61,734 bases of DNA, from assembly GCA_016928855.1 (NCBI GenBank), contig JAFGKA010000213.1, positions 1-61,734 of the forward strand. The letters run 5' to 3'. Shown here piece by piece: positions 1 through 61,734 of the stretch. Positions within the stretch are counted from its first letter, which is position 1. Each line of letters begins with the position of its first letter. The stretch comes from Phycisphaerae bacterium (GTDB taxonomy: Bacteria; Planctomycetota; Phycisphaerae; UBA1845; PWPN01). Both the position numbers and the translations under genes were made by a program. The notes beneath the pieces were generated by a model that did not search any database, was not told the DNA's origin, and saw only the letters and a program-made list of their open reading frames with translations.

Positions 1-327
1 CGCACGGGACAGCCCGTACATCTCGCCGACGAAGTCGATGAACTCGCGGCCGGTGAGCTTGTCGTACAGGAACGGCTCGTCGGGCACGTACGCGAGTTGG
101 GCCTTGGCCTGCCGCCCGTCGCGGTCCATCGGGTGTCCGCAGACCTCGATGCGGCCCGTATCGCTCGTCAGCAAGCCGGCGATCATTTTGATCGTCGTCG
201 TCTTGCCCGCGCCGTTCGGGCCGAGAAACGCGAACACCTCGCCAGGCTGGACTGAAAGCGACAGATCATTCACGGCAACCTTGTCGCCGAACCGCTTCGT
301 GACGTGTTCTACATGCACCGCGTACAT
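1..327 (-). CDS. ABC transporter ATP-binding protein (3' part missing)
   Basis: This is the N-terminal 109 residues of an ABC ATPase. The rest lies beyond the left edge. The Walker A motif GPNGAGKT is at residues 36-43 and the Q-loop region follows (AYVPDEPFLY), as in exporters that pair with ABC-2 type permeases. The ATG at 327 lies 9 bases after the stop of the upstream gene (336-1244), so the two are probably cotranscribed. The substrate cannot be told from this fragment. It belongs to a module separate from the ABC pair at 1565-3762, which runs the other way. Confidence 0.9.
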   Translation of the reverse strand, partial: MYAVHVEHVTKRFGDKVAVNDLSLSVQPGEVFAFLGPNGAGKTTTIKMIAGLLTSDTGRIEVCGHPMDRDGRQAKAQLAYVPDEPFLYDKLTGREFIDFVGEMYGLSRA

Positions 328-335
328 GACGGACC

Positions 336-1244
336 TCAGTTCGAGGGCACCGTGACCGTATCGATCCGCTCCGATGCCGTCTTTGTATCAGTTGATTTCG
401 TCGTCGCGTGGGTCGGCGCGCTGGCCGAGCAAACGCTTCGGCGCAGCTCGGTTCGCCGTTCGGCATCGAACGGTTCGTCCTCCACGATCAGTTTGCCGAG
501 TCCGGGGATGGGCATGTCCGCTTCCTGCCGGAGGACCCGGCCGTCCGGCGCGACCCAGGCGTGCACCCGCCCGGCGGTCACCAGAAAGCATTGAACGCGC
601 TCGCCCTGATGCTCGATCGTTTCCATCCGTTCGACCGTCGCGATGATCGACGTCGGTCGCGTCTTCTGATACAGGGCGGCGGCGAGCGGGTCGAGAATCT
701 GCATCCGCCACGACTGGCCGACACGCAGGTCCGGCAGCACGTCGAACGGCTGGATGCTGTCGCTGATCAACCGGCTGGCCGCGGCGTCGAGTTTGAACGT
801 CCGTCGGAAAGAGCCGATCTGCAGCGTGCAGGGAATGTAGCGGCCGTAGCTTTCGCCCTGCATGCTGATCTTCAGGGCCGTGCCGTCCGGAAGCATGACG
901 CCAACCACGTCAAGCTCGAACGCATCGATGTCGCCGTCCGCCATCATCGTCACCACGGTGTCGATGCAGATCGGCGGCAGCATCGGCACGCGCTCGAGCA
1001 CGACTGTCTTCTTCATCTGGACCTGCTGGCCGAATCCCACGTACTCCGACCACCCCGTGCCCACGCGGCGGCGATGCTCATCAAAGATTCCACACTGCGA
1101 CTGCCGGTAGCGTGCCTCCTTGTCCTGGGCCGTGAGGTTCGGCGGTTCCTGGGCGGTCCACGCCGGCCAGACGTCGCGATAGAACAGCGCCGCCATGGCC
1201 GTCAGCCAGAGTGCGGTGACCGCGATGCCGAATGTGCGATACAT
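336..1244 (-). CDS. Membrane-anchored hypothetical protein upstream of an ABC ATPase
   Basis: A 302-residue protein with one N-terminal hydrophobic segment (about residues 5-23) and an otherwise soluble, mostly extracytoplasmic body. The central part (about 110-240) is rich in beta-strand-like segments and contains phrases typical of DUF3108-like or transglutaminase-associated domains (VAPDGRVLRQE). I cannot assign a family firmly. The start at 1244 gives a sensible signal anchor. It ends 8 bases before the ABC ATPase start, so it is likely a partner protein of that transporter or simply an operon neighbour. Confidence 0.7.
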   Translation of the reverse strand: MYRTFGIAVTALWLTAMAALFYRDVWPAWTAQEPPNLTAQDKEARYRQSQCGIFDEHRRRVGTGWSEYVGFGQQVQMKKTVVLERVPMLPPICIDTVVTMMADGDIDAFELDVVGVMLPDGTALKISMQGESYGRYIPCTLQIGSFRRTFKLDAAASRLISDSIQPFDVLPDLRVGQSWRMQILDPLAAALYQKTRPTSIIATVERMETIEHQGERVQCFLVTAGRVHAWVAPDGRVLRQEADMPIPGLGKLIVEDEPFDAERRTELRRSVCSASAPTHATTKSTDTKTASERIDTVTVPSN

Positions 1245-1564
1245 GATCGTTCGCCTTGCGTGAGGAAGCCTTCATGCTCCATCGGATTTTAGGGAATCGC
1301 CATCCGGCCGGTCAAACGATTGTTCTGCCGGGACGCCAGGCCGGGCGTCCTGAGGCCATTACGGCCGCTGCGATTTGCCGTGCGGGTGAAACTTGCGAAA
1401 GCCCTCGGGTGTAGTACAACGCCGGCTGGGGTCTGGCTTCGTTTTGCGCGAGTTGACCTCGTCGACCGGAGACCCGCTTCGGTATGCAACAAACGTCGGT
1501 CCGTGAATAGAAGGCCCAGGCAAAACGGTGCCTGACCCCTTCTCTTGTTTAAGGAGACACGCCG
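1245..1564. other. Intergenic region between divergent transporter modules
   Basis: The 320 bases between two oppositely oriented modules hold no supportable gene. Frames open across it have no ribosome site and no recognisable protein. Promoters for both directions must lie here. I see only the Shine-Dalgarno AAGGAG at about 1550-1555 serving the TTG start at 1565. Confidence 0.5.
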
Positions 1565-2512
1565 TTGACGAAGTCCGTGGCGGTCAGAATGGAACAGGTG
1601 GACAAGTCGTTCGGCTCGGTGCGGGCGGTCCAGGGCCTGGACCTGACGGTGCCGGCCGGCTGCATCTATGGCGTGCTCGGCCCGAACGGCGCGGGCAAGA
1701 CCACGGCGATTCGGATGCTGATGGACATTGTCGCGCCGGATCACGGCCGCATCGAGATGCTCGGGGCGGCAACGGCTTCATCGGTCAAGGACCGCGTGGG
1801 CTACCTGCCGGAAGAACGCGGCCTCTACCGAAAAATGCGAGTCGCCGACACGCTCCGCTACCTCGGCCAGATCAAGGGCGTGCCCGCGCGCGTGCTGCGC
1901 GAGGCGATCCCGGCGCGACTCGAGGCCATTGGTCTGGCGTCGTGGGCATCACATCGGGTCGACGAGCTTTCCAAGGGCATGCAGCAGAAGATCCAGTTTC
2001 TCGGCGCGGTGATTTCCGATCCGGAACTGGTCATCCTCGACGAGCCGTTCGCCGGACTCGATCCGATCAACCTCGAAGCGCTGACGCAACAGATCCTCCA
2101 GATGCGGGCGGGCGGCGGAACGATTCTGCTCTCGACGCACATGATGGAGCAGGCCCAGCGGCTGTGTGACTCGGTCGTGCTGATTCACAAGGGCCGCAAG
2201 GTTCTTGACGGGCCCGTCCGCGAGATTCTGAGCCGCGTCGATCCACGAATTGTTCTCGTCGAAATCGACGGTGATGAAACGGGCCTGCCCGAGTTCGCCA
2301 TGGTCGAACAGGTTGAGCGTCACAACGGTGGCTGGCAGTGCACGCTGGCCGAGGGGACCGACCCGCAGGCCTTCCTGGCCGCCCTGGCCGGCCGCTGTCG
2401 GGTGCTGCGGTTCGAAGTGAAACGGCCGACGCTGACCGAAGTCTTCCTGGCGAGCGTGAGCGACGCGACGGATCCTGCCGCCATGGCCGCTGGGCAGGAG
2501 GTCGCACGATGA
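1565..2512 (+). CDS. ABC-2 type exporter ATPase (NatA-like)
   Basis: A 315-residue ABC ATPase that would power export by the permease encoded next to it. Walker A GPNGAGKT is at 39-46, the signature LSKGMQQK at 135-142, Walker B LVILDEP at 155-161 and the H-loop His at 192. A C-terminal extension of about 100 residues resembles the domain found after NatA-like ATPases. The start is a TTG preceded by AAGGAG 9 bases upstream. Its stop overlaps the permease start (ATGA), so the two are translationally coupled. NatA/NatB transporters export sodium ions or toxic molecules, but the substrate here is unknown. Confidence 0.93.
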   Translation: MTKSVAVRMEQVDKSFGSVRAVQGLDLTVPAGCIYGVLGPNGAGKTTAIRMLMDIVAPDHGRIEMLGAATASSVKDRVGYLPEERGLYRKMRVADTLRYLGQIKGVPARVLREAIPARLEAIGLASWASHRVDELSKGMQQKIQFLGAVISDPELVILDEPFAGLDPINLEALTQQILQMRAGGGTILLSTHMMEQAQRLCDSVVLIHKGRKVLDGPVREILSRVDPRIVLVEIDGDETGLPEFAMVEQVERHNGGWQCTLAEGTDPQAFLAALAGRCRVLRFEVKRPTLTEVFLASVSDATDPAAMAAGQEVAR

Positions 2513-3762
2513 GTGGATACAAGATCTTTACCGTGGCCCGACGCGAGTATATCGAGACCGTCAAGACAAAGGCGTTTCTGCTCGGCCTGCTGCTCATGCC
2601 GCTGATGATTGTCGCCGTGATCATGCTGTCGACGCGACTGTCCGTCCAGCAACCATCCGAGCAGAAGACACAGCGTCTCGCGATCGTCGATCGGTCCGGA
2701 CGTGTGGCCGAGCGCATGCTCGCCCAGGTTCCCGCCGGTGAGAGCGGAAGTCTTCAGATCGAGGTCGGCGATCCGGCCGCGGATCCTGGCACGCTGCTCG
2801 GCGAACTCCAGAAGAAGGTCCATGCGGGCAGTCTGTATGCCGTGCTGGATATTCCCGCCGACGTCCTGGCCGAAGATGCTTCACCGGCCGTGCTTCATGC
2901 GCGAGGCGGATTCTTCGATGAACGTACGTACCGCGTGCGCGGGCTCCTGAATGACGCGGTGACACACATCCGCTACGAAGACGCCGGACTCGATCCGGAC
3001 GAGATGCGGAAGCTGGCCCGGCCCGTGCGTTTCGAAGAGCGTGACATGCGGGGCGAGCGGAATCGTCCCGACAAGCAGATGGCAACGATGATGACGCCCT
3101 TTGCATTTCTGTTCTTGCTCTTCATGGGCGTCTTCGGCGTCAGCCAGGGCCTCCTGACCAGTGTCATCGAGGAGAAGAGTTCGCGCATTGTGGAAGTGCT
3201 TTTGTCGGCACTGAGCCCCCTCGAGTTGATGACCGGCAAGATCCTCGGCATCGCCGGCGTCGGCTTCACGCTCGTGCTGGTGTGGACCTCGGTCGCGTAC
3301 GGCGCCGCCATCTGGAAAGGGGTCGAACACCTCGTCCAGATCCAGCATATCGGCCTGTTCCTTATGTATTACGTGCTGGGCTTCCTGCTGATCGCATCGG
3401 TCCTCGCGGCACTCGGCGCGGCCTGCAACACGCTCAAGGAAGCACAGAGTCTGATGAGCCCGGTGACGTTCGTGCTGATCGTGCCGATGATCTGCTGGTT
3501 CTACATCACACGAAGCCCGAATTCGACGTTTTCGACGCTCCTGTCGTTCTTCCCGCCCCTGACACCGTTCGTCATGATCCTGCGGCTGGTTTCGCCCGAG
3601 GGCGACGGCGTGCCGCTCTGGCAACAGATCGCGGCCCCGTGCTGGCTAACGATCTGGGTCGTGCTCGTGGTGTGGGTCGCGTCACGCGTATTCCGCGTCG
3701 GCCTGCTGATGTATGGGAAGGCGCCCGGTCTGCGCGAACTCGTACGCTGGGTACGGTACTGA
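2509..3762 (+). CDS. ABC-2 type exporter permease (NatB-like)
   Basis: A 417-residue permease starting at the ATG of the ATGA overlap. A longer frame upstream is only a shadow of the ATPase. One hydrophobic segment lies at about 23-42, followed by an extracytoplasmic domain of roughly 170 residues, then five or six membrane segments from about 190 to the end. This is the ABC2_membrane_3 layout of NatB-type permeases. The conserved phrase EEKSSRIVEVLL sits between the first two C-terminal helices, as is usual in this family. It should form the export channel with the preceding ATPase. Confidence 0.92.
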   Translation: MSGYKIFTVARREYIETVKTKAFLLGLLLMPLMIVAVIMLSTRLSVQQPSEQKTQRLAIVDRSGRVAERMLAQVPAGESGSLQIEVGDPAADPGTLLGELQKKVHAGSLYAVLDIPADVLAEDASPAVLHARGGFFDERTYRVRGLLNDAVTHIRYEDAGLDPDEMRKLARPVRFEERDMRGERNRPDKQMATMMTPFAFLFLLFMGVFGVSQGLLTSVIEEKSSRIVEVLLSALSPLELMTGKILGIAGVGFTLVLVWTSVAYGAAIWKGVEHLVQIQHIGLFLMYYVLGFLLIASVLAALGAACNTLKEAQSLMSPVTFVLIVPMICWFYITRSPNSTFSTLLSFFPPLTPFVMILRLVSPEGDGVPLWQQIAAPCWLTIWVVLVVWVASRVFRVGLLMYGKAPGLRELVRWVRY

Positions 3763-3831
3763 TCGAGGATGCCGGCTGCGGCGGTCTGCGGACCGAACGC
3801 GTGGATTCGATGGTCCGCTTCTTCCGCGCCG

Positions 3832-4797
3832 TCACCGATCGCTGTCTTGCGCGAGCTTGCCCGCGACCAGCGCTTCGACGAACAGCCGGGCTTTGCGGGC
3901 GGCCGCGAGGCGCTCGGGCAGGCTGCCCGGCGCGAGCGTTTCGATGACGAGCGGGCCGCGCGTGAAGCCGCCCTTTTTCAGGCGGGCCATGACCGCCGGG
4001 AAGTCTACCCTGCCGTCGCCGGGGTTCACGTCCACCACCTTGCTGGGCTTGCCGTCCTCGACGGTCATCGTGAAATCCTTGACGCACATGCCGCTCACGA
4101 TACCGGCGACGCTCGGCGCATCCTCGATCGGATCCAGCTTGCCATCGGAGTAGTAGAAGATGTTGCCCGGATCGTACCAGAGCGTGAAGCTCTTGTGGCC
4201 GACGCGCTCGATCGTCTTACGGCACTGCGGACCGGTGGCGTTGAGACCGCCGTGCGGCTTGAGCACCAGGCCGATGTGCTTCTCGGCTGCGTAGTCACAC
4301 GTCTCAGCGACGGCCTTGTAGTAATCGTCGTAGCGATTCGCGTCGCCGGTGCCACCAAGCATGAGCGTCTTCGATCCGGCGGCGGCGCAGTTGTCGATCA
4401 GCTTCCGCAGTCCGGCAATCCCCGCCTCGAGCGACCGCTCGGCGTCGAAACCGCCGCCGTAGACCGACGGAATCTCGAGGCCGCGTTTCCGCGCCTCGGC
4501 GCCGATGCGGCTCGCTTCCTCCACGCTTGTGGCCAGGGAGATGACGAGACCCGTCTTCGACGTCATCAGCCCGGCATGCTTGAAGCCGGCCTCCGCGATG
4601 GCGTCTAGCGCGGCGGGCCATTCCTGCTCGCCCCACGGCCGGGTAAAGCAGCCGACCTGCCAGCCGCCGGCCTCGGCCGGCGCCGTGCTCGTCGCGGCCA
4701 CGGCCGCAACCGCACGCGGGCCCACAATCCCGACCGCCGCCGCACTGAGCCCCGTCTTGAGAAGGTTCCGCCGAGTCACACTATGCTCTTGCTTCAT
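3832..4797 (-). CDS. Tat-exported sugar phosphate isomerase/epimerase-like TIM barrel
   Basis: A 321-residue protein with a twin-arginine signal (TRRNLLKTGLSAAAVG, about residues 7-24) followed by an AP-endonuclease-2/xylose-isomerase-like TIM barrel. Metal-binding-type residues are visible in strands ending LVLKPHGG, LWYDPGN and GPLVIETL. The start at 4797 was chosen because the Tat motif should lie close to the N-terminus. Planctomycetes carry many exported members acting on keto-sugars or epimerising sugars. The substrate is unknown. It is convergent with the ABC permease gene and stands alone. Confidence 0.85.
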   Translation of the reverse strand: MKQEHSVTRRNLLKTGLSAAAVGIVGPRAVAAVAATSTAPAEAGGWQVGCFTRPWGEQEWPAALDAIAEAGFKHAGLMTSKTGLVISLATSVEEASRIGAEARKRGLEIPSVYGGGFDAERSLEAGIAGLRKLIDNCAAAGSKTLMLGGTGDANRYDDYYKAVAETCDYAAEKHIGLVLKPHGGLNATGPQCRKTIERVGHKSFTLWYDPGNIFYYSDGKLDPIEDAPSVAGIVSGMCVKDFTMTVEDGKPSKVVDVNPGDGRVDFPAVMARLKKGGFTRGPLVIETLAPGSLPERLAAARKARLFVEALVAGKLAQDSDR

Positions 4798-5061
4798 GGG
4801 TGCACGCTCCTGGTATGGCGTTGATCGCTCCGGCCCGACCTCGCGAGGTAAGCGCTCGCGGTCCCTCGACGACCCGGTGGCCGGGATCTGCTGGCCCATG
4901 ATAACCGGATGCCGCACGCCGATCGACACACGTACACCGTTCTGCGCCACCGGCCTGCACCGGCTTGGCTGCTGGGGCCCTGCCTGCTAGAGTGGGATGC
5001 GAGCGGTTGGCCATCGCGATCCGGTAGGGCTTTATCCGCCGCCCGAAGGAGTTCCGAGACC

Positions 5062-6405
5062 GTGATTGAGGGCAAGAAGCAGATGGGTCTCGTGCTGAAA
5101 AAGGCGAGCCGAATAGCGTGGAAAGCCAACAGGCCTCGTGTTGCGATCGTTGTCTGGGCGGGCGTCCTGCTGGTTGTCGACATTGCCGGAGCCGACATCG
5201 CCCAGGTCAACACGACCGCGCAGATTGCTCGCCTCACCGGTCCCGGCGCCGTCAACGACACGGCCGCCGTGGGAATCGGTGGGACAGACCTGGGGATCAT
5301 GGTCAACCATCACGGCCAAACCTTCCTGCTCTTCGGCGATACGTTCTCCAGCGACACGAGCTCGCCCGGCACCGGCTGGCGATGGAACACCATGGCGTAC
5401 ACGACTGACACCGACCCCGCCGACGGCATCACCTTTGACGGCTGGATCACGAGTTCACCCTCGTGGGCCTGCGAGATCATCCACTCCGGGCGCCAGACGC
5501 CCGTAACCGAAATCCCGACCGGGGCCATCAGCATCGGTGATCGTCTCTACGTCTGGTACATGTCCGTGGAGGCGTGGGGAACGGTCGGTGGCCAGTGGAC
5601 GTGCAACTACGGCGGGCTGGCGTACTCCGACGATGACGGCTGGAGCTTTACGGTCGTCGACTCGTTCGAGTTTCCGGGCGACGGCAACTTCGTCATGGTG
5701 GCTGCCGCCACGAGAACCGACCCGTACGGCGGCGAAGACCCGTACGTCTATGTCTGGGGCACGCCCGCGGGCCGCTTCGGCGGCGTGAAACTCGCCCGGA
5801 TCCTTCCGCAGGACATCGCGAACCTTGCGGCCTACCAGTACATGGGCGGCCTGGTGGATGGCCGCCCGACGTGGACCACCGCCGAGGCCGACGGCGTCAT
5901 TATCGTACCGGCACCCGTCGGCGAGATGTCCGTGATGTACAACGCCGCAGCCCGCGTTTGGACGATGCTTTCGTTTGACGAGAACCGCGACGCGATCGAG
6001 TTGTGGCAGGCCCGAACCCCCTGGGGTCCATGGTTTGGCCCCATCACCGTAACGACGGGCAGAACGTACCCCGGTCTGTACGGCTCGTACATGAACCCGC
6101 TCTACGTCGGGAACGACGGCCAAAGCGTCTACTTCACGATGTCGCGCTGGTTCTCGTATGACGTCTACCTGATGAAGACCGACTTCCGTCTCGTAGCACC
6201 GGCTGACTTTGACCGGGACGGCGACGTGGACCTTGCGGACTTCGCGAACTTCCAGGGGGCGTTCAACGGCCCCAATCGCCCCTGCAACGGTCAGCCGAGT
6301 TGTGCGAGGGTTGATTTCGACGGAGACGGAGATGTGGACCTGGCCGACTTCGGCACGTTCCAAAGCTGTTTCAACGGCCCCAACCGACCTCCCGTGTACC
6401 AGTGA
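5062..6405 (+). CDS. Secreted DUF4185-like protein with two dockerin-like repeats
   Basis: A 447-residue exported protein. A hydrophobic segment (about residues 28-46, VAIVVWAGVLLVVDIAGA) is followed by a beta-propeller-like domain resembling DUF4185 (DLGIMVNHHGQTFLLFGDTF near its start). The last 65 residues hold two Ca-binding dockerin-like loops, DFDRDGDVDLADF and DFDGDGDVDLADF, each followed by a helix ending FNGPNRP. The GTG at 5062 is used because GAAGGAG lies 11 bases upstream; ATG 5083 is the alternative. The C-terminal tail is nearly the same as that of the gene at 60309, suggesting a shared surface-targeting or assembly signal. Confidence 0.85.
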   Translation: MIEGKKQMGLVLKKASRIAWKANRPRVAIVVWAGVLLVVDIAGADIAQVNTTAQIARLTGPGAVNDTAAVGIGGTDLGIMVNHHGQTFLLFGDTFSSDTSSPGTGWRWNTMAYTTDTDPADGITFDGWITSSPSWACEIIHSGRQTPVTEIPTGAISIGDRLYVWYMSVEAWGTVGGQWTCNYGGLAYSDDDGWSFTVVDSFEFPGDGNFVMVAAATRTDPYGGEDPYVYVWGTPAGRFGGVKLARILPQDIANLAAYQYMGGLVDGRPTWTTAEADGVIIVPAPVGEMSVMYNAAARVWTMLSFDENRDAIELWQARTPWGPWFGPITVTTGRTYPGLYGSYMNPLYVGNDGQSVYFTMSRWFSYDVYLMKTDFRLVAPADFDRDGDVDLADFANFQGAFNGPNRPCNGQPSCARVDFDGDGDVDLADFGTFQSCFNGPNRPPVYQ

Positions 6406-6448
6406 CCGGTGCCGCATGCGGCATGCCGATCGACACACGCGCAGTGTT

Positions 6449-6769
6449 TCATGCCAGAATGATCGTGCAGAGCGAGCCGCCGATCAGCATCAGGGCGGCG
6501 ATGGCTTCGAGGTCGCGGTGGCGTATGAGCGGGCGGTCCGGCACGACGGCCCGAAGGATCAGCGTCAGGACACCGAAGGCCATCGAGGCCCCCCCGAAGC
6601 TGTTAATCGCCCCACACCCCAGGCCAAAGAGAAGGCCCAGCAGCGGCCAGAGCAGGAGCAGAACGATCCCGAGGACGCAATCATCTCTCCGCCCGCGACA
6701 AAGGCCGCGGCCCCAGAACAGGACCGCAAGAACGTTCAGTACCACAAAGGCAATCAGCCCTCGGTCCAT
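6449..6769 (-). CDS. Small membrane protein, unknown
   Basis: A 106-residue protein of three or four hydrophobic segments (about 6-20, 32-52, 60-75 and 88-105) with short charged turns. The ATG at 6769 gives an N-terminus that leads directly into the first membrane helix. Frames extending further upstream only shadow the regulator gene. There is no family I recognise. It lies just downstream of the GntR/LacI-type regulator on the same strand (48 bases apart), so it may share its transcript. Confidence 0.6.
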   Translation of the reverse strand: MDRGLIAFVVLNVLAVLFWGRGLCRGRRDDCVLGIVLLLLWPLLGLLFGLGCGAINSFGGASMAFGVLTLILRAVVPDRPLIRHRDLEAIAALMLIGGSLCTIILA

Positions 6770-6816
6770 GGCCCGTTCCTCCGTCCGCGTCAGTCTGCGG
6801 ACGATCTCTCCAACCG

Positions 6817-7986
6817 CTACGGCGTCGGATCGTCGACGACCGCGACGGATTCGCGTTGGATCAGGTCTACGTCGACGAGGACGTGTTCGGCCGGCAGATC
6901 GGTGTAGGAGCCGTGTTGCAGGCGGCGTTCGAGCAGGGCGACGGCGCGGTGGCCGATCTCGTTCGTGCGCTGGGCGGCGGTGGTCAGGTGCGGCGTCAGG
7001 GCCGTGACGACCGATGAATCGTCGAAACAGACGATCGAGACATCCTCGGGCACGCGCAGCTTGAGTTCTCGGCAGGCCTCGAGCACGCCCCACGCAATGA
7101 CATCGCACTGGGCGAACACGGCCACGGGCAGCTTCGCGGTCTTCAGGGCCGGCAAGGCCGCCTCGCAGCCGGCTTGCCACCGACGACCCTGCTCGACGCC
7201 ACGCACGACCGCATCGTGCTGGAGCCAGACCTTCCAATCCCGTCGCGGTTCGATGCCGCTTTCCAGTAACGCTCGCTCATAGCCGCGGACGCGATCCGCG
7301 ATCGACGAAAGGTCCATCCAGTCGGCCACCATCAGGATACGCTCGTGGCCGGCCTCAATCAGGTGGCTCGTGAGCAGGTGGGCGCCCTTCTCGTGGTCAC
7401 TCTCGACCAGATCGACACGCAGGCCCGGCACCGCCCGGTCGACCAGCACCAGCGGGAAGTTCGCCAGCTTCAGCCGGAAGAGCGATTCGACATTGGCGTC
7501 GCAGGAGACCGGCAGCACGATCGCCCCCCGCACGCCGCAGGTCAGAAGGCGTTCGAGGTTGCGGCTCTCCAACTCGGAATCGCTCTTGTCGTCGAAGATC
7601 TGAACGCCCCAGCCGCGCTTCTGGCAGGCATCCTCGATCCCGCGAGCCAGGCCGACGTCGAACTCGCCCGTCAGATCGACCACCACGAACGCGATTGTCA
7701 CCGGCTGGCGGTCCGTGGCCGCAGACGAGGTGGATCGAACGAATGCCCCGACCGCCGGGATGCGCGAGACATGACCCTCGCGTTCGAGGAGGCGCAGCGC
7801 CTGGCGGATCGTCATCGTGCTGACGTTGAATTCGTCGGCGAGTTCACGCAACGCGGGCAGCTTGGCTCCGCTGAGCAGGCGCCCCTCCAACAGGCGGCGG
7901 CGAAGCTCATCGGCGACCGTGCGGTGAAGCGGTTGCCTCTTGCGCCCGGTCCCCTCGACGGCCCGTGCGTGTGACGTGTCGCTCAT
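6817..7986 (-). CDS. Transcriptional regulator, GntR DNA-binding domain with LacI-type sensor
   Basis: A 389-residue hybrid regulator. Residues about 15-85 form a GntR winged helix (LREL-ADEFNVSTMTIRQALRLLEREG). Residues about 95-380 form a periplasmic-binding-protein-like sugar sensor of the LacI type (VTIAFVVVDL, ILMVADW, VSIVCFDDS). This architecture is that of AraR-like regulators. The start at 7986 precedes the winged helix closely. A perfect TGTATACA palindrome at 8067-8074, about 80 bases upstream, is a possible operator. No obvious target operon is adjacent. Confidence 0.88.
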   Translation of the reverse strand: MSDTSHARAVEGTGRKRQPLHRTVADELRRRLLEGRLLSGAKLPALRELADEFNVSTMTIRQALRLLEREGHVSRIPAVGAFVRSTSSAATDRQPVTIAFVVVDLTGEFDVGLARGIEDACQKRGWGVQIFDDKSDSELESRNLERLLTCGVRGAIVLPVSCDANVESLFRLKLANFPLVLVDRAVPGLRVDLVESDHEKGAHLLTSHLIEAGHERILMVADWMDLSSIADRVRGYERALLESGIEPRRDWKVWLQHDAVVRGVEQGRRWQAGCEAALPALKTAKLPVAVFAQCDVIAWGVLEACRELKLRVPEDVSIVCFDDSSVVTALTPHLTTAAQRTNEIGHRAVALLERRLQHGSYTDLPAEHVLVDVDLIQRESVAVVDDPTP

Positions 7987-8066
7987 CGGTACCCCTAGCC
8001 TAATCGCGCTGTGACAGGATTTCAAGGCGAGGCCCAACACCGTCACGATGCCCAATTACACGGAAC

Positions 8067-8074
8067 TGTATACA
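8067..8074. promoter_or_regulatory. Candidate operator palindrome upstream of the GntR/LacI regulator
   Basis: TGTATACA is a perfect 8-base palindrome 81 bases upstream of the regulator start. AraR-like regulators bind short palindromes containing TAC/GTA half-sites, so autoregulation is plausible. The evidence is only position and symmetry. Confidence 0.3.
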
Positions 8075-8154
8075 CACAAATAAGTTGCGCGGCTGCAGGG
8101 TCGACGGGTGCCGACCGGTTTTCTTATCACGCCATGATAGGCCGAGGCGGCGGG

Positions 8155-8201
8155 CATCAGGCGCAGGCATATCCTGGACAACGCGCAACGGATCGTGTAC
8201 A
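8155..8201. mobile_element. Relic left end of an older copy of the Mu-like element (left part)
   Basis: These 47 bases match the left end of the resident element starting at 8202 (CATCAGGCGCAGGCA... onwards). Together with 22234-22273 they make an ungapped 87-base stretch identical at 80 positions to 8202-8288. The resident element has therefore inserted into the left end of an earlier relative. The last five bases, GTACA, are the target duplicated on insertion. The sequence before 8155 (GCGGG) shows no similarity, which agrees with CATC being the true terminus. Confidence 0.85.
8197..8201. repeat. 5-bp target site duplication, left copy (GTACA)
   Basis: GTACA directly precedes the element terminus at 8202, and an identical GTACA follows the right terminus at 22229-22233. 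Mu-family transposition duplicates 5 bp. Removing the element and one copy restores an uninterrupted relic left end, which makes chance unlikely. Confidence 0.85.
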
Positions 8202-8226
8202 CATCAGGCGCAGGCACATCGTGGAC
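8202..8226 (+). repeat. Left terminal inverted repeat of the Mu-like element
   Basis: It starts CATCAGGCGCAGG and ends GTGGAC. It pairs with the reverse complement of 22204-22228 at 20 of 25 positions. The terminus is fixed by the target duplication and by the point where both relic ends lose similarity. The 5'-CA start differs from the TG start of Mu itself. Confidence 0.82.
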
Positions 8227-8250
8227 AACGCGCAACGGATCGTGGACAAC
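8218..8250 (+). promoter_or_regulatory. Left-end transposase binding sites (ATCGTGGACAAC, two copies)
   Basis: ATCGTGGACAAC occurs at 8218-8229 and again at 8239-8250. A diverged copy, ATCCTGGACAAC, at 8171-8182 belongs to the older relic. The reverse complement recurs three times at the right end (22079, 22127 and 22201). This opposed clustering is the pattern of MuA-type end-binding sites. The assignment is by pattern only. Confidence 0.7.
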
Positions 8251-8323
8251 GGCGGCGCAGAACATCACCGCAGGCGGTCGGATGACCGTCGCGGTTCCAA
8301 AAAAATCGGAGAACCTCAACTTT

Positions 8324-8350
8324 TTTTCGGGGCCTCAAGCACCCCGAAAA
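8324..8350. other. Perfect 9-bp hairpin at the end of the late operon
   Basis: TTTTCGGGG (8324-8332) and CCCCGAAAA (8342-8350) form a perfect stem with a nine-base loop, 44 bases after the prohead protease stop. A U-run after the stem is lacking for leftward transcripts, so it is not a canonical intrinsic terminator. Its place between the last gene and the end sites suggests a transcription or RNA-stability role. Confidence 0.4.
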
Positions 8351-8393
8351 CGGCCCTTCGAAAGACCCTCAAACGGCCGTTCCGGGCCTATCC

Positions 8394-9536
8394 TCAAGCC
8401 GCGCTTCCACCGGGGCCGAGCACGGCCTCCAGGAGCTTCGCGGCTTCGACTCTCAGTACCCTGGCCTCTTCCGAGGCCGCCTCTTCTTCACCCCCAAGTT
8501 CTTCACCCCCAACCCCGCCGGCCTGGCCGTCCGGATCGTCGTCAAGGCCGTAGAGCATCGCCTTGGTGAATCCACCGTCCAGGGCTTCCGCCACGCCCAC
8601 GGACGCAGCCTGGAGCCTCTCTGCGATCGCCTCGAAGCTCTGGATGATCGCCTGGCGGATCTCGTTCGTTGTCGGCTCTTCGCGCTGTAGGATGCTCAGC
8701 GGCCCGGCCAGGTCACCCGACCGCGGGACGAACTCATCCGACGCGGCCAGCAGAAGCGAAGACTCCAGATCGGCCGTCACGACGCCGAGCCGGTCCAGCC
8801 CGTCCCGCACGGCCTCGACGATAATGTTCACGCCCCGGTCGATCGCATCCTTCCGCCTGGCCGTGCCGGCCTCGCGTGTCGCCTGCCACGTCAACTTCCG
8901 GGCCAGGGCGATGAGCCCTTCGAGCGGCTCCACGGCATCAAGCCGCGTATGACGCTGAAGCTCGGCGACAAGGGCGGCCTGAGAGTACGCTTGGTAGGCT
9001 GTGCGGCCGGCCACGTCTTGCGACATCGCCCGGATTAGCGCCTCACGGTTGCTCGGCACGGCCACGCAGGAGATCTCCACCAACTCCCAGGATGTTACGC
9101 GTCGCACACTCACCGAGCGCCCCGCGACCTGTTGCATCTCGGTCCGCCCGTCCCGGCGAAGGAAGCCGACGCTGAACGCGTTCATAAACCCACCGGCATA
9201 GAGCGCGCGATATTCCGGCCCGAGGCCGACCGGCGAAAACTCACCGCGGAACGGCAACGCTTCCTCGGTCGGTGCGATCTCCAGCACCTTGCCGATGACC
9301 GGGCTGTGCCCGCTCTCGAATCGCGGCTTGTGCATCGCCATCAGCACGGGGTTTTTCCGGTAGCTGGAGAGGTCCACGCCGCGCGGTTCCAGAATCTCAC
9401 CGTCGCGGTCGATCGTCCGCGCGTTGGCGAGTGCGCTGAACCGGCCCGAATCATCGACGCCCTTCTTGTCGATCTCGGCGAAGATGACGCCTTTCGATCC
9501 TATACCCAGGCCGTCTGGTTCCCGTACCTTTGCCAT
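8394..9536 (-). CDS. HK97-type prohead protease (peptidase S78-like)
   Basis: A 380-residue capsid-maturation protease. The N-terminal half has the family phrases ARTIDRDGEILEPRGVDLS, NPVLMAMH (catalytic His region) and WELVEISCVAVPSN (Ser/substrate region). The C-terminal 200 residues are acidic and helical and may be a fused scaffold-like region, as in other phages of this type. It starts with GGGAG upstream, 3 bases after the tape-measure-like gene. In most phages the protease precedes the capsid gene; here it is transcribed after it, an unusual order. Confidence 0.85.
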   Translation of the reverse strand: MAKVREPDGLGIGSKGVIFAEIDKKGVDDSGRFSALANARTIDRDGEILEPRGVDLSSYRKNPVLMAMHKPRFESGHSPVIGKVLEIAPTEEALPFRGEFSPVGLGPEYRALYAGGFMNAFSVGFLRRDGRTEMQQVAGRSVSVRRVTSWELVEISCVAVPSNREALIRAMSQDVAGRTAYQAYSQAALVAELQRHTRLDAVEPLEGLIALARKLTWQATREAGTARRKDAIDRGVNIIVEAVRDGLDRLGVVTADLESSLLLAASDEFVPRSGDLAGPLSILQREEPTTNEIRQAIIQSFEAIAERLQAASVGVAEALDGGFTKAMLYGLDDDPDGQAGGVGGEELGGEEEAASEEARVLRVEAAKLLEAVLGPGGSAA

Positions 9537-9539
9537 AAC

Positions 9540-11102
9540 CTACTCCCGTAGCGACTCGCCGCGCCGCTCCGGCGCCGGAGCCGGCCCGAAAAACTGGTTG
9601 CCGTGCACGTTTGTGATGTTGTTAATAATCTGCCCGGCCTCACTCGCCCGACCCGCCAAAATGGTCTCGGCGGTCGGATCGGGTAGCCCCCTTCGTGACC
9701 ACGGACGGCGGTAGCCACCGATCGACGCGCCGATGTCCCTCAGTTGGTCGATCTGCCCGGCGGTCTCTGGTGTTTCGCCGACCCGCCCGATCGCCTCCCC
9801 GATTCGTTCCTGTATCAGTTTGGCCTCAATGGCGGCGACTTCGTTTGCCGGCGGTCCGGAGAACACCCCCAGTTCACCTGTCGCGAGCTGCTCCTTGTAA
9901 ACCTCCTCCGCCTCCTGCCGCAGACGGGCCGCGTCAAATCGCCCTTGCATTCCACGACGAAACGCCCGACGTGCCGCATCCTGCCGGCTCTGCGCCAGCG
10001 GCGTCTTCGTGAACGCGGCCGCGTCCGCCATCGCTGCCGTCTGGTCGATGTTGCTCACCTCGGCGAACGCCGCGGCGCCGGCCGCGCGGCTACCGGCGCT
10101 GAACATCACGAACAGATCGCGAATGTCCTGCCCGCCCCCGAACGCGGCCGCCACAACGTCTTGCTGTTCGGGCGTGGTTACGCCGCCGAGAACCCCGCCG
10201 AGCAGTTGCATTCGCTTATCCAGGGTCATCGACCCGAACGCCTGGCCGCGTTCCTTTGCCGCAGCCTCCAGAAACTTGCGAGACTCCGGTGTTGGCCCGG
10301 ACGCCAGCCGCGCGAACGTCTTCATCGACGTGGCGGCCAGGCCACCTTCGGCCGCCTCCTGCCGCGCCGCCACCGCATATGCGACAGTCGTTTCCAGGTC
10401 CACACCCTGCGACAGCATCGACGTACCGCCCCGCAGCATCTGCCCGACAAACTCGCCGACCGTCTCGGCCTTGCTCATCTCGGCGCCGCGCTGAATAATC
10501 AGCGCCGCTTCCCACATGTCCCGGCCGGATGCGCTGATGATCTGGAGGAACTTGCCCGCCTCGGCCTCCGGAATCGCGCCGGCACCGACCAGCGGCGCGA
10601 ACGCATGCAGCTTTTCGAGATTCTCCCGAAGCTTCGGATTGCCCTTCCTGAGCCCCAACGAAATATCACCGCTAATCCCCAGTGACACCGCCGTCTGTAA
10701 GTCCGGCAATGCCCCGCGCTCCTGTATCTGCGTCGCAATCCGCAAGGCCCGCTGTTGGCCGGCGAGAGAGGTATCCCCTAATTGCTTGGCGAACGGAAGC
10801 ACCGTCTCAAGTGCCGTAAGCCCCTCGCGGGCGATTTCCTTCAGTGCCGCCTGCACCCGCTCAAGATGGCTAACGAGTGCGCCGATAACACCCACAATCG
10901 CCTGGATACCAACGAAGCCCGCTACAAATGCAACGGCGGCACCGCCAGCGTTCCGGAGCATCGCCCCGAGCCCGCCGGTTTTCTCTTTGGCCTTGTCGGC
11001 CTGCGTGCCGATCTGCTCCTCGGCGCCGGCCACGCCGCGGAGCTTCTGCTGCGCCTGCTCGGTCCCGTCGGCCGTTACCCGGATTTTGATTTCGTCAGGC
11101 AT
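9540..11102 (-). CDS. Tape-measure-like phage protein
   Basis: A 520-residue, Ala/Gly-rich, largely helical protein. It opens with a DNA- and tail-protein-like phrase (IKIRVTADGTEQAQQKLRGV) typical of tail tape-measure N-termini, followed by a hydrophobic stretch at about 49-77. Its body resembles the phage-minor-tail region (SGRDMWEAALIIQRGAE, LSQGVDLETTVAYA). At 520 residues it is short for a tape measure, and no other tail genes are nearby. GGGAG lies upstream of the start. The function is inferred from composition and N-terminal style. Confidence 0.6.
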   Translation of the reverse strand: MPDEIKIRVTADGTEQAQQKLRGVAGAEEQIGTQADKAKEKTGGLGAMLRNAGGAAVAFVAGFVGIQAIVGVIGALVSHLERVQAALKEIAREGLTALETVLPFAKQLGDTSLAGQQRALRIATQIQERGALPDLQTAVSLGISGDISLGLRKGNPKLRENLEKLHAFAPLVGAGAIPEAEAGKFLQIISASGRDMWEAALIIQRGAEMSKAETVGEFVGQMLRGGTSMLSQGVDLETTVAYAVAARQEAAEGGLAATSMKTFARLASGPTPESRKFLEAAAKERGQAFGSMTLDKRMQLLGGVLGGVTTPEQQDVVAAAFGGGQDIRDLFVMFSAGSRAAGAAAFAEVSNIDQTAAMADAAAFTKTPLAQSRQDAARRAFRRGMQGRFDAARLRQEAEEVYKEQLATGELGVFSGPPANEVAAIEAKLIQERIGEAIGRVGETPETAGQIDQLRDIGASIGGYRRPWSRRGLPDPTAETILAGRASEAGQIINNITNVHGNQFFGPAPAPERRGESLRE

Positions 11103-11386
11103 TCTGCTCCCATCTTCTACAATTCCTGTCGCCCGGTCATCGGCCCGTGGCCGCGCTTGAACTGCGTTTCCACGCCACGAAAACGCCGTTCAAGGGCGGC
11201 CCCGGCTGGGGCAACCCTCACAAAAGGATAGCAGGCATCTGCGGGCGTTATCGCCGGCCCGGTGAGAAGCCCCGGGACTTGCCACGACCCGCTGGGCAAG
11301 CGCAGAGCCGGCCCGCTCCACGGGCTCACGTCGGCTCTGTATTTCTGATGCGTCGATCGCATGCTTTCACTTCATCACCGCGCCGA
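11103..11386. other. Non-coding gap after the capsid gene, with a stable hairpin
   Basis: The 284 bases between the capsid stop and the tape-measure-like start hold no convincing gene. An 8-bp perfect stem pairs 11303-11310 with 11332-11339 (CAGAGCCG/CGGCTCTG), with an inner GCCCG/CGGGC stem. There is no U-run on either side. It could attenuate transcription after the highly expressed capsid gene or mark where genes were lost. Confidence 0.4.
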
Positions 11387-12592
11387 TCAGGAATCCGCGG
11401 TCTTCAAGCCGATGATTCCACCGGGGTTGCTCGCATCGCCGCGGCTGACGCAAACGAAGTCTTGCCTCTGTGTGGCCCTCACCGCGAGAAGATCCTGCGA
11501 GAAGTATGCATCCGTGCTGCGCGCGATCTGGAGATCCCTGCGGACGCCGAGCAGGCAGCTCTTGCGGAAATCGCCGAACAGCGCGCACACCTGCGTGTTC
11601 GCTTCTGTGGAGGGCATCTTCGAACTGAAGTGGACCGGGTAGCCCAAAAACCTAGTCTGGCCGCCGATCACACCTAAAGTTATCTCTTGGGCCGTGACAC
11701 CCCCCGCCGCAAAGGCGAGCTTTTGCATCACTTCGTAAAAGAACTTGCGGTGCACGAGCCACCGCGCGTTGGCGTCGGCAAAATTCGGCAGCAGCCCTAT
11801 GACCTCCTGAAAATCGGCGAGCGTTAACTCACTGTACGCGTTGCCGCTGCCGGTTACCTTGCTGCCGGCCTGCAGCGCGGCGCGGACGCCGAGCACCTCC
11901 AGGTACGTGCTCGATCCGTCCCCATTGATGGCACTGTCGTCCATCTGCTCTGACATCGCGGTCGCGACCTCGTCTACGAGATACTCGCCAACACCGATGA
12001 CAGCGTCTTCGCTGAGTTCGCTCGAAATGGCCGTCAGCACTCCCCATTTCCGGGCGACCAGGTTGACGGCCTGAAGTGTCGGCGTGCTCGCCGTGATCGC
12101 GTTCCCCTCGCCGGGTTGGTAGACCGTCAGACCGGCCGACGCGACGGGCCAGGCTTGTGAATCGTGGCTCATCGGGACGACGCGGGCGAGTTGTCGCATG
12201 ACCCCGTAGGTATCCTGCAACCGAAGCACTTCGGCTGCCATATCCCGCGGGACCAGGATGCCGCCGCCGGCCTCCGTGCCCTCAACCAGCGTCTTGACAT
12301 CGACACCGTACTCATCCGCGGCCTTCCGGGCCGCATCGCGTTTCCCGGCGAGCGCCATCGCGAGCACCCCGAACCCCTCCGCGGCTCGCCTGCTCATCAG
12401 CTTGCCGCCGTAGTCGCTCGGGATGCTCCGGATCTGCTCCCGCCAGGCGGTATACTGCTTTTCCTGCTCACGCTTGACGACGTCCAACTCATCGGCGAAC
12501 TTTCCGAGGATATCGTCATTCTTGCCGAGCTTGTCCGCCACAGCCTTGAGGCTGTGTTGCACCTCGCCCAGGGCACTATTCATCGTACTCAT
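11387..12592 (-). CDS. Major capsid protein, HK97 fold
   Basis: A 401-residue capsid subunit. Residues about 1-90 form a coiled delta-domain-like leader (SLKAVADKLGKNDDILGKF...REQEKQYTAW). The rest has the HK97-family features TEAGGGILVPRDMAAEVLRL, SGLTVYQPGE-like strands, KWGVLTAISSELSEDA and the loop AINGDGSSTYLEVLGV. Loss of the leader by the prohead protease encoded in the same element would be expected. The start at 12592 has GAGAGG 9 bases upstream. It leads the structural block, directly after small unknown genes. Confidence 0.88.
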   Translation of the reverse strand: MSTMNSALGEVQHSLKAVADKLGKNDDILGKFADELDVVKREQEKQYTAWREQIRSIPSDYGGKLMSRRAAEGFGVLAMALAGKRDAARKAADEYGVDVKTLVEGTEAGGGILVPRDMAAEVLRLQDTYGVMRQLARVVPMSHDSQAWPVASAGLTVYQPGEGNAITASTPTLQAVNLVARKWGVLTAISSELSEDAVIGVGEYLVDEVATAMSEQMDDSAINGDGSSTYLEVLGVRAALQAGSKVTGSGNAYSELTLADFQEVIGLLPNFADANARWLVHRKFFYEVMQKLAFAAGGVTAQEITLGVIGGQTRFLGYPVHFSSKMPSTEANTQVCALFGDFRKSCLLGVRRDLQIARSTDAYFSQDLLAVRATQRQDFVCVSRGDASNPGGIIGLKTADS

Positions 12593-12751
12593 TGTGTACA
12601 CCTCTCGCGGGCCGATGCCCGCGTCGTTCACTGTTCCAACCGCCGGCGTTTTTCAATCGGGCCACCGGCCCCGCCCGTCGTGCCCTCTTGTCTCGGTCTC
12701 GCGTATGCGCTGTCGCCGGCGAAGGCTGTCCGGCCGCGTGACGCTTGAGAC

Positions 12752-13174
12752 CTACTGCGACGGCTCCTCCGGCAATCGCAGAGCTGCATCCATCACCAGC
12801 CACGCCGCTTCCGCGACGCGTTCGGCGTCCGCCCCGGGGACCATCCGCCCAAGAGCTTCCACCACTTCGACGAAACCGCCGCCGCTACCATCGCGAATCG
12901 CGACGAAGCACGCATCGAGCAGTGGGCCCACCTCGACACCCAACAGATCCGCGGCGACCAAGACCGGTCGCACATAAACGTAGCGCCGTCGCAAGTCCCG
13001 CAGCTTCGCGTGCCCGCGGCTGATGATCCGCGGGATCAACCGCCGTAGTCGTGTCGCCTTGGCGTCGTCGATGCCGTCGAGTTCGGCGAGCCACGCCGGC
13101 GCCTTCGCCTCGAACGTTTCGAGTTCGTGCGCAAACTGGACCGCACTGGCGTTGACTATCGCGAGCTCACTCAT
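12752..13174 (-). CDS. Mu-like element hypothetical protein (140 aa)
   Basis: A 140-residue, mostly helical soluble protein (LAIVNASAVQFAHELETF... RLRRLIPRIISRGHAKLRDL). It has no recognised family. The start at 13174 was chosen because residues upstream read as non-conserved extension. It lies between the capsid gene and the small 122-residue gene, the place where portal or head-assembly genes would be expected, but nothing in it identifies such a role. Confidence 0.6.
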   Translation of the reverse strand: MSELAIVNASAVQFAHELETFEAKAPAWLAELDGIDDAKATRLRRLIPRIISRGHAKLRDLRRRYVYVRPVLVAADLLGVEVGPLLDACFVAIRDGSGGGFVEVVEALGRMVPGADAERVAEAAWLVMDAALRLPEEPSQ

Positions 13175-13325
13175 CGCACTGGACGCCCTCAAAACAAAGC
13201 GCGGCCAGGCGGACCCGTCCGGGCCAACCAAGCCGCACTGTTATCGGAATCCGTTCCTTCATATGATGGCATCCTGCCCACCGGGCCGCCGTCCCTGGCG
13301 GCCGCACCCGCCGCGATCGCGGCGC

Positions 13326-13694
13326 CTACTTCATCTTCGCCCGCCGCTTCTTTGCGGTCGCGTCCTTCGTCGCGTACCGTTGCCGCTCACGCCTCGCCTG
13401 CCGTTCCACCACGCCCACGCCGATGGCGTCCAGGTCGGCGCGGATCTCGGCGGCCAGGCCGATGACCGCCTTCCGCTCCGCGTCGTGGAGCTGCCCGCTT
13501 GCCAGCGTGTGCACGACCAGGCGCAGCCGCGCCGCACAGTCGGCTAACGCGTAGAACACGCCGGCCGCCAGGTCGTCCTTCATCCAATCGAGTGATAGAC
13601 TGTATTTCGAGACCTGCCCGAACCGCACCGGCGGTCCTTCGCCCTCGATTTCCTCCAGCGTCGGTATCGCCGTCTTGATTCCTGTTCCGTACAT
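13326..13694 (-). CDS. Mu-like element hypothetical protein (122 aa)
   Basis: A 122-residue protein with a basic C-terminal tail (ERQRYATKDATAKKRRAKMK) and a helical centre. GGGAAGG precedes the ATG at 13694, giving good support for translation. The basic tail suggests nucleic-acid contact. No family is recognised. Confidence 0.6.
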   Translation of the reverse strand: MYGTGIKTAIPTLEEIEGEGPPVRFGQVSKYSLSLDWMKDDLAAGVFYALADCAARLRLVVHTLASGQLHDAERKAVIGLAAEIRADLDAIGVGVVERQARRERQRYATKDATAKKRRAKMK

Positions 13695-13762
13695 AGAACA
13701 CCTTCCCGTTCAATCACCGCACTTCCGCCATCAGGCGGGTTCGTCGGACTCCTCGGTCGCCA

Positions 13763-14182
13763 TTAGTCGGCGGCCGAGTCCTCGGTAAACGCAACACCCA
13801 TCTGTGCGGCCTTGCGACTTTGATATGACCGCCACTTCGCGTAGTTGTAGACAGCCGCACGTCCACCCCGACAATCGCCGCTCAGATGAAAGACTTCCGT
13901 CTTGCCAAACTTCGTAGGAATTGCCGCAACGCCGTAGTGCTTATCGAGCGTGGCGTAGCACTCCAGACAAATAAACGCCCTCCGGTGCTGGCTGTTTCTG
14001 TGATACTGAACGTAGGCCCGGAAGAACTCATCTTGAAGGTGTTCCGGGATGGCGTTCAAATCCGGAAACTTGTTCTTGATCCGCTCGAATTCGCGTTCAG
14101 GATCGACCCGCATCCGCACGGAGCGAGCCATGGGGGCTCGGCACCCGCACGCCTCACATTCGATCGTATTCTTCTTGCTCAT
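13763..14182 (-). CDS. Zinc-ribbon-like element protein
   Basis: A 139-residue protein with two Cys-containing knuckles: IECEACGC near the N-terminus and FICLECYATLDKHYG in the middle. They could bind zinc together. An extended start at 14218 is possible, but its ribosome site would be almost touching the ATG. The role is unknown; phage Zn-ribbon proteins of this size are often transcription modulators or nuclease partners. Confidence 0.6.
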   Translation of the reverse strand: MSKKNTIECEACGCRAPMARSVRMRVDPEREFERIKNKFPDLNAIPEHLQDEFFRAYVQYHRNSQHRRAFICLECYATLDKHYGVAAIPTKFGKTEVFHLSGDCRGGRAAVYNYAKWRSYQSRKAAQMGVAFTEDSAAD

Positions 14183-14248
14183 GAATTTTGTCTCACTTGC
14201 GTGGTTCGGGGTTTTCATTCACCTCAGCGCGCCGCCCGTTTTCACCCT

Positions 14249-14452
14249 TCATGCGGCACCGCCTGGCGACTCGTCGTAATCCGGTGAAAGGCCTTCGAGC
14301 ATATCCATAAGCGACCGCATCCCCTGCCACTTCATGCGCCGGGTGATCTCGGCCACGATCGTTGCCCGCCAGATCAACTCATCCAAAACGCCATCAAGAT
14401 CCTCGGCGGTCCCTTTCTTTAGTTCCGCCAACATTCGTTCGCGCGTTGTCAT
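14249..14452 (-). CDS. Small helical element protein, paralogue of the next upstream gene
   Basis: A 67-residue protein whose pattern (ELKKGTAEDLDGVLDELIWRATIVAEITRRMKW broken into helices) parallels that of the gene at 14449-14763. Its ATG overlaps the stop of that gene (ATGA). The two appear to be tandem duplicates. The function is unknown. Confidence 0.6.
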   Translation of the reverse strand: MTTRERMLAELKKGTAEDLDGVLDELIWRATIVAEITRRMKWQGMRSLMDMLEGLSPDYDESPGGAA

Positions 14453-14763
14453 GATTGGATGACCTCCGCCTTCTGCTGTTGGCCTTCACCTGCATCGCCG
14501 CCGCTCGGGTCGAGAAGCTCACCGACCTCTTCATCATCCAGATCCGGTACGGTCGATTCCTGGAGGTTCTTCAGTATCTTCATGTCCCAGTAATGCAGTT
14601 GCCCTGTGATCCTCGCGATGATTCTCGCCCGCGCCCGCAACTCGCCGCAGACGGCATCAAGGTCTTCCTCGCTGGCACACTTCAGCAGCGTGTCACAGAC
14701 GATATCGAAGTCCTCGCCCTTCGCGCCCCTCAACAGCGCTAGTAGTTCCTTCTTTGTTACCAT
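14449..14763 (-). CDS. Small helical element protein, paralogue of the next downstream gene
   Basis: A 104-residue acidic helical protein. It contains two internal repeats of a unit like GEDFDIVCDTLLK and EEDLDAVCGELRARARIIARI, and the second unit is also seen in the 67-residue neighbour. The start at 14763 follows a plausible ribosome site. It may be an adaptor or regulatory partner of the MuB-like protein encoded just upstream, but this is only position-based. Confidence 0.6.
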   Translation of the reverse strand: MVTKKELLALLRGAKGEDFDIVCDTLLKCASEEDLDAVCGELRARARIIARITGQLHYWDMKILKNLQESTVPDLDDEEVGELLDPSGGDAGEGQQQKAEVIQS

Positions 14764-14944
14764 GATCCCGTACTCCTGTGCCTGTGAAATGGAGCCCGGC
14801 CCGCCGGCAACCCGCAAGGGGGGATCGCGGGGGCAGCCGTAGTGGTCGGCCGCCGGCCGGCAGGGCCGGGCACGCTTGGATACGTTACGGCCACTACCCG
14901 CAACGCCATTGGAAACCCATTCGAACTGTTGTTACTTCGCGTTT

Positions 14945-16219
14945 TCACGCCGTCCTCGGGGCATACAACTGCTGCACCTGGCGGTCAGTCTCGGCCGTCA
15001 CATCGTCGCCCATCGCCAGCCGGTTCGCCTGGCGGACCATCTCCAGAGTGATGAGCGGCTTTCCCGGATTCGCAATCATCGCGATCTCGAAAACACTGAT
15101 GGCATACCGAAGCCCGCCGCCCTCGACGCCGTCGCCGAGCGCCGTCAGATTCGCCAGGTCGGTCAGGAACTTGATCGCGCCGCGTTCAATCCGCACGGTA
15201 TACTTCCCCAACATCTCGGCGACCTCCTCGACACTGAAAAGCCGCTCGCCATCTCGCCCACCGGTCTTCTGACTGCGTGCGAGCAAGTCCCGTTGGATGC
15301 AGATCCGGCCGACGATACTGCCGCCGATCCGCTCATCCCGCTGCGACCGTTTGAGCTTCGCAACCAGCAGCGGCCGGCCCGCCAGAACCACCGGACAGCC
15401 TGTCGCGTCATGGATCTGGCGAATTGCGTTGAGCGTGTCCGCCGGCAACGCGTCCGCCTCGTCCGCGACGATCAGCCGCTTCGAGCCGGCCAGCCTTGCG
15501 ACGATCGCAGAGAAGCCGGCGGCAAGCGTGCACACCCCTTCATTGTGGGATGCCCCCGCCACGCGGCCCGGCAGTGCCGAACCCGTGCGGATGCACCGAA
15601 GCAATGTGCGGTAGAAATGCAGCGGGGCCTTGCAGGAGTCGTTGATCTCGACGTACAGCCCGCTCGGGAAATCCTTGGCCATCACCGCGCGGAGGGCGAG
15701 CGTTTTGCCGATGCCCGACGGCCCGTAAACGACACCCATCCCGCCGCGAAGATCGACCGTCTTGACGATCGCGAACACCTCGCGCGCTACACCCGTCGTG
15801 ACGAACTCGCCCTTGGCCGGCGCGTTGGCCCGCGCGGCCTCACGGGCCAGTGCCGCATCGAGCGAGCGCAACACATCATCCCGCCGGTTGCGTTCACCCT
15901 GCCGCCCTGAATCGCCCTGCAACGCCATGCCCAGCACGTACACAGACACGCCGCATAGCCGCGCCAGATCCACCCGGGACGCGCCAGTCGCCCGCTGATA
16001 GACTTCAGCGCGGCCGACAATCTCGGCGCGGATTTCCTCGGTCAACTCGGCCCCGGGTTTGACGCGCGGCGTGCTTTCGACGCGCGCGGCCCGCTCGATA
16101 CCATCCATGGCGTCCGGTGGCGCATCCGGCGGCATGGCCGGCGCGAATGGATCAGTAACCCAGTCGGATACATGTCCGCCCGGGGGAATCGTCGGCTTGT
16201 TGTGTGGTGTGTCCGTCAT
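14945..16219 (-). CDS. MuB-like AAA+ transposition ATPase
   Basis: A 424-residue ATPase expected to bind target DNA and activate the transposase. An N-terminal helix-turn-helix (about 72-105, SRVDLARLCGVSVYVLGMAL), as in MuB, precedes the AAA domain. Walker A GPSGIGKT is at 166-173 and Walker B LIVADEAD at 249-256. It overlaps the transposase gene by four bases (ATGA), so the pair is translationally coupled. MuB and TnsC/TniB share this layout; linkage with a MuA-like protein and capsid genes favours MuB. Confidence 0.9.
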   Translation of the reverse strand: MTDTPHNKPTIPPGGHVSDWVTDPFAPAMPPDAPPDAMDGIERAARVESTPRVKPGAELTEEIRAEIVGRAEVYQRATGASRVDLARLCGVSVYVLGMALQGDSGRQGERNRRDDVLRSLDAALAREAARANAPAKGEFVTTGVAREVFAIVKTVDLRGGMGVVYGPSGIGKTLALRAVMAKDFPSGLYVEINDSCKAPLHFYRTLLRCIRTGSALPGRVAGASHNEGVCTLAAGFSAIVARLAGSKRLIVADEADALPADTLNAIRQIHDATGCPVVLAGRPLLVAKLKRSQRDERIGGSIVGRICIQRDLLARSQKTGGRDGERLFSVEEVAEMLGKYTVRIERGAIKFLTDLANLTALGDGVEGGGLRYAISVFEIAMIANPGKPLITLEMVRQANRLAMGDDVTAETDRQVQQLYAPRTA

Positions 16220-18141
16220 CCTGCATCAGCCTCCGGGAAGCTTGCTGTCTCCTGGCTCCAGCTTTTCGCTTCCTCCTCATCCTCGACGGTGTCGCGAAAT
16301 AGGTCCGCGAAGCTCAGCGGCACCGCGGCTTCATCGGTGCGCTCGACGCGCTGCGCATCAATCGCACCCGCCAGGTCATCCAACGTCAGCGCCTCATCAG
16401 GCCCGGTTCCGCACCCGGCCGGCTCTGAGCCCGACACACGAAACTGACACATCGCGTCCGCCCAGTCGCTCTTCAGCGGCCGTATCGTGCGCGTCGGCGC
16501 AGCGTCATCGGTGCCGGTCGCGGCGATCAGGCCATTCATCGCGTCATGTTCGCGCTGACGTTTGGCGGCGCGATTCCGCGCATCAATGGCCGCTTCGGTA
16601 ACAGTTTGCATCGCGGCGCGCGTGCCGCCGTCCTGGACCGCGCTGGCCAGCCGGCGGGCCTGTTTCTTGGCTCGCATTCCCTTGGCGATGTCATCACGTG
16701 ATGCACGTGCAAACGCCAGGCGGTTATTCGTCGCCCGGCAGATCGGCTTGCCTTCAAGATCGCACACAACAACATACGATGCATCTTCGGGATGCACGCG
16801 AAGCAATACTTCCTTGCCTTGCAAGAGCTGAAGCCTGGCTTCTCCGAGCCCATACTCGATGCCGTCGTGGCGAACGCCGAAACGCGTAACCTTGACCGGC
16901 CGGCTTACGCGCATCAGCAAGAGGTCCATGAGCCCCTCAGGCACAACGACGCGCGGAATCGGGTTCGACGCGTTGAACACGTCGATCGGGGCACGTCCGT
17001 TCATGTCCACGCCGCGGTGTGGTGTGCGGTGATACGCGTCAATGTATTTCGTGAAGCCATCCCGATACCGGGCGATTGTCGGACACCGCTCGGGATGTGC
17101 TTTCGCAACCCTGTAGGCGGCCTGGAATCGCGCGTCCTTCTTGCCTCCGCAATACGTTTCGTAGGTGGCACCGTACTGGCCTTCGAGCGTTCCAAACCAT
17201 CGTTCAATCAGCTTCGAATCAGGGTTGAATGGAAGCGCAAAGCTAACTTCGGAGCCGACGCCGCCGAAGACGGAACGGCAGTAGTCCTCATCTTCGATCA
17301 GCCGTTTCGTGGTCGGCCGCCCGCCGCTGATTCCCTTGGCGCGGTAGGGCTTGCCGTTGTCGATGATGACCTCGGCCGGTGGCCCCCACTTCTCAATACC
17401 GTCGCGGAAGGTTAAGAGTACGGCGTCTTGGTTCTCGGTTTCGCCGATCGTCCAACCCGTAACGATGCGGCTTCGCAGGTCGATGAACGCGCCCAGCCGC
17501 GGCCGAATGATTTCCGGGTCCGCATCGCTGCGCCGGCAAAAGACATCGACGATATGGAAGTCGCCAACCCAGCACTGATTCGCGCGGTATTCCGTGTAGT
17601 CGCGAGAAGGAACCCGCACGCCGTGCTTACGATCCCATTCCTCTTCGCCGAGCCGGTACCGGTTCGCTTCGAATTCGGAAATCTCACGTCTGACTTTCGC
17701 TTGAACCGTCCGCAGCGAAGGCCACGCCCAACCCTGGCGCTCTGCCTCCGCGGCAACAAGCTGGCAACACAAGGCCACGGTCCGTTGCTGTCTCGTCAGC
17801 CAGAATTTCTTGAACAGATTCCACGCCTCCGGCGAACATGATTCCCGCCGCGTATCGCGATTCGCTCGCCGCCGGCCATCAACAAGACCGAGCACGTCGC
17901 CGGCCTCAATCAGGCGCGCCCAGTCGTGCAGTTTCGAGCGCCCGACCCCGTGCATCCCGCAGAACACCCGGTCGGCCTCGCCCCGCGTTGCCCCACGGCG
18001 CACCAAATCACAGCGCATCTGCTTCCACTCGGACACAATCCGCGTCTTGCGCCCGACCTCAAGCCGCTGTTCATCCGACAACCCCGCAAGCGCCGCCCGT
18101 TGCGGATCGACGGCAATCTCTCGGCGCGCCGCAAGTGCCAT
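16216..18141 (-). CDS. MuA-like DDE transposase
   Basis: A 641-residue transposase. The N-terminal region (about 20-180) carries DNA-binding helices. The rve-type catalytic core follows with D194 (WVGDFHI), D261 (VIIDNGKPY) and E313 (LIERWFGTLE). The first two are 67 residues apart, as I recall for MuA. A mu-transpos-C-like beta-barrel follows (about 400-470, PVKVTRFGVRHDGIEYG). The acidic C-terminus probably contacts the MuB-like ATPase. It starts within a TGATG overlap with the sigma-like gene. All three catalytic residues are present, so it may be active. Confidence 0.93.
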   Translation of the reverse strand: MALAARREIAVDPQRAALAGLSDEQRLEVGRKTRIVSEWKQMRCDLVRRGATRGEADRVFCGMHGVGRSKLHDWARLIEAGDVLGLVDGRRRANRDTRRESCSPEAWNLFKKFWLTRQQRTVALCCQLVAAEAERQGWAWPSLRTVQAKVRREISEFEANRYRLGEEEWDRKHGVRVPSRDYTEYRANQCWVGDFHIVDVFCRRSDADPEIIRPRLGAFIDLRSRIVTGWTIGETENQDAVLLTFRDGIEKWGPPAEVIIDNGKPYRAKGISGGRPTTKRLIEDEDYCRSVFGGVGSEVSFALPFNPDSKLIERWFGTLEGQYGATYETYCGGKKDARFQAAYRVAKAHPERCPTIARYRDGFTKYIDAYHRTPHRGVDMNGRAPIDVFNASNPIPRVVVPEGLMDLLLMRVSRPVKVTRFGVRHDGIEYGLGEARLQLLQGKEVLLRVHPEDASYVVVCDLEGKPICRATNNRLAFARASRDDIAKGMRAKKQARRLASAVQDGGTRAAMQTVTEAAIDARNRAAKRQREHDAMNGLIAATGTDDAAPTRTIRPLKSDWADAMCQFRVSGSEPAGCGTGPDEALTLDDLAGAIDAQRVERTDEAAVPLSFADLFRDTVEDEEEAKSWSQETASFPEADAG

Positions 18142-19262
18142 CAGGCCGCCCCCTTCGTCTCTGTTACTGCCCTGCCCGCTCCCTCCCCGCGGATCTCGAC
18201 GAAGAAATCAACCGGCACACCAAACGCCACGGCCATCCGGCACACGACCCCCATCGTCGGCGTGACGACACCGGCCAGCCATCGCCGCACGGCCGGCGGC
18301 GTCGTATGGACACGCTGGGCGAGCCCCTCGACCTCTAGTCCATGTTTCACCATCAGGTCAGCCACCGCCTCCCGCCGGAACACCGGCCGCGGCGGCGTTG
18401 TTTTCGGCGTCTCGGCCGCGGCCCGGCCCGTGTCAGCCGATGCCGGGCGTGTTGCGGACGCGGCCCGCACCCCTGCCGACAAAAACGCGAGTTCACCATC
18501 ATCGACTTGCCGCATCAAAATCCGTTCGGCGCGGCGGAGGATGTTGGTCTGCACCCGCTCCACCTGCTTGCGGCCGTACCCAAACCGATCGCCGATCTGC
18601 CTCGCTGGCGTAGCGTAGGCTGGCATCGTACAAAGTCGCCCGTCAAGCAGCGCGCGGCCCACTTCACGATTCAGCGGCTTGCGCATGGTGGCGATGACAT
18701 CCGCCAGCACGGCGCGCACGTGTTCAACCGCACGAAAGTAGACGTCTTCCGGAATTCCATCCGCCCGGCCTGGCCGCGAGAGCGGCCGACCACGCCGCCC
18801 GCGTCGCTGGCGAACGCCGTCGCCGACGGCCTCGGTCAGCGAAAACGACCGGCAGGCATCAGTAATCCGATCCCGCGTGCCGGCCGCAATGCCGCCGGTC
18901 CCCCGCAGAGCATGCGATACCGTGTTCGGCGAGATAACGACCGCGCGTCCATGCTCCATCCGGAACCGCCGAATCGCCCGCCGAACGCGAATCGTCGCGT
19001 AATACCCGAAGGTCATGCCCGGGTAACGGCCCTGTTCCGCCCGCCAGTCAAGAGCCGTCTCGATCAGCGCGACGACCGCCACGATGATGTAATCGTCCCG
19101 GTCATAGTATCGGCCCTCGACCCTCGACAACGCCGCATTATTGGCACTCTTAATCGCCAGCGGAACATGATCCAGAACCAGCCGCCGTTCATCGGCCGTC
19201 AGCCTTCGCTCCCCGCCGCGGCGGTTCGTCCGGACCTCAGTTTTTCGCGTTTTTATTGACAT
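18141..19262 (-). CDS. Sigma-70-like factor fused to a C-terminal XRE helix-turn-helix
   Basis: A 373-residue protein. Residues about 28-115 resemble sigma region 2 (DRDDYIIVAVVALIETAL...MTFGYYATIRVRRAIRRF, like the DLIQEG/FSTYA-W-IRQAI block). Residues about 195-250 resemble region 4 (ARQIGDRFGYGRKQVERVQTNILRR). Residues about 300-350 form a Cro/CI-type HTH (EVEGLAQRVHTTPPAVRRWLAG). Such a factor could redirect host RNA polymerase to element promoters, replacing the Mor/C activators of Mu. It overlaps the transposase gene and is coupled to its upstream neighbour. The fusion is unusual. Confidence 0.75.
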   Translation of the reverse strand: MSIKTRKTEVRTNRRGGERRLTADERRLVLDHVPLAIKSANNAALSRVEGRYYDRDDYIIVAVVALIETALDWRAEQGRYPGMTFGYYATIRVRRAIRRFRMEHGRAVVISPNTVSHALRGTGGIAAGTRDRITDACRSFSLTEAVGDGVRQRRGRRGRPLSRPGRADGIPEDVYFRAVEHVRAVLADVIATMRKPLNREVGRALLDGRLCTMPAYATPARQIGDRFGYGRKQVERVQTNILRRAERILMRQVDDGELAFLSAGVRAASATRPASADTGRAAAETPKTTPPRPVFRREAVADLMVKHGLEVEGLAQRVHTTPPAVRRWLAGVVTPTMGVVCRMAVAFGVPVDFFVEIRGEGAGRAVTETKGAA

Positions 19263-19792
19263 TATCCGCGCTTCCGCCGACGCGCGCCGTGTGTCGTTTT
19301 TAAGGCATCATCCGCGCCAGCCACCGGCGAGACCACGCCATCGCGTACCCATCGACACACGTCGGCGATCTCGACCCGGCCGCGATGCAACCCGGCCGGA
19401 CGCCGAAGCCGCCAACGTGGCACGCCATCGCGGTCCCGTTCACACGCCGCCAGGCCAAGGTCAGTCAACAGCCGAAGCCGGATCTCGTCTGCTGGGTCGC
19501 GAGCGTATCTCACGCGTCCCCATACCCGCCGCGGCTCGCTGATTGCCCCGCGTTGAAGCCCACTATCCCCGCGCCGCAATGCTGCTCGCCGCCAACGAAA
19601 CAAGCTGCTGGCCGAGACCCGCAGCCGGGGATACTCCGCCTGAATCGCGCGCAACAACGATCCCATGGCTGCCGTGCGAGACCCCCACGGTACTCGCTGC
19701 ACTTCGTCGAGCGCGGCAACCCACGCGCGCCTCTCCTGCTCGGTCGCCTGTCGGCGGTCAGATGGTGCCGTCCTGTTGCGACGTCGGGTCAT
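19262..19792 (-). CDS. Putative DNA-binding element protein
   Basis: A 176-residue, very basic protein (Arg-rich at both ends). It has a helix-turn-helix-like stretch at about 45-75 (LLRAIQAEYPRLRVSASSLF) and a second basic helical part at 105-145. No family is recognised. It is coupled by overlap to genes on both sides in the early operon (xre upstream, sigma-like downstream), so it is likely an early regulator or an excision or transposition helper. Confidence 0.6.
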   Translation of the reverse strand: MTRRRNRTAPSDRRQATEQERRAWVAALDEVQRVPWGSRTAAMGSLLRAIQAEYPRLRVSASSLFRWRRAALRRGDSGLQRGAISEPRRVWGRVRYARDPADEIRLRLLTDLGLAACERDRDGVPRWRLRRPAGLHRGRVEIADVCRWVRDGVVSPVAGADDALKTTHGARRRKRG

Positions 19793-20058
19793 GCGGCTTC
19801 GTCCCCCGCCTGCGGCTCAACTTCTTGCTTGGCTAACACCCCGGCCTCGGCCGTTGTAGACACAATTAGTGCGGAGACTGGGACGCGCAGCGCCCGCGCC
19901 ACGCCCCGCGCGACCCGCACGCCCACCGGCCGCCCGCTGAAGACCAAAGACAATGTCGCAGGCGCGACTCCCGCCTTCGCCGCAACATCCTTCTTCAGTA
20001 GGCCGCGGCGCGTCCGAATGTCGTCAATCAATCTGGCGTTCAGCACAACCTTGGCCAT
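19789..20058 (-). CDS. XRE-family regulator (Cro-like, first early gene)
   Basis: An 89-residue Cro/CI-type protein with HTH at about 14-45 (RRGLLKKDVAAKAGVAPATLSLVFSG). It is the first gene of the leftward operon and is divergent from the larger XRE repressor gene at 20198, the classic lytic/lysogenic switch layout. The start at 20058 was chosen over 20073 because the HTH then begins at a normal distance. It overlaps the next gene by 4 bases. Confidence 0.75.
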   Translation of the reverse strand: MAKVVLNARLIDDIRTRRGLLKKDVAAKAGVAPATLSLVFSGRPVGVRVARGVARALRVPVSALIVSTTAEAGVLAKQEVEPQAGDEAA

Positions 20059-20078
20059 GGCCGCCCACTGCACCCTTT

Positions 20079-20163
20079 GTTGTCCATACGAATAACAGCT
20101 CGTCTTTTGAGAAGATACAACACATCCGGCCTGGAGTCAACCCCAAAATCGTCTTTTGTCCAT
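20079..20163. promoter_or_regulatory. Divergent switch region with repeated operator-like motifs
   Basis: TTGTCCAT occurs at 20080-20087 and 20156-20163, and TCGTCTTTTG at 20100-20109 and 20149-20158. A leftward promoter is plausible: minus-strand TTGTAT (20115-20120), a 17-base spacer and TGTTAT (20092-20097). The repeated motifs flank it symmetrically, as repressor operators would. Confidence 0.5.
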
Positions 20164-20191
20164 TGCTTATTCATCTGGGCTGCCGTATACT
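20163..20191 (+). promoter_or_regulatory. Rightward promoter giving a leaderless repressor mRNA
   Basis: TTGCTT (20163-20168) and TATACT (20186-20191) are separated by 17 bases. Transcription would begin about 7 bases after the -10 box, which is at the GTG start codon 20198. No Shine-Dalgarno is visible before this start. Maintenance transcripts of lambda cI are also leaderless. Confidence 0.55.
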
Positions 20192-20197
20192 GCATCC

Positions 20198-21736
20198 GTG
20201 GCCACGGACGAACAGTTATCCGCATACATGGAATCCGTGCGCAGGCAGCGGGGTCTCCCCGCTAGTGCTGTGGCCTGCCGGTCAGGCGTTTCACTTGGCC
20301 ATATCCGCAATATTGAGAGGGGCTTGCGCCATCCGAAGGCCGCGGTGCTGGCGCGAATTCTCGACGCCCTCGACGCCACGGACGTTGAGCGGGCTGAGGC
20401 CCGCCGCCTGGCGGGTATCGACCCGAATCCGTCCACATCAAAGGAAGCGCGGGCGGCAAGACGGGGGAAGTGGCAGCCCCTCACCTTCATTCTGGCAAAC
20501 GACATACTACTTCCGTGCCTGCGGCTCGATTACGCGTTCGGCGCGCGCCTTGATCTCGCGGGCAACGCCTGGGCACTGGTCCATCAAGCCCTGAAGGCCG
20601 CCGACATGGCGACGTTCGTGGACCAGACCGCCGATGTTGTATCGCCGCCGCCGGACTTGACCACACTGCTCGAATCATCGTTCGGACATGCCCCGGCGGA
20701 CCTTGTTGAGGGTCTCGAATCACTCCTGTCTGACGAGCGGTATCTCAACGAGATGAATCGGCACTCAGGTCAACCCCCGCTGGCGTGGAAACATACGATG
20801 TTGCGATCGTTGATCCTGTCGCCAGCGCCTCCCACAGGCAAGGACGCGGTTTTCCTTCGTGATGTCGTCGAAATGCTCACGTTTGACCGCAGCTTCGCCG
20901 TATGCTTCTTCCCGGCCGTCTATTGGACGGCTTGCCGCAACTGGCCGTTTGAAAAGGTTTGGATGCCATTGTCACGGGCCTCGAAATCCCTGCAAAAAGC
21001 TGTGTATGAGCGAATCCAGGCCGGTTTATCGCTCGAAGATTTCGACCGCGCGATGATCGGTCAAGGTGATCTCGGGGACGTGGTCCGCCGGGCCGAGCCC
21101 GCGAGATTCTCTCCCGATGAAATGGCCGACAGTCCAGGAAGACCTTGGTCGTGGGAGGTTGGCCGGGGATCGTGCCGGGTAACATTCAGCGGGCCGCGCC
21201 CACCGAACGATCTTGCTTTCGATCATCTCGACCGCTGCACATTCCTGGAACGGTTCCCGTATTTGAAAGTTGACCGAGAGGCCGCCGCAAAGCTCGCCCG
21301 CTCCGTTATGCTGCCGTCGTGGCAAGCATGGGTAGACCATATTATCCAACACGAACCAGCCGTCCCGGCGGACCACCCCCTGCGCTCCAAGGACCGCTTC
21401 GACGCGGTCGTTGCCGAATACCGCGACACAGAGACCCGCGAGCCGAACTATGGCGAGCTTCCGAGCCTCATTCACCGGCTGGTATCACTGAAGGCTGGCT
21501 GGGCAATGGCGGCCTTGGAGGGGTGGGCCAGCGGCGGCCTTGCAGAACCTGGCCGCCGAACGAGGATCGCCGCGATGCTTGGTTTCCGTGATGCCTGGCA
21601 AGATATCATCAGAAAACTGGAAGAGGAAACACCGCCCGGGGGCGCTGAGAAGCCGACCGCCCCGGACACACAACCGGCCAAGCGTAGGCGGCCCGGCCGC
21701 AATGCCACAAGGCCGGGAAGACGGGAGCAAGCGTGA
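20198..21736 (+). CDS. XRE-family repressor with a large unknown C-terminal domain
   Basis: A 512-residue protein, the only rightward gene of the element and the likely repressor of the divergent early operon. Residues about 8-60 form an HTH (RQRGLPASAVACRSGVSLGHIRNIERG). The remaining ~440 residues match no repressor sensor I recognise. They contain Trp-rich helical segments (FPAVYWTACRNWPFEKVW) and a basic, Pro-rich tail. Phage repressors are usually 90-240 residues, so the extra domain is notable. GTG 20198 is chosen from promoter geometry; TTG 20156 and ATG 20228 are alternatives. Confidence 0.7.
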   Translation: MATDEQLSAYMESVRRQRGLPASAVACRSGVSLGHIRNIERGLRHPKAAVLARILDALDATDVERAEARRLAGIDPNPSTSKEARAARRGKWQPLTFILANDILLPCLRLDYAFGARLDLAGNAWALVHQALKAADMATFVDQTADVVSPPPDLTTLLESSFGHAPADLVEGLESLLSDERYLNEMNRHSGQPPLAWKHTMLRSLILSPAPPTGKDAVFLRDVVEMLTFDRSFAVCFFPAVYWTACRNWPFEKVWMPLSRASKSLQKAVYERIQAGLSLEDFDRAMIGQGDLGDVVRRAEPARFSPDEMADSPGRPWSWEVGRGSCRVTFSGPRPPNDLAFDHLDRCTFLERFPYLKVDREAAAKLARSVMLPSWQAWVDHIIQHEPAVPADHPLRSKDRFDAVVAEYRDTETREPNYGELPSLIHRLVSLKAGWAMAALEGWASGGLAEPGRRTRIAAMLGFRDAWQDIIRKLEEETPPGGAEKPTAPDTQPAKRRRPGRNATRPGRREQA

Positions 21737-22078
21737 CCATAGAGCCCGCCCCGGACCGCCCGCCCCGGCCACCGGCCGACGCTCGAGCCGCCGACGGAAG
21801 GGCGGTAAGCCGTGAGCCCACGGTGCCCTGCCGACCAGGAGCCACCACAGAGAGGAATACACCACCGCGATCGGCGCCGCCTCCGCGTCTCGGCCACCCG
21901 GCAGACTGGACGCCGAAAAGGCCCCTCCGTCCCGGGTTCTCCACAGACCCGAGCCGCATTGTCAAGAAGTTTGGCACACCAAATGCTAGGGGTAAAAAGC
22001 CCCTTGAATGGCCGTCCAAGATGCGCTGCGCGTTTTCGGCCCTATCGCCGCAACTCCAGCCCCCGCCAACAATTACGC
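21737..22078. other. Non-coding right arm of the element
   Basis: This holds no supportable gene: open frames here are compositional shadows in Pro/Arg-rich GC sequence. A small AGGGG/CCCCT hairpin around 21987-22002 may help end the repressor transcript. The right-end sites follow. Confidence 0.5.
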
Positions 22079-22212
22079 TTGTCCACGATAGGCCCGATTT
22101 CTGCGCACACCCCCGATTTTGACGATTTATCCACGATAGGCGCCGCGGCCCATAACCCCAGCCCCAGCAAGCATTTAACCCCGTTTTTCTGCCCTTTTTA
22201 TTCGTCCACGGT
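22079..22212 (-). promoter_or_regulatory. Right-end transposase binding sites (three copies)
   Basis: TTGTCCACGAT (22079-22089), TTATCCACGAT (22127-22137) and TTCGTCCACGGT (22201-22212) are inverted relative to ATCGTGGACAAC at the left end. The first two are followed by AGG and lie 48 bases apart. This matches the multi-site ends bound by Mu-type transposases. Confidence 0.68.
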
Positions 22213-22228
22213 TTTCCTGCGCTCGATG
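22204..22228 (-). repeat. Right terminal inverted repeat of the Mu-like element
   Basis: Read on the minus strand this begins CATCGAGCGCAGG and ends GTGGAC, matching the left terminus at 20 of 25 positions. It is followed directly by the GTACA duplication at 22229. Confidence 0.82.
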
Positions 22229-22233
22229 GTACA
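22229..22233. repeat. 5-bp target site duplication, right copy (GTACA)
   Basis: Identical to 8197-8201. It abuts the element terminus on one side and the continuation of the older relic on the other. Confidence 0.85.
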
Positions 22234-22273
22234 GCGGCGGCGCAGAACATCGCCGCAGGCGGTCGATTGACCG
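22234..22273. mobile_element. Relic left end of an older copy (right part)
   Basis: These 40 bases (CGGCGGCGCAGAACATC and onward) match 8249-8288 inside the resident element, with 4 mismatches. Joined to 8155-8201 they recreate the older left end without gaps. The stretch also folds: GCGGCG/CGCCGC, CCGC/GCGG and CGGTC/GACCG stems follow one another. No older element body remains after 22273. Confidence 0.82.
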
Positions 22274-22297
22274 AAATTGTATCTGCAAGATGCATCG

Positions 22298-23248
22298 TCA
22301 TCCGAACGGCATCTTGACATGCTTGCGGAGGAACGCGACATTCTGCGCCGTCGCTTCGACAACCTGTGCGCGGTTCTTGTGATCAGATTCGAAAACGTAC
22401 CACCCGTCGTAGCCGATCTCGTTCAGCACCTCCAAGGCAGCCCGCCACTCGACCAGCCCCGATTCACTAAGAAGCCGGTCTCCGTTCTTGACGTGCACTT
22501 GGCAGATTCGATCCTTGCCCAACAGCCTGATACCGGGTATGGCCTCGGCTGGATGACCGTACTGCGCCATGTTGTAAGGATCGTAATAGACCTTGACGCT
22601 AGGGTGAGCAACCTCATCGAGGAGCTTCTTGTTGTCAGCGGGGCTCAGCGAGTTCTCGAGGCCAAGCGTTACTCCCGCATCGGCGGCCTTTGAAGCCACA
22701 CGCTGGAAAACTTGGACCACCGGCCCGTAGGACGATTCGTCGGCCATGTCGGGGGCGTCGTTCCGGAAGAAGGCGACCAAGACCACGCCGGATCCCAGGC
22801 TCTCGGCAACCCGGATCGCCTTCGTCAGATTGCTCTCGGCTGTTGGGGATTGCATGATCGACACGCCACTGTCCCACACACCGGCCAGCGAAGGAATCAT
22901 CATGCCCCATCGATTGGCTTCTCGCTTGTAGCGACGCACCGCATCCGGGTCCCACAGATTGGGCTTCCCGCTTGCGACCTGGAGTTCTATGCCCAGCAAG
23001 CCAGGGATCTGTCGGGCCAGCTTGAAGACGTTGAAATCGCCAACCATCCTCATGCTGGCGGCGCGGTGCCCGATTTTCAAAGGAATCCGAGTATTCTGTT
23101 CCGCTGGTGCGGCCTCCGCCGGGCGAGCCGACGGCGTCATGAAACTGGCTCCAACGGCCGCCGCTCCCCAGGATGCGAGCTTGGCAAACTGCCGTCGAGA
23201 CATGCCAACTCGGGAAGACGGTCGCGACCTCTCGGTCTTGGTTCTCAT
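22298..23248 (-). CDS. Exported TIM-barrel sugar isomerase/epimerase-like protein
   Basis: A 316-residue protein with a twin-arginine signal (MSRRQFAKLASWGAAAVGA, about residues 16-34) and an AP-endonuclease-2-like TIM barrel. Metal-ligand-type residues lie in VTLGLENSLS, VKVYYDPYN, ICQVHVKNGD and WYVFESDH. The start at 23248 has GAGGTAA upstream. It is the last gene of the leftward catabolic operon, 62 bases after a Gfo/Idh gene. TIM-barrel/Gfo pairs act together in 3-keto-sugar chemistry, so a shared substrate is plausible. It ends 25 bases from the mobile-element relic. Confidence 0.85.
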   Translation of the reverse strand: MRTKTERSRPSSRVGMSRRQFAKLASWGAAAVGASFMTPSARPAEAAPAEQNTRIPLKIGHRAASMRMVGDFNVFKLARQIPGLLGIELQVASGKPNLWDPDAVRRYKREANRWGMMIPSLAGVWDSGVSIMQSPTAESNLTKAIRVAESLGSGVVLVAFFRNDAPDMADESSYGPVVQVFQRVASKAADAGVTLGLENSLSPADNKKLLDEVAHPSVKVYYDPYNMAQYGHPAEAIPGIRLLGKDRICQVHVKNGDRLLSESGLVEWRAALEVLNEIGYDGWYVFESDHKNRAQVVEATAQNVAFLRKHVKMPFG

Positions 23249-23310
23249 CGCCGTTACCTCACGTTGGCTGGTTCGAGACTGCTCCAGCCTGTCGATTCCG
23301 AGGTCCTGTT

Positions 23311-24525
23311 TCACGTAACCTCCGAAGCCTTGATATGGCGTCGCTCCGCCAGGGACATCTGGGCCGCCTGCGCAATCAGGACAGCCGGTAGGTGATCTCG
23401 GGCCGATGGGAAGGCCGGTTTCTTACCCTGCACGGCATCGAGAAAGTGCAGGTACTGTAGGGTTGACGGGTCGGTTTTCGATGTGGGCAATTTGATCGCT
23501 TCCATCTTATCCGGTCCTGTGCCCTTGCCGTAGGGACGCCAATACGCGCACTTGCGGACGATGGCCTCACCCGCCCCCCGCGAGCCAAGCTGCAGCGTGG
23601 CGTTCTCACCGAAGAGGATATCCGGCCCCGGTCCGCCGCAGGAGTAGAGGTTGCCCCCATACGTCATCAAGGCGCCGTTGGCATACCGGACCACGATGCC
23701 GGCGTGGTCCCATGAGTCCCGGTTCTGCAGCTTCCTGTTGTGAACGCCGCCAAGGCACGTGATCTCGACGGGCTCATCACCGATGAACCAGTTGAACACA
23801 TCAATCGTGTGGATTCCCATCTCGTAGACGACGGACCCGCCTTCATCCTGTCTCATCCGCCAGTTCTTCTGAGAGTCCTCCTCCGGATCAGGATAGAGCT
23901 TGACCCAATCTGCACGGAATGTCTGAGCTACGCCGTACAGGACGGGCCCGATCAGGCCCTCGCGCAGCTTCTGGGCCAGCGCGGCATAGCCCGGAGAATG
24001 GCGGCTCTGTGTGCCCACCTGTACAATCCGCTGTGTCCGGCCGGACGCGTCAATGATCGCCTTCGTATCGGCTACCTTCAGGGTCAGCGGCTTCTCACAA
24101 AGAACATGCTTTCCGGCTTCGAGTGAAGCGATCGTGCCCTCTCGATGGAGCGTGTTCGGCAGAACCACGACCACGGCGTGAACGTCCGCCTCCTTGAGCA
24201 TCTTCGTGGAGTCCGTATACAACCGAGGTTCACCGGACTTGACCATCTTCTTTTTCTCTTCCAGCTTTTCAGGCAGGATGTCACACAGTGCCGCCACCTC
24301 CATGTGCTCGGCCAGGTGATTGACCGCCTGGATGTGAGCCTGGCTGCGGTTTCCGCACCCGAGGATGCCAATCCGAAGCTTCTCTCCCGGCTTCAGCGAG
24401 GCTGCACTGATGAACGTCTGGGGGGCATCCGCGCCCTTGCAGATCCTGCTTGCGAGCCCAAGGCCCGCCGAGGCGAGTACACTCCTGACCAGAAACGAAC
24501 GACGTGTCTGTTCTTCATACGACAT
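23311..24525 (-). CDS. Gfo/Idh/MocA-family oxidoreductase, exported type
   Basis: A 404-residue NAD(P)-dependent oxidoreductase-fold protein with an N-terminal Tat-like signal (TRRSFLVRSVLASAGLGLAS, about residues 7-26). The Rossmann motif is GILGCGNRSQAH and the conserved lysine lies in CEKPL. The second domain contains GGSVVYEMGIHTIDVFNWF, which carries the usual catalytic His/Asp region. The substrate is unknown. It is sixth in an operon with two other Gfo/Idh genes, suggesting sequential or alternative oxidation of related sugars or glycosides. The signal implies action outside the cytoplasm, with bound cofactor. Confidence 0.88.
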   Translation of the reverse strand: MSYEEQTRRSFLVRSVLASAGLGLASRICKGADAPQTFISAASLKPGEKLRIGILGCGNRSQAHIQAVNHLAEHMEVAALCDILPEKLEEKKKMVKSGEPRLYTDSTKMLKEADVHAVVVVLPNTLHREGTIASLEAGKHVLCEKPLTLKVADTKAIIDASGRTQRIVQVGTQSRHSPGYAALAQKLREGLIGPVLYGVAQTFRADWVKLYPDPEEDSQKNWRMRQDEGGSVVYEMGIHTIDVFNWFIGDEPVEITCLGGVHNRKLQNRDSWDHAGIVVRYANGALMTYGGNLYSCGGPGPDILFGENATLQLGSRGAGEAIVRKCAYWRPYGKGTGPDKMEAIKLPTSKTDPSTLQYLHFLDAVQGKKPAFPSARDHLPAVLIAQAAQMSLAERRHIKASEVT

Positions 24526-24589
24526 TGTGCTACCTCCTGGTTTGCTATTGCGGTCACAAGCGATAATGAGGCGAGACCGGCCTTGAACG

Positions 24590-25492
24590 CTACTGCACTT
24601 TCTGTCCCAGTCCTTTTGCGATCTCTCTCACGACACTCGCGCTCCTGCGCACATCGGCGGCCTTGTCCTTCACCTCGTTGTCATACTCAAACGAGATCTG
24701 GCCGGCGAACTTCTGACGGTGAAGTTCAGTCAGCATGCCCTTCACATTGACCACGCCCGTGCCCAAGATCACATCATGCCCCTGAGGGCTGTTCTCGCTC
24801 ACGTCCTTGAGGTGCAGGTATAGCAGACGGCCCTCATACGTTCTGAGGCACTCCACCGGATCCAGACCGGACCGGACCCAGTGGCCGGTGTCGGCGCAGC
24901 AACCGATGCGTTTGCTGTGCTTCTCGATCATCCGCATGATGGCGGCGGGATCCCAGTAGGTGTAGGCCGGCTGGTTCGGCCGCTTGGGGTGATTGTGCAT
25001 CGCCACGCTGATGCCGAATTCATTGGCCAGCTTGTCCAATGTGGCCAGCTTCTGAGGTTCTGGCTCACCCACAAAGACCTGGATGCCCATGACCTTGCCG
25101 AACTCGAACAGCTTCCGCATCGTGGCCTCGTTCTTGCCGAAGTTGCCGGCATAATAGCTGACGAGGGTGAGGCCCGCGTCCGCAAGCTTCTTCCTGGTCT
25201 TGGCCAGCACCTCGGGCGGTGCGGTCGGGCCCAATTCAGCATCACCTGTCTCGGCACTGATCGTGTAGGGGCGCCCCTCGACCGCCTTCAGGCCCAGCGC
25301 CCCAGCCTTGTCGATGGCCTCGAAGAACGTGACCTTCGACAGCGTCCTGTACGCTGGAACGGCCAAGGTCCACACGACCGGTTGACTCTCCGCCGACGTC
25401 GGCTCCGCCTTCTTCTCGGCGGCGTCAGCAACCGACATCAACGTCATGAACGCCACTGAGACGGCAACGATGATTGTCTTAACCGTGAACAT
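24590..25492 (-). CDS. Secreted TIM-barrel sugar isomerase/epimerase-like protein
   Basis: A 300-residue protein with a Sec signal peptide (about 1-24, VKTIIVAVSVAFMTLMSVADAAE) and an AP-endonuclease-2 TIM barrel. Likely metal-site residues occur in ISVAMHNH, GCCADTGHW, LYLHLKD and QISFEYDNE. It lies between TauE and Gfo/Idh genes in the leftward catabolic operon. In this family some members isomerise or epimerise sugars and others cleave 3-keto-glycosides. I cannot distinguish these by sequence alone. Confidence 0.87.
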   Translation of the reverse strand: MFTVKTIIVAVSVAFMTLMSVADAAEKKAEPTSAESQPVVWTLAVPAYRTLSKVTFFEAIDKAGALGLKAVEGRPYTISAETGDAELGPTAPPEVLAKTRKKLADAGLTLVSYYAGNFGKNEATMRKLFEFGKVMGIQVFVGEPEPQKLATLDKLANEFGISVAMHNHPKRPNQPAYTYWDPAAIMRMIEKHSKRIGCCADTGHWVRSGLDPVECLRTYEGRLLYLHLKDVSENSPQGHDVILGTGVVNVKGMLTELHRQKFAGQISFEYDNEVKDKAADVRRSASVVREIAKGLGQKVQ

Positions 25493-25526
25493 GCACTACC
25501 TCCAGCCATCCAAACGCTCATAGGAG

Positions 25527-26258
25527 TCAGGCCTTGATCAGATACTTGAGCCCGATGACGAACAGGAACACGAATACGATCATCCGCAGCCGTTCGCGCT
25601 TGACGCGGTGAAGGACATGTGTACCGCCCAGAATGGCCAGCACCAGGGGAACGATTGCGAGCAGGCCGGTCCACAAGAAATCGGTTCGGAGCAGTCCGTG
25701 ATTCTGAACCAGGATCAGTCGGATGATCGAGGGAATCAGGAAGACCAACTGTAGCAGAGCCACGATATGCTCTTTGGTCCAGTCTTGCGAGTATGCATAG
25801 ATCACCGCCGGCGGGCCGCCGGCGTGGAACGCGCCGCTCAACATACCGCTGATGCTCCCCATGACGACGCCGTACTTCTTGGGAATATTGAACGGGCGGA
25901 TGCGGGACATCACAACTTCCCGGAGCGAGTACAGACAGATGAATATGCCCAGCCCGCGCATCAGCCACTCGGACGGCACATGGACCATCACGTAGAAGCC
26001 AACCGGTAGCGCCACGCACGAGCTGATCAGCAGGTCGAGGCCTTGGCGCCATCGATAGTGCTTGATGTTGCCCATCAGGGTCATGCTGCAGGTCACCAGA
26101 ACCATGATCGAGACGATCGTATACGCGCCTTCGAAGCCGAGAAGCAGCGGCAACAGCGACATCGAGACGAGGCCAAAGCCGAATCCAGTCACGCTCTGAA
26201 CAAATCCGGACAGGGCAATCGCCCCTATCGTAAGAACCATCATCAAGTCGCTGTTCAT
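25527..26258 (-). CDS. TauE/SafE-family anion permease
   Basis: A 243-residue membrane protein with about eight hydrophobic segments and the family phrases GFVQSVTGFGFGLVSMSLLPLL and SGMLSGAFHAGGPPAVIYAYS. TauE/SafE proteins move sulfite, sulfoacetate and other sulfonates across the inner membrane. The start at 26258 overlaps the upstream Gfo/Idh stop (ATGA), so the two are coupled. A second TauE is encoded at 35226 in the divergent operon. Having one in each operon suggests that both uptake and efflux of a sulfonate may be needed. Confidence 0.9.
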   Translation of the reverse strand: MNSDLMMVLTIGAIALSGFVQSVTGFGFGLVSMSLLPLLLGFEGAYTIVSIMVLVTCSMTLMGNIKHYRWRQGLDLLISSCVALPVGFYVMVHVPSEWLMRGLGIFICLYSLREVVMSRIRPFNIPKKYGVVMGSISGMLSGAFHAGGPPAVIYAYSQDWTKEHIVALLQLVFLIPSIIRLILVQNHGLLRTDFLWTGLLAIVPLVLAILGGTHVLHRVKRERLRMIVFVFLFVIGLKYLIKA

Positions 26259-27301
26259 CGCTTTCGTTTCCCCTGATGCAAGGCCACCACCGCGCCCGTA
26301 TCGACAGACTCCTGGGCCTTCAGGCACATGGCCACGGCCCAGCCACCGTCTTCGCCCGTCACAGAGGGCGGGCGACCATCACCGATCGCCTCGGCCACAT
26401 CCGCGATCTGGTCAGACAGCTCAAATACTTCGCCGGTCGGCTTGGTCAACGGCACTTCCCGGGTAACCTGCCCGTCGAAGTGTTTGAGGACGAACGTAGG
26501 ATTCCAGGTCCGATCCATCACGCCGCCCCAGACGCCCCAGATCGCTCCCTGTGATCCGGTGACCTTGAGCGTCAGATGGTGCTCATAGGCACTGAGCGTT
26601 TGCGAGATCACGGCAAAACGGCCATCGGGGAAGTTCATGATGGCCGCGAAGTTGTCCTGCAACTCCGGACATTCAGTTCGCCGCGCGCTGGCACGGGCAT
26701 AAACCGAAACCGGATCTCCCCATTTCGCCAGGTACCACCGGGCCAGATCGAAAAAGTGGATCGGCTCTTCGAGGATCCAGTTCCCCACCCGTGCGATGTC
26801 ATACCGCCAGCCTTGCGACCCCTGGCGATAGGGATTCCGCCACAGTTCGATGTTCACATAGCGGGGATCGCCGATCGAACCGGCATCGATCAGATCTTTG
26901 ATCTGCCGCCACATGCATGAGAAGCGGAACTGGTGCGTGACGCAGAGGCGAAGACCTCTCTCGCGAGCGTTTTCGAGCAGATCATTGCACTGAGCGGTGC
27001 TCAGGGCCATCGGCTTCTCCATCAGCAGATGCCTGCCGGACTCCAGAACGGACCGGCCCGCCTCGTGATGGAGGTCGTTGGGAAGGACAATATCGACCAC
27101 CTCGACTTCCGGCAGGCTGAGCAGTCGTCGGTAATCTGCAACGATCTCGGCGTCTGGATGGGTTTCGTGGGCCTGCCGGCGAGCCTGTTCACCGCAGTCG
27201 GCGATGGCCACGAGTCGCGCCCGCGGACACTGGCTGATCGCCCGGGCATGATGGCTGCCCCAGGCGCCGTACCCGACAAGGCCAAAACCAACTCTGCGCA
27301 T
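26255..27301 (-). CDS. Gfo/Idh/MocA-family oxidoreductase, cytoplasmic type
   Basis: A 348-residue protein without a signal peptide. The Rossmann motif is GLVGYGAWGSHH at the N-terminus, with MEKPMA carrying the conserved Lys at about 97 and EEPIHFFDLARWY in the catalytic region. It is one of three Gfo/Idh proteins in this operon and the only one predicted cytoplasmic. GH188 NAD-dependent sulfoquinovosidases belong to this fold. Assignment to that role here is a hypothesis from context. It sits 11 bases downstream of the next Gfo/Idh gene. Confidence 0.9.
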   Translation of the reverse strand: MRRVGFGLVGYGAWGSHHARAISQCPRARLVAIADCGEQARRQAHETHPDAEIVADYRRLLSLPEVEVVDIVLPNDLHHEAGRSVLESGRHLLMEKPMALSTAQCNDLLENARERGLRLCVTHQFRFSCMWRQIKDLIDAGSIGDPRYVNIELWRNPYRQGSQGWRYDIARVGNWILEEPIHFFDLARWYLAKWGDPVSVYARASARRTECPELQDNFAAIMNFPDGRFAVISQTLSAYEHHLTLKVTGSQGAIWGVWGGVMDRTWNPTFVLKHFDGQVTREVPLTKPTGEVFELSDQIADVAEAIGDGRPPSVTGEDGGWAVAMCLKAQESVDTGAVVALHQGKRKR

Positions 27302-27312
27302 ATACCTGCACC

Positions 27313-28776
27313 TCAGACGCTGGGCAACTCGAAACCCTGGCGATACTCGCGAGCAAGCAACCGGTTCGCTTCCTCGTCGGGCTTGCCGTCCTGGGTCAGG
27401 ACTGTTTCACGGTCGCAATCCCACCAGATCTTGTGACCGACCCTCAGGGCGACATTGCCGAGGTGACAGGCGCTCGCGGTCCGATGCCCGATCTCGATCC
27501 CGCAATGGAGATCCTCGATCTTCCGGGAGCGGATGCAGTCCAGGAAGTTCTTGACATGCGGCGGGAGGGTATCATTGCCCGGCTTCTTGACGGCAAGTGT
27601 GCGAGGCGGGATCTTTGTCACCTTGCGGGTGCGATGTCTGGGGTTGTCGAGATCGACCTGCGTGTCCTCGGGCGTAACCTCCCAGCCGCCACGATTGATG
27701 AACAGGGAACCGTCGGAGCCGTGGAATTCGGTCCCATAGCTCTCCTGCACATTGCCCCGGTGGTACACCTTGCCCATCGTGTACACTTGGGTAAACAGGT
27801 GGCCGTCCGGCGCCTTGTATTCGTAGACCACGTCCATCATGTCCGGGGTCTCGCGGTTGTCTTTGAGCGCGCGTTTGTAGCCTTCGCCCTCGCGACAGAG
27901 AGGGCCATGCGCCACTGTCGGCCCGAACGCCGTGACGGACAATGGGGCATCCACCTGCATACCCCAGTGGATGATGTCCTGGATGTGTACGTTCCAGTCG
28001 CAGATCATGCCGCCGCCGTAGTCGTAAAAGAAACGCCAGCTCCAATGGAAGCGGTTTGGGTTGAATGCCCGCTTGGGCGCCGCCCCCAGCCACATGTCGT
28101 AGTCCACTTCTGCGGGCGGGTCCGTATCCGGCGGACTGCCGATGCCGTCCGGCATCTCATTAGCATAGTTGAAAGTCGCGGTGCGCGAGATCACGCCCAA
28201 CGGGCTGCCCGCGCGGAGGTACTCCATCGCCTCGCGAAAGTGCGGATCGCTCCGCTGCTGCATCCCGACCTGCACGATTCGCTTGTACTTCCTCGCCGCT
28301 TCGACCATGGCCCGGCCTTCGCGGATATTGTGCGAGGCGGGCTTCTCGACGTACACGTCCTTGTTCGCCGCGCAGGCGAGGATCATCACCGTGGCGTGCC
28401 AGTGGTCGGGCGTGCCGACGACCACAACGTCGATGTCCTTCCGGTCGATAACCCTGCGAAAATCCTGATAGACGTCGGGCTTGCTCTCGAACTTCCCGTT
28501 ATACGCCTTGGCGGCGGCGTCTGATTGCCGCTTGTCGACATCGCAGAGAGCAACCAGTTCGAGGCCGGCGCCGCCGACCTCCAGCATCGCGTGCATGTCG
28601 GCGCGGCCCTGGCCGCCACAGCCGACCAACGCCGCGCGCAGCCTTTCATTGGCGCCCAGCGGGCCCGGAGCCGCCAGTGTGCCGCGGGGCATGAAGTACG
28701 GCGCTGAGACCGCAAGGGATGCGGCCGCGCCGCGTTTGAGCAGGGTTCTTCGGGAAACGCCATCTCGTTGTACCAT
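27313..28776 (-). CDS. Gfo/Idh/MocA-family oxidoreductase, Tat-exported
   Basis: A 487-residue protein with a twin-arginine signal (SRRTLLKRGAAASLAVSA, about residues 8-25). The Rossmann motif is GCGGQGRADMH and the conserved Lys lies in VEKPASHN. WDCDRETVLTQDG near the C-terminus and the long second domain are typical of the large planctomycete subgroup. The start at 28776 has GAGGTC upstream. It follows the fucose-isomerase-like gene by 91 bases. Exported Gfo enzymes of this type act on polysaccharide-derived sugars or glycosides; the substrate is unknown. Confidence 0.9.
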   Translation of the reverse strand: MVQRDGVSRRTLLKRGAAASLAVSAPYFMPRGTLAAPGPLGANERLRAALVGCGGQGRADMHAMLEVGGAGLELVALCDVDKRQSDAAAKAYNGKFESKPDVYQDFRRVIDRKDIDVVVVGTPDHWHATVMILACAANKDVYVEKPASHNIREGRAMVEAARKYKRIVQVGMQQRSDPHFREAMEYLRAGSPLGVISRTATFNYANEMPDGIGSPPDTDPPAEVDYDMWLGAAPKRAFNPNRFHWSWRFFYDYGGGMICDWNVHIQDIIHWGMQVDAPLSVTAFGPTVAHGPLCREGEGYKRALKDNRETPDMMDVVYEYKAPDGHLFTQVYTMGKVYHRGNVQESYGTEFHGSDGSLFINRGGWEVTPEDTQVDLDNPRHRTRKVTKIPPRTLAVKKPGNDTLPPHVKNFLDCIRSRKIEDLHCGIEIGHRTASACHLGNVALRVGHKIWWDCDRETVLTQDGKPDEEANRLLAREYRQGFELPSV

Positions 28777-28867
28777 GGTCTGACCTCGCAATTGTCTCGT
28801 CTTCCTGACTGGAGGTGATACCGGCCCATGGATGTTGTCTTGCGTGCGCCCGGGCCGATCGGCCCAG

Positions 28868-30361
28868 TTACCGCAAGACCTCACACAGCGTCACGTCCGG
28901 CGTCGGCCTGACGAACGCGAAGGGCAACGAAGGCGTGCAGAGACCCGGCACCGCCTGCCCGCCGTGGTACATCCCCATGCCGTAGTAATTCCCGAACACC
29001 TCGTGCAACACGTTTCCCACGTGCGCGCGCGTCACCGCCACGTGATGCGGGAAGTGCCGCAGCAAGATATCGCGATACATGTGCGGCAACCCGTGGAGAC
29101 GACACCAGCCGTACGCCCCAAAGGTGTTCGCTGAGTTGTCCTCGAATCGGCCCTGACCCAGAAATACCTTCCAGCCCTCGCCCGGCATGCCCTGGGTTAT
29201 GCGGCAGACCGTGGCCGGACCTTCGCGGACGACCAGTTCCAGCACACCAGTGGATTTGTCCGTCCCGATGTGCCTGCTCATGATCCCCTGGGCCGCCATC
29301 GTTGGCCGGCTCTTTCCGAATGACGGGGGGTACACGCCGCAGTGCCAGAGATTGACCAGCTCCGGGTCGTCATTGTGCAAGTTGTTCCAATCCAGCAGGG
29401 CCGCCGGCGAATCCGCCGCGAGTTGCAGGGCGTACATCGACAGGGCGCCGAGCACATCGGACTCGCAGGCGTGCGGAATCCCGCGATCGCCCATTCGCGC
29501 CATGACGCCGCAGGCCACAATTCCGTAGTTCAGTTGCAGGGAGTTCCAGCACTGGACAGCCACGGCATCGAGTTCCGCCTGCTTGATCAGGTCATCCAGA
29601 GCTCGCTCGAACTTGGCAATCCTCAGCAGGATCTCGTCAGCTACTGCAGCGGTGTCCGCGCAAGACCGGATGCTGTCAAGCTTGTTGCGAACCTCGGCGT
29701 CATCGTCGCTTAATCGCGAAATGGCCCCCAGGACCTCTGACAGATCCTTGGGGACAACGGTCACTCCAATCTGCTGCAGCATCTTCTCGTCGCATCGGCA
29801 GGTCCAGAAAGCCTCCGGCCGCGGCCCGATCTGTCCGATCCGGCAGCCGCGGAGGCCCTTGAGTACCCGGCATACGCGAGCAAAGTGGTCCACCTCCGTG
29901 TGGAACTGTTCATCCGTCGGCAGGCAGATCGGCGTCTGGGCGACCGTGTAACGCACCCCGATCTGACGCATGGCCTCGGCGATGGAAAGAAGGCCGCAGA
30001 AGGCGTCCCGCCGCTTCATCCCGGCATGCAGCGCCTCTTCTTCCTGGCAACCGTAGATCAGGACAGGCACGTTGGCTCCGCAGCTCTGAACCGCGGTCGC
30101 GATGCCTTGTTCGTCTCCAAAGTTGACCGCGCCCACCAGAATCCCGTCAACACCTTCGCGACGGAAGAGTCCCCCGCACCGGTGGCCTTCGTCCCGGTTC
30201 TTGACGCAGCCGACGTCGGTCATTGTTTCGTCCGGGACCACCGCGTCGATTTCCAGGCTGGCGAGCACAGCCAGCGTCTCGCGGCGGGCCTTGGCGGCCA
30301 TTTCGGTGGAGAAGTAACGTCGGTTGGCAGGTATGAACCCGAGCTTCACCTTCGACGTCAT
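28868..30361 (-). CDS. L-fucose/L-arabinose-isomerase-fold sugar isomerase
   Basis: A 497-residue isomerase and the first gene of the leftward operon. The family metal site is present: E300 (PHACESDVLGA), D324 (ALLDWNN) and H447 (TRAHVGN). The 24-residue Glu-Asp spacing equals that in E. coli FucI as I recall it. It should interconvert an aldose and ketose using Mn. The linked transketolase and TauE genes make a sulfosugar (sulfoquinovose to sulfofructose) one plausible substrate. Fucose itself is less likely because no fuculokinase or aldolase is nearby. Start 30361 gives a natural MTSKVKLGFIP N-terminus. Confidence 0.85.
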   Translation of the reverse strand: MTSKVKLGFIPANRRYFSTEMAAKARRETLAVLASLEIDAVVPDETMTDVGCVKNRDEGHRCGGLFRREGVDGILVGAVNFGDEQGIATAVQSCGANVPVLIYGCQEEEALHAGMKRRDAFCGLLSIAEAMRQIGVRYTVAQTPICLPTDEQFHTEVDHFARVCRVLKGLRGCRIGQIGPRPEAFWTCRCDEKMLQQIGVTVVPKDLSEVLGAISRLSDDDAEVRNKLDSIRSCADTAAVADEILLRIAKFERALDDLIKQAELDAVAVQCWNSLQLNYGIVACGVMARMGDRGIPHACESDVLGALSMYALQLAADSPAALLDWNNLHNDDPELVNLWHCGVYPPSFGKSRPTMAAQGIMSRHIGTDKSTGVLELVVREGPATVCRITQGMPGEGWKVFLGQGRFEDNSANTFGAYGWCRLHGLPHMYRDILLRHFPHHVAVTRAHVGNVLHEVFGNYYGMGMYHGGQAVPGLCTPSLPFAFVRPTPDVTLCEVLR

Positions 30362-30444
30362 GTCCGCAGACTCCTCGCTTGTGCGGCGGGCATCGCCGCG
30401 CCCCATACGGCCTCCACGTTCCCTGTAACCGATGCCTCGCCACG

Positions 30445-30521
30445 TGTCAAGACAAATATTCAAAATCGTATAAATACGGTTGACAGCCGCCGGCATCTGT
30501 TGTTATATTCCGTGTAATAAC
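30445..30521. promoter_or_regulatory. Divergent control region of the two sugar operons
   Basis: A rightward promoter is clear: TTGACA (30480-30485) and TTATAT (30503-30508) with a 17-base spacer, placing the transcript start about 10 bases before the regulator ATG at 30526. Two operator-like palindromes flank it: CGTATAAATACG (30467-30478), perfect 5+2+5, and GTTAT...ATAAC (30502-30521) over the -10 and start. The AT-rich patch stands out in GC-rich surroundings. A minus-strand TTGACA (30445-30450) could begin the leftward promoter, but I see no good -10. The ROK protein is the likely ligand of these sites. Confidence 0.6.
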
Positions 30522-30522
30522 C

Positions 30523-31653
30523 GTGATGAGGATCCCGGTGGCAGGTGCACATATTTCTGATAGTGAAAATCTAAAACGCCATCGCCTCCTGCGGCAGATT
30601 CGCCGACTGGGCCAGGCCAGGCGTCTGGAGTGTTCTCGCTCCCTTCGAATCAGCAACGCGCGGGTATGCGATCTGATCCAACAGATGCTGGACCAGAAAC
30701 TGTTGATTGAGGACGGAGACGGAAGCGAGCGACGAGGGCGGAAGGGTTCGCCCGTGCGGCTGAACCCGAATTACGGTCATCTGGTCGGCTTCGACGTGGA
30801 GGCTAAGCGTCTCCGACTGGTTGCCACCAACTTCTCCGGCGACACGGTCTGGGAAACGCACCAGAAGCTGATACCTCCCGCGGATCGCCGCAAACTGATC
30901 GACGTGATCCTCAGCTTCATTGACAAAGGCCTGAGGGAAATCCGCGGCCGATTCCGCCGTGTGCTGGGGATCGGTTTGGCGGCCAACGGGATCATCGACG
31001 TCCGGCGCGGTGTGATTCTCCACTATGACCTGGTTCCGGCGGCAAGGGATATACCGCTGCGCGACCTCGTCGCGGGCCAGACGAATCTGCCGTGCTGCAT
31101 GGACAACAACATACGGGTCCTGACGCTCGCAGAATGGATGAGGGGAGCGGCGCAGCATCTGCACACCTTCGTCTGCCTAGCCGTCCGAAGCGGCGTGGGG
31201 GCCGGAATCGTAATGGACGGCAAACTGTATGTCGGCAGCCATGGCTTCGCCGCGGAGCCTGGTTATACGCCGGTAACCTTCGGGCAGGACGCGAGGCAGT
31301 GGAAGCATCTGCATAACGTCGTGTCCGAGATCGCGCTCGGGGTGGACGTCGAGGCCGCCGACTTCAAGCTCAGCGTGGGCAAGGCCCGTCGCGCGGGTGA
31401 GTTGCTGGGGGCTTATCTGGCCACCATTGCGGCGTTGCTCGACCCGCAAGCCATCGTGCTGGCCGGCGGCCTTGTTCGGCCGGATGGGCCGCTTTGGGAT
31501 CCGATGGTCCGGGTGTTTCGGCAGACGGTGGTCCCAGAGCTGGCGGATCGGGTGCAGATTCTGCCCGCTCGACTCGGTCCCTACGCAGCCGCTATCGGGG
31601 CGGCGCATCGTTGTTTTGAGATGCTCTACCCGGTGGAGGTGACCGGCGCCTGA
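30523..31653 (+). CDS. ROK-family transcriptional regulator
   Basis: A 376-residue protein with an N-terminal winged helix (about 18-70, LLRQIRRLGQARRLECSRSL...VCDLIQQMLDQ) and a ROK sugar-kinase-like domain (GFDVEAKRLRLVATNF, GIGLAANGIIDVRRG). The usual ROK zinc motif (CxCGxxGCxE) is absent, and the kinase glycine loops are degenerate, so it should act as a sensor-repressor. GTG 30523 or ATG 30526 could start it. The leader is only about 10 bases, with no Shine-Dalgarno. As first gene of the rightward operon it probably controls both divergent operons. Confidence 0.87.
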   Translation: MMRIPVAGAHISDSENLKRHRLLRQIRRLGQARRLECSRSLRISNARVCDLIQQMLDQKLLIEDGDGSERRGRKGSPVRLNPNYGHLVGFDVEAKRLRLVATNFSGDTVWETHQKLIPPADRRKLIDVILSFIDKGLREIRGRFRRVLGIGLAANGIIDVRRGVILHYDLVPAARDIPLRDLVAGQTNLPCCMDNNIRVLTLAEWMRGAAQHLHTFVCLAVRSGVGAGIVMDGKLYVGSHGFAAEPGYTPVTFGQDARQWKHLHNVVSEIALGVDVEAADFKLSVGKARRAGELLGAYLATIAALLDPQAIVLAGGLVRPDGPLWDPMVRVFRQTVVPELADRVQILPARLGPYAAAIGAAHRCFEMLYPVEVTGA

Positions 31654-31777
31654 TGTGCCTCACGGTGCGACGCCGGCGCTGGAACAAATACATGCGATTG
31701 AGTAACGCCCTGATCTGTACGTTCCACGCCGACGGGAAAGCCAACTGAGTCCGCGGGCTTCTTGAAAGGTCAATGTC
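31654..31777. other. Gap between regulator and catabolic genes
   Basis: The 124 bases contain no gene. A weak inverted pairing is possible, but no clear terminator or promoter was seen. The genes on both sides run in the same direction. Confidence 0.3.
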
Positions 31778-32902
31778 GTGTTCAGTTTTCAATATCACTC
31801 GCCTGTGCAGATCTGCTTCGGGTACGGCGCGCGCGACACGCTGGGCGAAGTCGCCGGCCGGTTGGGCGGTAAGGGTTTTCTGGTGGTCGACCCTGGCGTG
31901 GCGTCCTCACCGCTGTTCAAGGCGTACATCGAGTCGCAGACCGCTCTGCTGGCGGGCTGCTTCGATAAGGTCGAGCCAAACCCCAGCGTCGGTTGCGTCT
32001 CACGCATCGCGGCGCAGATTCGCTCGACAGGCGCAGGATTTGTCGTGGCCCTCGGAGGGGGCAGCACGATCGACGCCGCCAAGGCCGCAGCCCTGTCGGC
32101 CGGGGGTTCGCCCATCGAGGAATACCATTCCGGCCGCCGTCCGGCGGGTGAGAACGCCTTGCCGGTGATCGCCATGCCAACCACGGCCGGCACCGGCAGC
32201 GAGGTCACCGCGGTCTCCGTGCTCACGGACCCCGCCCGGGGCGTGAAGGCTCCCATCGGCGGGCCGGCGCTCCTGCCGCGCGTGGCCATCGTCGACCCCG
32301 AGTGGACCGTGTCCGTTCCGCCGACAGTCACGGCCGCCACCGGCATGGACGCGCTGAGTCATGCCCTGGAGGCCTATTGGGGCGTCCACGCCCAACCCAT
32401 TTGCGACGCGCTCGCGGAGAAGGCGGCTTGGCTGATCCTGGATTCGCTGGAGCAGGCGTACGCCAACGGCTCGGACCGCGACGCCCGCGAAAAGGTTGCA
32501 CTGGGCAGCCTGCTTGCCGGCCTTGCATTTGCCGCACCCAAGACCGCCGCGGTGCATGCCTGTTCGTTCCCACTTACGCAGCGATTCAGACTCCCCCACG
32601 GTGTGGCCTGCGCCCTGACCTTGGACCGTTTCCTCGAGTACAATACCCTGGCGCTGCCCGAGAAACTGGCCCACCTCGCCCGGCAATTGGGTCTTGAGGG
32701 TGTGCCGGCGCTGGCGGCGCGAATCCGGACGATGAAGCGGAACATGTCACTGCCCACCACCCTCGCTGACGTGGGCATCCATGAGCAGAATCTGCCGGCA
32801 CTTGTCGCTGAGAGTTTTCATCCCAACATGCGGAACAATCCCCGCGAAGTGACCCCTGCGGATTTGATGGCGATCTATTCGTCCCTCCAGGAGACCCACT
32901 GA
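31778..32902 (+). CDS. Iron-containing alcohol dehydrogenase (candidate sulfoacetaldehyde reductase)
   Basis: A 374-residue group III alcohol dehydrogenase. The NAD site is GGGSTID at 93-99. Metal ligands are D191 and H195 (GMDALSHALEAY) plus H260 and H274. The His that usually sits four residues after the third ligand (H267 in FucO) is Phe264 here, an odd substitution next to the nicotinamide. Fe-ADHs such as SarD reduce sulfoacetaldehyde to isethionate. The transketolase and TauE neighbours make this role plausible. GTG start with AAAGG nine bases upstream. The next gene begins one base after its stop. Confidence 0.88.
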   Translation: MFSFQYHSPVQICFGYGARDTLGEVAGRLGGKGFLVVDPGVASSPLFKAYIESQTALLAGCFDKVEPNPSVGCVSRIAAQIRSTGAGFVVALGGGSTIDAAKAAALSAGGSPIEEYHSGRRPAGENALPVIAMPTTAGTGSEVTAVSVLTDPARGVKAPIGGPALLPRVAIVDPEWTVSVPPTVTAATGMDALSHALEAYWGVHAQPICDALAEKAAWLILDSLEQAYANGSDRDAREKVALGSLLAGLAFAAPKTAAVHACSFPLTQRFRLPHGVACALTLDRFLEYNTLALPEKLAHLARQLGLEGVPALAARIRTMKRNMSLPTTLADVGIHEQNLPALVAESFHPNMRNNPREVTPADLMAIYSSLQETH

Positions 32903-32903
32903 C

Positions 32904-33749
32904 GTGTGTGAGTTCAAGAAGGAAGAGTTCGACAGGCTGGCCGCCGAGTGGCGATACATCATCACCGACATGATCTGCAGGGCGGGGTCCGGCCATTTGG
33001 GCGGGGCGCTCAGCCTCGTCGAGATCGTGATGACCCTCTACAGGCGGGTGATGAGGATTGCCCCCGAGAATCCCGAGTGGCCCCAGCGCGACCGGCTGAT
33101 AGTCTCCAAGGGCCATGCCGGCCCGGTGGTGTACATCGCCCTGGCGCACGCGGGTTTCTTTCCGGCCAACTGGCTGAAGACGCTCAACGCCGACGGAACG
33201 CGCCTACCCAGCCACTGCGACCAGAGCCGCACACCCGGTATCGACATGACCACCGGATCGCTTGGCCAGGGCCTGTCGTGCGCGTGTGGCCTGGCCCTGG
33301 CCGGCAGGATGGATGGCAAAAAGCACCGCCTCTTCTGCATTGTCGGCGACGGCGAATGCCAGGAGGGCCAGATCTGGGAGGCGGCCATGTTCGCCGGTCA
33401 CCACAAGCTCGACAACCTCGTGGCGATCACCGACTACAACCAGCTCCAGATCGACGGTTTCGTCAAGGATATCAACACGCTCGAACCGCTGGTCGCCCGC
33501 TGGCGGGCCTTCGGCTGGGAAGTGTTCGAGATCAACGGCCACGACTGGGATGACATCTACAACGGGCTTAACAAAGGCATCGCGGTCACCGGCAAGCCCG
33601 CGATGATCATCGCCCACACAATCAAGGGCAAGGGTTGCCGCGAAATCGAGAACAAGCCTGAAAGCCACAACATCAAGATTGCGGATGCCGCAGCCTATCA
33701 GAAATACATGAATGCCCTGGAAGTAACCGACGTTACACTCCCATATTGA
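32904..33749 (+). CDS. Transketolase, N-terminal (TPP-binding) subunit
   Basis: A 281-residue subunit carrying the thiamine-diphosphate site. The motif runs from GDGECQEGQ (148-156) to N179, and conserved active-site His residues lie in AGSGHLGG (H31), SKGHAGP (H71) and LPSHCD (H104). Together with the next gene it forms a split transketolase, as in many bacteria and in the SqwG/SqwH sulfo-transketolase. It starts at GTG 32904, with GGAG 12 bases upstream inside the previous gene. Placement between an Fe-ADH and an RpiB-like isomerase argues for a dedicated catabolic role. Confidence 0.92.
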   Translation: MCEFKKEEFDRLAAEWRYIITDMICRAGSGHLGGALSLVEIVMTLYRRVMRIAPENPEWPQRDRLIVSKGHAGPVVYIALAHAGFFPANWLKTLNADGTRLPSHCDQSRTPGIDMTTGSLGQGLSCACGLALAGRMDGKKHRLFCIVGDGECQEGQIWEAAMFAGHHKLDNLVAITDYNQLQIDGFVKDINTLEPLVARWRAFGWEVFEINGHDWDDIYNGLNKGIAVTGKPAMIIAHTIKGKGCREIENKPESHNIKIADAAAYQKYMNALEVTDVTLPY

Positions 33750-33805
33750 GGCTGCCGTCGACCGAACTGGCGAGGAGACCGCACACCGGTTAGCGAGATT
33801 CACAT

Positions 33806-34756
33806 ATGCCTGAGCTTCATGAAATGGAAATGCGTGCCGTTTACGCCCAGACGCTCAACGAGCTGATGGACGTGAATCCCAACGTGCTGTGCCTGGAGGC
33901 GGATCTGAGCAAAGCCTCGGGCACAAATCCGGCCGTAGCCAGGATGCACGCCGAGAACTTCATCAACGTGGGTGTAGCCGAGGCCAACATGGTGTGCATC
34001 GCCGCCGGCCTGGCCCGGGAGGGTAAGATCCCGTTCTGCGCGACCTTCACGTGCTTCGCGGCGCGGCGCGTGTACGACCAAGTGACCATCAGCGTCGCCT
34101 ACGCCAATAACAATGTAAAGATCGTCGGCACCGCGCCGGGCATCACCGCTGGCCCCAACGGCGGCACGCACATGTGCTTCCAGGATCTGGCCATCATGCG
34201 GGCCATGCCCAACATGCATGTGTACAGCCCATGCGATGCCTACGAACTACGCTCCGTCATCCGCCACATGGCTGAGTCGAAACAGCCCACCTACATGCAG
34301 CTCGTTCGCGAGAAGGTCGGGCCAGTGTTTGGCGAGGATTATCGGTTCGCTCCTGGCAAGGCCGTCGTGGTCCGAGAGGGGCGCGATGTCACTGTAGTCT
34401 CGACCGGGTATATGACCAGCTTCGCGATCGAGGCGGCGGAAGAGTTGGGCGCCCATGGCGTCAGGACAGAGGTGCTGCACTGTCCTTCGGTCAAACCATT
34501 TGACGTGGAGACCCTCGTGGAATCCGCGCGCAAGACCCACGCAGTGGTCACCATCGAAACTCAGAACGTCATCGGCGGGCTCGGTTCCGCCGTCTGTGAA
34601 ACACTCTCCGAGCACTGCCCGACGCTTACCAGACGCCTGGGCATCCCCGATCGCTTCGGAGAGGTCGCAACCGCGGATTACCTGTTCAACAAACACGGCT
34701 TCGGCGTGAGCCACATCGTGAAGGCCTGCCGGCAGATGATGGAAAGGAAATTCTGA
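33806..34756 (+). CDS. Transketolase, C-terminal subunit
   Basis: A 316-residue subunit with the pyrimidine-binding domain (about 1-165) and the transketolase C-terminal domain (about 185-310). The catalytic Glu that activates thiamine is E59 (VGVAEANM). The loop GITAGPNGGTHMCFQDLA occupies the position of the conserved substrate-binding histidine segment. The last base of its stop region overlaps the next start, so the isomerase gene is coupled to it. It completes the split enzyme with the gene at 32904. Confidence 0.92.
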   Translation: MPELHEMEMRAVYAQTLNELMDVNPNVLCLEADLSKASGTNPAVARMHAENFINVGVAEANMVCIAAGLAREGKIPFCATFTCFAARRVYDQVTISVAYANNNVKIVGTAPGITAGPNGGTHMCFQDLAIMRAMPNMHVYSPCDAYELRSVIRHMAESKQPTYMQLVREKVGPVFGEDYRFAPGKAVVVREGRDVTVVSTGYMTSFAIEAAEELGAHGVRTEVLHCPSVKPFDVETLVESARKTHAVVTIETQNVIGGLGSAVCETLSEHCPTLTRRLGIPDRFGEVATADYLFNKHGFGVSHIVKACRQMMERKF

Positions 34757-35229
34757 TGAAGATGGCCATCGCTTCAACCCGGGCGGGTCTCACCCTCAAG
34801 GATGAACTCATTGCCTTTCTGACCGGACTCGGCCACAAGGTGGACGACTTGGGCATGAAGGTCGGGGGAGAGTTTGTTCCCTATTACGAGTCGGCGGCCC
34901 GCGTGGCTGCGGCGGTGAGCCGTGGTGAGTACCCCCGTGCAATCGTCGTCTGCGGCACAGGAGCCGGTAGCGCGATCGTGGCCAACAAGTTCAAAAACGT
35001 CTACGCCGTCCATGCCAGCAGCGAGTATGAAGGGCGGCGGGCCACCATGATCAACAATGCCAACATTCTGGCCCTCGGTGAGTGGGTCACTCCGCCTCAG
35101 CATGCAAAGGAGATCGTGAAGGGCTGGCTGGACGCAACGTTCGGCGAGGGCTTCGAGCCAGACTGGCAGGGATTCCTTGCGAAAGCCTGCGAGGAAGTGA
35201 AGACGATCGAAGCCCGGAACATGGCATGA
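34756..35229 (+). CDS. RpiB/LacAB-family isomerase with altered active site
   Basis: A 157-residue isomerase. The catalytic-base Cys66 is kept (VVCGTGAGSAIVANKF). The usual N-terminal SDHAG reads STRAG at 8-12, and the ring-opening His of the REHNDAN segment is replaced (TMINNAN). Loss of the ring-opening residue would suit an open-chain substrate. 4-deoxy-4-sulfo-erythrose cannot form a furanose ring because O4 is gone, and the sulfo-TK enzyme SqwI is of this family. Ordinary ribose-5-phosphate isomerase activity is thus less likely. It overlaps both neighbouring genes (ATGA with TauE). Confidence 0.85.
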   Translation: MKMAIASTRAGLTLKDELIAFLTGLGHKVDDLGMKVGGEFVPYYESAARVAAAVSRGEYPRAIVVCGTGAGSAIVANKFKNVYAVHASSEYEGRRATMINNANILALGEWVTPPQHAKEIVKGWLDATFGEGFEPDWQGFLAKACEEVKTIEARNMA

Positions 35230-35954
35230 ACGAAGTTCTGCTATTCACTGTGATTGCTTGCATCGGCATCCTGGTCCAGTCCTTTGCCGGTTTCGCCGGA
35301 TCCCTGACCGCGATCCCGCTCTTCTCGCTGTTTTTGCCGCCCAGAGAGGCGATACCGGCTTTCAACATGGTCATGCTGCTGGTAGACGCATGGCTGGTAT
35401 TCGAAGCGCGCCGGTATATCCAGTGGGGTCGCGTGGGCAGGCTGATGGTCGGCGCAGTCGCGGGGATTCCTATCGGGGCTTACGGGCTCAAGTACCTGCC
35501 GACCCACGTGCTTGGACTGATCATCAGCATCGTCACGCTCATCTTCGCGATCCTTTTCCTGCTCAAGATCAGGATCAACCTCAAGGAGAACGCGGGCACA
35601 CAGATGTGCGTCGGCCTGCTGAGCGGGTTCCTTGGCGGAAGCATCTCGGAATCGGGCCCCCCGGTAGTCATCTATGGTCTGGCGCGCGACTGGGACAAGA
35701 ATGCATTCCGGACGACCCTCCTGACCTATTTTACCTGCCTGTGTGTGCTGGCCCTCTTATGCTACTGGCAACTTGGGCTGCTGTCGGGAAAGAGCCTGTC
35801 TACGTTCTCGGCCGCAATCATTCCATGCTTTCTCGCCGCCATCTTCGGCTTGGTGTTCAAGAACCGGGTGGGCGAGGCCACGTTTCGCAGGGCCGTCCTG
35901 GCGGTCATTATCATGGTCAGCCTGATCGGACTCATCCGATCGCTCTGGATGTAA
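35226..35954 (+). CDS. TauE/SafE-family anion exporter
   Basis: A 242-residue membrane protein with about eight hydrophobic segments and the family phrases VQSFAGFAGSLTAIPLFSLF and LLSGFLGGSISESGPPVVIY. It is the last gene of the rightward operon, coupled by an ATGA overlap to the isomerase. TauE-type permeases in sulfoglycolysis clusters export the C2 or C3 sulfonate end product, here possibly isethionate. It shares fold but only limited sequence with the TauE at 25527. The longer upstream frame merely shadows the isomerase. Confidence 0.9.
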   Translation: MNEVLLFTVIACIGILVQSFAGFAGSLTAIPLFSLFLPPREAIPAFNMVMLLVDAWLVFEARRYIQWGRVGRLMVGAVAGIPIGAYGLKYLPTHVLGLIISIVTLIFAILFLLKIRINLKENAGTQMCVGLLSGFLGGSISESGPPVVIYGLARDWDKNAFRTTLLTYFTCLCVLALLCYWQLGLLSGKSLSTFSAAIIPCFLAAIFGLVFKNRVGEATFRRAVLAVIIMVSLIGLIRSLWM

Positions 35955-36086
35955 CAACCCGACAGAGACCGTAGCCTTGGAAATCACTGAGAGAGAATGC
36001 CAATGAACCCATGGCATGATGGTCTTCAGGCGTTCCCGCTCGCCCTGACATCCAGCCCGATACGCTGGGCGTCGTCGAGACCAAAG

Positions 36087-36443
36087 CTGAGCCTGCCCGA
36101 ACACGTTTCGAGCGATGTCGACGAGATTGTCTACGTGAGATGTGTGCGGCAAATCGTTGGCGGCGAAGATGAGCGTCTTCGGGAAACGACCGGTCTCGCG
36201 CTCGTGCTCTTAAGTATGCTTGCGAATTTCTTCGAGGATCTTTCGGTTCGAGTCGGGTGACGTGACCTTGTGCTCGACCTCCGGCGCCTCAAACTGTCGC
36301 TCGTCCTCCAGCAAATCCAGTTATTCTGAACCCCTTTCCGGATCCACGATGCCTGCCTGCTCACCTGCACTCAGAAACACGCCGTTCATACGCACGTCCG
36401 AGCGAACGTCGACGACATCGTAGTCGACGAGGTACGCTCCGCG
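36087..36443 (-). pseudogene. hsdR: Type I restriction enzyme R subunit (hsdR) fragment
   Basis: About 119 codons translate to unmistakable HsdR helicase-region phrases: AYLVDYDVVDVRSDVRMNGVF, LEDERQFEAPEVEHKVTSPD, TGRFPKTLIFAANDLPHTSH and LVDIARNVFG. Two in-frame TAA stops interrupt it (after RGSE and after RKHT). Upstream and downstream parts of a normal 800-1000-residue HsdR are missing, as are hsdM and hsdS. It is a dead remnant of a restriction locus. It lies directly inside the relic phage right end, so it may have been carried or truncated by that element. Confidence 0.88.
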
Positions 36444-36522
36444 GGTATGCGCGCGGCTGCGCGAGGCACGGGGCACGCTCGGGATACTTCTCGTGACCCC
36501 TGAAACCGAAAGGATTTAGCCC

Positions 36523-36654
36523 GTTATCTACGATACCCCCGATTTCGGCGTTTTCTCTACGATGCGCCGATCGAACCGTAAACCAAGCTCTAATAAGCCT
36601 TTACCCCCGTTTTTCGCCCCTTTTCTTTTGGCTCTGTTTTCCCTGTGCTTCATG
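36523..36654 (-). mobile_element. Relic right end of a Mu-like element of the same family
   Basis: The stretch matches the resident element's right end in the same order: TTATCTACGAT and TTCTCTACGATG sites, CCCCCGATTT between them, the C/T-rich block CCCCGTTTTTC and the terminus GTTTTCCCTGTGCTTCATG. By eye roughly 70 percent of positions agree over about 130 bases, with small gaps and one 18-base deletion. Similarity stops after CATG, which independently places the family terminus where the target duplication of the resident copy puts it. Internal genes are gone. Confidence 0.75.
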
Positions 36655-36762
36655 GGTTTGCGCCGGCCATGCTCTAGCTCGCCTGGGCTGCTGCGACTGG
36701 ACATATTCCGGCGACGCCACGATGATTGGCGGGCTATTGATGCTAACGGAGTGAGGCTTGCC

Positions 36763-37932
36763 ATGACCCAACGCGATACGATGACTTCCCGGCAGCGTCT
36801 GCAGACCGCGATCCGCCACGAGGTGCCGGACCGGGTGCCGCTCGATCTGGGCGGGTTCCAGACCGGCATTCACCGGCTCGCCTACCTGGATCTGCTCAAG
36901 CACCTCGGCATTGAGGACGACGTCACGATCCTCGACCCCGTCCAGCAACTGGCCAAGCCGTGCGAGGCCGTACTCGAGCGGCTGCGGATCGATACCCGGT
37001 ACGTCGTGGCCCACGGCCCGGAAAGCTTCACCGGCGGCATCGAGCAGAACACCCGTGACGGCCGTCTCTGGCACGACCTCAAGGACGAGTTCGGCGTTGT
37101 CTGGTCGATGCCGGACGACGAACAGCTCTATATGGATATCTCGCATCACCCGCTGGCCGCGGCTTCGATCGACGAGATTCGCAACTACCCGTTCCCAAGG
37201 GGCGACGATCCAACGCGGTTCACCGGCGTACGCGAGGCGGCTTTGCGGCTGCGCAACGAGACGCCGTACGCGCTATGCACGGGCATCGGCGGCGTGGTGT
37301 ACGAAACCTGCTGGTACATGCGCGGGCTCGAGCGGTGGTTCATGGACACGATCGAGAACCTCAGCGTCTGCGAGCTGCTGCTGGACCGGATGGCCGAATA
37401 CTGGATCGGCTTCTATACCGCGTTCATGGCCGAGGTCGGCGATCTGGTCGACGTCGTCATGATCGGCGACGACCTGGCCGGCCAGCGTGGGCCGCTGTTC
37501 TCGCCCGTGACGTACCGTGAACTCGTCAAGCCTCGACAGAAGCGCCTCGTCCAGCACATCAAGTCGTTGACGAACGCGAAGATCTGGTACCACACGTGCG
37601 GGGCATGCACGGTCTATATCCCCGAGCTGGCCGACAACGGCGTCGATATCCTCAACCCGGTTCAGATCGGCATCGAGGACATGGAGCCGCAGTCGCTCAA
37701 GGCCCGGTTCGGCAAGCAGATGGTGTTCTGGGGCGGGGGGATCGATGCCCAGCACGTCTTGCCCACCGCGACGCCCGCCGAGGTCCGCGAGCACGTCCGG
37801 CGCAACATCAGCGCGTTCAAGCCCGGCGGCGGCTACGTGTTCAACAACGTGCACAACATTCAGGCCGGTGTGCCGGCGGCGAACGTCGTTGCGCTTTTCG
37901 ATGCGGCGCATGAGTTCGGCGCTTATGCGTGA
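36763..37932 (+). CDS. Uroporphyrinogen-decarboxylase-like protein
   Basis: A 389-residue URO-D/MtbA-like barrel. The start at 36763 has GGAG/GAGG upstream. The open frame before it runs through the relic phage end and should not be included. Family phrases are HEVPDRVPLDLGG near the N-terminus, GDDLAGQRGPLFSP in the centre and IWYHTCGAC (candidate Zn ligands) near residue 280. Planctomycetes carry many such proteins outside heme synthesis, some acting as methyl- or demethylating transferases. No corrinoid partner is nearby, so the role is open. Confidence 0.85.
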   Translation: MTQRDTMTSRQRLQTAIRHEVPDRVPLDLGGFQTGIHRLAYLDLLKHLGIEDDVTILDPVQQLAKPCEAVLERLRIDTRYVVAHGPESFTGGIEQNTRDGRLWHDLKDEFGVVWSMPDDEQLYMDISHHPLAAASIDEIRNYPFPRGDDPTRFTGVREAALRLRNETPYALCTGIGGVVYETCWYMRGLERWFMDTIENLSVCELLLDRMAEYWIGFYTAFMAEVGDLVDVVMIGDDLAGQRGPLFSPVTYRELVKPRQKRLVQHIKSLTNAKIWYHTCGACTVYIPELADNGVDILNPVQIGIEDMEPQSLKARFGKQMVFWGGGIDAQHVLPTATPAEVREHVRRNISAFKPGGGYVFNNVHNIQAGVPAANVVALFDAAHEFGAYA

Positions 37933-38047
37933 TGCGGCAACCGGCGGCCTGTTGGCCATGGCGAGATATTGCGCCAGTGATGGACATTATGGACGAGATG
38001 GACGGCATGGACGTCCGGTCCGGACTCGCGTCTGTTCTCTCTCGGCT

Positions 38048-38079
38048 ATTCGCGTTGATTCGCGTCCATTCGCGGTTCG
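38048..38079. repeat. Dispersed short repeat (GCGAATNNACGCGAAT type)
   Basis: ATTCGCGTTGATTCGCGTCC followed by ATTCGCGGTTCG is the inverse of a block at 58543-58576 (CGAACCGCGAATGAACGCGA then ATGGACACGAATGG). Such 9-10-base-period intergenic repeats are common in planctomycete-type genomes. Both copies lie just after or before gene ends. Confidence 0.5.
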
Positions 38080-38085
38080 TCTTTC

Positions 38086-39513
38086 CTACGCTTGTTCTTC
38101 TTCCGTGACTGGCACGACCGGAAACGCGCCGCCGGCCGGCTCCCAGAACTTCTCGATCTCTTCGAGCGTCTTGCCCTTCGTCTCGGGCACGATCGCCGCG
38201 ACAAACAGCACGGTCAGGACGCACATGACGGCGTAGCCCCAGAACGGCCACGTGAAACCGACAGCCTTGATCAACGGAGGGAACGACTGGGCCACCGCGA
38301 AGCAGGCGATCCACAGGCTGACCGTCGCGATCGCCATCGCCCGGCCGCGAATCCTCGTGGGGAAGATCTCGGCAATCACCACCCAGACGACCGGCCCGAG
38401 GCCGATGCCGAACGACGTAATGTAGCACAGGATCGGAATCAAGACGAATACCCCGGGGCTGCGACCACCGTGGAAGCTCAGCCCGGCGAAGAATAGCGAT
38501 ACTGCCATGCCGCTCGTACCGATCAACATCAACAACCGACGGCCCACCTTGTCCACGGCTGCCAGGGCAACAATCGTACTGATCACATTCACGATACCCA
38601 CGCCGACAGTCGCGAGGAGCGCCGCAGAATCCGAACCGACACCGGCCCCCAAGAAGATGTCTGGAGCGTAATAGATAACCGTGTTGATACCGGTGATCTG
38701 TTGCAGAATCGCCATCACCACGCCGATCACCAGCGCAAGGCGAAGCCCGGGCCGCAGGAGCTGAAGTACGGAGCCCGCTTCGTGCGCGATCGCTTCGCGG
38801 ATTTCGCCAAGCTCGAGCTGGGCATGCCGCCATCCGCCAACGCGAGCCAGAATGCCCAGTGCCTCCTTCAGTCGCCCCTGTTTGGCCAGCCACCGCGGGC
38901 TCTCCGGCACAATGAACAGGGCGAAGAAGAACAGAGCCGCTCCGGGTGCCTCGGCCAGGAACATATAGCGCCAGTTGTGAACCCCGGTACCTTCCAGTGC
39001 CCAGTTCGTCATATTGGCACAGAGAATTCCGCAGACAATCGTCATCTGGTTCAGCACGACGAGTCGGCCGCGAATCCGCGCCGGCGCGATCTCGGCGATA
39101 TACATTGGCGAAACCATCGACGCCACGCCGACGGCCAGGCCACCGATGAACCGGGCCACGGTCAACTCCATGAAGTTTCTCGCGACAGCGCAGCCAAGGG
39201 CGGAAACGACGAAGAAGCCGGCGGCAGCAATCAGGATCTTCTTGCGGCCGAAGCGGTCGCAGAGCGAACCGACGGCCGCAACGCCAACGGCGCACCCGAT
39301 GAGGACGCTGGCGACGACGAAGCCCTTCTCAAATGATGTCAATCCGAACTGCCGCTCGACAAAGACGATCGCGCCCGAGATGACGGCCGTGTCAAAGCCG
39401 AACAACAGGCCACCGACGGCGGCGACCGTGCAAACGACATATACATAGCCACGACTGCCGTGTTCCGGCAGGGCAGCCAGTTCGGGTGTTTCCATCTTCG
39501 CTTCTTCGGGCAC
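38086..39513 (-). CDS. MFS sugar:proton symporter (sugar porter family)
   Basis: A 475-residue transporter with twelve hydrophobic segments. Sugar-porter signatures are visible: GGLLFGFDTAVISGA in helix 1, DRFGRKK after helix 2, ESPRWLAKQGR after helix 6, QQITGINTVIYYAP in helix 7 and PETKGKTLEEIE at the end. It would take up a monosaccharide with protons. GTG 39513 is chosen because GAGAGG lies eight bases upstream; ATG 39495 is the alternative. It stands alone, convergent with the URO-D-like gene. Confidence 0.92.
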   Translation of the reverse strand: MPEEAKMETPELAALPEHGSRGYVYVVCTVAAVGGLLFGFDTAVISGAIVFVERQFGLTSFEKGFVVASVLIGCAVGVAAVGSLCDRFGRKKILIAAAGFFVVSALGCAVARNFMELTVARFIGGLAVGVASMVSPMYIAEIAPARIRGRLVVLNQMTIVCGILCANMTNWALEGTGVHNWRYMFLAEAPGAALFFFALFIVPESPRWLAKQGRLKEALGILARVGGWRHAQLELGEIREAIAHEAGSVLQLLRPGLRLALVIGVVMAILQQITGINTVIYYAPDIFLGAGVGSDSAALLATVGVGIVNVISTIVALAAVDKVGRRLLMLIGTSGMAVSLFFAGLSFHGGRSPGVFVLIPILCYITSFGIGLGPVVWVVIAEIFPTRIRGRAMAIATVSLWIACFAVAQSFPPLIKAVGFTWPFWGYAVMCVLTVLFVAAIVPETKGKTLEEIEKFWEPAGGAFPVVPVTEEEQA

Positions 39514-40068
39514 GACGCATACCTCTCGCACGGGGGATATGATCCGAAACTGCCGCACACGATACCGGCCCGCCGAGCGGCCGGCAACCTTCTCGCCGGG
39601 GTTAAAGACAGGATAGACACATCTGCATCCGGTTTTCCCCGTTCTCGGACGGAATTGTGGGTGTGCCACTGGCTTTGAGCTTGCTGTTACCCACATTTGT
39701 CCTATCTGTTCAACGGTTGCAGGAGGCATCGCGCCGGCCCTCTTCGAGGGGGCCTTCCTGGCGGGCTACGGGCTGCTGCGAAGGGATGGACCGCCTAGGC
39801 GCACCGAAACGCGCGGCACGGCGCAGCCTTTGGAGATGGTATGTGTAAAGGCGGTCTCGCGTTGGTGCGACCAAACTCGCCCGATTTAATGACGTGAATG
39901 CCGGATCGCTCCAGGAGCTGGCGACGGGCCATGAACGTCCTGCGTGCCACAAATGTGGCAAATGGTGGTAAAATAGGCAAGATCTAGCCCCGAGTGCGGG
40001 TGTCTTACCAGCGGCAACGGCTGCTTTGGCCGTTGCTGAATCCGGCTCCTCGCTCTAGAATCCACCTC
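39514..40068. other. Intergenic region between transporter and YifB genes
   Basis: The 555 bases hold no supportable gene; frames here are Arg/Pro-rich shadows. GTGCCACTGGC at about 39661-39671 resembles the arm of the palindromic repeat at 49316-49352, and a palindromic TGCCACAAATGTGGCA lies near 39946-39961. Promoters for the flanking divergent genes must be here. Confidence 0.4.
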
Positions 40069-41598
40069 ATGTTGGCACGACTGCATAGCGTAGCGTTGGT
40101 TGGGATCGAGGCGGTGCCTTGCGAGGTCGAGGTGGATGTGACCTCGCGGGGGTTCAGCAGTGCGGCGATCGTGGGGCTGCCCGACACGGCGGTCAAGGAG
40201 AGCCTCGACCGGATTCGCAGCGCGTTGGGCAACTGTGGCTACAGCTTTCCGCGGCATCATGTGACGATCAACCTCGCGCCGGCCGACCTGCGGAAGGAGG
40301 GGCCGGCGTTCGACCTGCCTATGGCACTGGGGCTGCTGTTCGCTAACGGCCAGGGCATGGTCGAGCGGGCCGCCGAGTACCTCGTCGTCGGCGAGCTGGC
40401 CCTCGACGGACGGGTGAGGCCGATCCGGGGGGCGCTCTCGACGGCGATGCTGGCCCGCGATCGCGGCCTGACCGGCGTGATCGTCCCCCGCGAGAACGCC
40501 AACGAGGCCGGCGTCGTCGATGGCGTCGATGTCATCCCGGTCAGCTCGATCAGCGAGGCCCTGGGCTTCCTGACCGACCAGCTCCCGCTCGAGCCGGCGT
40601 GCGTGGACCTCGACGCCCTCTTCGCCGAGTCGTCGGCGTACGACATCGACTACAGCGACGTCCGCGGCCAGGAGGCGGCCAAGCGGGCGTTCGTCATCGC
40701 CGCGGCGGGGGCGCACAACCTGCTGCTGATCGGCCCGCCGGGCTCGGGCAAGACAATGCTGAGCCGGCGGATGCCGACGATCATGCCGCCGCTGACGCTA
40801 GCCGAGTCGCTTGAGACGACACGGATCTACTCGGCGGCGGGCAAGCTGCCCAACGGCACGAGCCTCATGGCCCGGCGGCCGGTCCGCAGCCCGCATCATT
40901 CGGCCAGCGGCCCGGCGCTGGTCGGCGGCGGGACCGTGCCGCAGGCCGGCGAGGTCTCGCTGGCCCATCACGGCATCCTGTTCCTCGACGAGTTCCCCGA
41001 GTTCCCGCGGACGATTCTCGAGACGCTGCGCCAGCCGCTCGAGGAGGGCACGGTCACGATCGCCCGGGCCCACGCGTCGGTGGCGTTCCCGGCGAGCTTC
41101 ATGCTGATTGCGTCGATGAACCCGTGCCCCTGCGGCTACTTCACCGACCCGCAGCGCAAGTGCAAGTGCACGCCGCCGCAGATCGATCGCTACCTCGCGC
41201 GGATCAGCGGGCCGCTGATCGACCGGATCGACATGCACATGGAGGTGCCGGCCGTGCCGTACCGCGAGTTGCGCACCAGCCGCGACGGCACGAGCAGCGC
41301 GGTGATGCGCGAGCAGGTGCTCGCCGCCCGCGCCGTGCAGCGCGAGCGCTTCGGCCACGCCAGCACCATACTCAACGGCACGATGGGCCCGCGCGCCCTG
41401 CGGAAGCACTGCACAATCGACGACGCCGGCGAGACGATCCTGCGCCAGGCGATGACCGAACTCGGCCTGAGCGCCCGCGCCCACGACAAAGTCCTCCGCG
41501 TAGCCCGCACCATCGCCGACATCGAGGGCACCGCCACCATCGCCGGCCACCACCTGACCGAAGCGATCATGTACCGCCGCCTGGACCGGCAGTTGTGA
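40069..41598 (+). CDS. YifB/ComM-family Mg-chelatase-like AAA ATPase
   Basis: A 509-residue protein with the usual ComM order: an N-terminal Lon-protease-like fold (MLARLHSVALVGIEAVPCEVEVDV onward), a central AAA domain with Walker A GPPGSGKT at 222-229 and Walker B GILFLDEF, a Cys cluster (NPCPCGYF...CKCTPPQ) and a Mg-chelatase C-terminal domain. ComM is a helicase promoting branch migration during natural transformation. The start at 40069 matches the conserved N-terminus of the family; the upstream 25 codons do not. Confidence 0.95.
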   Translation: MLARLHSVALVGIEAVPCEVEVDVTSRGFSSAAIVGLPDTAVKESLDRIRSALGNCGYSFPRHHVTINLAPADLRKEGPAFDLPMALGLLFANGQGMVERAAEYLVVGELALDGRVRPIRGALSTAMLARDRGLTGVIVPRENANEAGVVDGVDVIPVSSISEALGFLTDQLPLEPACVDLDALFAESSAYDIDYSDVRGQEAAKRAFVIAAAGAHNLLLIGPPGSGKTMLSRRMPTIMPPLTLAESLETTRIYSAAGKLPNGTSLMARRPVRSPHHSASGPALVGGGTVPQAGEVSLAHHGILFLDEFPEFPRTILETLRQPLEEGTVTIARAHASVAFPASFMLIASMNPCPCGYFTDPQRKCKCTPPQIDRYLARISGPLIDRIDMHMEVPAVPYRELRTSRDGTSSAVMREQVLAARAVQRERFGHASTILNGTMGPRALRKHCTIDDAGETILRQAMTELGLSARAHDKVLRVARTIADIEGTATIAGHHLTEAIMYRRLDRQL

Positions 41599-41608
41599 GG
41601 GGCAGGGT

Positions 41609-41917
41609 ATGCCTTTGTCTCATCAGGAGGTGATGCGACGGATCCGGGACGCCGTCCTGGAGTGTCGGTATATCGTAACGCCGCATGCGTGGATGGAGAT
41701 GCGGGAGGACGATCTGATCGTGGCGGACATTGAATCAGCCCTCCTTGGCGGTAGAATAGCAGAGGAGTACCGGGATGATCCTCGCGGCACGCGTTATCGT
41801 GTATTGGGCATAGCGACGGATCTGGATACGCCGGTAGCTGTGGTTGTACGGTTTGTGGTGGAAGGGCAACTGCTTGTGATCACAACGTTCGTACCAAAAG
41901 CCGATGCTGAGACGTAG
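41609..41917 (+). CDS. DUF4258-like toxin candidate
   Basis: A 102-residue protein with the DUF4258 pattern: ECRYIVTPHAWMEMRED near the N-terminus, DIESALLGGRIAEEY in the middle and a C-terminal strand VVVRFVVEGQLLVITTF. Members of this RelE-like group are often toxins next to YgiT-type zinc-finger antitoxins, which is what follows here. It begins 10 bases after yifB. The toxin activity is inferred from family and pairing. Confidence 0.75.
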   Translation: MPLSHQEVMRRIRDAVLECRYIVTPHAWMEMREDDLIVADIESALLGGRIAEEYRDDPRGTRYRVLGIATDLDTPVAVVVRFVVEGQLLVITTFVPKADAET

Positions 41918-41921
41918 TGTC

Positions 41922-42155
41922 ATGTACGATTTTCCATGTGAGTACTGTTCGGGAACGGTCCGCGAGCAACGGCTGGATCGTGAAGTGCTCAACCACGCGC
42001 GCGGTGTGGTGATCCTGGAAAACGCCCCCATCGGCGTGTGCGATCACTGCCAGGCTCATTACTACAGCGCGGAAGTCCTCAAACGTGTAGAGGCAATTCT
42101 CGACGGCAACACGCCATCCACGCGCACCGAATCCGTTCCCGTCGCGACGTTTTGA
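41922..42155 (+). CDS. YgiT-type zinc-finger antitoxin candidate
   Basis: A 77-residue protein with two CxxC knuckles, FPCEYCSG and IGVCDHCQAHYY, as in the N-terminal domain of MqsA/YgiT. It lacks the C-terminal HTH of full MqsA, which is normal for the short YgiT-type partners of DUF4258 proteins. ATG 41904 would overlap the toxin gene; ATG 41922 follows its stop by 4 bases. Both fit a coupled toxin-antitoxin pair. Confidence 0.78.
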   Translation: MYDFPCEYCSGTVREQRLDREVLNHARGVVILENAPIGVCDHCQAHYYSAEVLKRVEAILDGNTPSTRTESVPVATF

Positions 42156-42275
42156 AGACTCGCAGTGTACGTGGCGGCAGCAGCTATTCCGGTGCAGCAA
42201 ACAAGTGTGTCCAACCGAGGCTGCAGTCACGTGAGAACACATCAGGGCAGGGTCGCGCAGCTCGGCGGAGATACA

Positions 42276-43094
42276 ATGATGATGGACGACCTGGAAGATC
42301 TAACGACATGGCAGGCAATGGGCCATCCCGAACTGTCCGAGAGGAAGCCGGAAGAACTCTTCAATGCCGACTTTGCCGAACGCTATCGTCAACTGCACCG
42401 GATACTCTATGAGCGAGTCATCCGCCTGCATGGCACCATTCACACGCTAGAACAACTTGAGGAGTTCCCCTTCGGCTACATCTATGGTCCGCGCGATAAC
42501 GAGTTCTGGCGACTCGTTTTCGAAAACTTCTTCGACGCCGCCTGTTTGAAGCTGCACGGATTGGCCACTGATCGCGGGTCTGCCGTGCACAACGTTGTTT
42601 CCTTCAAGAACAAGGTCATCATGGGGCCGTGGCGTGACACCCGCCTTCACACGCTGCTCAAAGGCACATTGCGGGAGCGGAAGTTCGATGAGCGTGCCCA
42701 ATCCGTCGCCACACGCATAGAGGCAATTCGCCATACACACATCGCCCATTTCCTTATCGACACGAATGCGAACGATAGTCTGCCTCACCTGGAAGGGGTT
42801 AGCCTGCGCGAGGTGCGGCACCTTTTCGATGCCGTGCATTCTCTATTTGGCGCTCTTTCATTTGGTGCGGCATTCGTTACGCTTCCGGGCGACCTGATGC
42901 CGTCGACGGTCGGCGGCAAACCAACGCGGACATGCCTCGATACCGTGCTGGATGCTGTCCTGCGCGATAGCCCTTTCGTGACGCGCCCGGAGCGCAATGG
43001 TGAGTTCTGGTCGCATATCCGGAAACACATTCCGCAACAGAGACTTGACGTCATGAACACCCTGCGAAGACGCGTTGGCCTCTCTGAAGCATGA
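42276..43094 (+). CDS. AbiU2-like HEPN protein
   Basis: A 272-residue protein resembling the HEPN_AbiU2 group. A long helical region ends with the RxxxxxH-like motif in RIEAIRHTHIAHFLID, the catalytic signature of HEPN RNases. GGAG lies six bases before the ATG at 42276, making this the better start. AbiU2-type proteins take part in abortive phage defence. The location beside a toxin-antitoxin pair supports an accessory or defence role, but the homology call is by motif only. Confidence 0.6.
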   Translation: MMMDDLEDLTTWQAMGHPELSERKPEELFNADFAERYRQLHRILYERVIRLHGTIHTLEQLEEFPFGYIYGPRDNEFWRLVFENFFDAACLKLHGLATDRGSAVHNVVSFKNKVIMGPWRDTRLHTLLKGTLRERKFDERAQSVATRIEAIRHTHIAHFLIDTNANDSLPHLEGVSLREVRHLFDAVHSLFGALSFGAAFVTLPGDLMPSTVGGKPTRTCLDTVLDAVLRDSPFVTRPERNGEFWSHIRKHIPQQRLDVMNTLRRRVGLSEA

Positions 43095-43107
43095 AAGGAA
43101 CATTGCC

Positions 43108-43521
43108 ATGGGCTTGTTTTCGTTCTTTCGACGCTGGTGTGGAGGCCGCGATGACCGATGGACCGTCGGTACGGGCGCGGATGATGGCAAGCTCCTCATC
43201 GTCCGTGCACGCCAGGACGTACCGGCCGGCATCGCGACGGAGCGCTATCGCCACCTGATGATCATCGGCTGGAAGTACGCGGTCGACGATGAACGTGGCA
43301 TGCCGTCGACAGCCGAAGCTGATCGCATGGCAACCTTGGAGGACGCACTCGACCGCTCCCTCGAACGCGGACGTAGCGCGTTCATGACAGCGGTCGTTAC
43401 GTGCAACGGCATCCGGGAATGGCAATGGTACGCCCGCGACCCGAACGAGGCGGAGCAGTTCCTGAACAAAGGCCTTTCTCGCTACCCTCGCAGCGATCTC
43501 GATCGCGAACCGGTGGTGTGA
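43108..43521 (+). CDS. DUF695-like protein
   Basis: A 137-residue protein matching the DUF695 layout: DGKLLIVRARQDVPAG, then HLMIIGWKYAVDDERGMPS, then a helix (DRMATLEDALDRSLE) and the strand pair AVVTCNGIREWQWYARDP. The function of DUF695 is not established; it occurs in cytoplasmic stress or accessory contexts. It starts 13 bases after the AbiU2-like gene and is two bases from the next gene. Confidence 0.7.
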   Translation: MGLFSFFRRWCGGRDDRWTVGTGADDGKLLIVRARQDVPAGIATERYRHLMIIGWKYAVDDERGMPSTAEADRMATLEDALDRSLERGRSAFMTAVVTCNGIREWQWYARDPNEAEQFLNKGLSRYPRSDLDREPVV

Positions 43522-43522
43522 A

Positions 43523-43756
43523 ATGGCTGGAAAAAAGACATTCGATTGCGTTGCTATGAAGGACGAGATCCAGCAGCGTCGCCACCGGCAATACGCGGGC
43601 TTGAGCGACGAACAGATCCGCCAGCGCATGCGTGAGGCCCTCGCAACCTCGTCGGACCCTGCTGCCCGCAAATGGCGCGAGATCGCAGCCGCGGAACCGA
43701 AGGGTGCACAATCCGCTGATCGCAACGACGTCGATTCCGGCGCGTGCCGGATTTGA
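43523..43756 (+). CDS. Small antitoxin-like protein
   Basis: A 77-residue, charged helical protein starting MAGKKTFDCVAMKDEIQQRR, with the middle phrase LSDEQIRQRMREALATSSDP. Short proteins opening with a FDCV-MK pattern are commonly found next to small toxins or accessory genes. I recognise no catalytic residues. It lies one base after the DUF695-like gene and is probably cotranscribed. Confidence 0.6.
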   Translation: MAGKKTFDCVAMKDEIQQRRHRQYAGLSDEQIRQRMREALATSSDPAARKWREIAAAEPKGAQSADRNDVDSGACRI

Positions 43757-43790
43757 AGATCGAGGACTGGGAGCGGGAATCGACCACACA

Positions 43791-43955
43791 ATGACGCAAT
43801 CATCATTCAGACCCACTGATGATCAAATCAGGACAGCCGTCATGTCGCCGCATTACGAGATCTCGCAAATGCTCGACGCTTCTCATTGGTTGGACGACAA
43901 ATGGCGGGTGAAGTACCAGGACGCTCGCGAGAGCCTTCGACAAGGCCCCTGGTGA
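43791..43955 (+). CDS. Small hypothetical protein (54 aa)
   Basis: A 54-residue reading frame (DQIRTAVMSPHYEISQML...WLDDKWRVKYQDARESLRQG). It follows in the same direction after the preceding small gene and has a protein-like composition. The ribosome site is weak (GGGAG 17 bases upstream), so the call is tentative. Confidence 0.35.
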   Translation: MTQSSFRPTDDQIRTAVMSPHYEISQMLDASHWLDDKWRVKYQDARESLRQGPW

Positions 43956-44001
43956 ATCCCGTGGGGGTCACCGTCACGGGCCATCTTGACGGGATGTAGT
44001 C

Positions 44002-44038
44002 CTTCTTGTGCCTTTTCGTGTATTTCGTAACTATTCTG
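44002..44038. repeat. Dispersed short repeat (CTTTTCGTG type)
   Basis: CTTCTTGTGCCTTTTCGTGT with TATTTCGTAACTATTCTG resembles 57867-57910 (CTTTTCGTGCCTTTTTGCG, TTTGCGGCTATTCTTCTTGG). It is an intergenic repeat placed just before the GH-A clan gene. Confidence 0.45.
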
Positions 44039-44105
44039 TATGATTGCGCCGTCGTTCGATGGCGTAATTGGGGAGCCTTGTCGCGAAAATCGCGGCTGGA
44101 GGAAC

Positions 44106-46082
44106 ATGCCGGTGACTACCTGTTGCGAAGTGCACCATTGTCTGTACCTGGCCGGGCTGATCCTGGCCGGACTCGCGAGTCGTGCGGCGGCTGGGGTGCG
44201 GCCTGTGGATCTGACGCAGTTCTTTGTCGCCCCCGATCAGGAGACAGTGCTGCAGTGGACGGCCGACGCCGATGAAACGCGGGCGGCGCTGACGTACGCC
44301 ATCACGAACTATCGCGGTGGCCGTGTGGTCGCCGCCGGCGAGGCCGCGATTGGCGACGCTCGGCGGGTTGAGGTTCCAGTCAAGCTGGCCCGAGGGTATT
44401 ACGAGATCGCCTTTGCCCAGACCGACCAGCGGTTCGGTATCTGTGCGATTCCCGAACATGTCGGACCGTCGGACCCCTTCTTCTGCATGGACGCCGCACT
44501 GTCGTGGCTCGAAATGCGGCCCGACATTCGCGACGGCCTGGTCCGCATGCTCAAACGCATCGGCGTTGCCGTCTCGCGCGAGCGGCTGAGCTGGGGCGCG
44601 GTGCATTGGGGCGGCGAGCAATGGGACTGGCAGGCGGGCCGGCAGTACGAATCGCTGCGACAGACCTACGACCGCCACGGCGTAAAGATCCTCGAGATGT
44701 TCCACGACGCCCCGGGGTGGATGGGCACAGCGCAGGGCAATCCGTTTCCAACCGACCTGCTGGCTGTGGCCCGCTCCTGGGAGCGAATCGAGCGGCAGTG
44801 GCATCCGTATTGGGCGGCGCTCGAGATCTGGAACGAGCCGGACATCTTCTTCGGCGGCAATCTGCCGGCGGACCAGTATGTGCCTGTGGCCAAGGCCGTC
44901 GCGTTCGCCCTGCGCGATGCGAAGCCGGCGACGCCGCTTGTCGGCGGGGTGCTGACGAACATGTGCCCGGATGCCTATCGCCGAAGCTGCGCGTTGAACG
45001 GCCTGCTCGATCAGATCAACATCCTGAGCTTTCACACGTACCTCCATGCCGACACGATCGAGGAGATGGTGCAGACGTACCGCACGTGGCTCAAGGCGAA
45101 CGGCAAGGAGTCCATGCCGCTATGGATCACCGAGTCGGGCCGGCCGTGGCCGCGCGGGCCGGAGCGACCGCCGGCGGGCAAAGACGCGTACAGCGCGCTG
45201 GATGTCACTATAAAGGCCATTGAGGCCCGCGCGTGCGGCGTGGCTGCGTACTTCCCGTTCGTTTACGTCTACTACGAGGAGCGGGACAAGAACTTCGCGA
45301 TGATGGGCAAAGAAGTATCGCCGTTGCGTTCGATGGCGGCGTACGCCCAGGCGGTCGCGGTGCTGTCCGGCAAGTCGTACCGCGGCGACCTGGTCGTCAC
45401 GGACCCGGCCATCAAGCGGGCGCGGGTCTTCGGCAACGACAAGCGGTCGGTGATCGTGCTCTATACCGGTCAAGCCAAGGGGCGGGCTACGGCGAAGCTG
45501 GACATTCCCTTCAGGCGGCTCGCCGGCCTCGATGGCCGCACACTGTCCGCGAAGGAGCGTGGCGTCATCCCCGTTCAGGACGGACTCACGTACGTCTGGG
45601 CGGATTCGGCCAGGATCGCGGGCGCGCTGCGCACGGATACGCCGGCAGCGAGGCTCTACGCCGTCAGCCGGCAGGCGCCGCCGCAGCGGCCAGCGCCGTC
45701 GCCGATCGTGCTGCAGCATCTGTTCGATCCCGCACAGGCCACGGCCGCGACGACCGGGTACACCCTCTCGCCGGAGGCGGCCGCGAAATTCGCGCTGCGC
45801 ATCCGGGTGCACAACCTCGCCGAACGGCCGGAGCGGGTTATGCTCACCGTAACGCAGGTGGGCGTTCAGAATGCCGATGTTGCGCCGAACTGCTCGGCCG
45901 ACGTGGCGGCGACGGGCCACGCAGACATCACATGGGAGCTCGACCTCGGCCGGCTGGTTGATCCGCAACGCGCCTGCACGCTTATCGTATCCGCCAAAGG
46001 CCAGCAAACCGATCGCGTCAGCCCGCTGGCGATTGACGTGAACATCAAGCGCGAGGAGGCGGCAACGCAGCCGGCACACTGA
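44106..46082 (+). CDS. Secreted glycoside hydrolase, clan GH-A (GH39-like)
   Basis: A 658-residue exported enzyme. A signal peptide (about 10-28, CLYLAGLILAGLASRAAAG) is followed by a TIM-barrel with both clan GH-A catalytic glutamates visible: the acid/base in ALEIWNEPDIF and the nucleophile in LWITESGRPWP. The C-terminal 200 residues are beta-rich accessory modules. GGAGGAAC precedes ATG 44106. Similarity in style is to GH39/GH5-type enzymes but the exact family is uncertain. It opens the polysaccharide-degradation block. Confidence 0.85.
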   Translation: MPVTTCCEVHHCLYLAGLILAGLASRAAAGVRPVDLTQFFVAPDQETVLQWTADADETRAALTYAITNYRGGRVVAAGEAAIGDARRVEVPVKLARGYYEIAFAQTDQRFGICAIPEHVGPSDPFFCMDAALSWLEMRPDIRDGLVRMLKRIGVAVSRERLSWGAVHWGGEQWDWQAGRQYESLRQTYDRHGVKILEMFHDAPGWMGTAQGNPFPTDLLAVARSWERIERQWHPYWAALEIWNEPDIFFGGNLPADQYVPVAKAVAFALRDAKPATPLVGGVLTNMCPDAYRRSCALNGLLDQINILSFHTYLHADTIEEMVQTYRTWLKANGKESMPLWITESGRPWPRGPERPPAGKDAYSALDVTIKAIEARACGVAAYFPFVYVYYEERDKNFAMMGKEVSPLRSMAAYAQAVAVLSGKSYRGDLVVTDPAIKRARVFGNDKRSVIVLYTGQAKGRATAKLDIPFRRLAGLDGRTLSAKERGVIPVQDGLTYVWADSARIAGALRTDTPAARLYAVSRQAPPQRPAPSPIVLQHLFDPAQATAATTGYTLSPEAAAKFALRIRVHNLAERPERVMLTVTQVGVQNADVAPNCSADVAATGHADITWELDLGRLVDPQRACTLIVSAKGQQTDRVSPLAIDVNIKREEAATQPAH

Positions 46083-46144
46083 GAATTCCGGCTGCGCCGC
46101 GTTTGGCTTCGCGCGAGTCGTCCGACTTCGTGGGGATCGGCCAT

Positions 46145-49084
46145 CTACCGCTTCTCAACCATCAGCGTCACCGGCCCCAGCAGGCCGGAGGGTACGAGCG
46201 GTGTGTCCTTGGTATAGTGCTTGGCCGAGGTGAAGGTGTAGCGACCCGAGGGGCGCTTCTGGCCGGCCTTGAACCACTCCGGCCACCCCGCCAGCGTCTC
46301 AAAGTCCCGCCACTCGGCGTCCTCGGGAAGCTGTTCGTCGCCGATCATCCGGTTGATCCAGAGGTTCACCGCGTCAACCTCCAACACGTTCTCTCCGGCT
46401 TTCGCTGCCCCGGTGATCTCCACCCGATAGGGCGGCTTCCAGGCCACGCCGCACTCCCGCCCGTTGACCCGCACCCGCCCCATCACCTCCACCGTCCCCA
46501 GGTCCAGCCACAGCCGGCCCGCGTTCCCTGCTGCCTCCGCCGCTGAGAGTGTGAAGGTGTTGCGGTACGTGGCCGTCCCCGAGTAGTAGTGGATGCGCGG
46601 ATCGCTGTGCCGGCTCCAATCGGTCAGTGTCTCGAAACGGACCGCCTTGTCCGGCCCGCCCCACTTTGGATCGAAGCGCACCTCCCAGACTCCACCGATC
46701 GTCCGCAACTCCTGGGGCGCGACGGAATTGGGCCGCTGCTCCGCTTGAACAGCGATGCCGACATCCGCTCGGAAGACCACGAACCAGCTTTGCAGCGGCT
46801 CGAAATGAAGCGGTACGCTGATCCTTCCCTCCCGCTCGCTGTAATCGGTCAGCGCCCGCCTGGCCTCGGTCTCGGGATTCCAGAGCTCCGGTTGTTTTCC
46901 GGTCACGCGGAATGTGCAGACGCACTCGAGCGGGCGGTTCTCCTGGTTGGCCACAAAGTACAACTCCGCCGCACCGCTCCGACGGTGGTGATAGATCAAG
47001 GCCGCTCCACCCTCGAAGTCCGGGCTGAGCCCGTCCTCGTGGAAAACCTCGGCCAGGCTCTTGCCGACGATCACGCGCCGACCGTCCCACAGCTCGGCCC
47101 TGATCCTGGCGACCTCCGCGTCGCAGCGGGGATAGTCGGTCAGGCCCGGCGCAGCCTTGGGCTTCGCACCGCCGATCACCCGCGCCCCGCTCTCGACCAG
47201 CTCCTCGACTTTGCGCGCCATCGGTGCCGTCATTCGGTCGCCGTCAGGCAACAGCAAGTATTGATAGCTCGCCCCCGAAGGCAACACCAGCCGCCCGTCC
47301 TTGATGCGCATCGCCAGCACGTTCTCGGAAGAACAGAGATCGTAGTCATACCCCGCCGGCATTTCCATGGTCATGTCGTTGACCCTGAGCGGCGCCCCTT
47401 CGCCGAACCACCAGGCGACATCCGCCACGAACTGCCCTTGCTGTAACAGGTACTGGCTCCGGGCGATGTACTCCATCCACGGCCGGCTGTAGTCCCACCA
47501 GGTGTTGTGCCGCTGGATGTGTTCGCCCCACTTGCGATGGGTCAGCCCCGGGATCATGTTTTCGTATGCCTGATGCGCCGAGAGGTGGAAGATAAACCGA
47601 TTGACGCCCCACCCGAACGCCATGTCGCCCATGGCCTTGAGGGTGAAGGGGGTGTCGCGCCAGCCGCGGTCGGAGGTGAACGCCTCCGCCCCGACGACGG
47701 GCATGCCGTAGGTATGAGCGATCGACGCCATCGCCTTGCTCGAATGATGGTAGGAGGCGGGCGTGGGAAACAGCCCCTTGCCCCGGGCCCAGAATTCGCT
47801 GATCGGCATGTCGCTCACGCCGCCGTACTGCAGATTGTCGATGCACAACCGGCCATAGGCCTCGATCGACAGCTTGATCCCGTGCGGGCGCGCCAACTCC
47901 TTCAGGCGGCGGGCGTAGTTGTCTCGCGTCATTTCGCTGGCGGTGACCCGCAGGTCCCACAGGAACCGCTCGGACTGTTCCAGGTCGCCGACCACGCGGC
48001 CGGTCAGCACCGGCAGCCAGGGGCGCAAGTCGTAGCCGCGCCGCACCTTGAATTCCGACGGCATCGTCGCGGTCCAGTTCTGGCATCCGGCCTCCCAACT
48101 GTCAATATGAACGGTAGTCAAGGCTCGCCCGGCCGCCGCACCGGCGTCCTTGAAGATTCTCTTCAGGAATCCCTCGTAGTGCGCCTCGATCCCCGCCCTG
48201 GCCAGACGGTCGCACTCCAGCCCCACGGCCAAAGCCGGGCAGGGCCGCGTCATTTTCATGTTCGAGGCGTGCCCGTACCGGATGATCAGCCACTTGCCGG
48301 CGGGAGCGTCCCACGTCAGCCGGCCCTCGCGGTCCATCTTGTCGGTCAGATCGACCACTCGATCCAGCGGCGTCACGGCCCCGGCCGGCGGCTCGGCGGC
48401 AGCCGCATTCCGTTGTTGCGACTCTCGGACCGTGAGCCCGGACTTGGTGTCAAGATCGGGAATGCGCCACGCGCGGTCCTGCGCCGACGACGCCAGCGGA
48501 ATCGCCACCACCGCGGCGTCGCGGTAGGAATCGGTGCGTTGCAGCATCTCCACGACTTCCGGCTTGATCTGCGCGCCCGGCCTTAGCCACGCCGACACAT
48601 TCGTCTCGACCTTCGCTTTTTCGAGCACAACGTCGATTGCCTTGCCGCCGGCCACCTCTGTTTCGCTCCAGACGAGTTGCTGCATCGACAGTTCCGGCGT
48701 GATGTGCGGTCCGCCGCTGCCGTAGCCAAAATCGACCGAAATGTCGAATTCGAGGCCCAGGCGGTCGCATTCGCGAATGGCCCACTGCATCATTTCATGC
48801 CACTGCGGGCTGGCCGGCACCACCTCGCCGTCCGGCGCCCACCACTGGCCGCTGACCTCCATCCACAGCACCCCGCCAATTCCGACCTTGTTCATTGCCT
48901 CCAGGTCGGCCGTGATCCCCTCCTTCGATATGTTGCCGTTGATCCAGAACCAGTAGACCCACGGCCGCGCCGAAGGCGGAGGATTCTGGAATCCCGCCTC
49001 CAGGTTTGGATCCGCAGCGCTCGCGCCAATCGCCCAGCATGAGAAGCACGCTGCGATCAGGACGGCTGACAGATATCGTTTCAC
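46145..49084 (-). CDS. Secreted alpha-L-rhamnosidase-like hydrolase (GH106-like)
   Basis: A 979-residue enzyme with a signal peptide (YLSAVLIAACFSCWAIGASAA, about 4-24). The body opens with the GH106-type phrase RPWVYWFWINGNISKEGITA and continues with a TIM-barrel (FDISVDFGYGSGGP, WEAGCQNWT, GAEAFTSDRGWRDTPF). Jelly-roll-like sugar-binding domains make up the end (LWLDLGTVEVMGRVRVNGRECG). GTG 49084 is used: AGGAGAGG lies six bases upstream, and the in-frame extension before it is not signal-like. It would release rhamnose from pectin- or ulvan-type glycans. It is convergent with the GH-A gene. Confidence 0.87.
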   Translation of the reverse strand: MKRYLSAVLIAACFSCWAIGASAADPNLEAGFQNPPPSARPWVYWFWINGNISKEGITADLEAMNKVGIGGVLWMEVSGQWWAPDGEVVPASPQWHEMMQWAIRECDRLGLEFDISVDFGYGSGGPHITPELSMQQLVWSETEVAGGKAIDVVLEKAKVETNVSAWLRPGAQIKPEVVEMLQRTDSYRDAAVVAIPLASSAQDRAWRIPDLDTKSGLTVRESQQRNAAAAEPPAGAVTPLDRVVDLTDKMDREGRLTWDAPAGKWLIIRYGHASNMKMTRPCPALAVGLECDRLARAGIEAHYEGFLKRIFKDAGAAAGRALTTVHIDSWEAGCQNWTATMPSEFKVRRGYDLRPWLPVLTGRVVGDLEQSERFLWDLRVTASEMTRDNYARRLKELARPHGIKLSIEAYGRLCIDNLQYGGVSDMPISEFWARGKGLFPTPASYHHSSKAMASIAHTYGMPVVGAEAFTSDRGWRDTPFTLKAMGDMAFGWGVNRFIFHLSAHQAYENMIPGLTHRKWGEHIQRHNTWWDYSRPWMEYIARSQYLLQQGQFVADVAWWFGEGAPLRVNDMTMEMPAGYDYDLCSSENVLAMRIKDGRLVLPSGASYQYLLLPDGDRMTAPMARKVEELVESGARVIGGAKPKAAPGLTDYPRCDAEVARIRAELWDGRRVIVGKSLAEVFHEDGLSPDFEGGAALIYHHRRSGAAELYFVANQENRPLECVCTFRVTGKQPELWNPETEARRALTDYSEREGRISVPLHFEPLQSWFVVFRADVGIAVQAEQRPNSVAPQELRTIGGVWEVRFDPKWGGPDKAVRFETLTDWSRHSDPRIHYYSGTATYRNTFTLSAAEAAGNAGRLWLDLGTVEVMGRVRVNGRECGVAWKPPYRVEITGAAKAGENVLEVDAVNLWINRMIGDEQLPEDAEWRDFETLAGWPEWFKAGQKRPSGRYTFTSAKHYTKDTPLVPSGLLGPVTLMVEKR

Positions 49085-49570
49085 GAGTGCCTCTCCTTCT
49101 CTGTGGATTGGAGCAGTACGAGCCGTTGCACGAAGACCATGAAAACTAATGCCCCGCGGATTGTCCAGACAACAATACGGTGCCGTTGAAAACAGGACCG
49201 GCATCACCAGTGGCTGTTCGGTTCGGGAAAGCCGCCGTAAACAATTGTGTCACTCTCGCCAAAGAACAGCGGACTAGTGCCGTTTTCGGTTGGTGACTTT
49301 CGTCGGTCCGGCGGGTGCCACTGGTCCCGACGGACGTCGGGACCCGCCAGTGCTTTGCCGACAACGGCACACGGCTGACAGTAAACGAAACTGGGCAACC
49401 GTAAGCGGCACTAGCACGCTCCAGCAAATGAATACGCGCATCATAACCGAGGGGCGAGACGCCGCAATGCGCCGGGGCTCGCCTGGTTGCCTCCCGGTTT
49501 GCCGCGGATATGATGTCCGCCCGGCGGCGGTTCTTGCCGACTACGATTCCAATCGCGTTGAGGAGGCCCT
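49085..49570. other. Intergenic region with palindromic repeat
   Basis: The 486 bases hold no supportable gene. The notable structure is a near-perfect palindrome at about 49316-49352. Promoters for both flanking divergent secreted hydrolases must lie here. Confidence 0.45.
49316..49352. repeat. REP-like palindrome
   Basis: GTCCCGACGGACGTCGGGAC (49324-49343) is a perfect 8+4+8 hairpin flanked by CCACTG and CCAGTG arms. The GTGCCACTGG arm resembles sequence at 39661 and in 49200-49410. It is probably an intergenic repeat family of this genome. Confidence 0.5.
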
Positions 49571-51892
49571 ATGCGGCTTGTCAGATATCGTCCGCCGGTT
49601 GCCGTGTTCGCGGTCGCGTCGCTGCTTGTCATGGCGAGCGACGCACAAGGTGCAGAGACGCGCGCAGGCATCACCCTGGACGCAAACCATGTGACGATCA
49701 CCGCCGGTCCACTCGTCCGTACGCTCGATCTGAGCGGCAACCGAATCCTTCTGACTGACTTGCGGGTGGGCGAGACGCAGATCGCTTCCGGCCCCGGCGC
49801 GGAGTTCCGACTGACGTTCCACCAGGCCGAGCCCAACCGGCGCCCCGTCGGCCTCGCGCCGGGCGATGTGGAGCCGCTGGATTTCGGGCAGGCGAACCGG
49901 GACTGGCTCAAGGCTACACGTGCCCCTGACGCCGAGAACGCCGAGCCGGAGCTGCCGATCACGGAAATGCAGTCCGTCCAGTGGACCAATCCCATCACCC
50001 TCGACGGCCAACGGATGGCCGAGTGCTTCCAGCTTATGCACACGGAAATCTCGACGCCGCGGGCGGGCGCGACGCGGCTGAATCTGCGGGCACGGGTGAT
50101 CGACACAGCGCACCCGCTGCACCACGTCGCGATCAGCCTCTTCTACGAGGTGCACGATGGCTACCCGGCCATTCGCAAGTGGATCGAAATCACCAATAAC
50201 GGCCCCAAGTGGCTGAAGATTGACGCCCTGACGATCGACGCCGCGGACCTTTCGCCGGCGTTGGGCTCGAAGGTACCGCTGACGCCTCAATTGAACGGCG
50301 TCGGCAGCAGCGTGGTCGCGTTCGGCAATGATGAGCAGTCGTGCGGCGTGATCGCCGCGAGCGAGGTGCCCTCGGCCCTGCGCTCCATTGGCCCCAACGG
50401 ATCGATGGGCTATACCGACGCGATCTTCGAATGGGTGCTGGGGCCGTCGGAGCGCTTCGAATCCGAGCCCGTCTTCCAGTTCGCGTATACCGGCGAGGTC
50501 GAAAAGACGGTCTCCGGCGTATCCACGCCGCTCGATCGCACCGTCGAAGGGCCGTACATGCGGTTTCTGGAAGACGTCGTCGGCATGCGTGCGACCACAG
50601 AGAACTCGCCGGCCCCCGTGTGGTGTTCGTGGGCCAATTTCAAGACGCGCATAGACGATGCGAACATGCGCGAGCAGGCCAAGATCGCCGCCCGCGCCGG
50701 CTTTACGACGTTCCTCATCGATGCCGGCTGGTCGAAGTACCCGAACCTCGACAACTCGGAGCCCGATCCGGCGAGGTTCCCGGACTTCGACGCGACCTGC
50801 CGTTACATCACTTCAACCGGGTTGCGCCTGGGTCTCTGGATCTGCTGCATGCGGAATCCCGGTGCGCAGGATCTGGCCGCACTGCCCGACGCCGTTGCCA
50901 CACCGCGGGTGAACCGTGGCGGCGGCCTCGGCATGAGCTTCACAAGCCCCTGGCGGGACTATTTCGCCAACGATCTGGTGTACATGTACGACCGCTTCGG
51001 CATGACCTACGTGAAGGAGGATTTCAGCCAGATCCTCTTCGGCGACGTTACCGAAGGCCATGAGAGCCGCACGCACAAGGAATCCATCCTTCGCGGACTC
51101 CGCGGTCTGCTCGCGGCCAACGACGTCGTCGCTCACAGCGCGCCGGGCCTGATCACGCAGCTCACGCACGAGATCTACTGGGCCACGCCCGGGCCGGGCT
51201 GCGACATTGCCCTGCTCAAGCATTGCAGCTCGTACCACATCCCGCCGAACATCTATCTGGGCAACCCGGACAGCAATAAGCGCGTCAGCCAGCAGGGCGA
51301 CTATGATCCCCAGAAGCTTCGCCGGGATCTCATTCAGGGCTGCTGGGTGGCTCGCCAGCAGTACTTCGCTCATCGCGGTCTGCCACTGTATCCGCTGGAG
51401 TTCTACTCCGCTGAAACCGTGAACTTCAAAGGCAGCCTGAGCCCCGAGGTCCAGGACCGACAGGTTTGCAGTTGGCTGATGGGCTGCCCGACGGTGTTCT
51501 CCGGCGATTTGGCGTCGCTGACGGCCGAGCAGGTCGATCATTACCGGCGGCGATTCGAGCTGGTCAAACGTCTCCAGAACACGTACGACATCTACCTCCA
51601 TTTCCAGTACAGCGGCGTGCCGCTGCCCACGGACACCGACTGGCACTGGTGGGGCAAGCTCGACGAAGCCGGATGCGGTGCGGTAGTGGTCCTGCGCGGC
51701 AGCGGCGGAGCCGAGTCGCGTGCCATCAACGTCCCGTGGGTGCTCCCCGAGCGAAGCTATAACGTGAACGCGCTGCTGCAGGGCAAGCCGTTGGGCAGAT
51801 TTACCGCCGCGCAACTGCGCAGCGGCGCGTTGGCGCTGTCACTGCCGGCCTACGGCCAGGAGATCCTGGAACTGGCGGCAGCGCCGGAATGA
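49571..51892 (+). CDS. Secreted alpha-galactosidase-like hydrolase (GH36/clan GH-D)
   Basis: A 773-residue enzyme with a signal peptide (about 9-27, PVAVFAVASLLVMASDAQG), an N-terminal beta-supersandwich and a TIM-barrel. The nucleophile Asp is in MTYVKEDFSQ, the usual KxD position. The start of the barrel reads FTTFLIDAGWSKYPN, as in GH36 and related raffinose-synthase-like proteins. A C-terminal beta-domain ends GQEILELAA. It would cleave alpha-galactosides outside the cytoplasm. The neighbouring rhamnosidase and GH-A hydrolase suggest joint attack on plant or algal heteroglycans. Confidence 0.85.
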   Translation: MRLVRYRPPVAVFAVASLLVMASDAQGAETRAGITLDANHVTITAGPLVRTLDLSGNRILLTDLRVGETQIASGPGAEFRLTFHQAEPNRRPVGLAPGDVEPLDFGQANRDWLKATRAPDAENAEPELPITEMQSVQWTNPITLDGQRMAECFQLMHTEISTPRAGATRLNLRARVIDTAHPLHHVAISLFYEVHDGYPAIRKWIEITNNGPKWLKIDALTIDAADLSPALGSKVPLTPQLNGVGSSVVAFGNDEQSCGVIAASEVPSALRSIGPNGSMGYTDAIFEWVLGPSERFESEPVFQFAYTGEVEKTVSGVSTPLDRTVEGPYMRFLEDVVGMRATTENSPAPVWCSWANFKTRIDDANMREQAKIAARAGFTTFLIDAGWSKYPNLDNSEPDPARFPDFDATCRYITSTGLRLGLWICCMRNPGAQDLAALPDAVATPRVNRGGGLGMSFTSPWRDYFANDLVYMYDRFGMTYVKEDFSQILFGDVTEGHESRTHKESILRGLRGLLAANDVVAHSAPGLITQLTHEIYWATPGPGCDIALLKHCSSYHIPPNIYLGNPDSNKRVSQQGDYDPQKLRRDLIQGCWVARQQYFAHRGLPLYPLEFYSAETVNFKGSLSPEVQDRQVCSWLMGCPTVFSGDLASLTAEQVDHYRRRFELVKRLQNTYDIYLHFQYSGVPLPTDTDWHWWGKLDEAGCGAVVVLRGSGGAESRAINVPWVLPERSYNVNALLQGKPLGRFTAAQLRSGALALSLPAYGQEILELAAAPE

Positions 51893-51910
51893 AACGAGTT
51901 TCTTGACGGT

Positions 51911-51971
51911 CTGCCCGGAAACACCTTGCGATCGAACATTGTTGCTGCCCGCGACCACGATGTCCGGGCAG
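51911..51971 (+). terminator. Long-stem hairpin after the GH36-like gene
   Basis: CTGCCCGGA (51911-51919) and TCCGGGCAG (51963-51971) pair perfectly, and GACGG/CCGTC extends the stem past one bulged base, with a 43-base loop. It starts about 20 bases after the stop codon. There is no U-run, so it may protect the transcript end rather than stop transcription by itself. Confidence 0.4.
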
Positions 51972-52023
51972 CCGTCTTCGTGAGCTGACCATGTCAATGC
52001 GCTTCCGCCGACCGCGCCGCCCG

Positions 52024-52704
52024 TCAAGAGAACTTGTCCCGTCTTCTTCTCAACACTACCAGACCACCGAACGTGAGCAGCGAAACGGTTACGGGCTCGG
52101 GCACCACTTCCCCCATGATACGGATCTCCTGCACGTCCAGGGTGTAGACTTCAGTGATGGGCAATCCACCCCCGCCCGCACTGCCCATGGCACCGAGCCT
52201 GATGCCGATTCTGTTATCCGCGGTCACCCAGTAGAAAGGTGGCGGACCGTAACCTCCGCGTTCAAGCTCATAGACCGCTTGTGGTGACACACCTGTATCC
52301 CATGTATCGCCGCCGTACCATCCATATGAAAAGTGATAGACTTGATAGAGGCAATCGGTAACACCATTGCGATCCAGCACGGATGCTGAAAGAGCAAGAG
52401 AGATGTTAGCACCTTCAACTAAACCAGATGCGTCAAACCACACGATGACCTCAGGAGAGTGGTACAAATAGCCCGTCGGTGGAGCGTAACAGAAATACCC
52501 GCTCTCCAAATGAATGTTTGCTGATCCCGAGCTCAGGGCCGCCAAATCCCCAGCCGCAAGAGGCTGGGTGGTCCATTCGGCCGCTGCACTGCTGTAGCCC
52601 ACCTCCCCTGCTACGATCGGTAATGCTTCGATCATACCAGCCCAGGTATTTCCATAGCCTAATGCGATCACCAAGGCTGCGATGACGGGCGATGACTTCG
52701 ACAT
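52024..52704 (-). CDS. PEP-CTERM sorted surface protein
   Basis: A 226-residue exported protein. A signal peptide (about 5-22) is followed by a beta-rich domain and a C-terminal PEP-CTERM tripartite signal: VPEP, a membrane helix (VSLLTFGGLVVL) and RRRR. Such proteins are processed by exosortase and displayed on, or released from, the envelope. GGAGGAAA precedes the ATG at 52704. The ligand or function is unknown. A second PEP-CTERM gene lies directly upstream in the same direction. Confidence 0.85.
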   Translation of the reverse strand: MSKSSPVIAALVIALGYGNTWAGMIEALPIVAGEVGYSSAAAEWTTQPLAAGDLAALSSGSANIHLESGYFCYAPPTGYLYHSPEVIVWFDASGLVEGANISLALSASVLDRNGVTDCLYQVYHFSYGWYGGDTWDTGVSPQAVYELERGGYGPPPFYWVTADNRIGIRLGAMGSAGGGGLPITEVYTLDVQEIRIMGEVVPEPVTVSLLTFGGLVVLRRRRDKFS

Positions 52705-52773
52705 TTGCCTTTCCTCCATCGAGAACGCAAGGCCAGATGAGAACAAGCCCGCAACTACTGTTTTCTCAGTGTG

Positions 52774-53730
52774 CTATCGGTTTCGCCGTCTCAAAATCGC
52801 CAGACCGCCAAGGATAACTAGGGATAGGGTGGCGGGTTCGGGCACGGGTGTAGCCAGGAAGCCGTGTCCATTTCCGCTCATATCAGTGTATGACCCCACG
52901 ACAAGACCGTCGTCGTTTATGCCGTACGCATTGCAGTTGATGCTGCCAGGAACAGCAATCGTACTGAAGACACCTCCGCTACGCACAAAGCCGAGGTACG
53001 TATACGCAACAGGTTCGTATTGTCCAACAATATCCTCGTTGTTGTTGATGCCGGTGGCCACGGTCCTGAAAGCGTCCGGGAAATCGATTGTGCTGAATAC
53101 GCCGTCGTAAAAGGAATAGCCGTGAGAGGTGGTCCCATCAGAATACCCTCCTACGATCCGACCGCTATCATTGATGCCTAAGGCGGAAGTCTCCAAGCTG
53201 CCCGGGACATCGATGGTAGTCATATTCCCGCCAACAAGTGAAAACCCGTAGCCTTTGGTGCCGTCGTTGTATTTCCCTACGATTTGGCCGCTATCGTTAA
53301 CATCCTCAGCAGCGGTCGGAGGACCATCAGGGTGATCAATCGAGCTGTAGTTACCTCCACTCAACAAATAGCCATGGACGTTACTGTAATGGGCGGGACC
53401 GACGGAATTATATGCACCAACGATGTCTCCACTATTACTGATTCCATAGGCCCCGCTTAAAGGTGCGCCAGGATAATCAACAATGGTGTAAGCACCTCCG
53501 CTCAGCACAAAAGCATGCGAGATGCCGCTTCCATCCCGGCACCACCCAACGATGTCGCCATTGTTGTTGATCTCTTGGGCCACAGTTTCGGGGAAACCGG
53601 GAACATCAATCGTGGTATAGCTGAACGAAGCTGCCCGAGTGCTCATGCCGGCACCCAAGCAAGAGGAGCATAACACAGCGAGGAATACGGCTCGTTTCAC
53701 GGCACTCGAAGTACATTTGCTCGATATCAT
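52774..53730 (-). CDS. PEP-CTERM protein with HAF-type extracellular repeats
   Basis: A 318-residue exported protein with a signal peptide (about 12-35) and six repeats of a GxIVGxYxDGxxxHGF pattern: GDIVGWCRDGSGISHAF, GDIVGAYNS, GQIVGKYNDG, GRIVGGYSDG, EDIVGQYEP and GLVVGSYTDMSG. These are HAF-type extracellular repeats. The C-terminus is a PEP-CTERM signal (VPEPATLS, helix, RRRNR). The start at 53730 follows AAAGGACGG. It probably forms a beta-propeller on the cell surface. Confidence 0.85.
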   Translation of the reverse strand: MISSKCTSSAVKRAVFLAVLCSSCLGAGMSTRAASFSYTTIDVPGFPETVAQEINNNGDIVGWCRDGSGISHAFVLSGGAYTIVDYPGAPLSGAYGISNSGDIVGAYNSVGPAHYSNVHGYLLSGGNYSSIDHPDGPPTAAEDVNDSGQIVGKYNDGTKGYGFSLVGGNMTTIDVPGSLETSALGINDSGRIVGGYSDGTTSHGYSFYDGVFSTIDFPDAFRTVATGINNNEDIVGQYEPVAYTYLGFVRSGGVFSTIAVPGSINCNAYGINDDGLVVGSYTDMSGNGHGFLATPVPEPATLSLVILGGLAILRRRNR

Positions 53731-54263
53731 GCGACCCGTCCTTTCTGCTTTCAGCAAGTGTCCTCCCATAGTTACCTTCGGATGCGGCGACCTCCGCCGG
53801 GCACGTTGGTCGCGCCGCCACCGCCTAGAACACACTGCACGCAGGCACACGCCACATGGCGTGGTCTTGGTCTACCTTGAAAGACCGGGACTTATCGCAG
53901 AAGGAATGCGTCGCCGAGAAATGTGGTGCTTTTCCGCCCCTTCTGCTTCTTCTCAAGCTGCGAGTCTACCCCCCCCGTATCGCCAATGCAAGAGAAAAGG
54001 TCCGAAAATGTGAAGTTTTCATGGCGAGCCGTCACGGCGAAAGTGCCCAGACTCGTCATCGCAAGGAGCCCAGGTAGCCGCCTCGCCACCTTGGTGCCCC
54101 CAAGTGACGTTAGATTAGGCACTTACGCACCGAGTCATCGATGACCGTAGGGCTTCTGGTGCTGCTGGCACGTGCGCTTAACGTCCTGCTCATCGGCCCG
54201 CCGGGTTCGGGTTGTAACGATCTCGAGACGGCGAAGCCGACAATCCCACCCCGCCGAAGCATT
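53731..54263. other. Intergenic region without supported genes
   Basis: The 533 bases hold no convincing gene. CGTCATCGCAAGGAGCCCAG (around 54054) resembles a widespread intergenic repeat style. A C-tract (CCCCCCCC) lies near 53970. Frames open on both strands are compositional shadows. Confidence 0.4.
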
Positions 54264-55706
54264 TCACTTCGTCGATAACTCACCCTGCAATAGCTTCATC
54301 GTCGCCTCGTGGTGCGGTGAGGTGACCGCACCACGCAACAGCGGATCCTGCGTCTCGACCATGTGCTGATACAGGCGGCGGGCCAGGTCGTCCCTGACGG
54401 TGGCGAACTCCAGCTTGTTCGCGAGATCGTGCTGCTCCCAGGGGTCTTTCGCCAGGTCGTACAGCTCCAGATGCGGATGGAAGGCCAGCGCCGGATGCTT
54501 CGGCACGACGACGTCGGACGTGGGCCGCCACTGCTGCGAGGGGTCCTGAATGGCCAGCGCCGTCGAGAAGTAGGCGATAAGCTTGTGCGTCTCGGTGCGG
54601 ACGCTCCGCTGCGGGTCGTAGTAGCCGTGGTAGGTCTGCTCGCCGAAGATCATCGCGTTGGGCGTGTAGGCGCGGCCGTCGAGCAGCGGCGCGAACGACC
54701 GCCCCTGAACATTGGCCGGCACGGCAATGCCCACGAGCTCCAGGATCGTCGGCAGGACGTCAATGTTCGACACCATCTCGTTGCGGGTAACGCCGCTGTG
54801 CCACCCTTCGCGGCCCGCGTAGCGCAACAGCATCGCGACCCGCAGGCCGGGCTCATACAGGCTGCACTTGGCACGCGGCATCGCGACGCCGTGGTCCGTC
54901 GTGGCGATCAGGAGCGTGTTGCCGGCCAGATCGAGGGCCTCAAAGGCCTGCATGAAGCGGCCGAACTGCTCGTCGACGTGGCGAATCGCGCCCTGCAGGC
55001 CGGCGAGCTCCTCACGCGTGCCGGGCGTGTCGCGCAGGTAGCCGGGGATCTCCACGCCGAGCGTGCTGTCGGGCTGGAGATGCGGGCCGGGAAAGCCGTG
55101 CCCCTCGGGTGGCTGGCCCGGCCCCTCCGGATAACGCAGACGGTGCGGTTCGGTGAAGCCCGCAAAGAGGTAGAACGGCTGATCGGCCGCCGCCAATCGC
55201 GTCAGCTCTTCGATGGCTGCGGTCGTACCCTCCGCGGCCCGGCTCGGCCTGAGGTACTTGTCATAGCCGCATCGCTTCGCGCCGGAGTGCGTCTCATGAA
55301 TCACGCCGATGGCGACCGTGGCATAGCCGGCCTCCTTGAGGAACTGGGCGAGATGCTTCTCGCCCGGATGGAGTTCCCACGCAAAGTTGGCATGCGTCAA
55401 ACCCATGACGCCGTTGCTGTGCGGGTGGCGCCCCGTGAACAGCGAAGCGCGCGACGGGCTGCAGCCGGGCTGCGTGCAGAACGACCGCGCGAAGCGCACG
55501 CCCTCCTCGGCAAGCTTATCGAAATTCGGCGTCTGGACGGTCTTGACGCCATAACAGTGCAGATACTGGCCCAGGTCGTGCCAATGGACCATCACGATGT
55601 TCGGCCGCCGTGCGTCACTGCCGGCTTGCGCGCGGGCTAAAACGGTGCTCGCACTGAAGATCAGAACCGCGACCAGAACGCCATTGATGCCTGCGTTACG
55701 TTTCAT
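54264..55706 (-). CDS. Secreted sulfatase (S1 family)
   Basis: A 480-residue exported sulfatase. A signal peptide (about 8-28) is followed by the formylglycine motif C82-S-P-S-R86 (CSPSRASLFTGR). The N-terminal metal site reads MVHWHDLGQYLHCYG, so the usual Asp-Asp pair is His-Asp, as in a subgroup of planctomycete sulfatases. The second metal motif TTDHGVAMPRAK is present. ATG 55706 has AAGGA six bases upstream. It would remove sulfate esters from polysaccharides, fitting the neighbouring glycosidases. An anaerobic or aerobic FGE-type maturase is not in the window. Confidence 0.9.
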   Translation of the reverse strand: MKRNAGINGVLVAVLIFSASTVLARAQAGSDARRPNIVMVHWHDLGQYLHCYGVKTVQTPNFDKLAEEGVRFARSFCTQPGCSPSRASLFTGRHPHSNGVMGLTHANFAWELHPGEKHLAQFLKEAGYATVAIGVIHETHSGAKRCGYDKYLRPSRAAEGTTAAIEELTRLAAADQPFYLFAGFTEPHRLRYPEGPGQPPEGHGFPGPHLQPDSTLGVEIPGYLRDTPGTREELAGLQGAIRHVDEQFGRFMQAFEALDLAGNTLLIATTDHGVAMPRAKCSLYEPGLRVAMLLRYAGREGWHSGVTRNEMVSNIDVLPTILELVGIAVPANVQGRSFAPLLDGRAYTPNAMIFGEQTYHGYYDPQRSVRTETHKLIAYFSTALAIQDPSQQWRPTSDVVVPKHPALAFHPHLELYDLAKDPWEQHDLANKLEFATVRDDLARRLYQHMVETQDPLLRGAVTSPHHEATMKLLQGELSTK

Positions 55707-55820
55707 GGCCATTCCTTCTTCCCTTGCTGTCGGACTCCTCTCGTCGCCCGAGATCGCCCGGACACCGATACCAGCATACGCCACCGGGCCGCGCATGCGT
55801 AATCCACAGTATACGGCAAC

Positions 55821-56606
55821 CTACAGCCCGGTCAGAAAGTCTCGAAGGGCTTCCATGTTGACGCAGGCCGACGGATCGTGGCCGCCCTCGGCGAGATCTA
55901 CGAACGTCGGGCCGGTGCGGCCACACTGGGCGAGGGATTCCTCATTGATTGTCCACGACGTGATAACATCCTGGCGGCCGTAGATGACGTACATCGGCTT
56001 GTGCCCGGCCTGGCACTCGGCGCTCGGCACGTCGGAACCGAACGCCCGCTCAATGGTGTCGCGGGTCTTTTCGGCCATGTCCTCCGGCATCGCGGCGGCA
56101 TCCCTACCCGGCGTGAACGGAACCGAAGCGAGCACGAGGCCATCGACCTCGGTGCCTCGCTCGACCGCCTCGAGAGCCAGAAAGCTGCCCGCCGAGTAAC
56201 CGGCAAGGACCAGTCGGCGTGCGTTCAGTTCCGTGCGGACCCGCTCGACGGCTTCCATGACCTCAGAAACGCTCCGAGGATAGGCACGATCGGCCAGGCT
56301 GTAGTCCACGCTCGCCACGGTCCAGCCGGCATCCTCGAACGCGACCGTCCAGCCGGGCAGGTCGTAGCGCGTCCCCTCGACCCAGCCGCCACCATGCACG
56401 TACACGGCGACGTCCGGGCCGCCGGGCCAGTAGCTGTACGTCGGCCGGTCCACCCGCGGAGCACTCAGGTAACGCACCGGATGTGCAGCCACGGCCGGAA
56501 CACGGGTCCACGTTCCACGCGACCGATCGGCCGGCACGCGGCAGGACATATTCGCCGTCATGACAACCACCACGATGAGGCCCGCGGTCAGGTGAATGCC
56601 GTGCAT
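55821..56606 (-). CDS. Alpha/beta-hydrolase (esterase), probable lipoprotein
   Basis: A 261-residue carboxylesterase-like protein. The oxyanion segment is VYVHGGGWVEG, the nucleophile serine is in LAGYSAGS, and the acid/His pair is near YGRQDVIT and EGGHDPS. The N-terminus has a hydrophobic segment ending NMSC, a weak lipobox. AAGGAA lies five bases before ATG 56606. It could deacylate polysaccharides beside the sulfatase. The substrate is unknown. Confidence 0.85.
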   Translation of the reverse strand: MHGIHLTAGLIVVVVMTANMSCRVPADRSRGTWTRVPAVAAHPVRYLSAPRVDRPTYSYWPGGPDVAVYVHGGGWVEGTRYDLPGWTVAFEDAGWTVASVDYSLADRAYPRSVSEVMEAVERVRTELNARRLVLAGYSAGSFLALEAVERGTEVDGLVLASVPFTPGRDAAAMPEDMAEKTRDTIERAFGSDVPSAECQAGHKPMYVIYGRQDVITSWTINEESLAQCGRTGPTFVDLAEGGHDPSACVNMEALRDFLTGL

Positions 56607-56784
56607 CGCTTTCCTTCTCCTTCTCGGCATCGGATCGACGCGTGACCGCTCATGGTACCGCACTGGCCGGCTGCGGCAATCAGGCACCGACAGCTGGACC
56701 GGCCGCTGGGAAGAGATCGGATAGCCGCGAAAGACACAAGTCATCCTTTCGCCGATGACAGCAACGTGTTAATCTGAGTGCACG

Positions 56785-57216
56785 ATGACGTCCGGATCTT
56801 CCGAGCATGACAAGGTAGGCATTGTCTACCGGGTGGCCCCGCCCGTGAATGACGCGGACCTAAACGAACTCTTCGTCTGCGCGTGGCCCTCCCATTCTGA
56901 CTGCAACTTTGGGGCCATCCTGAAGCACAGCCTCACATACGTCTGCGCGTATGAGGGACCAACGCTGATCGGTTTCGTCAATGTCGCGTGGGACGGTGGA
57001 ATCCACGCGTTCATTCTCGACCCCACCGTCCATCCCGATTGGCAGAGGCGTGGAGTCGGACGCACATTGATCCAGCGGGCGGCAGCCGTCGCGTGCGAGC
57101 GCGGCGTTGAGTGGCTGCACGTGGATTACAGGCCGCATCTCGAGCACTTCTACCAAAGCTGCGGTTTTCGACCTACGTCAGCGGGGCTGCTGCAACTGCA
57201 AGCCGCAAGCCGATGA
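56785..57216 (+). CDS. GNAT-family N-acetyltransferase
   Basis: A 143-residue acetyltransferase with the acetyl-CoA loop QRRGVGRTL (about 87-95) and the typical beta-bulge LDPTVHPDW before it. The substrate is unknown; small stand-alone GNATs acetylate amines, peptides or antibiotics. It is convergent with the next gene and has no obvious operon partners. Confidence 0.88.
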   Translation: MTSGSSEHDKVGIVYRVAPPVNDADLNELFVCAWPSHSDCNFGAILKHSLTYVCAYEGPTLIGFVNVAWDGGIHAFILDPTVHPDWQRRGVGRTLIQRAAAVACERGVEWLHVDYRPHLEHFYQSCGFRPTSAGLLQLQAASR

Positions 57217-57236
57217 CGCAACGAGGCACTGTTCGT

Positions 57237-57533
57237 TCACTTGCGCAGAACGGCGTAGAACCCATTGCTTTTCGCGTTGCCGCCGTTCGGAGCGACGATG
57301 TATGATTCGACCGTCCAGCCCTGGCGCTGGTAGTCGGCCCATGTGCCTTTCGGCATAGTGAATCCGTCGAGCGCCTTCTCCGGTACGACGCCGTCCCAGT
57401 TGCAGATCTTGATCACCAGCCGTTGATGGATCGGAGCGGCATCTTCGCTTCCGGCTGCGCCGAGAAGAAGGTGAGAACTCGCAAGTAGGAGGGCCAACAC
57501 ACAACCGGCGCAGAGTAAACCTCGCTTGGACAT
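57237..57533 (-). CDS. Small secreted protein, unknown
   Basis: A 98-residue protein with a clear Sec signal (LLCAGCVLALLLASSHLLLGAAG, about 5-27 in pieces) and a short globular part (LVIKICNWDGVVPEKALDG, WADYQRQGWTVESYIV). AAGGAG lies eight bases before ATG 57533. No family is recognised. The mature part is too short for an enzyme and may be a binding or lid-like protein. Confidence 0.7.
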   Translation of the reverse strand: MSKRGLLCAGCVLALLLASSHLLLGAAGSEDAAPIHQRLVIKICNWDGVVPEKALDGFTMPKGTWADYQRQGWTVESYIVAPNGGNAKSNGFYAVLRK

Positions 57534-58076
57534 GACAAGCTCCTTGAACGAAATGTGCTGGTGGAGTCTGCTTCGGTCTTCGCGATACGCAATCGTCCAC
57601 ACGGCTCGGGCCATAAAGGTTGCACTTACCGATTATCCGTCGCGTCGAATTATTTGAGGCTGCCGGGCCAACGTATGGACCTCGACACAACGGCAGTGAT
57701 CGTCCTGCCACGGCGACCGCCGGCACGCCTACACGGTCGGCCAAATCGGAAGCGTAAAGAAATCCAGACAGCCACAAGAAACACAAGAATACACAAAAAG
57801 AAGAGGGCGGCGAGGGCAGGGAGGAAGAAGGGGCTGAACGGTGCCGTTGACTTTGGCTGGGCGAAGCCCTTTTCGTGCCTTTTTGCGTTCTTTGCGGCTA
57901 TTCTTCTTGGCTTCCGCAAGGTCGGACGCACGAGCCGGAGCCGCATGGGCCGATCGGCACATGGAAAACCCCTGCCGACCGGGCTGCGTGAATGATCGGC
58001 AGCCGGATCGGCAGGGGGCGCGTCGCGCTGCGGTGTCACGCCGGATGCGTGAGCGGGCGAGGAGGCGACGCCCGCG
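57534..58076. other. Intergenic region with inverted dispersed repeats
   Basis: The 543 bases hold no supportable gene. 57761-57800 (GCCACAAGAAACACAAGAAT, ACACAAAAAG) and 57867-57910 (CTTTTCGTGCCTTTTTGCG, TTTGCGGCTATTC) are members of one repeat family in opposite orientation, with CGGCGAGGGCAGGGAGG-like sequence between them. They could fold into a weak long hairpin. Confidence 0.5.
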
Positions 58077-58358
58077 TCACGGCATCTGAGGCAGACCAAG
58101 GCTGCTGGTGTACCACGGGTCGGCCAGGCCGCCCCAGCTTGGCACGTTCTGCACACCGTAGCCCAGCGATGCCCAGTAGGAAGACGGGGACTCGGGTAGG
58201 CCCAGGCTGCTCGTGTAGCCCGGCATTGCCAGACCATCCCAGGTGGCCAGGTTGTAGGTCTCGTCGCAACCGGCGCTGCCGACCAGGGCTGCCAGAGCGA
58301 GGCCAAGAAGCACAACCGCTGTCGTTGATTTCGTGGTTTTTGAATGTGTGGCTCTCAT
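58077..58358 (-). CDS. Small lipoprotein with an internal repeat
   Basis: A 93-residue protein with a signal peptide ending in a good lipobox (VGSAGC). The mature part has two copies of a short unit: GLAMPGYTSSLGLPESPSSYW and, near the end, GLADPWYTSSLGLPQMP. TSSLGLP is exact in both. AGGAG lies seven bases before ATG 58358. No family is recognised. The duplicated YTSSLGLP unit may bind a surface partner. Confidence 0.72.
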   Translation of the reverse strand: MRATHSKTTKSTTAVVLLGLALAALVGSAGCDETYNLATWDGLAMPGYTSSLGLPESPSSYWASLGYGVQNVPSWGGLADPWYTSSLGLPQMP

Positions 58359-58699
58359 GTCCAATCTCCTTGCCTTGATGACGCCTCAAATGCGTATCGG
58401 CTTCAGCTCTCCGAAAGGACTCCTAGCAAAGCGGATGCCATATCCGGACCCGGCGAAATCGGGTCGCCAGGGGCGTTTTCAGGCTGGAGGTGGGGACATT
58501 TGCCTGAAGTGGGTTACCCACTGGCGGACGGAAAGAGGGATTCGAACCGCGAATGAACGCGAATGGACACGAATGGGGGAAATAACGAAGGCAAAGGACG
58601 GCCACGGCAAACACAAGAAGACGCGAGGAATGCCCTTCCCGGTCTGCCCAACAGACCTACGACAGTTGACCCGTGTAACCGGCTGCAGGGAATCGGGCT
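58359..58699. other. Intergenic region carrying a dispersed repeat
   Basis: The 341 bases hold no gene. 58543-58576 is the second copy of the GCGAATGAACGCGAATGG repeat (the inverse of 38048-38079). The remainder shows no clear promoter or terminator. Confidence 0.45.
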
Positions 58700-60145
58700 T
58701 CACACCCGTCTTCTGTGCATCAGCATGAGGCCGAAGAACACGATCGTGGCGGCCATGCCTGAGCCGCAGCCGCACGGCCCCGGTTGCACGCTGTTCGGAT
58801 CGTCGGGGCAACCGTCACATGCGTCGCCGACGCCGTCGCCGTCGCGGTCGGCCTGGTCGGCGTTGGACACTGCCGCACAGTTGTCGGCATCGTCCGCCAC
58901 GCCGTCACCGTCGGCATCACTGCCACCGGTACCGTCGTCGCCGGTCTCATCGCCGCCAGCCTCAACCGCTTGCCAGCATGCCCAGCGTCCGGCGGGTCCG
59001 CCGCCGGCGTAGGTGAAATCACCGCCCACATACAAGGCCCCGTCCAGTACGGCCATCGCACGCACCGTATCGTTCACGCCCGCTCCGAGATTGGACCAGC
59101 TTTGCGTCGCGGGATCCCAGCAGGCAACGCGAAACGCTTCGGTCCCGCCCGCGACGGCGAAGCTGCCTCCCGCGTACAGCTTGCCGTCCATCGTCGCGAG
59201 GGCGTTCACCTGTTCACTCATGCCGGCGCCGATGCCCGCCGCCAGAGCTGACCACGTCTGCGTAGCAGGGTCGAACGACGCAACGTTCGAGGCAGACACC
59301 TCACCAACAGACGTAAACCGGCCGCCGGCGTACAGCACGCCGTTGAGGAAGAGCATCGCGTTGATCTGTGAGGTCCCGGCTCCGCCCAGACCCGCCCCAA
59401 ACGTGGACCAGTCCAGCAAGACCGGATCCCACGTAACGATCCCGTACGAGTGGCTCTCGCCGTACGGCATGAGGAAGTCGCCGCCCGCATACAGCAGGCC
59501 GTCATCCACAGCGGCGAGGGCATACACATGATCTCCAGAGCCGGCCCCGGCCCACTGCTCATCCTGCAGCCGGAACCAGCTCATCGTGTCCGGATCCCAG
59601 TAGGTGACCCTGTCCACCTCTGTGGCACCGGCGTTGAAGAAATAGCCGCCCACGAACAGCTTGCCGTTTCGTACGGTCATCGCGTACACAGCGGCCGCGT
59701 CCGGCGCGAAGAACGATCCAGTCATGCCCGACGAGAAGGCCGACCAGCCTTGCGTGTCCGGGTCCCAGGAGGCGATGCGGTTAACGAGCGTTCCGCCGGC
59801 CGTGGTGAACTCGCCGCCTGCGATCAGCTTGCCGTTGAAGACCGTCAGGGCATACACGTTGGGATTGTCGCCACCCATGCCGGCCCCGAGCGCGGTCCAC
59901 GTCTGCGCGAGCGGATCCCAGCAGGCGATGTTGTTCACGACGGTCGTGCCTGCCGTGGTGAACCCGCCTCCGGCGTAGAGTCTGCCGTTGAAGGCGGCCA
60001 TGGCGTACACCGGACCGTCGAAACCCGGCAATTCCGCCGTCGGCAGCCACTCGTAACTCGCGGCTGAAAGGCGGCTCACCGCGGCCAGAAACACAAGACT
60101 ACTGATTACGAACGACGGGATGCACTTGTCTGATCTGGCATGCAT
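58700..60145 (-). CDS. Secreted seven-repeat propeller protein with TSP3 repeats and C-terminal anchor
   Basis: A 481-residue exported protein. After a signal peptide (about 10-28) come seven repeats of about 45-50 residues with the pattern VYAM-NGKLYAGGxFTTAG...CWDPxTQTW, which should form a seven-bladed propeller. Next come thrombospondin-type-3 Ca-binding repeats (DADGDGVADDADNC, DRDGDGVGDACDGC). A short tail follows: PCGCGSGM, a membrane helix and RRRV, resembling MYXO-/GlyGly-CTERM sorting signals. GGAGAG lies upstream of ATG 60145. It is probably displayed on the cell surface. Confidence 0.85.
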   Translation of the reverse strand: MHARSDKCIPSFVISSLVFLAAVSRLSAASYEWLPTAELPGFDGPVYAMAAFNGRLYAGGGFTTAGTTVVNNIACWDPLAQTWTALGAGMGGDNPNVYALTVFNGKLIAGGEFTTAGGTLVNRIASWDPDTQGWSAFSSGMTGSFFAPDAAAVYAMTVRNGKLFVGGYFFNAGATEVDRVTYWDPDTMSWFRLQDEQWAGAGSGDHVYALAAVDDGLLYAGGDFLMPYGESHSYGIVTWDPVLLDWSTFGAGLGGAGTSQINAMLFLNGVLYAGGRFTSVGEVSASNVASFDPATQTWSALAAGIGAGMSEQVNALATMDGKLYAGGSFAVAGGTEAFRVACWDPATQSWSNLGAGVNDTVRAMAVLDGALYVGGDFTYAGGGPAGRWACWQAVEAGGDETGDDGTGGSDADGDGVADDADNCAAVSNADQADRDGDGVGDACDGCPDDPNSVQPGPCGCGSGMAATIVFFGLMLMHRRRV

Positions 60146-60308
60146 GGCACGTACTCTCCATCTCGCCGAGCGAGATATGCGGGCCACCGCACCGGCCCGA
60201 CCGCTCAGGCTGCGCCGACATTATACCGTGCCGGACATGCGTCCACCCAGGCGAAGCTCAACTCATACGCAGACGGGAAGTGACCGCAGCACCGATGCCG
60301 CCGCACAC

Positions 60309-61734
60309 TCATTGGCACGCCATCTGGCGGTTGGGGCCGTTGAAGCAGGCCGCGAAGATGCCGAAGTCTGCCAGATCAACGTCGCCGTCGCAATCGAGGT
60401 CTGTGGCGCCGCAGCTTGGGTAGAATGGCGGGCGGTTCGGGCCGTTGAAACAGGCCTGAAATGTGCCGAAATCGGTCAGATCCACATCGTCGTCGCGGTC
60501 GAAGTCGGGCGTGGACGGCAGGATCGTCAGCGTCACGTCGATGGTCTGCGGCTCGATCGCCGTGCCGGGTGCCGAAACGCTGATCACGGCGGTGTGCGGA
60601 CCGCACTGCGACGGCAACGGCGCCGCGGCGCCGAACTGGACGGTGATGCTATCAGCGCCACAGGTCACAGACCCGGCCGCCGGGGTGACCGTCAACCAGT
60701 TCTCGCTGGTCGTAATTTCGTAATCGAGCCGAGTCATACCACCGGTCGTCACGGTGAAGCTCCGCTCGGCCACCCCCTCGGAGACGCTTCCCGCCGCGGT
60801 CAGCGAGGGTTCGCTCAGAAGGATCGGCGTGGCAGACCCGGTCGTCAGCGGATACTCGAAGCGATCCGGATGGCTCGTTTCCGCAAGATAGGCCGAGCCG
60901 AGCCAGAACATGCTCCCCGTCGTCCAGTTGGCCTGAACGTACTCGTCAAAGATCGGCCGCAGCCCGGGGTCGACGAAGCCCAGGTGTATCCACCGGAGGA
61001 TACCCGGAATATCCTCCGGCCCCGAAGCCGGAATGCCGTTGACGGTACCGAGGAAGCCGTCGGCGCCGAGGCTCAGGTAACGCACCGTGTTGGCGAAGCG
61101 CTGCATGTCAACCGCGTCAAACACGATGCCCGCACGGTAACACTGGAAAGCGAAATCGACGTTGATGCCCGCGTGGCCGACGTCCTCGTGCCAGGTCGAA
61201 AAGACCGAGTACAGCCACGTGTAGCGATCGTCGATCAGCGTGAGGCGCCTCTTGAAGAACCGCGCGAGACCCTCGGCCCGCGCCCGGTACTGCTCGTCAC
61301 CGGTAATCAGCCAGAGCATGACGAACGTGCGCCCGAGTGCGTTCTGCTGATTGAACGGCATCGGGTCATCCGGGTCCTCGCGCATGTAGCGGAAGTCGTA
61401 GTACTGCTCGCCCCGGTTCGGACCGTCGTGCACCTCCTCCTCGAACGCGGCGGTCATCTCGATGATGTCGGCAAGCCAGGCGTCCGCGTCGGCGCCATGC
61501 TCCGCCCGCAACGACGGGTCTCGATTGACCAGATAGATCCATCGCGCCAGGGGGAATGTGATCATCCCCTGATGCACGACCCAGGCGTGGTAGCCCAACT
61601 CGTGCCGCGGCGTGGCGATCCAGGCCGGCATCATCCGGTCGCGCGGCTCATCCAGCATGCCGATGCGATCCCCGCGATGCGGAAAGATCAACTCGGCGTG
61701 CGTCTTGACGACGTCGAGGTACTCCGGATCGCGC
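60309..61734 (-). CDS. Dockerin-tailed alpha/alpha-barrel protein (5' part missing)
   Basis: At least 474 residues; the frame stays open through the right edge, so the N-terminus is missing and the TTG at 61691 should not be taken as start. The catalytic part resembles glucuronyl C5-epimerase or GH88/GH105-like alpha/alpha barrels (HELGYHAWVVHQGMITFPLARW, WLYSVFSTWHEDVGHAGINVDFAF). An Ig-like or BACON-like domain follows (LTVTPAAGSVTCGAD). The end has two dockerin-like loops (DFDRDDDVDLTDF, DLDCDGDVDLADF) with the FNGPNRP signature, as in the gene at 5062. Confidence 0.82.
   Translation of the reverse strand, partial: RDPEYLDVVKTHAELIFPHRGDRIGMLDEPRDRMMPAWIATPRHELGYHAWVVHQGMITFPLARWIYLVNRDPSLRAEHGADADAWLADIIEMTAAFEEEVHDGPNRGEQYYDFRYMREDPDDPMPFNQQNALGRTFVMLWLITGDEQYRARAEGLARFFKRRLTLIDDRYTWLYSVFSTWHEDVGHAGINVDFAFQCYRAGIVFDAVDMQRFANTVRYLSLGADGFLGTVNGIPASGPEDIPGILRWIHLGFVDPGLRPIFDEYVQANWTTGSMFWLGSAYLAETSHPDRFEYPLTTGSATPILLSEPSLTAAGSVSEGVAERSFTVTTGGMTRLDYEITTSENWLTVTPAAGSVTCGADSITVQFGAAAPLPSQCGPHTAVISVSAPGTAIEPQTIDVTLTILPSTPDFDRDDDVDLTDFGTFQACFNGPNRPPFYPSCGATDLDCDGDVDLADFGIFAACFNGPNRQMACQ

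What the first reader, a model, noticed from the sequence alone, without database searches (positions are those of the whole stretch)
8202..22228. 14-kb Mu-like element with capsid genes but no terminase, portal or tail set
Both ends are intact, and the transposase, ATPase and repressor look whole. The late region consists of capsid, tape-measure-like and protease genes plus unknowns, in an order (capsid before protease) unlike usual head modules. Either an intact phage lost most late genes, or this is a transposable satellite that builds its own capsid and borrows the rest, analogous to capsid-forming PICIs but moved by a MuA system. That combination would be new to me.
Basis: partly seen in the sequence, partly recalled or inferred. 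Interest (0 to 1): 0.75.

Follow-up and report, generated by a model that had tools for sequence, protein, structure and literature searches.

The report
Jumping capsid-carrying phage satellite
A 14-kb stretch of this bacterial genome is a Mu-type jumping element that keeps genes for a virus shell but none for packaging DNA or building a tail; similar cut-down elements sit in thirteen other genomes, so it is probably one of a family of virus parasites that make their own shell and borrow the rest from a larger Mu-like virus.

Summary
The element spans 8196-22233 (14,038 bp). It has Mu-type inverted ends with MuA-site-like repeats, an intact MuA/MuB pair, an HK97 capsid, an S78 prohead protease and a tape-measure homologue. 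It has no terminase, portal or tail set. It lacks a target-site duplication.

It is not a one-off wreck. In the same bacterial class (relatives named Phycisphaerae MAGs) I found 13 more loci with protease+capsid (often TMP) and no terminase or portal, some cut by contig ends. Those with both ends located are 7.2-9.2 kb; three have perfect 5-bp duplications, and one contig is exactly one element from TGTA to TACA. Several lack MuA/MuB too, so they would be non-autonomous. Twelve of their capsids form one clade (100/100), sister to capsids of full phages. Capsid and protease are under purifying selection (dN/dS about 0.1). A full phage's left end matches a satellite's end. The window element and G605 are separate, parallel origins.

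Best explanation: Mu-type transposing, capsid-carrying phage satellites that borrow terminase, portal and tail from helper Mu-like phages. Helper dependence and particle formation are inferred, not shown. I found no description of transposase-moved satellites in the papers searched.

The parts
8196..8250 (+). left end: TGTACA terminus with two ATCGTGGACAA sites (8218-8228, 8239-8249)
8394..9536 (-). prohead serine protease (S78), 380 aa
   Evidence: Pfam PF04586 5.7e-05, phrog_80 6e-19
9540..11102 (-). tape-measure homologue, 520 aa
   Evidence: phmmer to satellite TMPs L227 2.6e-25, L231 1.8e-15, L232 1.9e-13, and to a full phage (G507) 1.1e-17; TMP157-family profile 2.5e-05; family member L226 hits PF10145 PhageMin_Tail 4.6e-15; one aligned member hits phrog_58 tape measure 0.0013
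11387..12631 (-). HK97-type major capsid protein, 414 aa
   Evidence: PF05065 5.6e-39, phrog_10 1.4e-40; profile finds GTA and phage MCPs in PDB
12752..13231 (-). unknown, 159 aa; predicted all-helical (pLDDT 78), no fold match
13326..13694 (-). unknown, 122 aa
   Evidence: no match
13763..14218 (-). unknown, 151 aa, Cys pairs suggest zinc binding
   Evidence: sequence; no family match
14249..14817 (-). two small paralogous acidic proteins (67 and 122 aa)
   Evidence: paralogy 4.9e-07
14945..16219 (-). MuB-type transposition ATPase, 424 aa
   Evidence: phrog_296 6.8e-37, PF13401 2.5e-15
16216..18141 (-). MuA-type DDE transposase, 641 aa
   Evidence: phrog_310 1.5e-85; Pfam DDE_2, HTH_Tnp_Mu_2, Mu-transpos_C
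18141..19262 (-). HTH regulator, 373 aa
   Evidence: PF01381 2.6e-07
19262..19792 (-). unknown, 176 aa
   Evidence: no match
19789..20073 (-). small Cro/Ner-like HTH protein, 94 aa
   Evidence: PF01381 8.8e-07
20156..21736 (+). divergent repressor-like protein, HTH plus long C-terminal part, 526 aa
   Evidence: PF13560 1.4e-10; relative beside MuA in G608 6.9e-08
22079..22233 (-). right end: sites ATCGTGGACAA (22079-22089), ATCGTGGATAA (22127-22137), CCGTGGACGAA, and terminus TGTACC

Best explanation
The element is a Mu-type transposing phage satellite that carries its own capsid. Shown: it has Mu-type ends, an intact MuA/MuB pair, lysogeny-type regulators, and capsid, prohead-protease and tape-measure genes, but no terminase, portal or tail genes. 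Related elements with the same reduced set recur across the class; three of them have perfect 5-bp target duplications; their capsid lineage is separate from that of full phages and under purifying selection. Inferred: the divergent repressor keeps it silent as a provirus. On induction, or on infection by a Mu-like helper, MuA/MuB transpose it replicatively. Its capsid protein and protease then form a prohead, probably small. The helper's portal, terminase and tail parts complete and fill the particle. Its own tape-measure protein would set or fit the tail. Relatives that also lack MuA/MuB would depend on the helper's transposase, as MITEs do on insertion sequences.
For: (1) Element anatomy and gene content. 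(2) The same reduced set without TerL or portal in other genomes: G537 (contig JACZKQ010000052.1, exactly TGTA...TACA, 9,184 bp: rep, A, B, small gene, protease, capsid, 148-aa protein, TMP), G605, G142, G388:C121, G738 and L141. (3) MuA/MuB-less versions L226-L231, three with perfect duplications ACTAT (8,482 bp), GGGGT (8,827 bp) and ATATT (8,209 bp), and a shared end motif TGTAR-N10-WWATGGC. (4) No TerL of the Mu-like profile anywhere in five genomes that carry such elements (G605, G142, G388, G738, G537). (5) Capsid tree: 12 satellites in one clade (100/100), sister to 14 capsids of which 13 come from full head modules. (6) dN/dS about 0.12 (capsid) and 0.09 (protease). (7) The left end of a full phage (G157, TGTAAAACGAAAGGATAAATGGC) matches a satellite's end (G388, TGTAAAACGAAACGGGATATGGC); G573 carries a full phage (C46) and a satellite (C52) in one genome, G388 a phage fragment (C141) and a satellite (C121). 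(8) The window TMP is closest to satellite TMPs.
Against: The window capsid is not inside the main satellite clade, so its membership rests on parallel layout and the TMP link. It has no target duplication. No complete helper was identified in its genome, only a Mu-type TerL-portal-protease fragment at the edge of contig C224 and a gpT-type capsid on C378. None of the 80 IMG/VR contigs retrieved was a complete satellite, so there is no sign of encapsidated DNA. Keeping a capsid without a portal is mechanically demanding and has no experimental precedent that I found.
Confidence: 0.66

Rival explanations
1. A defective Mu-like prophage: a full transposable phage in which internal deletion and rearrangement removed terminase, portal and tail genes, leaving a decaying remnant.
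For: Full-length relatives exist in the same class (G157, G466, G477, G573). The window copy lacks a target duplication and has odd repeats at both flanks. In G605 the transposase is interrupted. The capsid-TMP-protease order is unusual.
Against: Every gene of the window element is open. The same reduced set recurs with at least three origins, one of them a stable 12-member capsid clade under purifying selection. In full phages the late module lies divergent, on the other side of A-B, so simple deletion does not give this layout.
Confidence: 0.17
2. A domesticated or mobile protein shell (encapsulin-like or GTA-like) rather than a satellite: capsid and protease make closed shells with a host-related role, moved by transposition.
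For: Capsid without portal or terminase would give closed shells. The closest solved relatives include the Rhodobacter GTA capsid.
Against: Retained tape-measure gene, phage-type regulators, transposition ends with target duplications in relatives, and insertion sites in different host lineages all point to a selfish element. Encapsulins do not need a prohead protease (general knowledge).
Confidence: 0.08
3. A self-sufficient small phage with unrecognised terminase, portal and tail genes among the unknowns.
For: Several small genes have no assigned function, and the 373- and 526-aa regulators have long uncharacterised parts.
Against: The unknown genes are 67-176 aa, too small for a terminase ATPase-nuclease or a portal. 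The 159-aa protein is predicted helical without a fold match. They are not shared with the relatives.
Confidence: 0.05

Closest known systems
[quoted passage not shown]
   Same: Small element (cf-PISP about 15 kb), own HK97 capsid and head protease, no own complete tail, separate capsid lineage with several origins (PMC11389934 reports three cf-PICI radiations).
   Different: cf-PICIs encode portal, connectors, HNH and terminase and borrow only tails (PMC10690885, PMC13230959). This element has none of these, keeps a tape-measure gene, and moves by MuA rather than a tyrosine integrase.
Transposable phages (Mu, BalMu-1, hankyphage type)
   Same: MuA/MuB pair, TG...CA ends with multiple binding sites, divergent repressor; MuA 27% identical to BalMu-1 over 78% of its length.
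   Different: 14 kb instead of 36-40 kb; no packaging, portal or tail set.
MITEs / laboratory mini-Mu
   Same: The MuA-less relatives (L226-L231) keep ends and, in three, target duplications but no transposase gene, so they need one in trans.
   Different: They carry conserved coding genes for capsid, protease and tape measure. The window element has its own transposase.
P4, SaPI, PLE, PICMI satellites
   Same: Small integrated elements without a full virion gene set.
   Different: Those redirect or reuse helper capsids; here the capsid protein is encoded. Different integration machinery.
Streptomyces satellites MulchRoom / MiniFlayer; tycheposons; VEIMEs
   Same: Satellites described as small phage-dependent elements; MulchRoom and MiniFlayer encode encapsidation genes.
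   Different: MulchRoom and MiniFlayer encode terminase and portal (PMC10690885). None of these is reported to move by a Mu-type transposase in what I read.

Membership tests
Transposable (Mu-like) phage | MuA DDE transposase and MuB ATPase | tested here: met
   phrog_310 1.5e-85, phrog_296 6.8e-37
Transposable (Mu-like) phage | Inverted TG...CA ends with several inward MuA sites | tested here: met
Transposable (Mu-like) phage | 5-bp target-site duplication | tested here: not met
   GATCG vs GCGGC in the window; met in relatives L226, L228, L229
Transposable (Mu-like) phage | Complete packaging, head and tail genes | tested here: not met
   no TerL, TerS, portal, connector or tail-tube/baseplate match
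cf-PICI | Own capsid and head protease | tested here: met
cf-PICI | Own portal, connectors, TerS/TerL and HNH | tested here: not met
   definition from PMC10690885, PMC13230959
cf-PICI | Tyrosine integrase and att-site integration | tested here: not met
   no integrase; MuA and Mu-type ends instead
Phage satellite (general) | Mobile element lacking essential virion functions | tested here: met
Phage satellite (general) | Conserved as a reduced element in several genomes, under selection | tested here: met
   13 further loci; 12-member clade; dN/dS about 0.1 in relatives. For the window's own lineage only one copy is known
Phage satellite (general) | Mobilised in particles by a helper phage | not testable with these tools
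   needs induction and virion sequencing
MITE-like non-autonomous element | No own transposase, ends recognised by a relative's transposase | tested here: not met
   the window element has MuA/MuB; L226-L231 lack them
P4 / SaPI (capsid-redirecting satellites) | Size-redirection protein acting on the helper capsid | tested here: inconclusive
   no sequence match; unknown helical protein 12752-13231 has no fold match

The most novel reading that the evidence does not exclude
Phycisphaerae harbour a previously undescribed kind of phage satellite. It moves by Mu-type transposition, in autonomous and non-autonomous (MITE-like) forms, and carries a dedicated capsid lineage with protease and tape measure while borrowing terminase, portal and the rest of the tail from transposable helper phages. 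It arose at least three times.
Probability: 0.6. Interest if true: 0.86.

Novelty: new variant of a known kind. Interest (0 to 1): 0.79.

Why it matters
Known satellites with capsid genes that I read about also carry terminase and portal, and use integrases or plasmid replication. Here the division of labour is cut elsewhere: shell, protease and tape measure are kept, motor and portal are given up, and mobility is by a DDE transposase. Repeated independent reduction to nearly the same set suggests that these are the parts worth owning. That would make it directly testable whether a satellite can set head size and tail length with its own shell while a foreign portal and terminase fill it. The MuA-less forms would be MITE-like elements that are also virus parasites, linking two kinds of genomic hitchhiker.

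Tried and rejected
Close relatives of the window capsid or transposase in IMG/VR with a single-protein query: none. A profile query found 80 contigs, nearly all ordinary head modules.

The 43-bp direct repeat as a host repeat family: rejected, only two copies in the genome. A left end at 8094 with a GCGGC duplication: rejected, because it lacks the inverted terminal sequence and the binding-site spacing.

Mu-like TerL in the own genome as a helper: a Mu-type TerL-portal-gpI fragment (C224) and a gpT capsid (C378) were found, but both border host genes; linkage and completeness are unknown.

Empty-site test with a flanking gene in 13 same-family genomes: only about 40% identical relatives, inconclusive.

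Structure of the 159-aa unknown: helical, no significant match.

Ends of G605 and of the full phages G477 and G303 were not convincingly located.

Transposase tree: compact and full elements interleave, so the transposase alone does not define the satellites; the capsid does for the main clade.
Full report
Observation. The window is contig C322 of a 5.28-Mb, 606-contig assembly. Between a host GntR/LacI-type regulator (6817-8055) and a host TIM-barrel gene (22298-23314) lies an element whose best inverted ends are 8196 and 22233. Both ends carry inward copies of ATCGTGGACAA. Inside are, on the minus strand and in transcription order, a small HTH gene, two further genes, MuA, MuB, five small unknowns, HK97 capsid, tape-measure homologue and S78 protease; a divergent repressor-like gene lies on the plus strand. 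Profiles for TerL, TerS, two portal types, neck and tail proteins built from relatives find nothing else in the window. There is no 5-bp duplication, and fragments like the element's own left end lie on both flanks. I read these as the trace of an earlier relative at the site or of an adjacent deletion; this is not resolved.

Relatives. MuA relatives, most of the strong ones at 29-36% identity, occur in 49 of 397 genomes of the class; four of the relatives' contigs carry the names of Phycisphaerae or Phycisphaerales MAGs. Fetching the surroundings shows two kinds of element. Full transposable phages (G157, G466, G477, G573 and others) have a divergent TerL-portal-protease-capsid module, and tail genes elsewhere. 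Compact elements have repressor, A, B, a small gene, protease, capsid, a 148-152-aa protein and TMP, with no TerL or portal. G537's contig of 9,184 bp begins with TGTA and ends with TACA and holds exactly this set. G605 (ClpP-like protease; transposase interrupted), G142, G388:C121, G738 and L141 are further cases, several cut by contig ends. A TerL profile finds none in the genomes of G605, G142, G388, G738 and G537; other terminase families were not excluded there.

Non-autonomous forms. A capsid-profile search over the class led to seven more loci (L226-L232) with protease, capsid and TMP and no TerL or portal, most of them flanked by host genes. L226-L231 have no complete MuA or MuB; L229 and L230 have short proteins matching part of MuA. 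L226, L228 and L229 have TGTA...TACA ends with perfect duplications ACTAT, GGGGT and ATATT. L227, L231 and G388:C121 show the end motif TGTAR-N10-WWATGGC at both ends, L230 at one end, without a perfect duplication. Lengths are 7.2-9.2 kb. The left end of the full phage in G157 has the same motif and the same first 12 bases as one copy at the G388 satellite's left end. G573 carries a full phage (C46) and a satellite (C52) in one genome; G388 carries a phage head fragment (C141) and a satellite (C121).

Evolution. In a 42-row capsid tree, 12 satellites form one clade (100/100). Its sister group is 14 capsids, 13 of them from full head modules. The window capsid and G605 lie elsewhere, so the label needs three changes on the tree. 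L227 and L228 capsids give dN 0.28 and dS 2.4; proteases 0.27 and 3.0 (dS is near saturation). The window tape measure matches a satellite tape measure (L227 2.6e-25) better than the best full-phage one (1.1e-17). A second reduced type, portal without TerL or tail (L166, L190, L199), and a 14.4-kb element with TerL and portal but no tail (G198), were also seen.

Mechanism. Steps shown: structure, intact genes, recurrence, selection in relatives, shared ends. Steps inferred: silencing by the repressor, replicative transposition, prohead assembly, use of helper portal, terminase and tail. The retained tape measure suggests that head size and tail length are the properties the satellite keeps for itself.

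Known kinds. cf-PICIs encode the full head and packaging set and borrow tails (PMC10690885, PMC13230959). The review PMC11389934 lists satellite families and treats MITEs separately; in the passages read, no family moved by a Mu-type transposase appears. Searches for phage satellites with transposase and MuA, and for mini-Mu with satellite and helper phage, found no paper; the library is open-access only. I therefore call it a new variant of a known kind (phage satellites), not a member of cf-PICIs, because integrase, portal and terminase were tested and are absent.

Limits. Nearly all relatives are draft assemblies. The window lineage is known from one copy. No particle data exist. Gene calls in the Python scripts are from my own simple caller, and small genes may be missed.

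Noticed in passing
window 8155-8248 and 8246-8288 / 22231-22273: A 47-bp tandem repeat at the left end and a 43-bp direct repeat, one copy inside the left end and one just outside the right end; the 43-bp repeat is found nowhere else in the genome. Looks like the left end of an earlier related element at the same site.
   Followed up: partly
L119 / L248 (G000:C224:1-3775) and L247 (G000:C378): The same genome holds a Mu-type TerL, portal and gpI protease at a contig edge beside a host gene, and a gpT-type capsid on another contig beside host genes: possibly a second head-only element or helper fragment.
   Followed up: partly
L235 (G438:C18) and L238 (G404:C61): HK97 capsid genes in islands with a tyrosine integrase, one with a primase-like gene, without a detected TerL or portal: perhaps another type of capsid-carrying satellite in this class.
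   Followed up: partly
L166, L190, L199 (IMG/VR) and L032/L033 (G198): Transposable elements with portal-MuF and capsid, a tape measure where the contig reaches that far, and no tail genes seen; TerL only in G198. They look like intermediate degrees of reduction.
   Followed up: partly
L077/L078 (G555, 36.6-48.2 kb of contig C36) and L082 (G419): MuA/MuB elements with a tape-measure-like gene but no capsid (G555), and MuA/MuB alone between host genes (G419).
   Followed up: no
L228:3139-6138: Genes that look (by eye) like a three-Cys-motif partner protein and a Gp37/Gp68-type protein lie next to the L228 satellite.
   Followed up: no
window 52024-53850: Two secreted-looking proteins with a PEP-CTERM-like tail (VPEP...RRRR), in the lowest-GC part of the window.
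   Followed up: no

What the first reader, a model, noticed from the sequence alone, without database searches (positions are those of the whole stretch)
22298..35954. Candidate sulfo-transketolase (sulfoquinovose) catabolic locus in a planctomycete
One divergent locus encodes every step of the sulfo-TK route as I know it. These are an aldose-ketose isomerase (28868), a split transketolase (32904, 33806), an RpiB/LacAB-type isomerase (34756), an Fe-ADH able to reduce sulfoacetaldehyde (31778) and TauE sulfonate exporters (35226, 25527), under a ROK regulator (30523). Seen: the genes, their order and tight coupling. Established: SqwG/H are split transketolases, SqwI is RpiB-like, and SarD-type sulfoacetaldehyde reductases are Fe-ADHs. 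Inference: that the substrate is sulfoquinovose. A planctomycete version with this gene set would be new to me.
Basis: partly seen in the sequence, partly recalled or inferred. Interest (0 to 1): 0.85.

Follow-up and report, generated by a model that had tools for sequence, protein, structure and literature searches.

The report
Planctomycete sulfo-transketolase-type sulfosugar locus
A bacterium of the phylum Planctomycetota carries a gene cluster that looks like the known route for breaking down a sulfur-containing plant sugar into isethionate, but with an unfamiliar enzyme at the first step, which hints at a new variant or a different sulfosugar.

Summary
The genes are there: a divergent locus with isomerase, ROK regulator, Fe-ADH, split transketolase, RpiB-like isomerase and two TauE genes. 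The three lower-pathway enzymes pass the tests run. The Fe-ADH groups with sulfoacetaldehyde reductases, including solved BkTauF (6JKO), and keeps its three substrate residues (32 of 32 SqwF, 0 of 19 other Fe-ADHs). The RpiB-like protein lies on the SqwI side of a 100/98 split and has lost RpiB's phosphate motif. The transketolase pair falls in a 100/100 clade with all 16 sampled SqwGH pairs, but four other transketolases share it. Gene order F-G-H-I matches the Clostridium prototype. The upper half does not pass: the isomerase lies across a strong split from SftI/SqvD (21-26% identity), nearer apiose-type isomerases; no GH31 sulfoquinovosidase was hit, and the one protein tested for GH188 residues fails. 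Best reading: a sulfo-TK-type pathway ending in isethionate with a non-orthologous entry enzyme; sulfoquinovose as substrate is inferred. Another planctomycete holds a more canonical sulfo-TK/TAL locus (L098). A 2026 review names Clostridia, Spirochaetes, Thermotogae, Firmicutes and Tenericutes for sulfo-TK, not planctomycetes. New variant of a known kind.

The parts
31778..32902 (+). SqwF/TauF-type iron-containing alcohol dehydrogenase, predicted sulfoacetaldehyde reductase
   Evidence: Best PDB match 6jko 282.7 bits, next 192.5; F252/T257/F265 kept, clade with SqwF and BkTauF
32904..33749 (+). SqwG-type transketolase N-terminal subunit
   Evidence: Pfam Transketolase_N; 100/100 clade with SqwGH; SHCD motif
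33806..34756 (+). SqwH-type transketolase C-terminal subunit
   Evidence: Pfam; trees; NGGTHM motif
34756..35229 (+). SqwI-type RpiB-family isomerase, predicted 4-deoxy-4-sulfoerythrose isomerase
   Evidence: Tree, bit-score ranking, signature residues
35226..35954 (+). TauE-family protein, candidate exporter (SqwE-like by position only)
   Evidence: Pfam TauE; a TauE-family gene follows Fe-ADH in the spirochaete locus L117, but this protein itself has no tblastn match of 45 bits or more in the 79 reference loci
30523..31653 (+). ROK-family regulator
   Evidence: Pfam ROK, NCBIfam Mlc/NagC-like below cut-off; ROK matches in 24 of 79 reference loci
30480..30509 (+). sigma-70-like promoter match before the ROK gene, 11 of 12
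   Evidence: 2 found in the region, 1.8 expected in shuffles; not evidence of function
28868..30361 (-). Fucose-isomerase-superfamily protein of a non-SftI subfamily; candidate entry isomerase
   Evidence: NF048012 124.6 bits vs cut-off 700; tree; conserved E301, D325, H341 kept
27313..28776 (-). Gfo/Idh/MocA oxidoreductase with a Tat-like signal (by eye), BT_2158 glycoside 3-dehydrogenase-like
   Evidence: NF058561 166.6 bits, below cut-off 750
26255..27301 (-). Gfo/Idh/MocA oxidoreductase without apparent signal peptide
25527..26258 (-). Second TauE-family protein
   Evidence: Pfam TauE, start
24590..25492 (-). Xylose-isomerase-like TIM barrel with apparent signal peptide (by eye)
   Evidence: Pfam AP_endonuc_2
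23311..24525 (-). Gfo/Idh/MocA oxidoreductase with Tat-like signal (by eye)
22298..23248 (-). TIM-barrel epimerase/isomerase-like protein with Tat-like signal (by eye)
   Evidence: Weak match to PRK13209, 29.3 bits; start

Best explanation
The locus encodes a sulfo-TK-type pathway. A C6-sulfonated aldose, most likely sulfoquinovose, is isomerised to a sulfoketose. The split transketolase moves two C2 units in turn to glyceraldehyde-3-phosphate, with the SqwI-type isomerase converting the C4 sulfoaldose to its ketose in between. Sulfoacetaldehyde remains, is reduced by the SqwF/TauF-type dehydrogenase to isethionate, and is exported by a TauE protein. The ROK protein is the likely repressor. 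Supported here by orthology, active-site residues and gene order: TK, SqwI, SqwF. Inferred: that the unorthodox isomerase makes the sulfoketose, that the sugar is sulfoquinovose, that isethionate leaves through TauE. The odds given are for the lower pathway on a sulfonated sugar and overlap with the third rival.
For: Fe-ADH: strongest PDB match is BkTauF, a characterised sulfoacetaldehyde reductase (PMC6616044, passages); clade 95/97 with 11 of 12 SqwF rows and BkTauF; all three substrate residues kept, as in 32 of 32 SqwF and 0 of 19 other Fe-ADHs. RpiB-like: 100/98 split, window with 18 SqwI rows and 4 planctomycete rows, against 16 other RpiB-family rows; P42, I99, E134 as in 43/43, 42/43, 43/43 SqwI and 0/16 others each. 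TK: 100/100 clade with 16 of 16 SqwGH pairs, excluding apiose-type and housekeeping TKs; shares 29 of 51 Sqw-diagnostic positions, against 2, 5 and 5 in three outside TKs. Order F-G-H-I matches the gene numbers of Clostridium sp. MSTE9 (PMC11659671, passages). A separate full-length TK exists elsewhere in the genome.
Against: The isomerase is not SftI/SqvD. No GH31 SQase hit in the genome (in its control E. coli matched only below the cut-off). No other RpiB-family gene and no RpiA in the 91.6%-complete assembly, so the RpiB-like gene could have a housekeeping role. The TK clade also holds four TKs that are not the TK unit of an SQ-isomerase locus, and the SqwI side holds three planctomycete proteins from other gene settings. 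The window's TauE1 has no match in the 79 reference loci, TauE2 in only 2. References come from loci chosen for their SQ isomerase, so sampling is biased. The window RPIB and TK rows are on long branches. Among 114 genomes of the order only this one has a Fe-ADH at SqwF level plus the TK unit; G428 has a 42% Fe-ADH without it.
Confidence: 0.7

Rival explanations
1. An apiose-type (Aps) pathway: isomerase, then a split transketolase on a branched ketose, with the RpiB-like and Fe-ADH genes as accessories.
For: Among plasmid records the isomerase's closest matches include proteins (29-35%) that sit beside split TK and sugar-kinase genes (four records opened), and L041 of the window's own class has isomerase-TK-TK-FGGY kinase. 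That these are apiose loci is recalled, not from a call.
Against: The window TKs fall outside the clade that holds the Aps TKs; no kinase among the 13 genes of the two units; an Aps route as recalled needs neither SqwI nor a sulfoacetaldehyde reductase.
Confidence: 0.08
2. A two-step transketolase route for an unsulfonated 6-deoxy sugar, releasing acetaldehyde that the Fe-ADH reduces to ethanol; TauE exports something else.
For: Same chemistry; the isomerase superfamily is that of fucose isomerase; an alpha-L-rhamnosidase lies 10 kb away; TKs of the same clade occur outside SQ-isomerase units.
Against: The Fe-ADH keeps BkTauF's substrate residues, and BkTauF had no activity on ethanol (PMC6616044, passages); two TauE genes.
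Confidence: 0.1
3. A sulfo-TK lower pathway fed by a sulfosugar other than sulfoquinovose (for example sulfofucose or a shorter sulfosugar). This overlaps with the best explanation and differs only in the substrate.
For: The entry isomerase belongs to another subfamily and lacks most basic residues that are fixed in SftI; no GH31 hit and no GH188 match among the tested proteins.
Against: In the passages read, sulfoquinovose is the only sugar reported for SqwGH/SqwI; no direct evidence for another sugar.
Confidence: 0.25
4. The RpiB-like protein is the organism's ordinary ribose-5-phosphate isomerase and the TK an extra pentose-pathway enzyme; the grouping is incidental.
For: Only RpiB-family gene and no RpiA in the assembly.
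Against: Loss of R133/H134 and H99 equivalents, SqwI signature; a separate full-length TK exists; assembly is 91.6% complete.
Confidence: 0.05

Closest known systems
Sulfo-TK pathway of Clostridium sp. MSTE9 and rumen Oscillospiraceae (SqvD, SqwGH, SqwI, SqwF, SqwE)
   Same: Split TK, SqwI, M-ADH sulfoacetaldehyde reductase, order F-G-H-I, ROK matches in 24 of 79 reference loci
   Different: SQ isomerase not orthologous, no SQase found, no importer in the two units; phylum Planctomycetota; extra Gfo/Idh and TIM-barrel genes; TauE proteins not close to those of the reference loci
Spirochaete locus L117 (bin_199)
   Same: SQ isomerase, ROK, TKN, TKC, SqwI, Fe-ADH, TauE on one contig
   Different: True SftI-type isomerase and an ABC binding protein; its Fe-ADH is divergent from the window's
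Planctomycete locus L098 (G330:C7)
   Same: TKN, TKC, SqwI, SqwF, same phylum
   Different: Adds FSA-type transaldolase, HIBADH-type reductase, SftI-side isomerase, and by eye TRAP transporter genes and a Gfo/Idh with the GH188 residues
Apiose-type loci (Klebsiella, Rahnella, Listeria, Monoglobus plasmid records)
   Same: Isomerase of the same side of the family tree next to a split TK
   Different: Sugar kinase present; TKs of another clade; no RPIB or Fe-ADH match. The name apiose is recalled
BkTauF, sulfoacetaldehyde reductase of Bifidobacterium kashiwanohense (PDB 6JKO)
   Same: 43% identity to the window Fe-ADH, same three substrate residues
   Different: Gene cluster put by its authors to taurine nitrogen assimilation

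Membership tests
Sulfo-TK pathway | Split sulfofructose transketolase of the SqwGH clade | tested here: met
   100/100 clade of 21 rows: window, 16 SqwGH, 4 others; window with the narrower Sqw group not rejected, p-AU 0.279 (group named after seeing the tree)
Sulfo-TK pathway | SqwI-type 4-deoxy-4-sulfoerythrose isomerase | tested here: met
   by sequence only
Sulfo-TK pathway | Sulfoacetaldehyde reductase SqwF (isethionate variant) | tested here: met
   by sequence only
Sulfo-TK pathway | SQ isomerase of the SftI/SqvD family | tested here: not met
   124.6 bits against cut-off 700; opposite side of a 100 SH-aLRT split; the genome's other matches to this model are weaker
Sulfo-TK pathway | Sulfonate exporter SqwE | tested here: inconclusive
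   TauE family by Pfam; reference loci match TauE2 in 2 of 79 and TauE1 in 0 of 79; specificity cannot be read from sequence
Sulfo-TK pathway | Conversion of SQ to isethionate | not testable with these tools
   Needs enzyme assays or growth experiments
GH188 sulfoquinovosidase (GFO2) | R166, L170, K172 sulfonate site and Y136 | tested here: not met
   Alignment to 8qc2: R166, E189 and H193 equivalents kept; L170, K172 and probably Y136 not (read by eye; residues from PMC10755693, passages). GFO1 and GFO3 were not tested for these residues, and no genome-wide GH188 search was made
Apiose (Aps) pathway | Sugar kinase and Aps-clade transketolase | tested here: not met
   definition recalled
Canonical RpiB | Phosphate-binding R133/H134 and H99 | tested here: not met
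   E. coli numbering and roles recalled

The most novel reading that the evidence does not exclude
A new entry route into sulfoglycolysis: the SqwGH-SqwI-SqwF core is fed by an isomerase recruited from the apiose/fucose-isomerase side of the family, and the sugar is freed not by a sulfoquinovosidase but by exported Gfo/Idh oxidoreductases and TIM-barrel proteins acting through a 3-keto (oxidation, elimination, hydration, reduction) sequence, possibly on a sulfosugar other than sulfoquinovose.
Probability: 0.25. Interest if true: 0.75.

Novelty: new variant of a known kind. Interest (0 to 1): 0.57.

Why it matters
Sulfoquinovose is among the most abundant organosulfur compounds (abstract of PMC12890257). 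In my searches of the held library no paper tied planctomycetes to it by genes: 11, 15 and 2 listings, most seen as listings only; PMC10285058 mentions planctomycetes and a PICRUSt-predicted sulfoglycolysis in fish gut without linking them (passages). If right, the pathway's range extends to a new phylum, isethionate supply to sulfite-respiring bacteria gains a new source, and the odd isomerase points to an untested sulfosugar isomerase family that screens built on SftI would miss.

Tried and rejected
Apiose pathway as the main reading: rejected on TK clade and missing kinase. Plain pentose pathway: rejected on RpiB residues and a separate TK. SftI orthology of the isomerase: rejected. GH188 for GFO2: not met. 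Operator search between the divergent units: no convincing palindrome. Context of the closest isomerase relative (54%, L034): ABC transporter parts, MttB, GH123, spore photoproduct lyase, and of the window's proteins only the isomerase matches there. Fe-ADH relative in the same order (G428, 42%): no TK, RPIB or isomerase match within 14 kb. GC content: 0.59-0.63 in the locus's 3-kb windows, within the window's 0.58-0.66, so no sign of recent import. PDB search with the isomerase: no hit at E 0.1. Structure prediction was not used: it would not settle the substrate.

Rows dropped before counts: isomerase tree, 5 of 61 rows; TK AU test, 3 of 42 rows, and L117 left out of the tested group. Trees used subsets of the reference rows: 18 of 43 SqwI; 12 reference loci plus L098 for TKC; 12 reference loci for Fe-ADH, 11 of which gave a row, plus L094 and L098; 15 plus L098 for the joined TK set. 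L086 gave no joined TK row, so that tree has 3 Aps rows and the TKC tree 4. Rows L277, L267 and L269 repeat reference TKs in the TKC tree; L238 and L287 are identical in the joined tree. The genome-contig scan kept the best 80 of 499 relatives. Of 79 loci outside the phylum, 49 have TKN and TKC, 43 also RPIB, 35 all four, 29 no TK match.
Full report
What is there. The finding's region holds two divergent units. Plus strand: ROK regulator, Fe-ADH, transketolase N (TKN), transketolase C (TKC), RpiB-family isomerase (RPIB), TauE. Minus strand: a fucose-isomerase-superfamily protein (SQI), two Gfo/Idh proteins (GFO3, GFO2), TauE, TIM barrel, Gfo/Idh (GFO1), TIM barrel. Most joins are short or overlapping; the widest within a unit are ROK-FeADH (124 bases) and SQI-GFO3 (91). 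The window is contig C322 of a 5.28-Mb, 606-contig assembly, 91.6% complete and 4.4% contaminated. Its phylum is that of G286, whose contig appears in the public collection as 'Planctomycetota bacterium isolate Nc350_bin29' (same 15,713-base contig and identical isomerase).

Reference loci. I had no access to the MSTE9 sequences. Instead I scanned the genome-contig collection with planctomycete SftI-side isomerases and kept the best 80 of 499 relatives, 79 of them outside Planctomycetota. Of these 79, 49 carry TKN and TKC, 43 also RPIB, 35 also Fe-ADH; 29 show no TK (some loci are cut by contig ends). Oscillospiraceae, frequent among them by title, are one of the groups reported to transcribe sulfo-TK genes in the rumen (PMC13219744, passages). 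They are sulfo-TK loci by gene content, not by assay.

Fe-ADH. NCBIfam gives no family above its cut-off. Among PDB chains one stands out: 6jko, 282.7 bits, next 192.5. 6JKO is BkTauF, a sulfoacetaldehyde reductase; F252, T257 and F265 surround its active site, T257A and F265A nearly abolish activity, F252A keeps about 28%, and it had no detected activity on ethanol, ethylene glycol or ethanolamine (PMC6616044, passages). The window protein is 43% identical over 368 columns and keeps F, T and F. All three (F or Y at 265) occur in 32 of 32 SqwF and 0 of 19 other Fe-ADHs. The tree puts window, 11 of 12 SqwF rows and BkTauF in one clade, 95/97; the spirochaete SqwF of L117 lies outside it (without BkTauF 99/98 with 12 of 13 SqwF rows). 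L094's SqwF-like gene lies next to a class II aldolase and the SftI-side isomerase, with no TK on the contig.

RpiB-like protein. Its tblastn scores are 96-124 bits to SqwI-side proteins and 57-82 to the other RpiB relatives collected. The tree splits 16 other RpiB-family rows from 23 rows (18 SqwI, the window, L098, L105, L216, L218) at 100/98. The window lies on a long branch (1.66), and its nearest kin are weakly resolved (94/55). At the position of RpiB H99, SqwI has I in 42 of 43 and V in 1, the window I, the other RpiBs H in 12 of 16. At R133, the others have R in 14 of 16, SqwI in 0 of 43, the window F. P42 and E134 are in 43 of 43 SqwI, the window, and 0 of 16 others. The window alone has T8-R9 where SqwI has D in 43 of 43 and K in 42 of 43. 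E. coli residue numbers and roles are recalled. In 392 planctomycete genomes its best matches beyond itself are in G286 and G330 (91-109 bits; next 86 or less). The genome has no other RpiB and no RpiA hit, which leaves a housekeeping role possible.

Transketolase. In the TKC tree the window sits in a 100/99 clade with all 13 SqwH rows. With both parts joined it sits in a 100/100 clade of 21 rows: 16 Sqw pairs, L288 (a fused TK of G330 in another setting), L088 (Niallia plasmid), and second TKs of Clostridia loci L180 and L184. Aps-type TKs and the genome's own full-length TK lie outside. Of 51 positions fixed in Sqw and rare elsewhere the window shares 29; the four other members share 34, 27, 27 and 24; three outside TKs share 2, 5 and 5. 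So the clade is wider than sulfo-TK, and the window is a deep member of it. Holding it with the narrow Sqw group is not rejected (p-AU 0.279).

Isomerase. Its only NCBIfam match is SftI, 124.6 bits against a cut-off of 700. SftI proteins are 21-26% identical to it; relatives on its own side 27-54%. The family tree has two sides, each at 100 SH-aLRT; the 13 SftI rows are on one, the window with the four Aps-type isomerases on the other (quick method). Glu, Asp and His positions fixed in both sides are kept (E301, D325, H341), but of ten basic positions fixed in SftI and not in the other side the window has a basic residue at two, K351 and R364. None of 392 planctomycete genomes has a match above the SftI cut-off. 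In L041, of the window's class, the isomerase pairs with an Aps-side TK and an FGGY kinase. So the first step is either done by a recruited isomerase or acts on another sugar.

How it probably works. Sulfosugar to sulfoketose (SQI, inferred); two TK rounds with SqwI between them (supported by orthology); sulfoacetaldehyde to isethionate (supported by residues); export by TauE (family only). The order F-G-H-I matches IMG gene numbers 2524472429-432 of MSTE9 (PMC11659671, passages). In the spirochaete locus L117 a TauE-family gene follows the Fe-ADH; the window's own TauE proteins match few reference loci (2 of 79 for TauE2, 0 of 79 for TauE1). Four exported-looking proteins of the minus unit (GFO3, GFO1, TIM1, TIM2; signals judged by eye) and GFO2 recall 3-keto-glycoside chemistry: GFO3 matches the glycoside 3-dehydrogenase model BT_2158 at 166.6 bits, below its cut-off of 750. 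An oxidation-elimination-hydration-reduction route is known for levoglucosan (PMC7676230, search listing only). That this releases a sulfosugar here is speculation.

Other planctomycetes. L098 (G330) holds TKN, TKC, SqwI, SqwF, an FSA-type transaldolase, a HIBADH-type reductase, an SftI-side isomerase, TRAP transporter genes by eye, and a Gfo/Idh whose cut sequence shows by eye the EKCCH and HR..FL.K residues of GH188. It looks like the bifurcated TK/TAL type known from Faecalicatena. L053 (G244) has an isomerase followed by TKN and TKC on a short contig. In the window's order, a Fe-ADH match at E 1e-55 occurs in 2 of 114 genomes, this one and G428, the latter without the other genes.

Literature. 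[quoted passage not shown] A 2026 survey of 21,845 aquatic genomes does not mention planctomycetes in its main text (PMC13372026, passages and one section; its supplementary tables not seen). Searches for sulfoquinovose or sulfoglycolysis with planctomycetes listed 11, 15 and 2 papers; in the three of them opened for this question no link is made (PMC12555021, PMC10285058, PMC8709368; passages), the others were judged from the listing or had been read in passages for other points. Liu 2021 was not looked up and Chu 2023 was not held.

Limits. Reference loci were picked by their SQ isomerase; the outside samples come from 12 genomes, planctomycete loci and a few plasmids. No activity is shown. 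The genome is fragmented.

Noticed in passing
window 6817-20073: Mu-like prophage genes: MuA-type transposase, transposition protein, major head protein, head protease, regulators, close to the locus.
   Followed up: partly
L098 (G330:C7) 1-11074: Planctomycete locus with both transketolase and transaldolase branches of sulfoquinovose breakdown, SftI-side isomerase, TRAP genes and a GH188-like Gfo/Idh (the last two by eye).
   Followed up: partly
L094 (G286:C49): Planctomycete contig with the most SftI-like isomerase of the phylum sample (332 bits), class II aldolase, SqwF-like Fe-ADH and HIBADH-type reductase; looks like a sulfo-EMP-like or mixed locus.
   Followed up: partly
L105 (G330:C39), L281 (G286:C209) and L282 (G330:C270): SqwI-type isomerases outside sulfo-TK settings, one between an Aps-side isomerase and (by eye) a mannose-6-phosphate-isomerase-like gene.
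   Followed up: partly
L041 (G157:C7) 8824-18814: Isomerase, split TK, FGGY kinase and, one gene on, an alpha-L-rhamnosidase: an apiose-type locus (name recalled) in the window's class.
   Followed up: partly
window 46148-49207 and 54267-55796: GH106 alpha-L-rhamnosidase and a sulfatase on the same contig.
   Followed up: no
whole genome G000: Neither RpiA nor a second RpiB-family gene was found in the assembly.
   Followed up: no
window 36562-39729: URO-D/MtaA-like protein and a sugar-porter MFS transporter downstream; the transporter is a possible but unlinked sugar importer.
   Followed up: no
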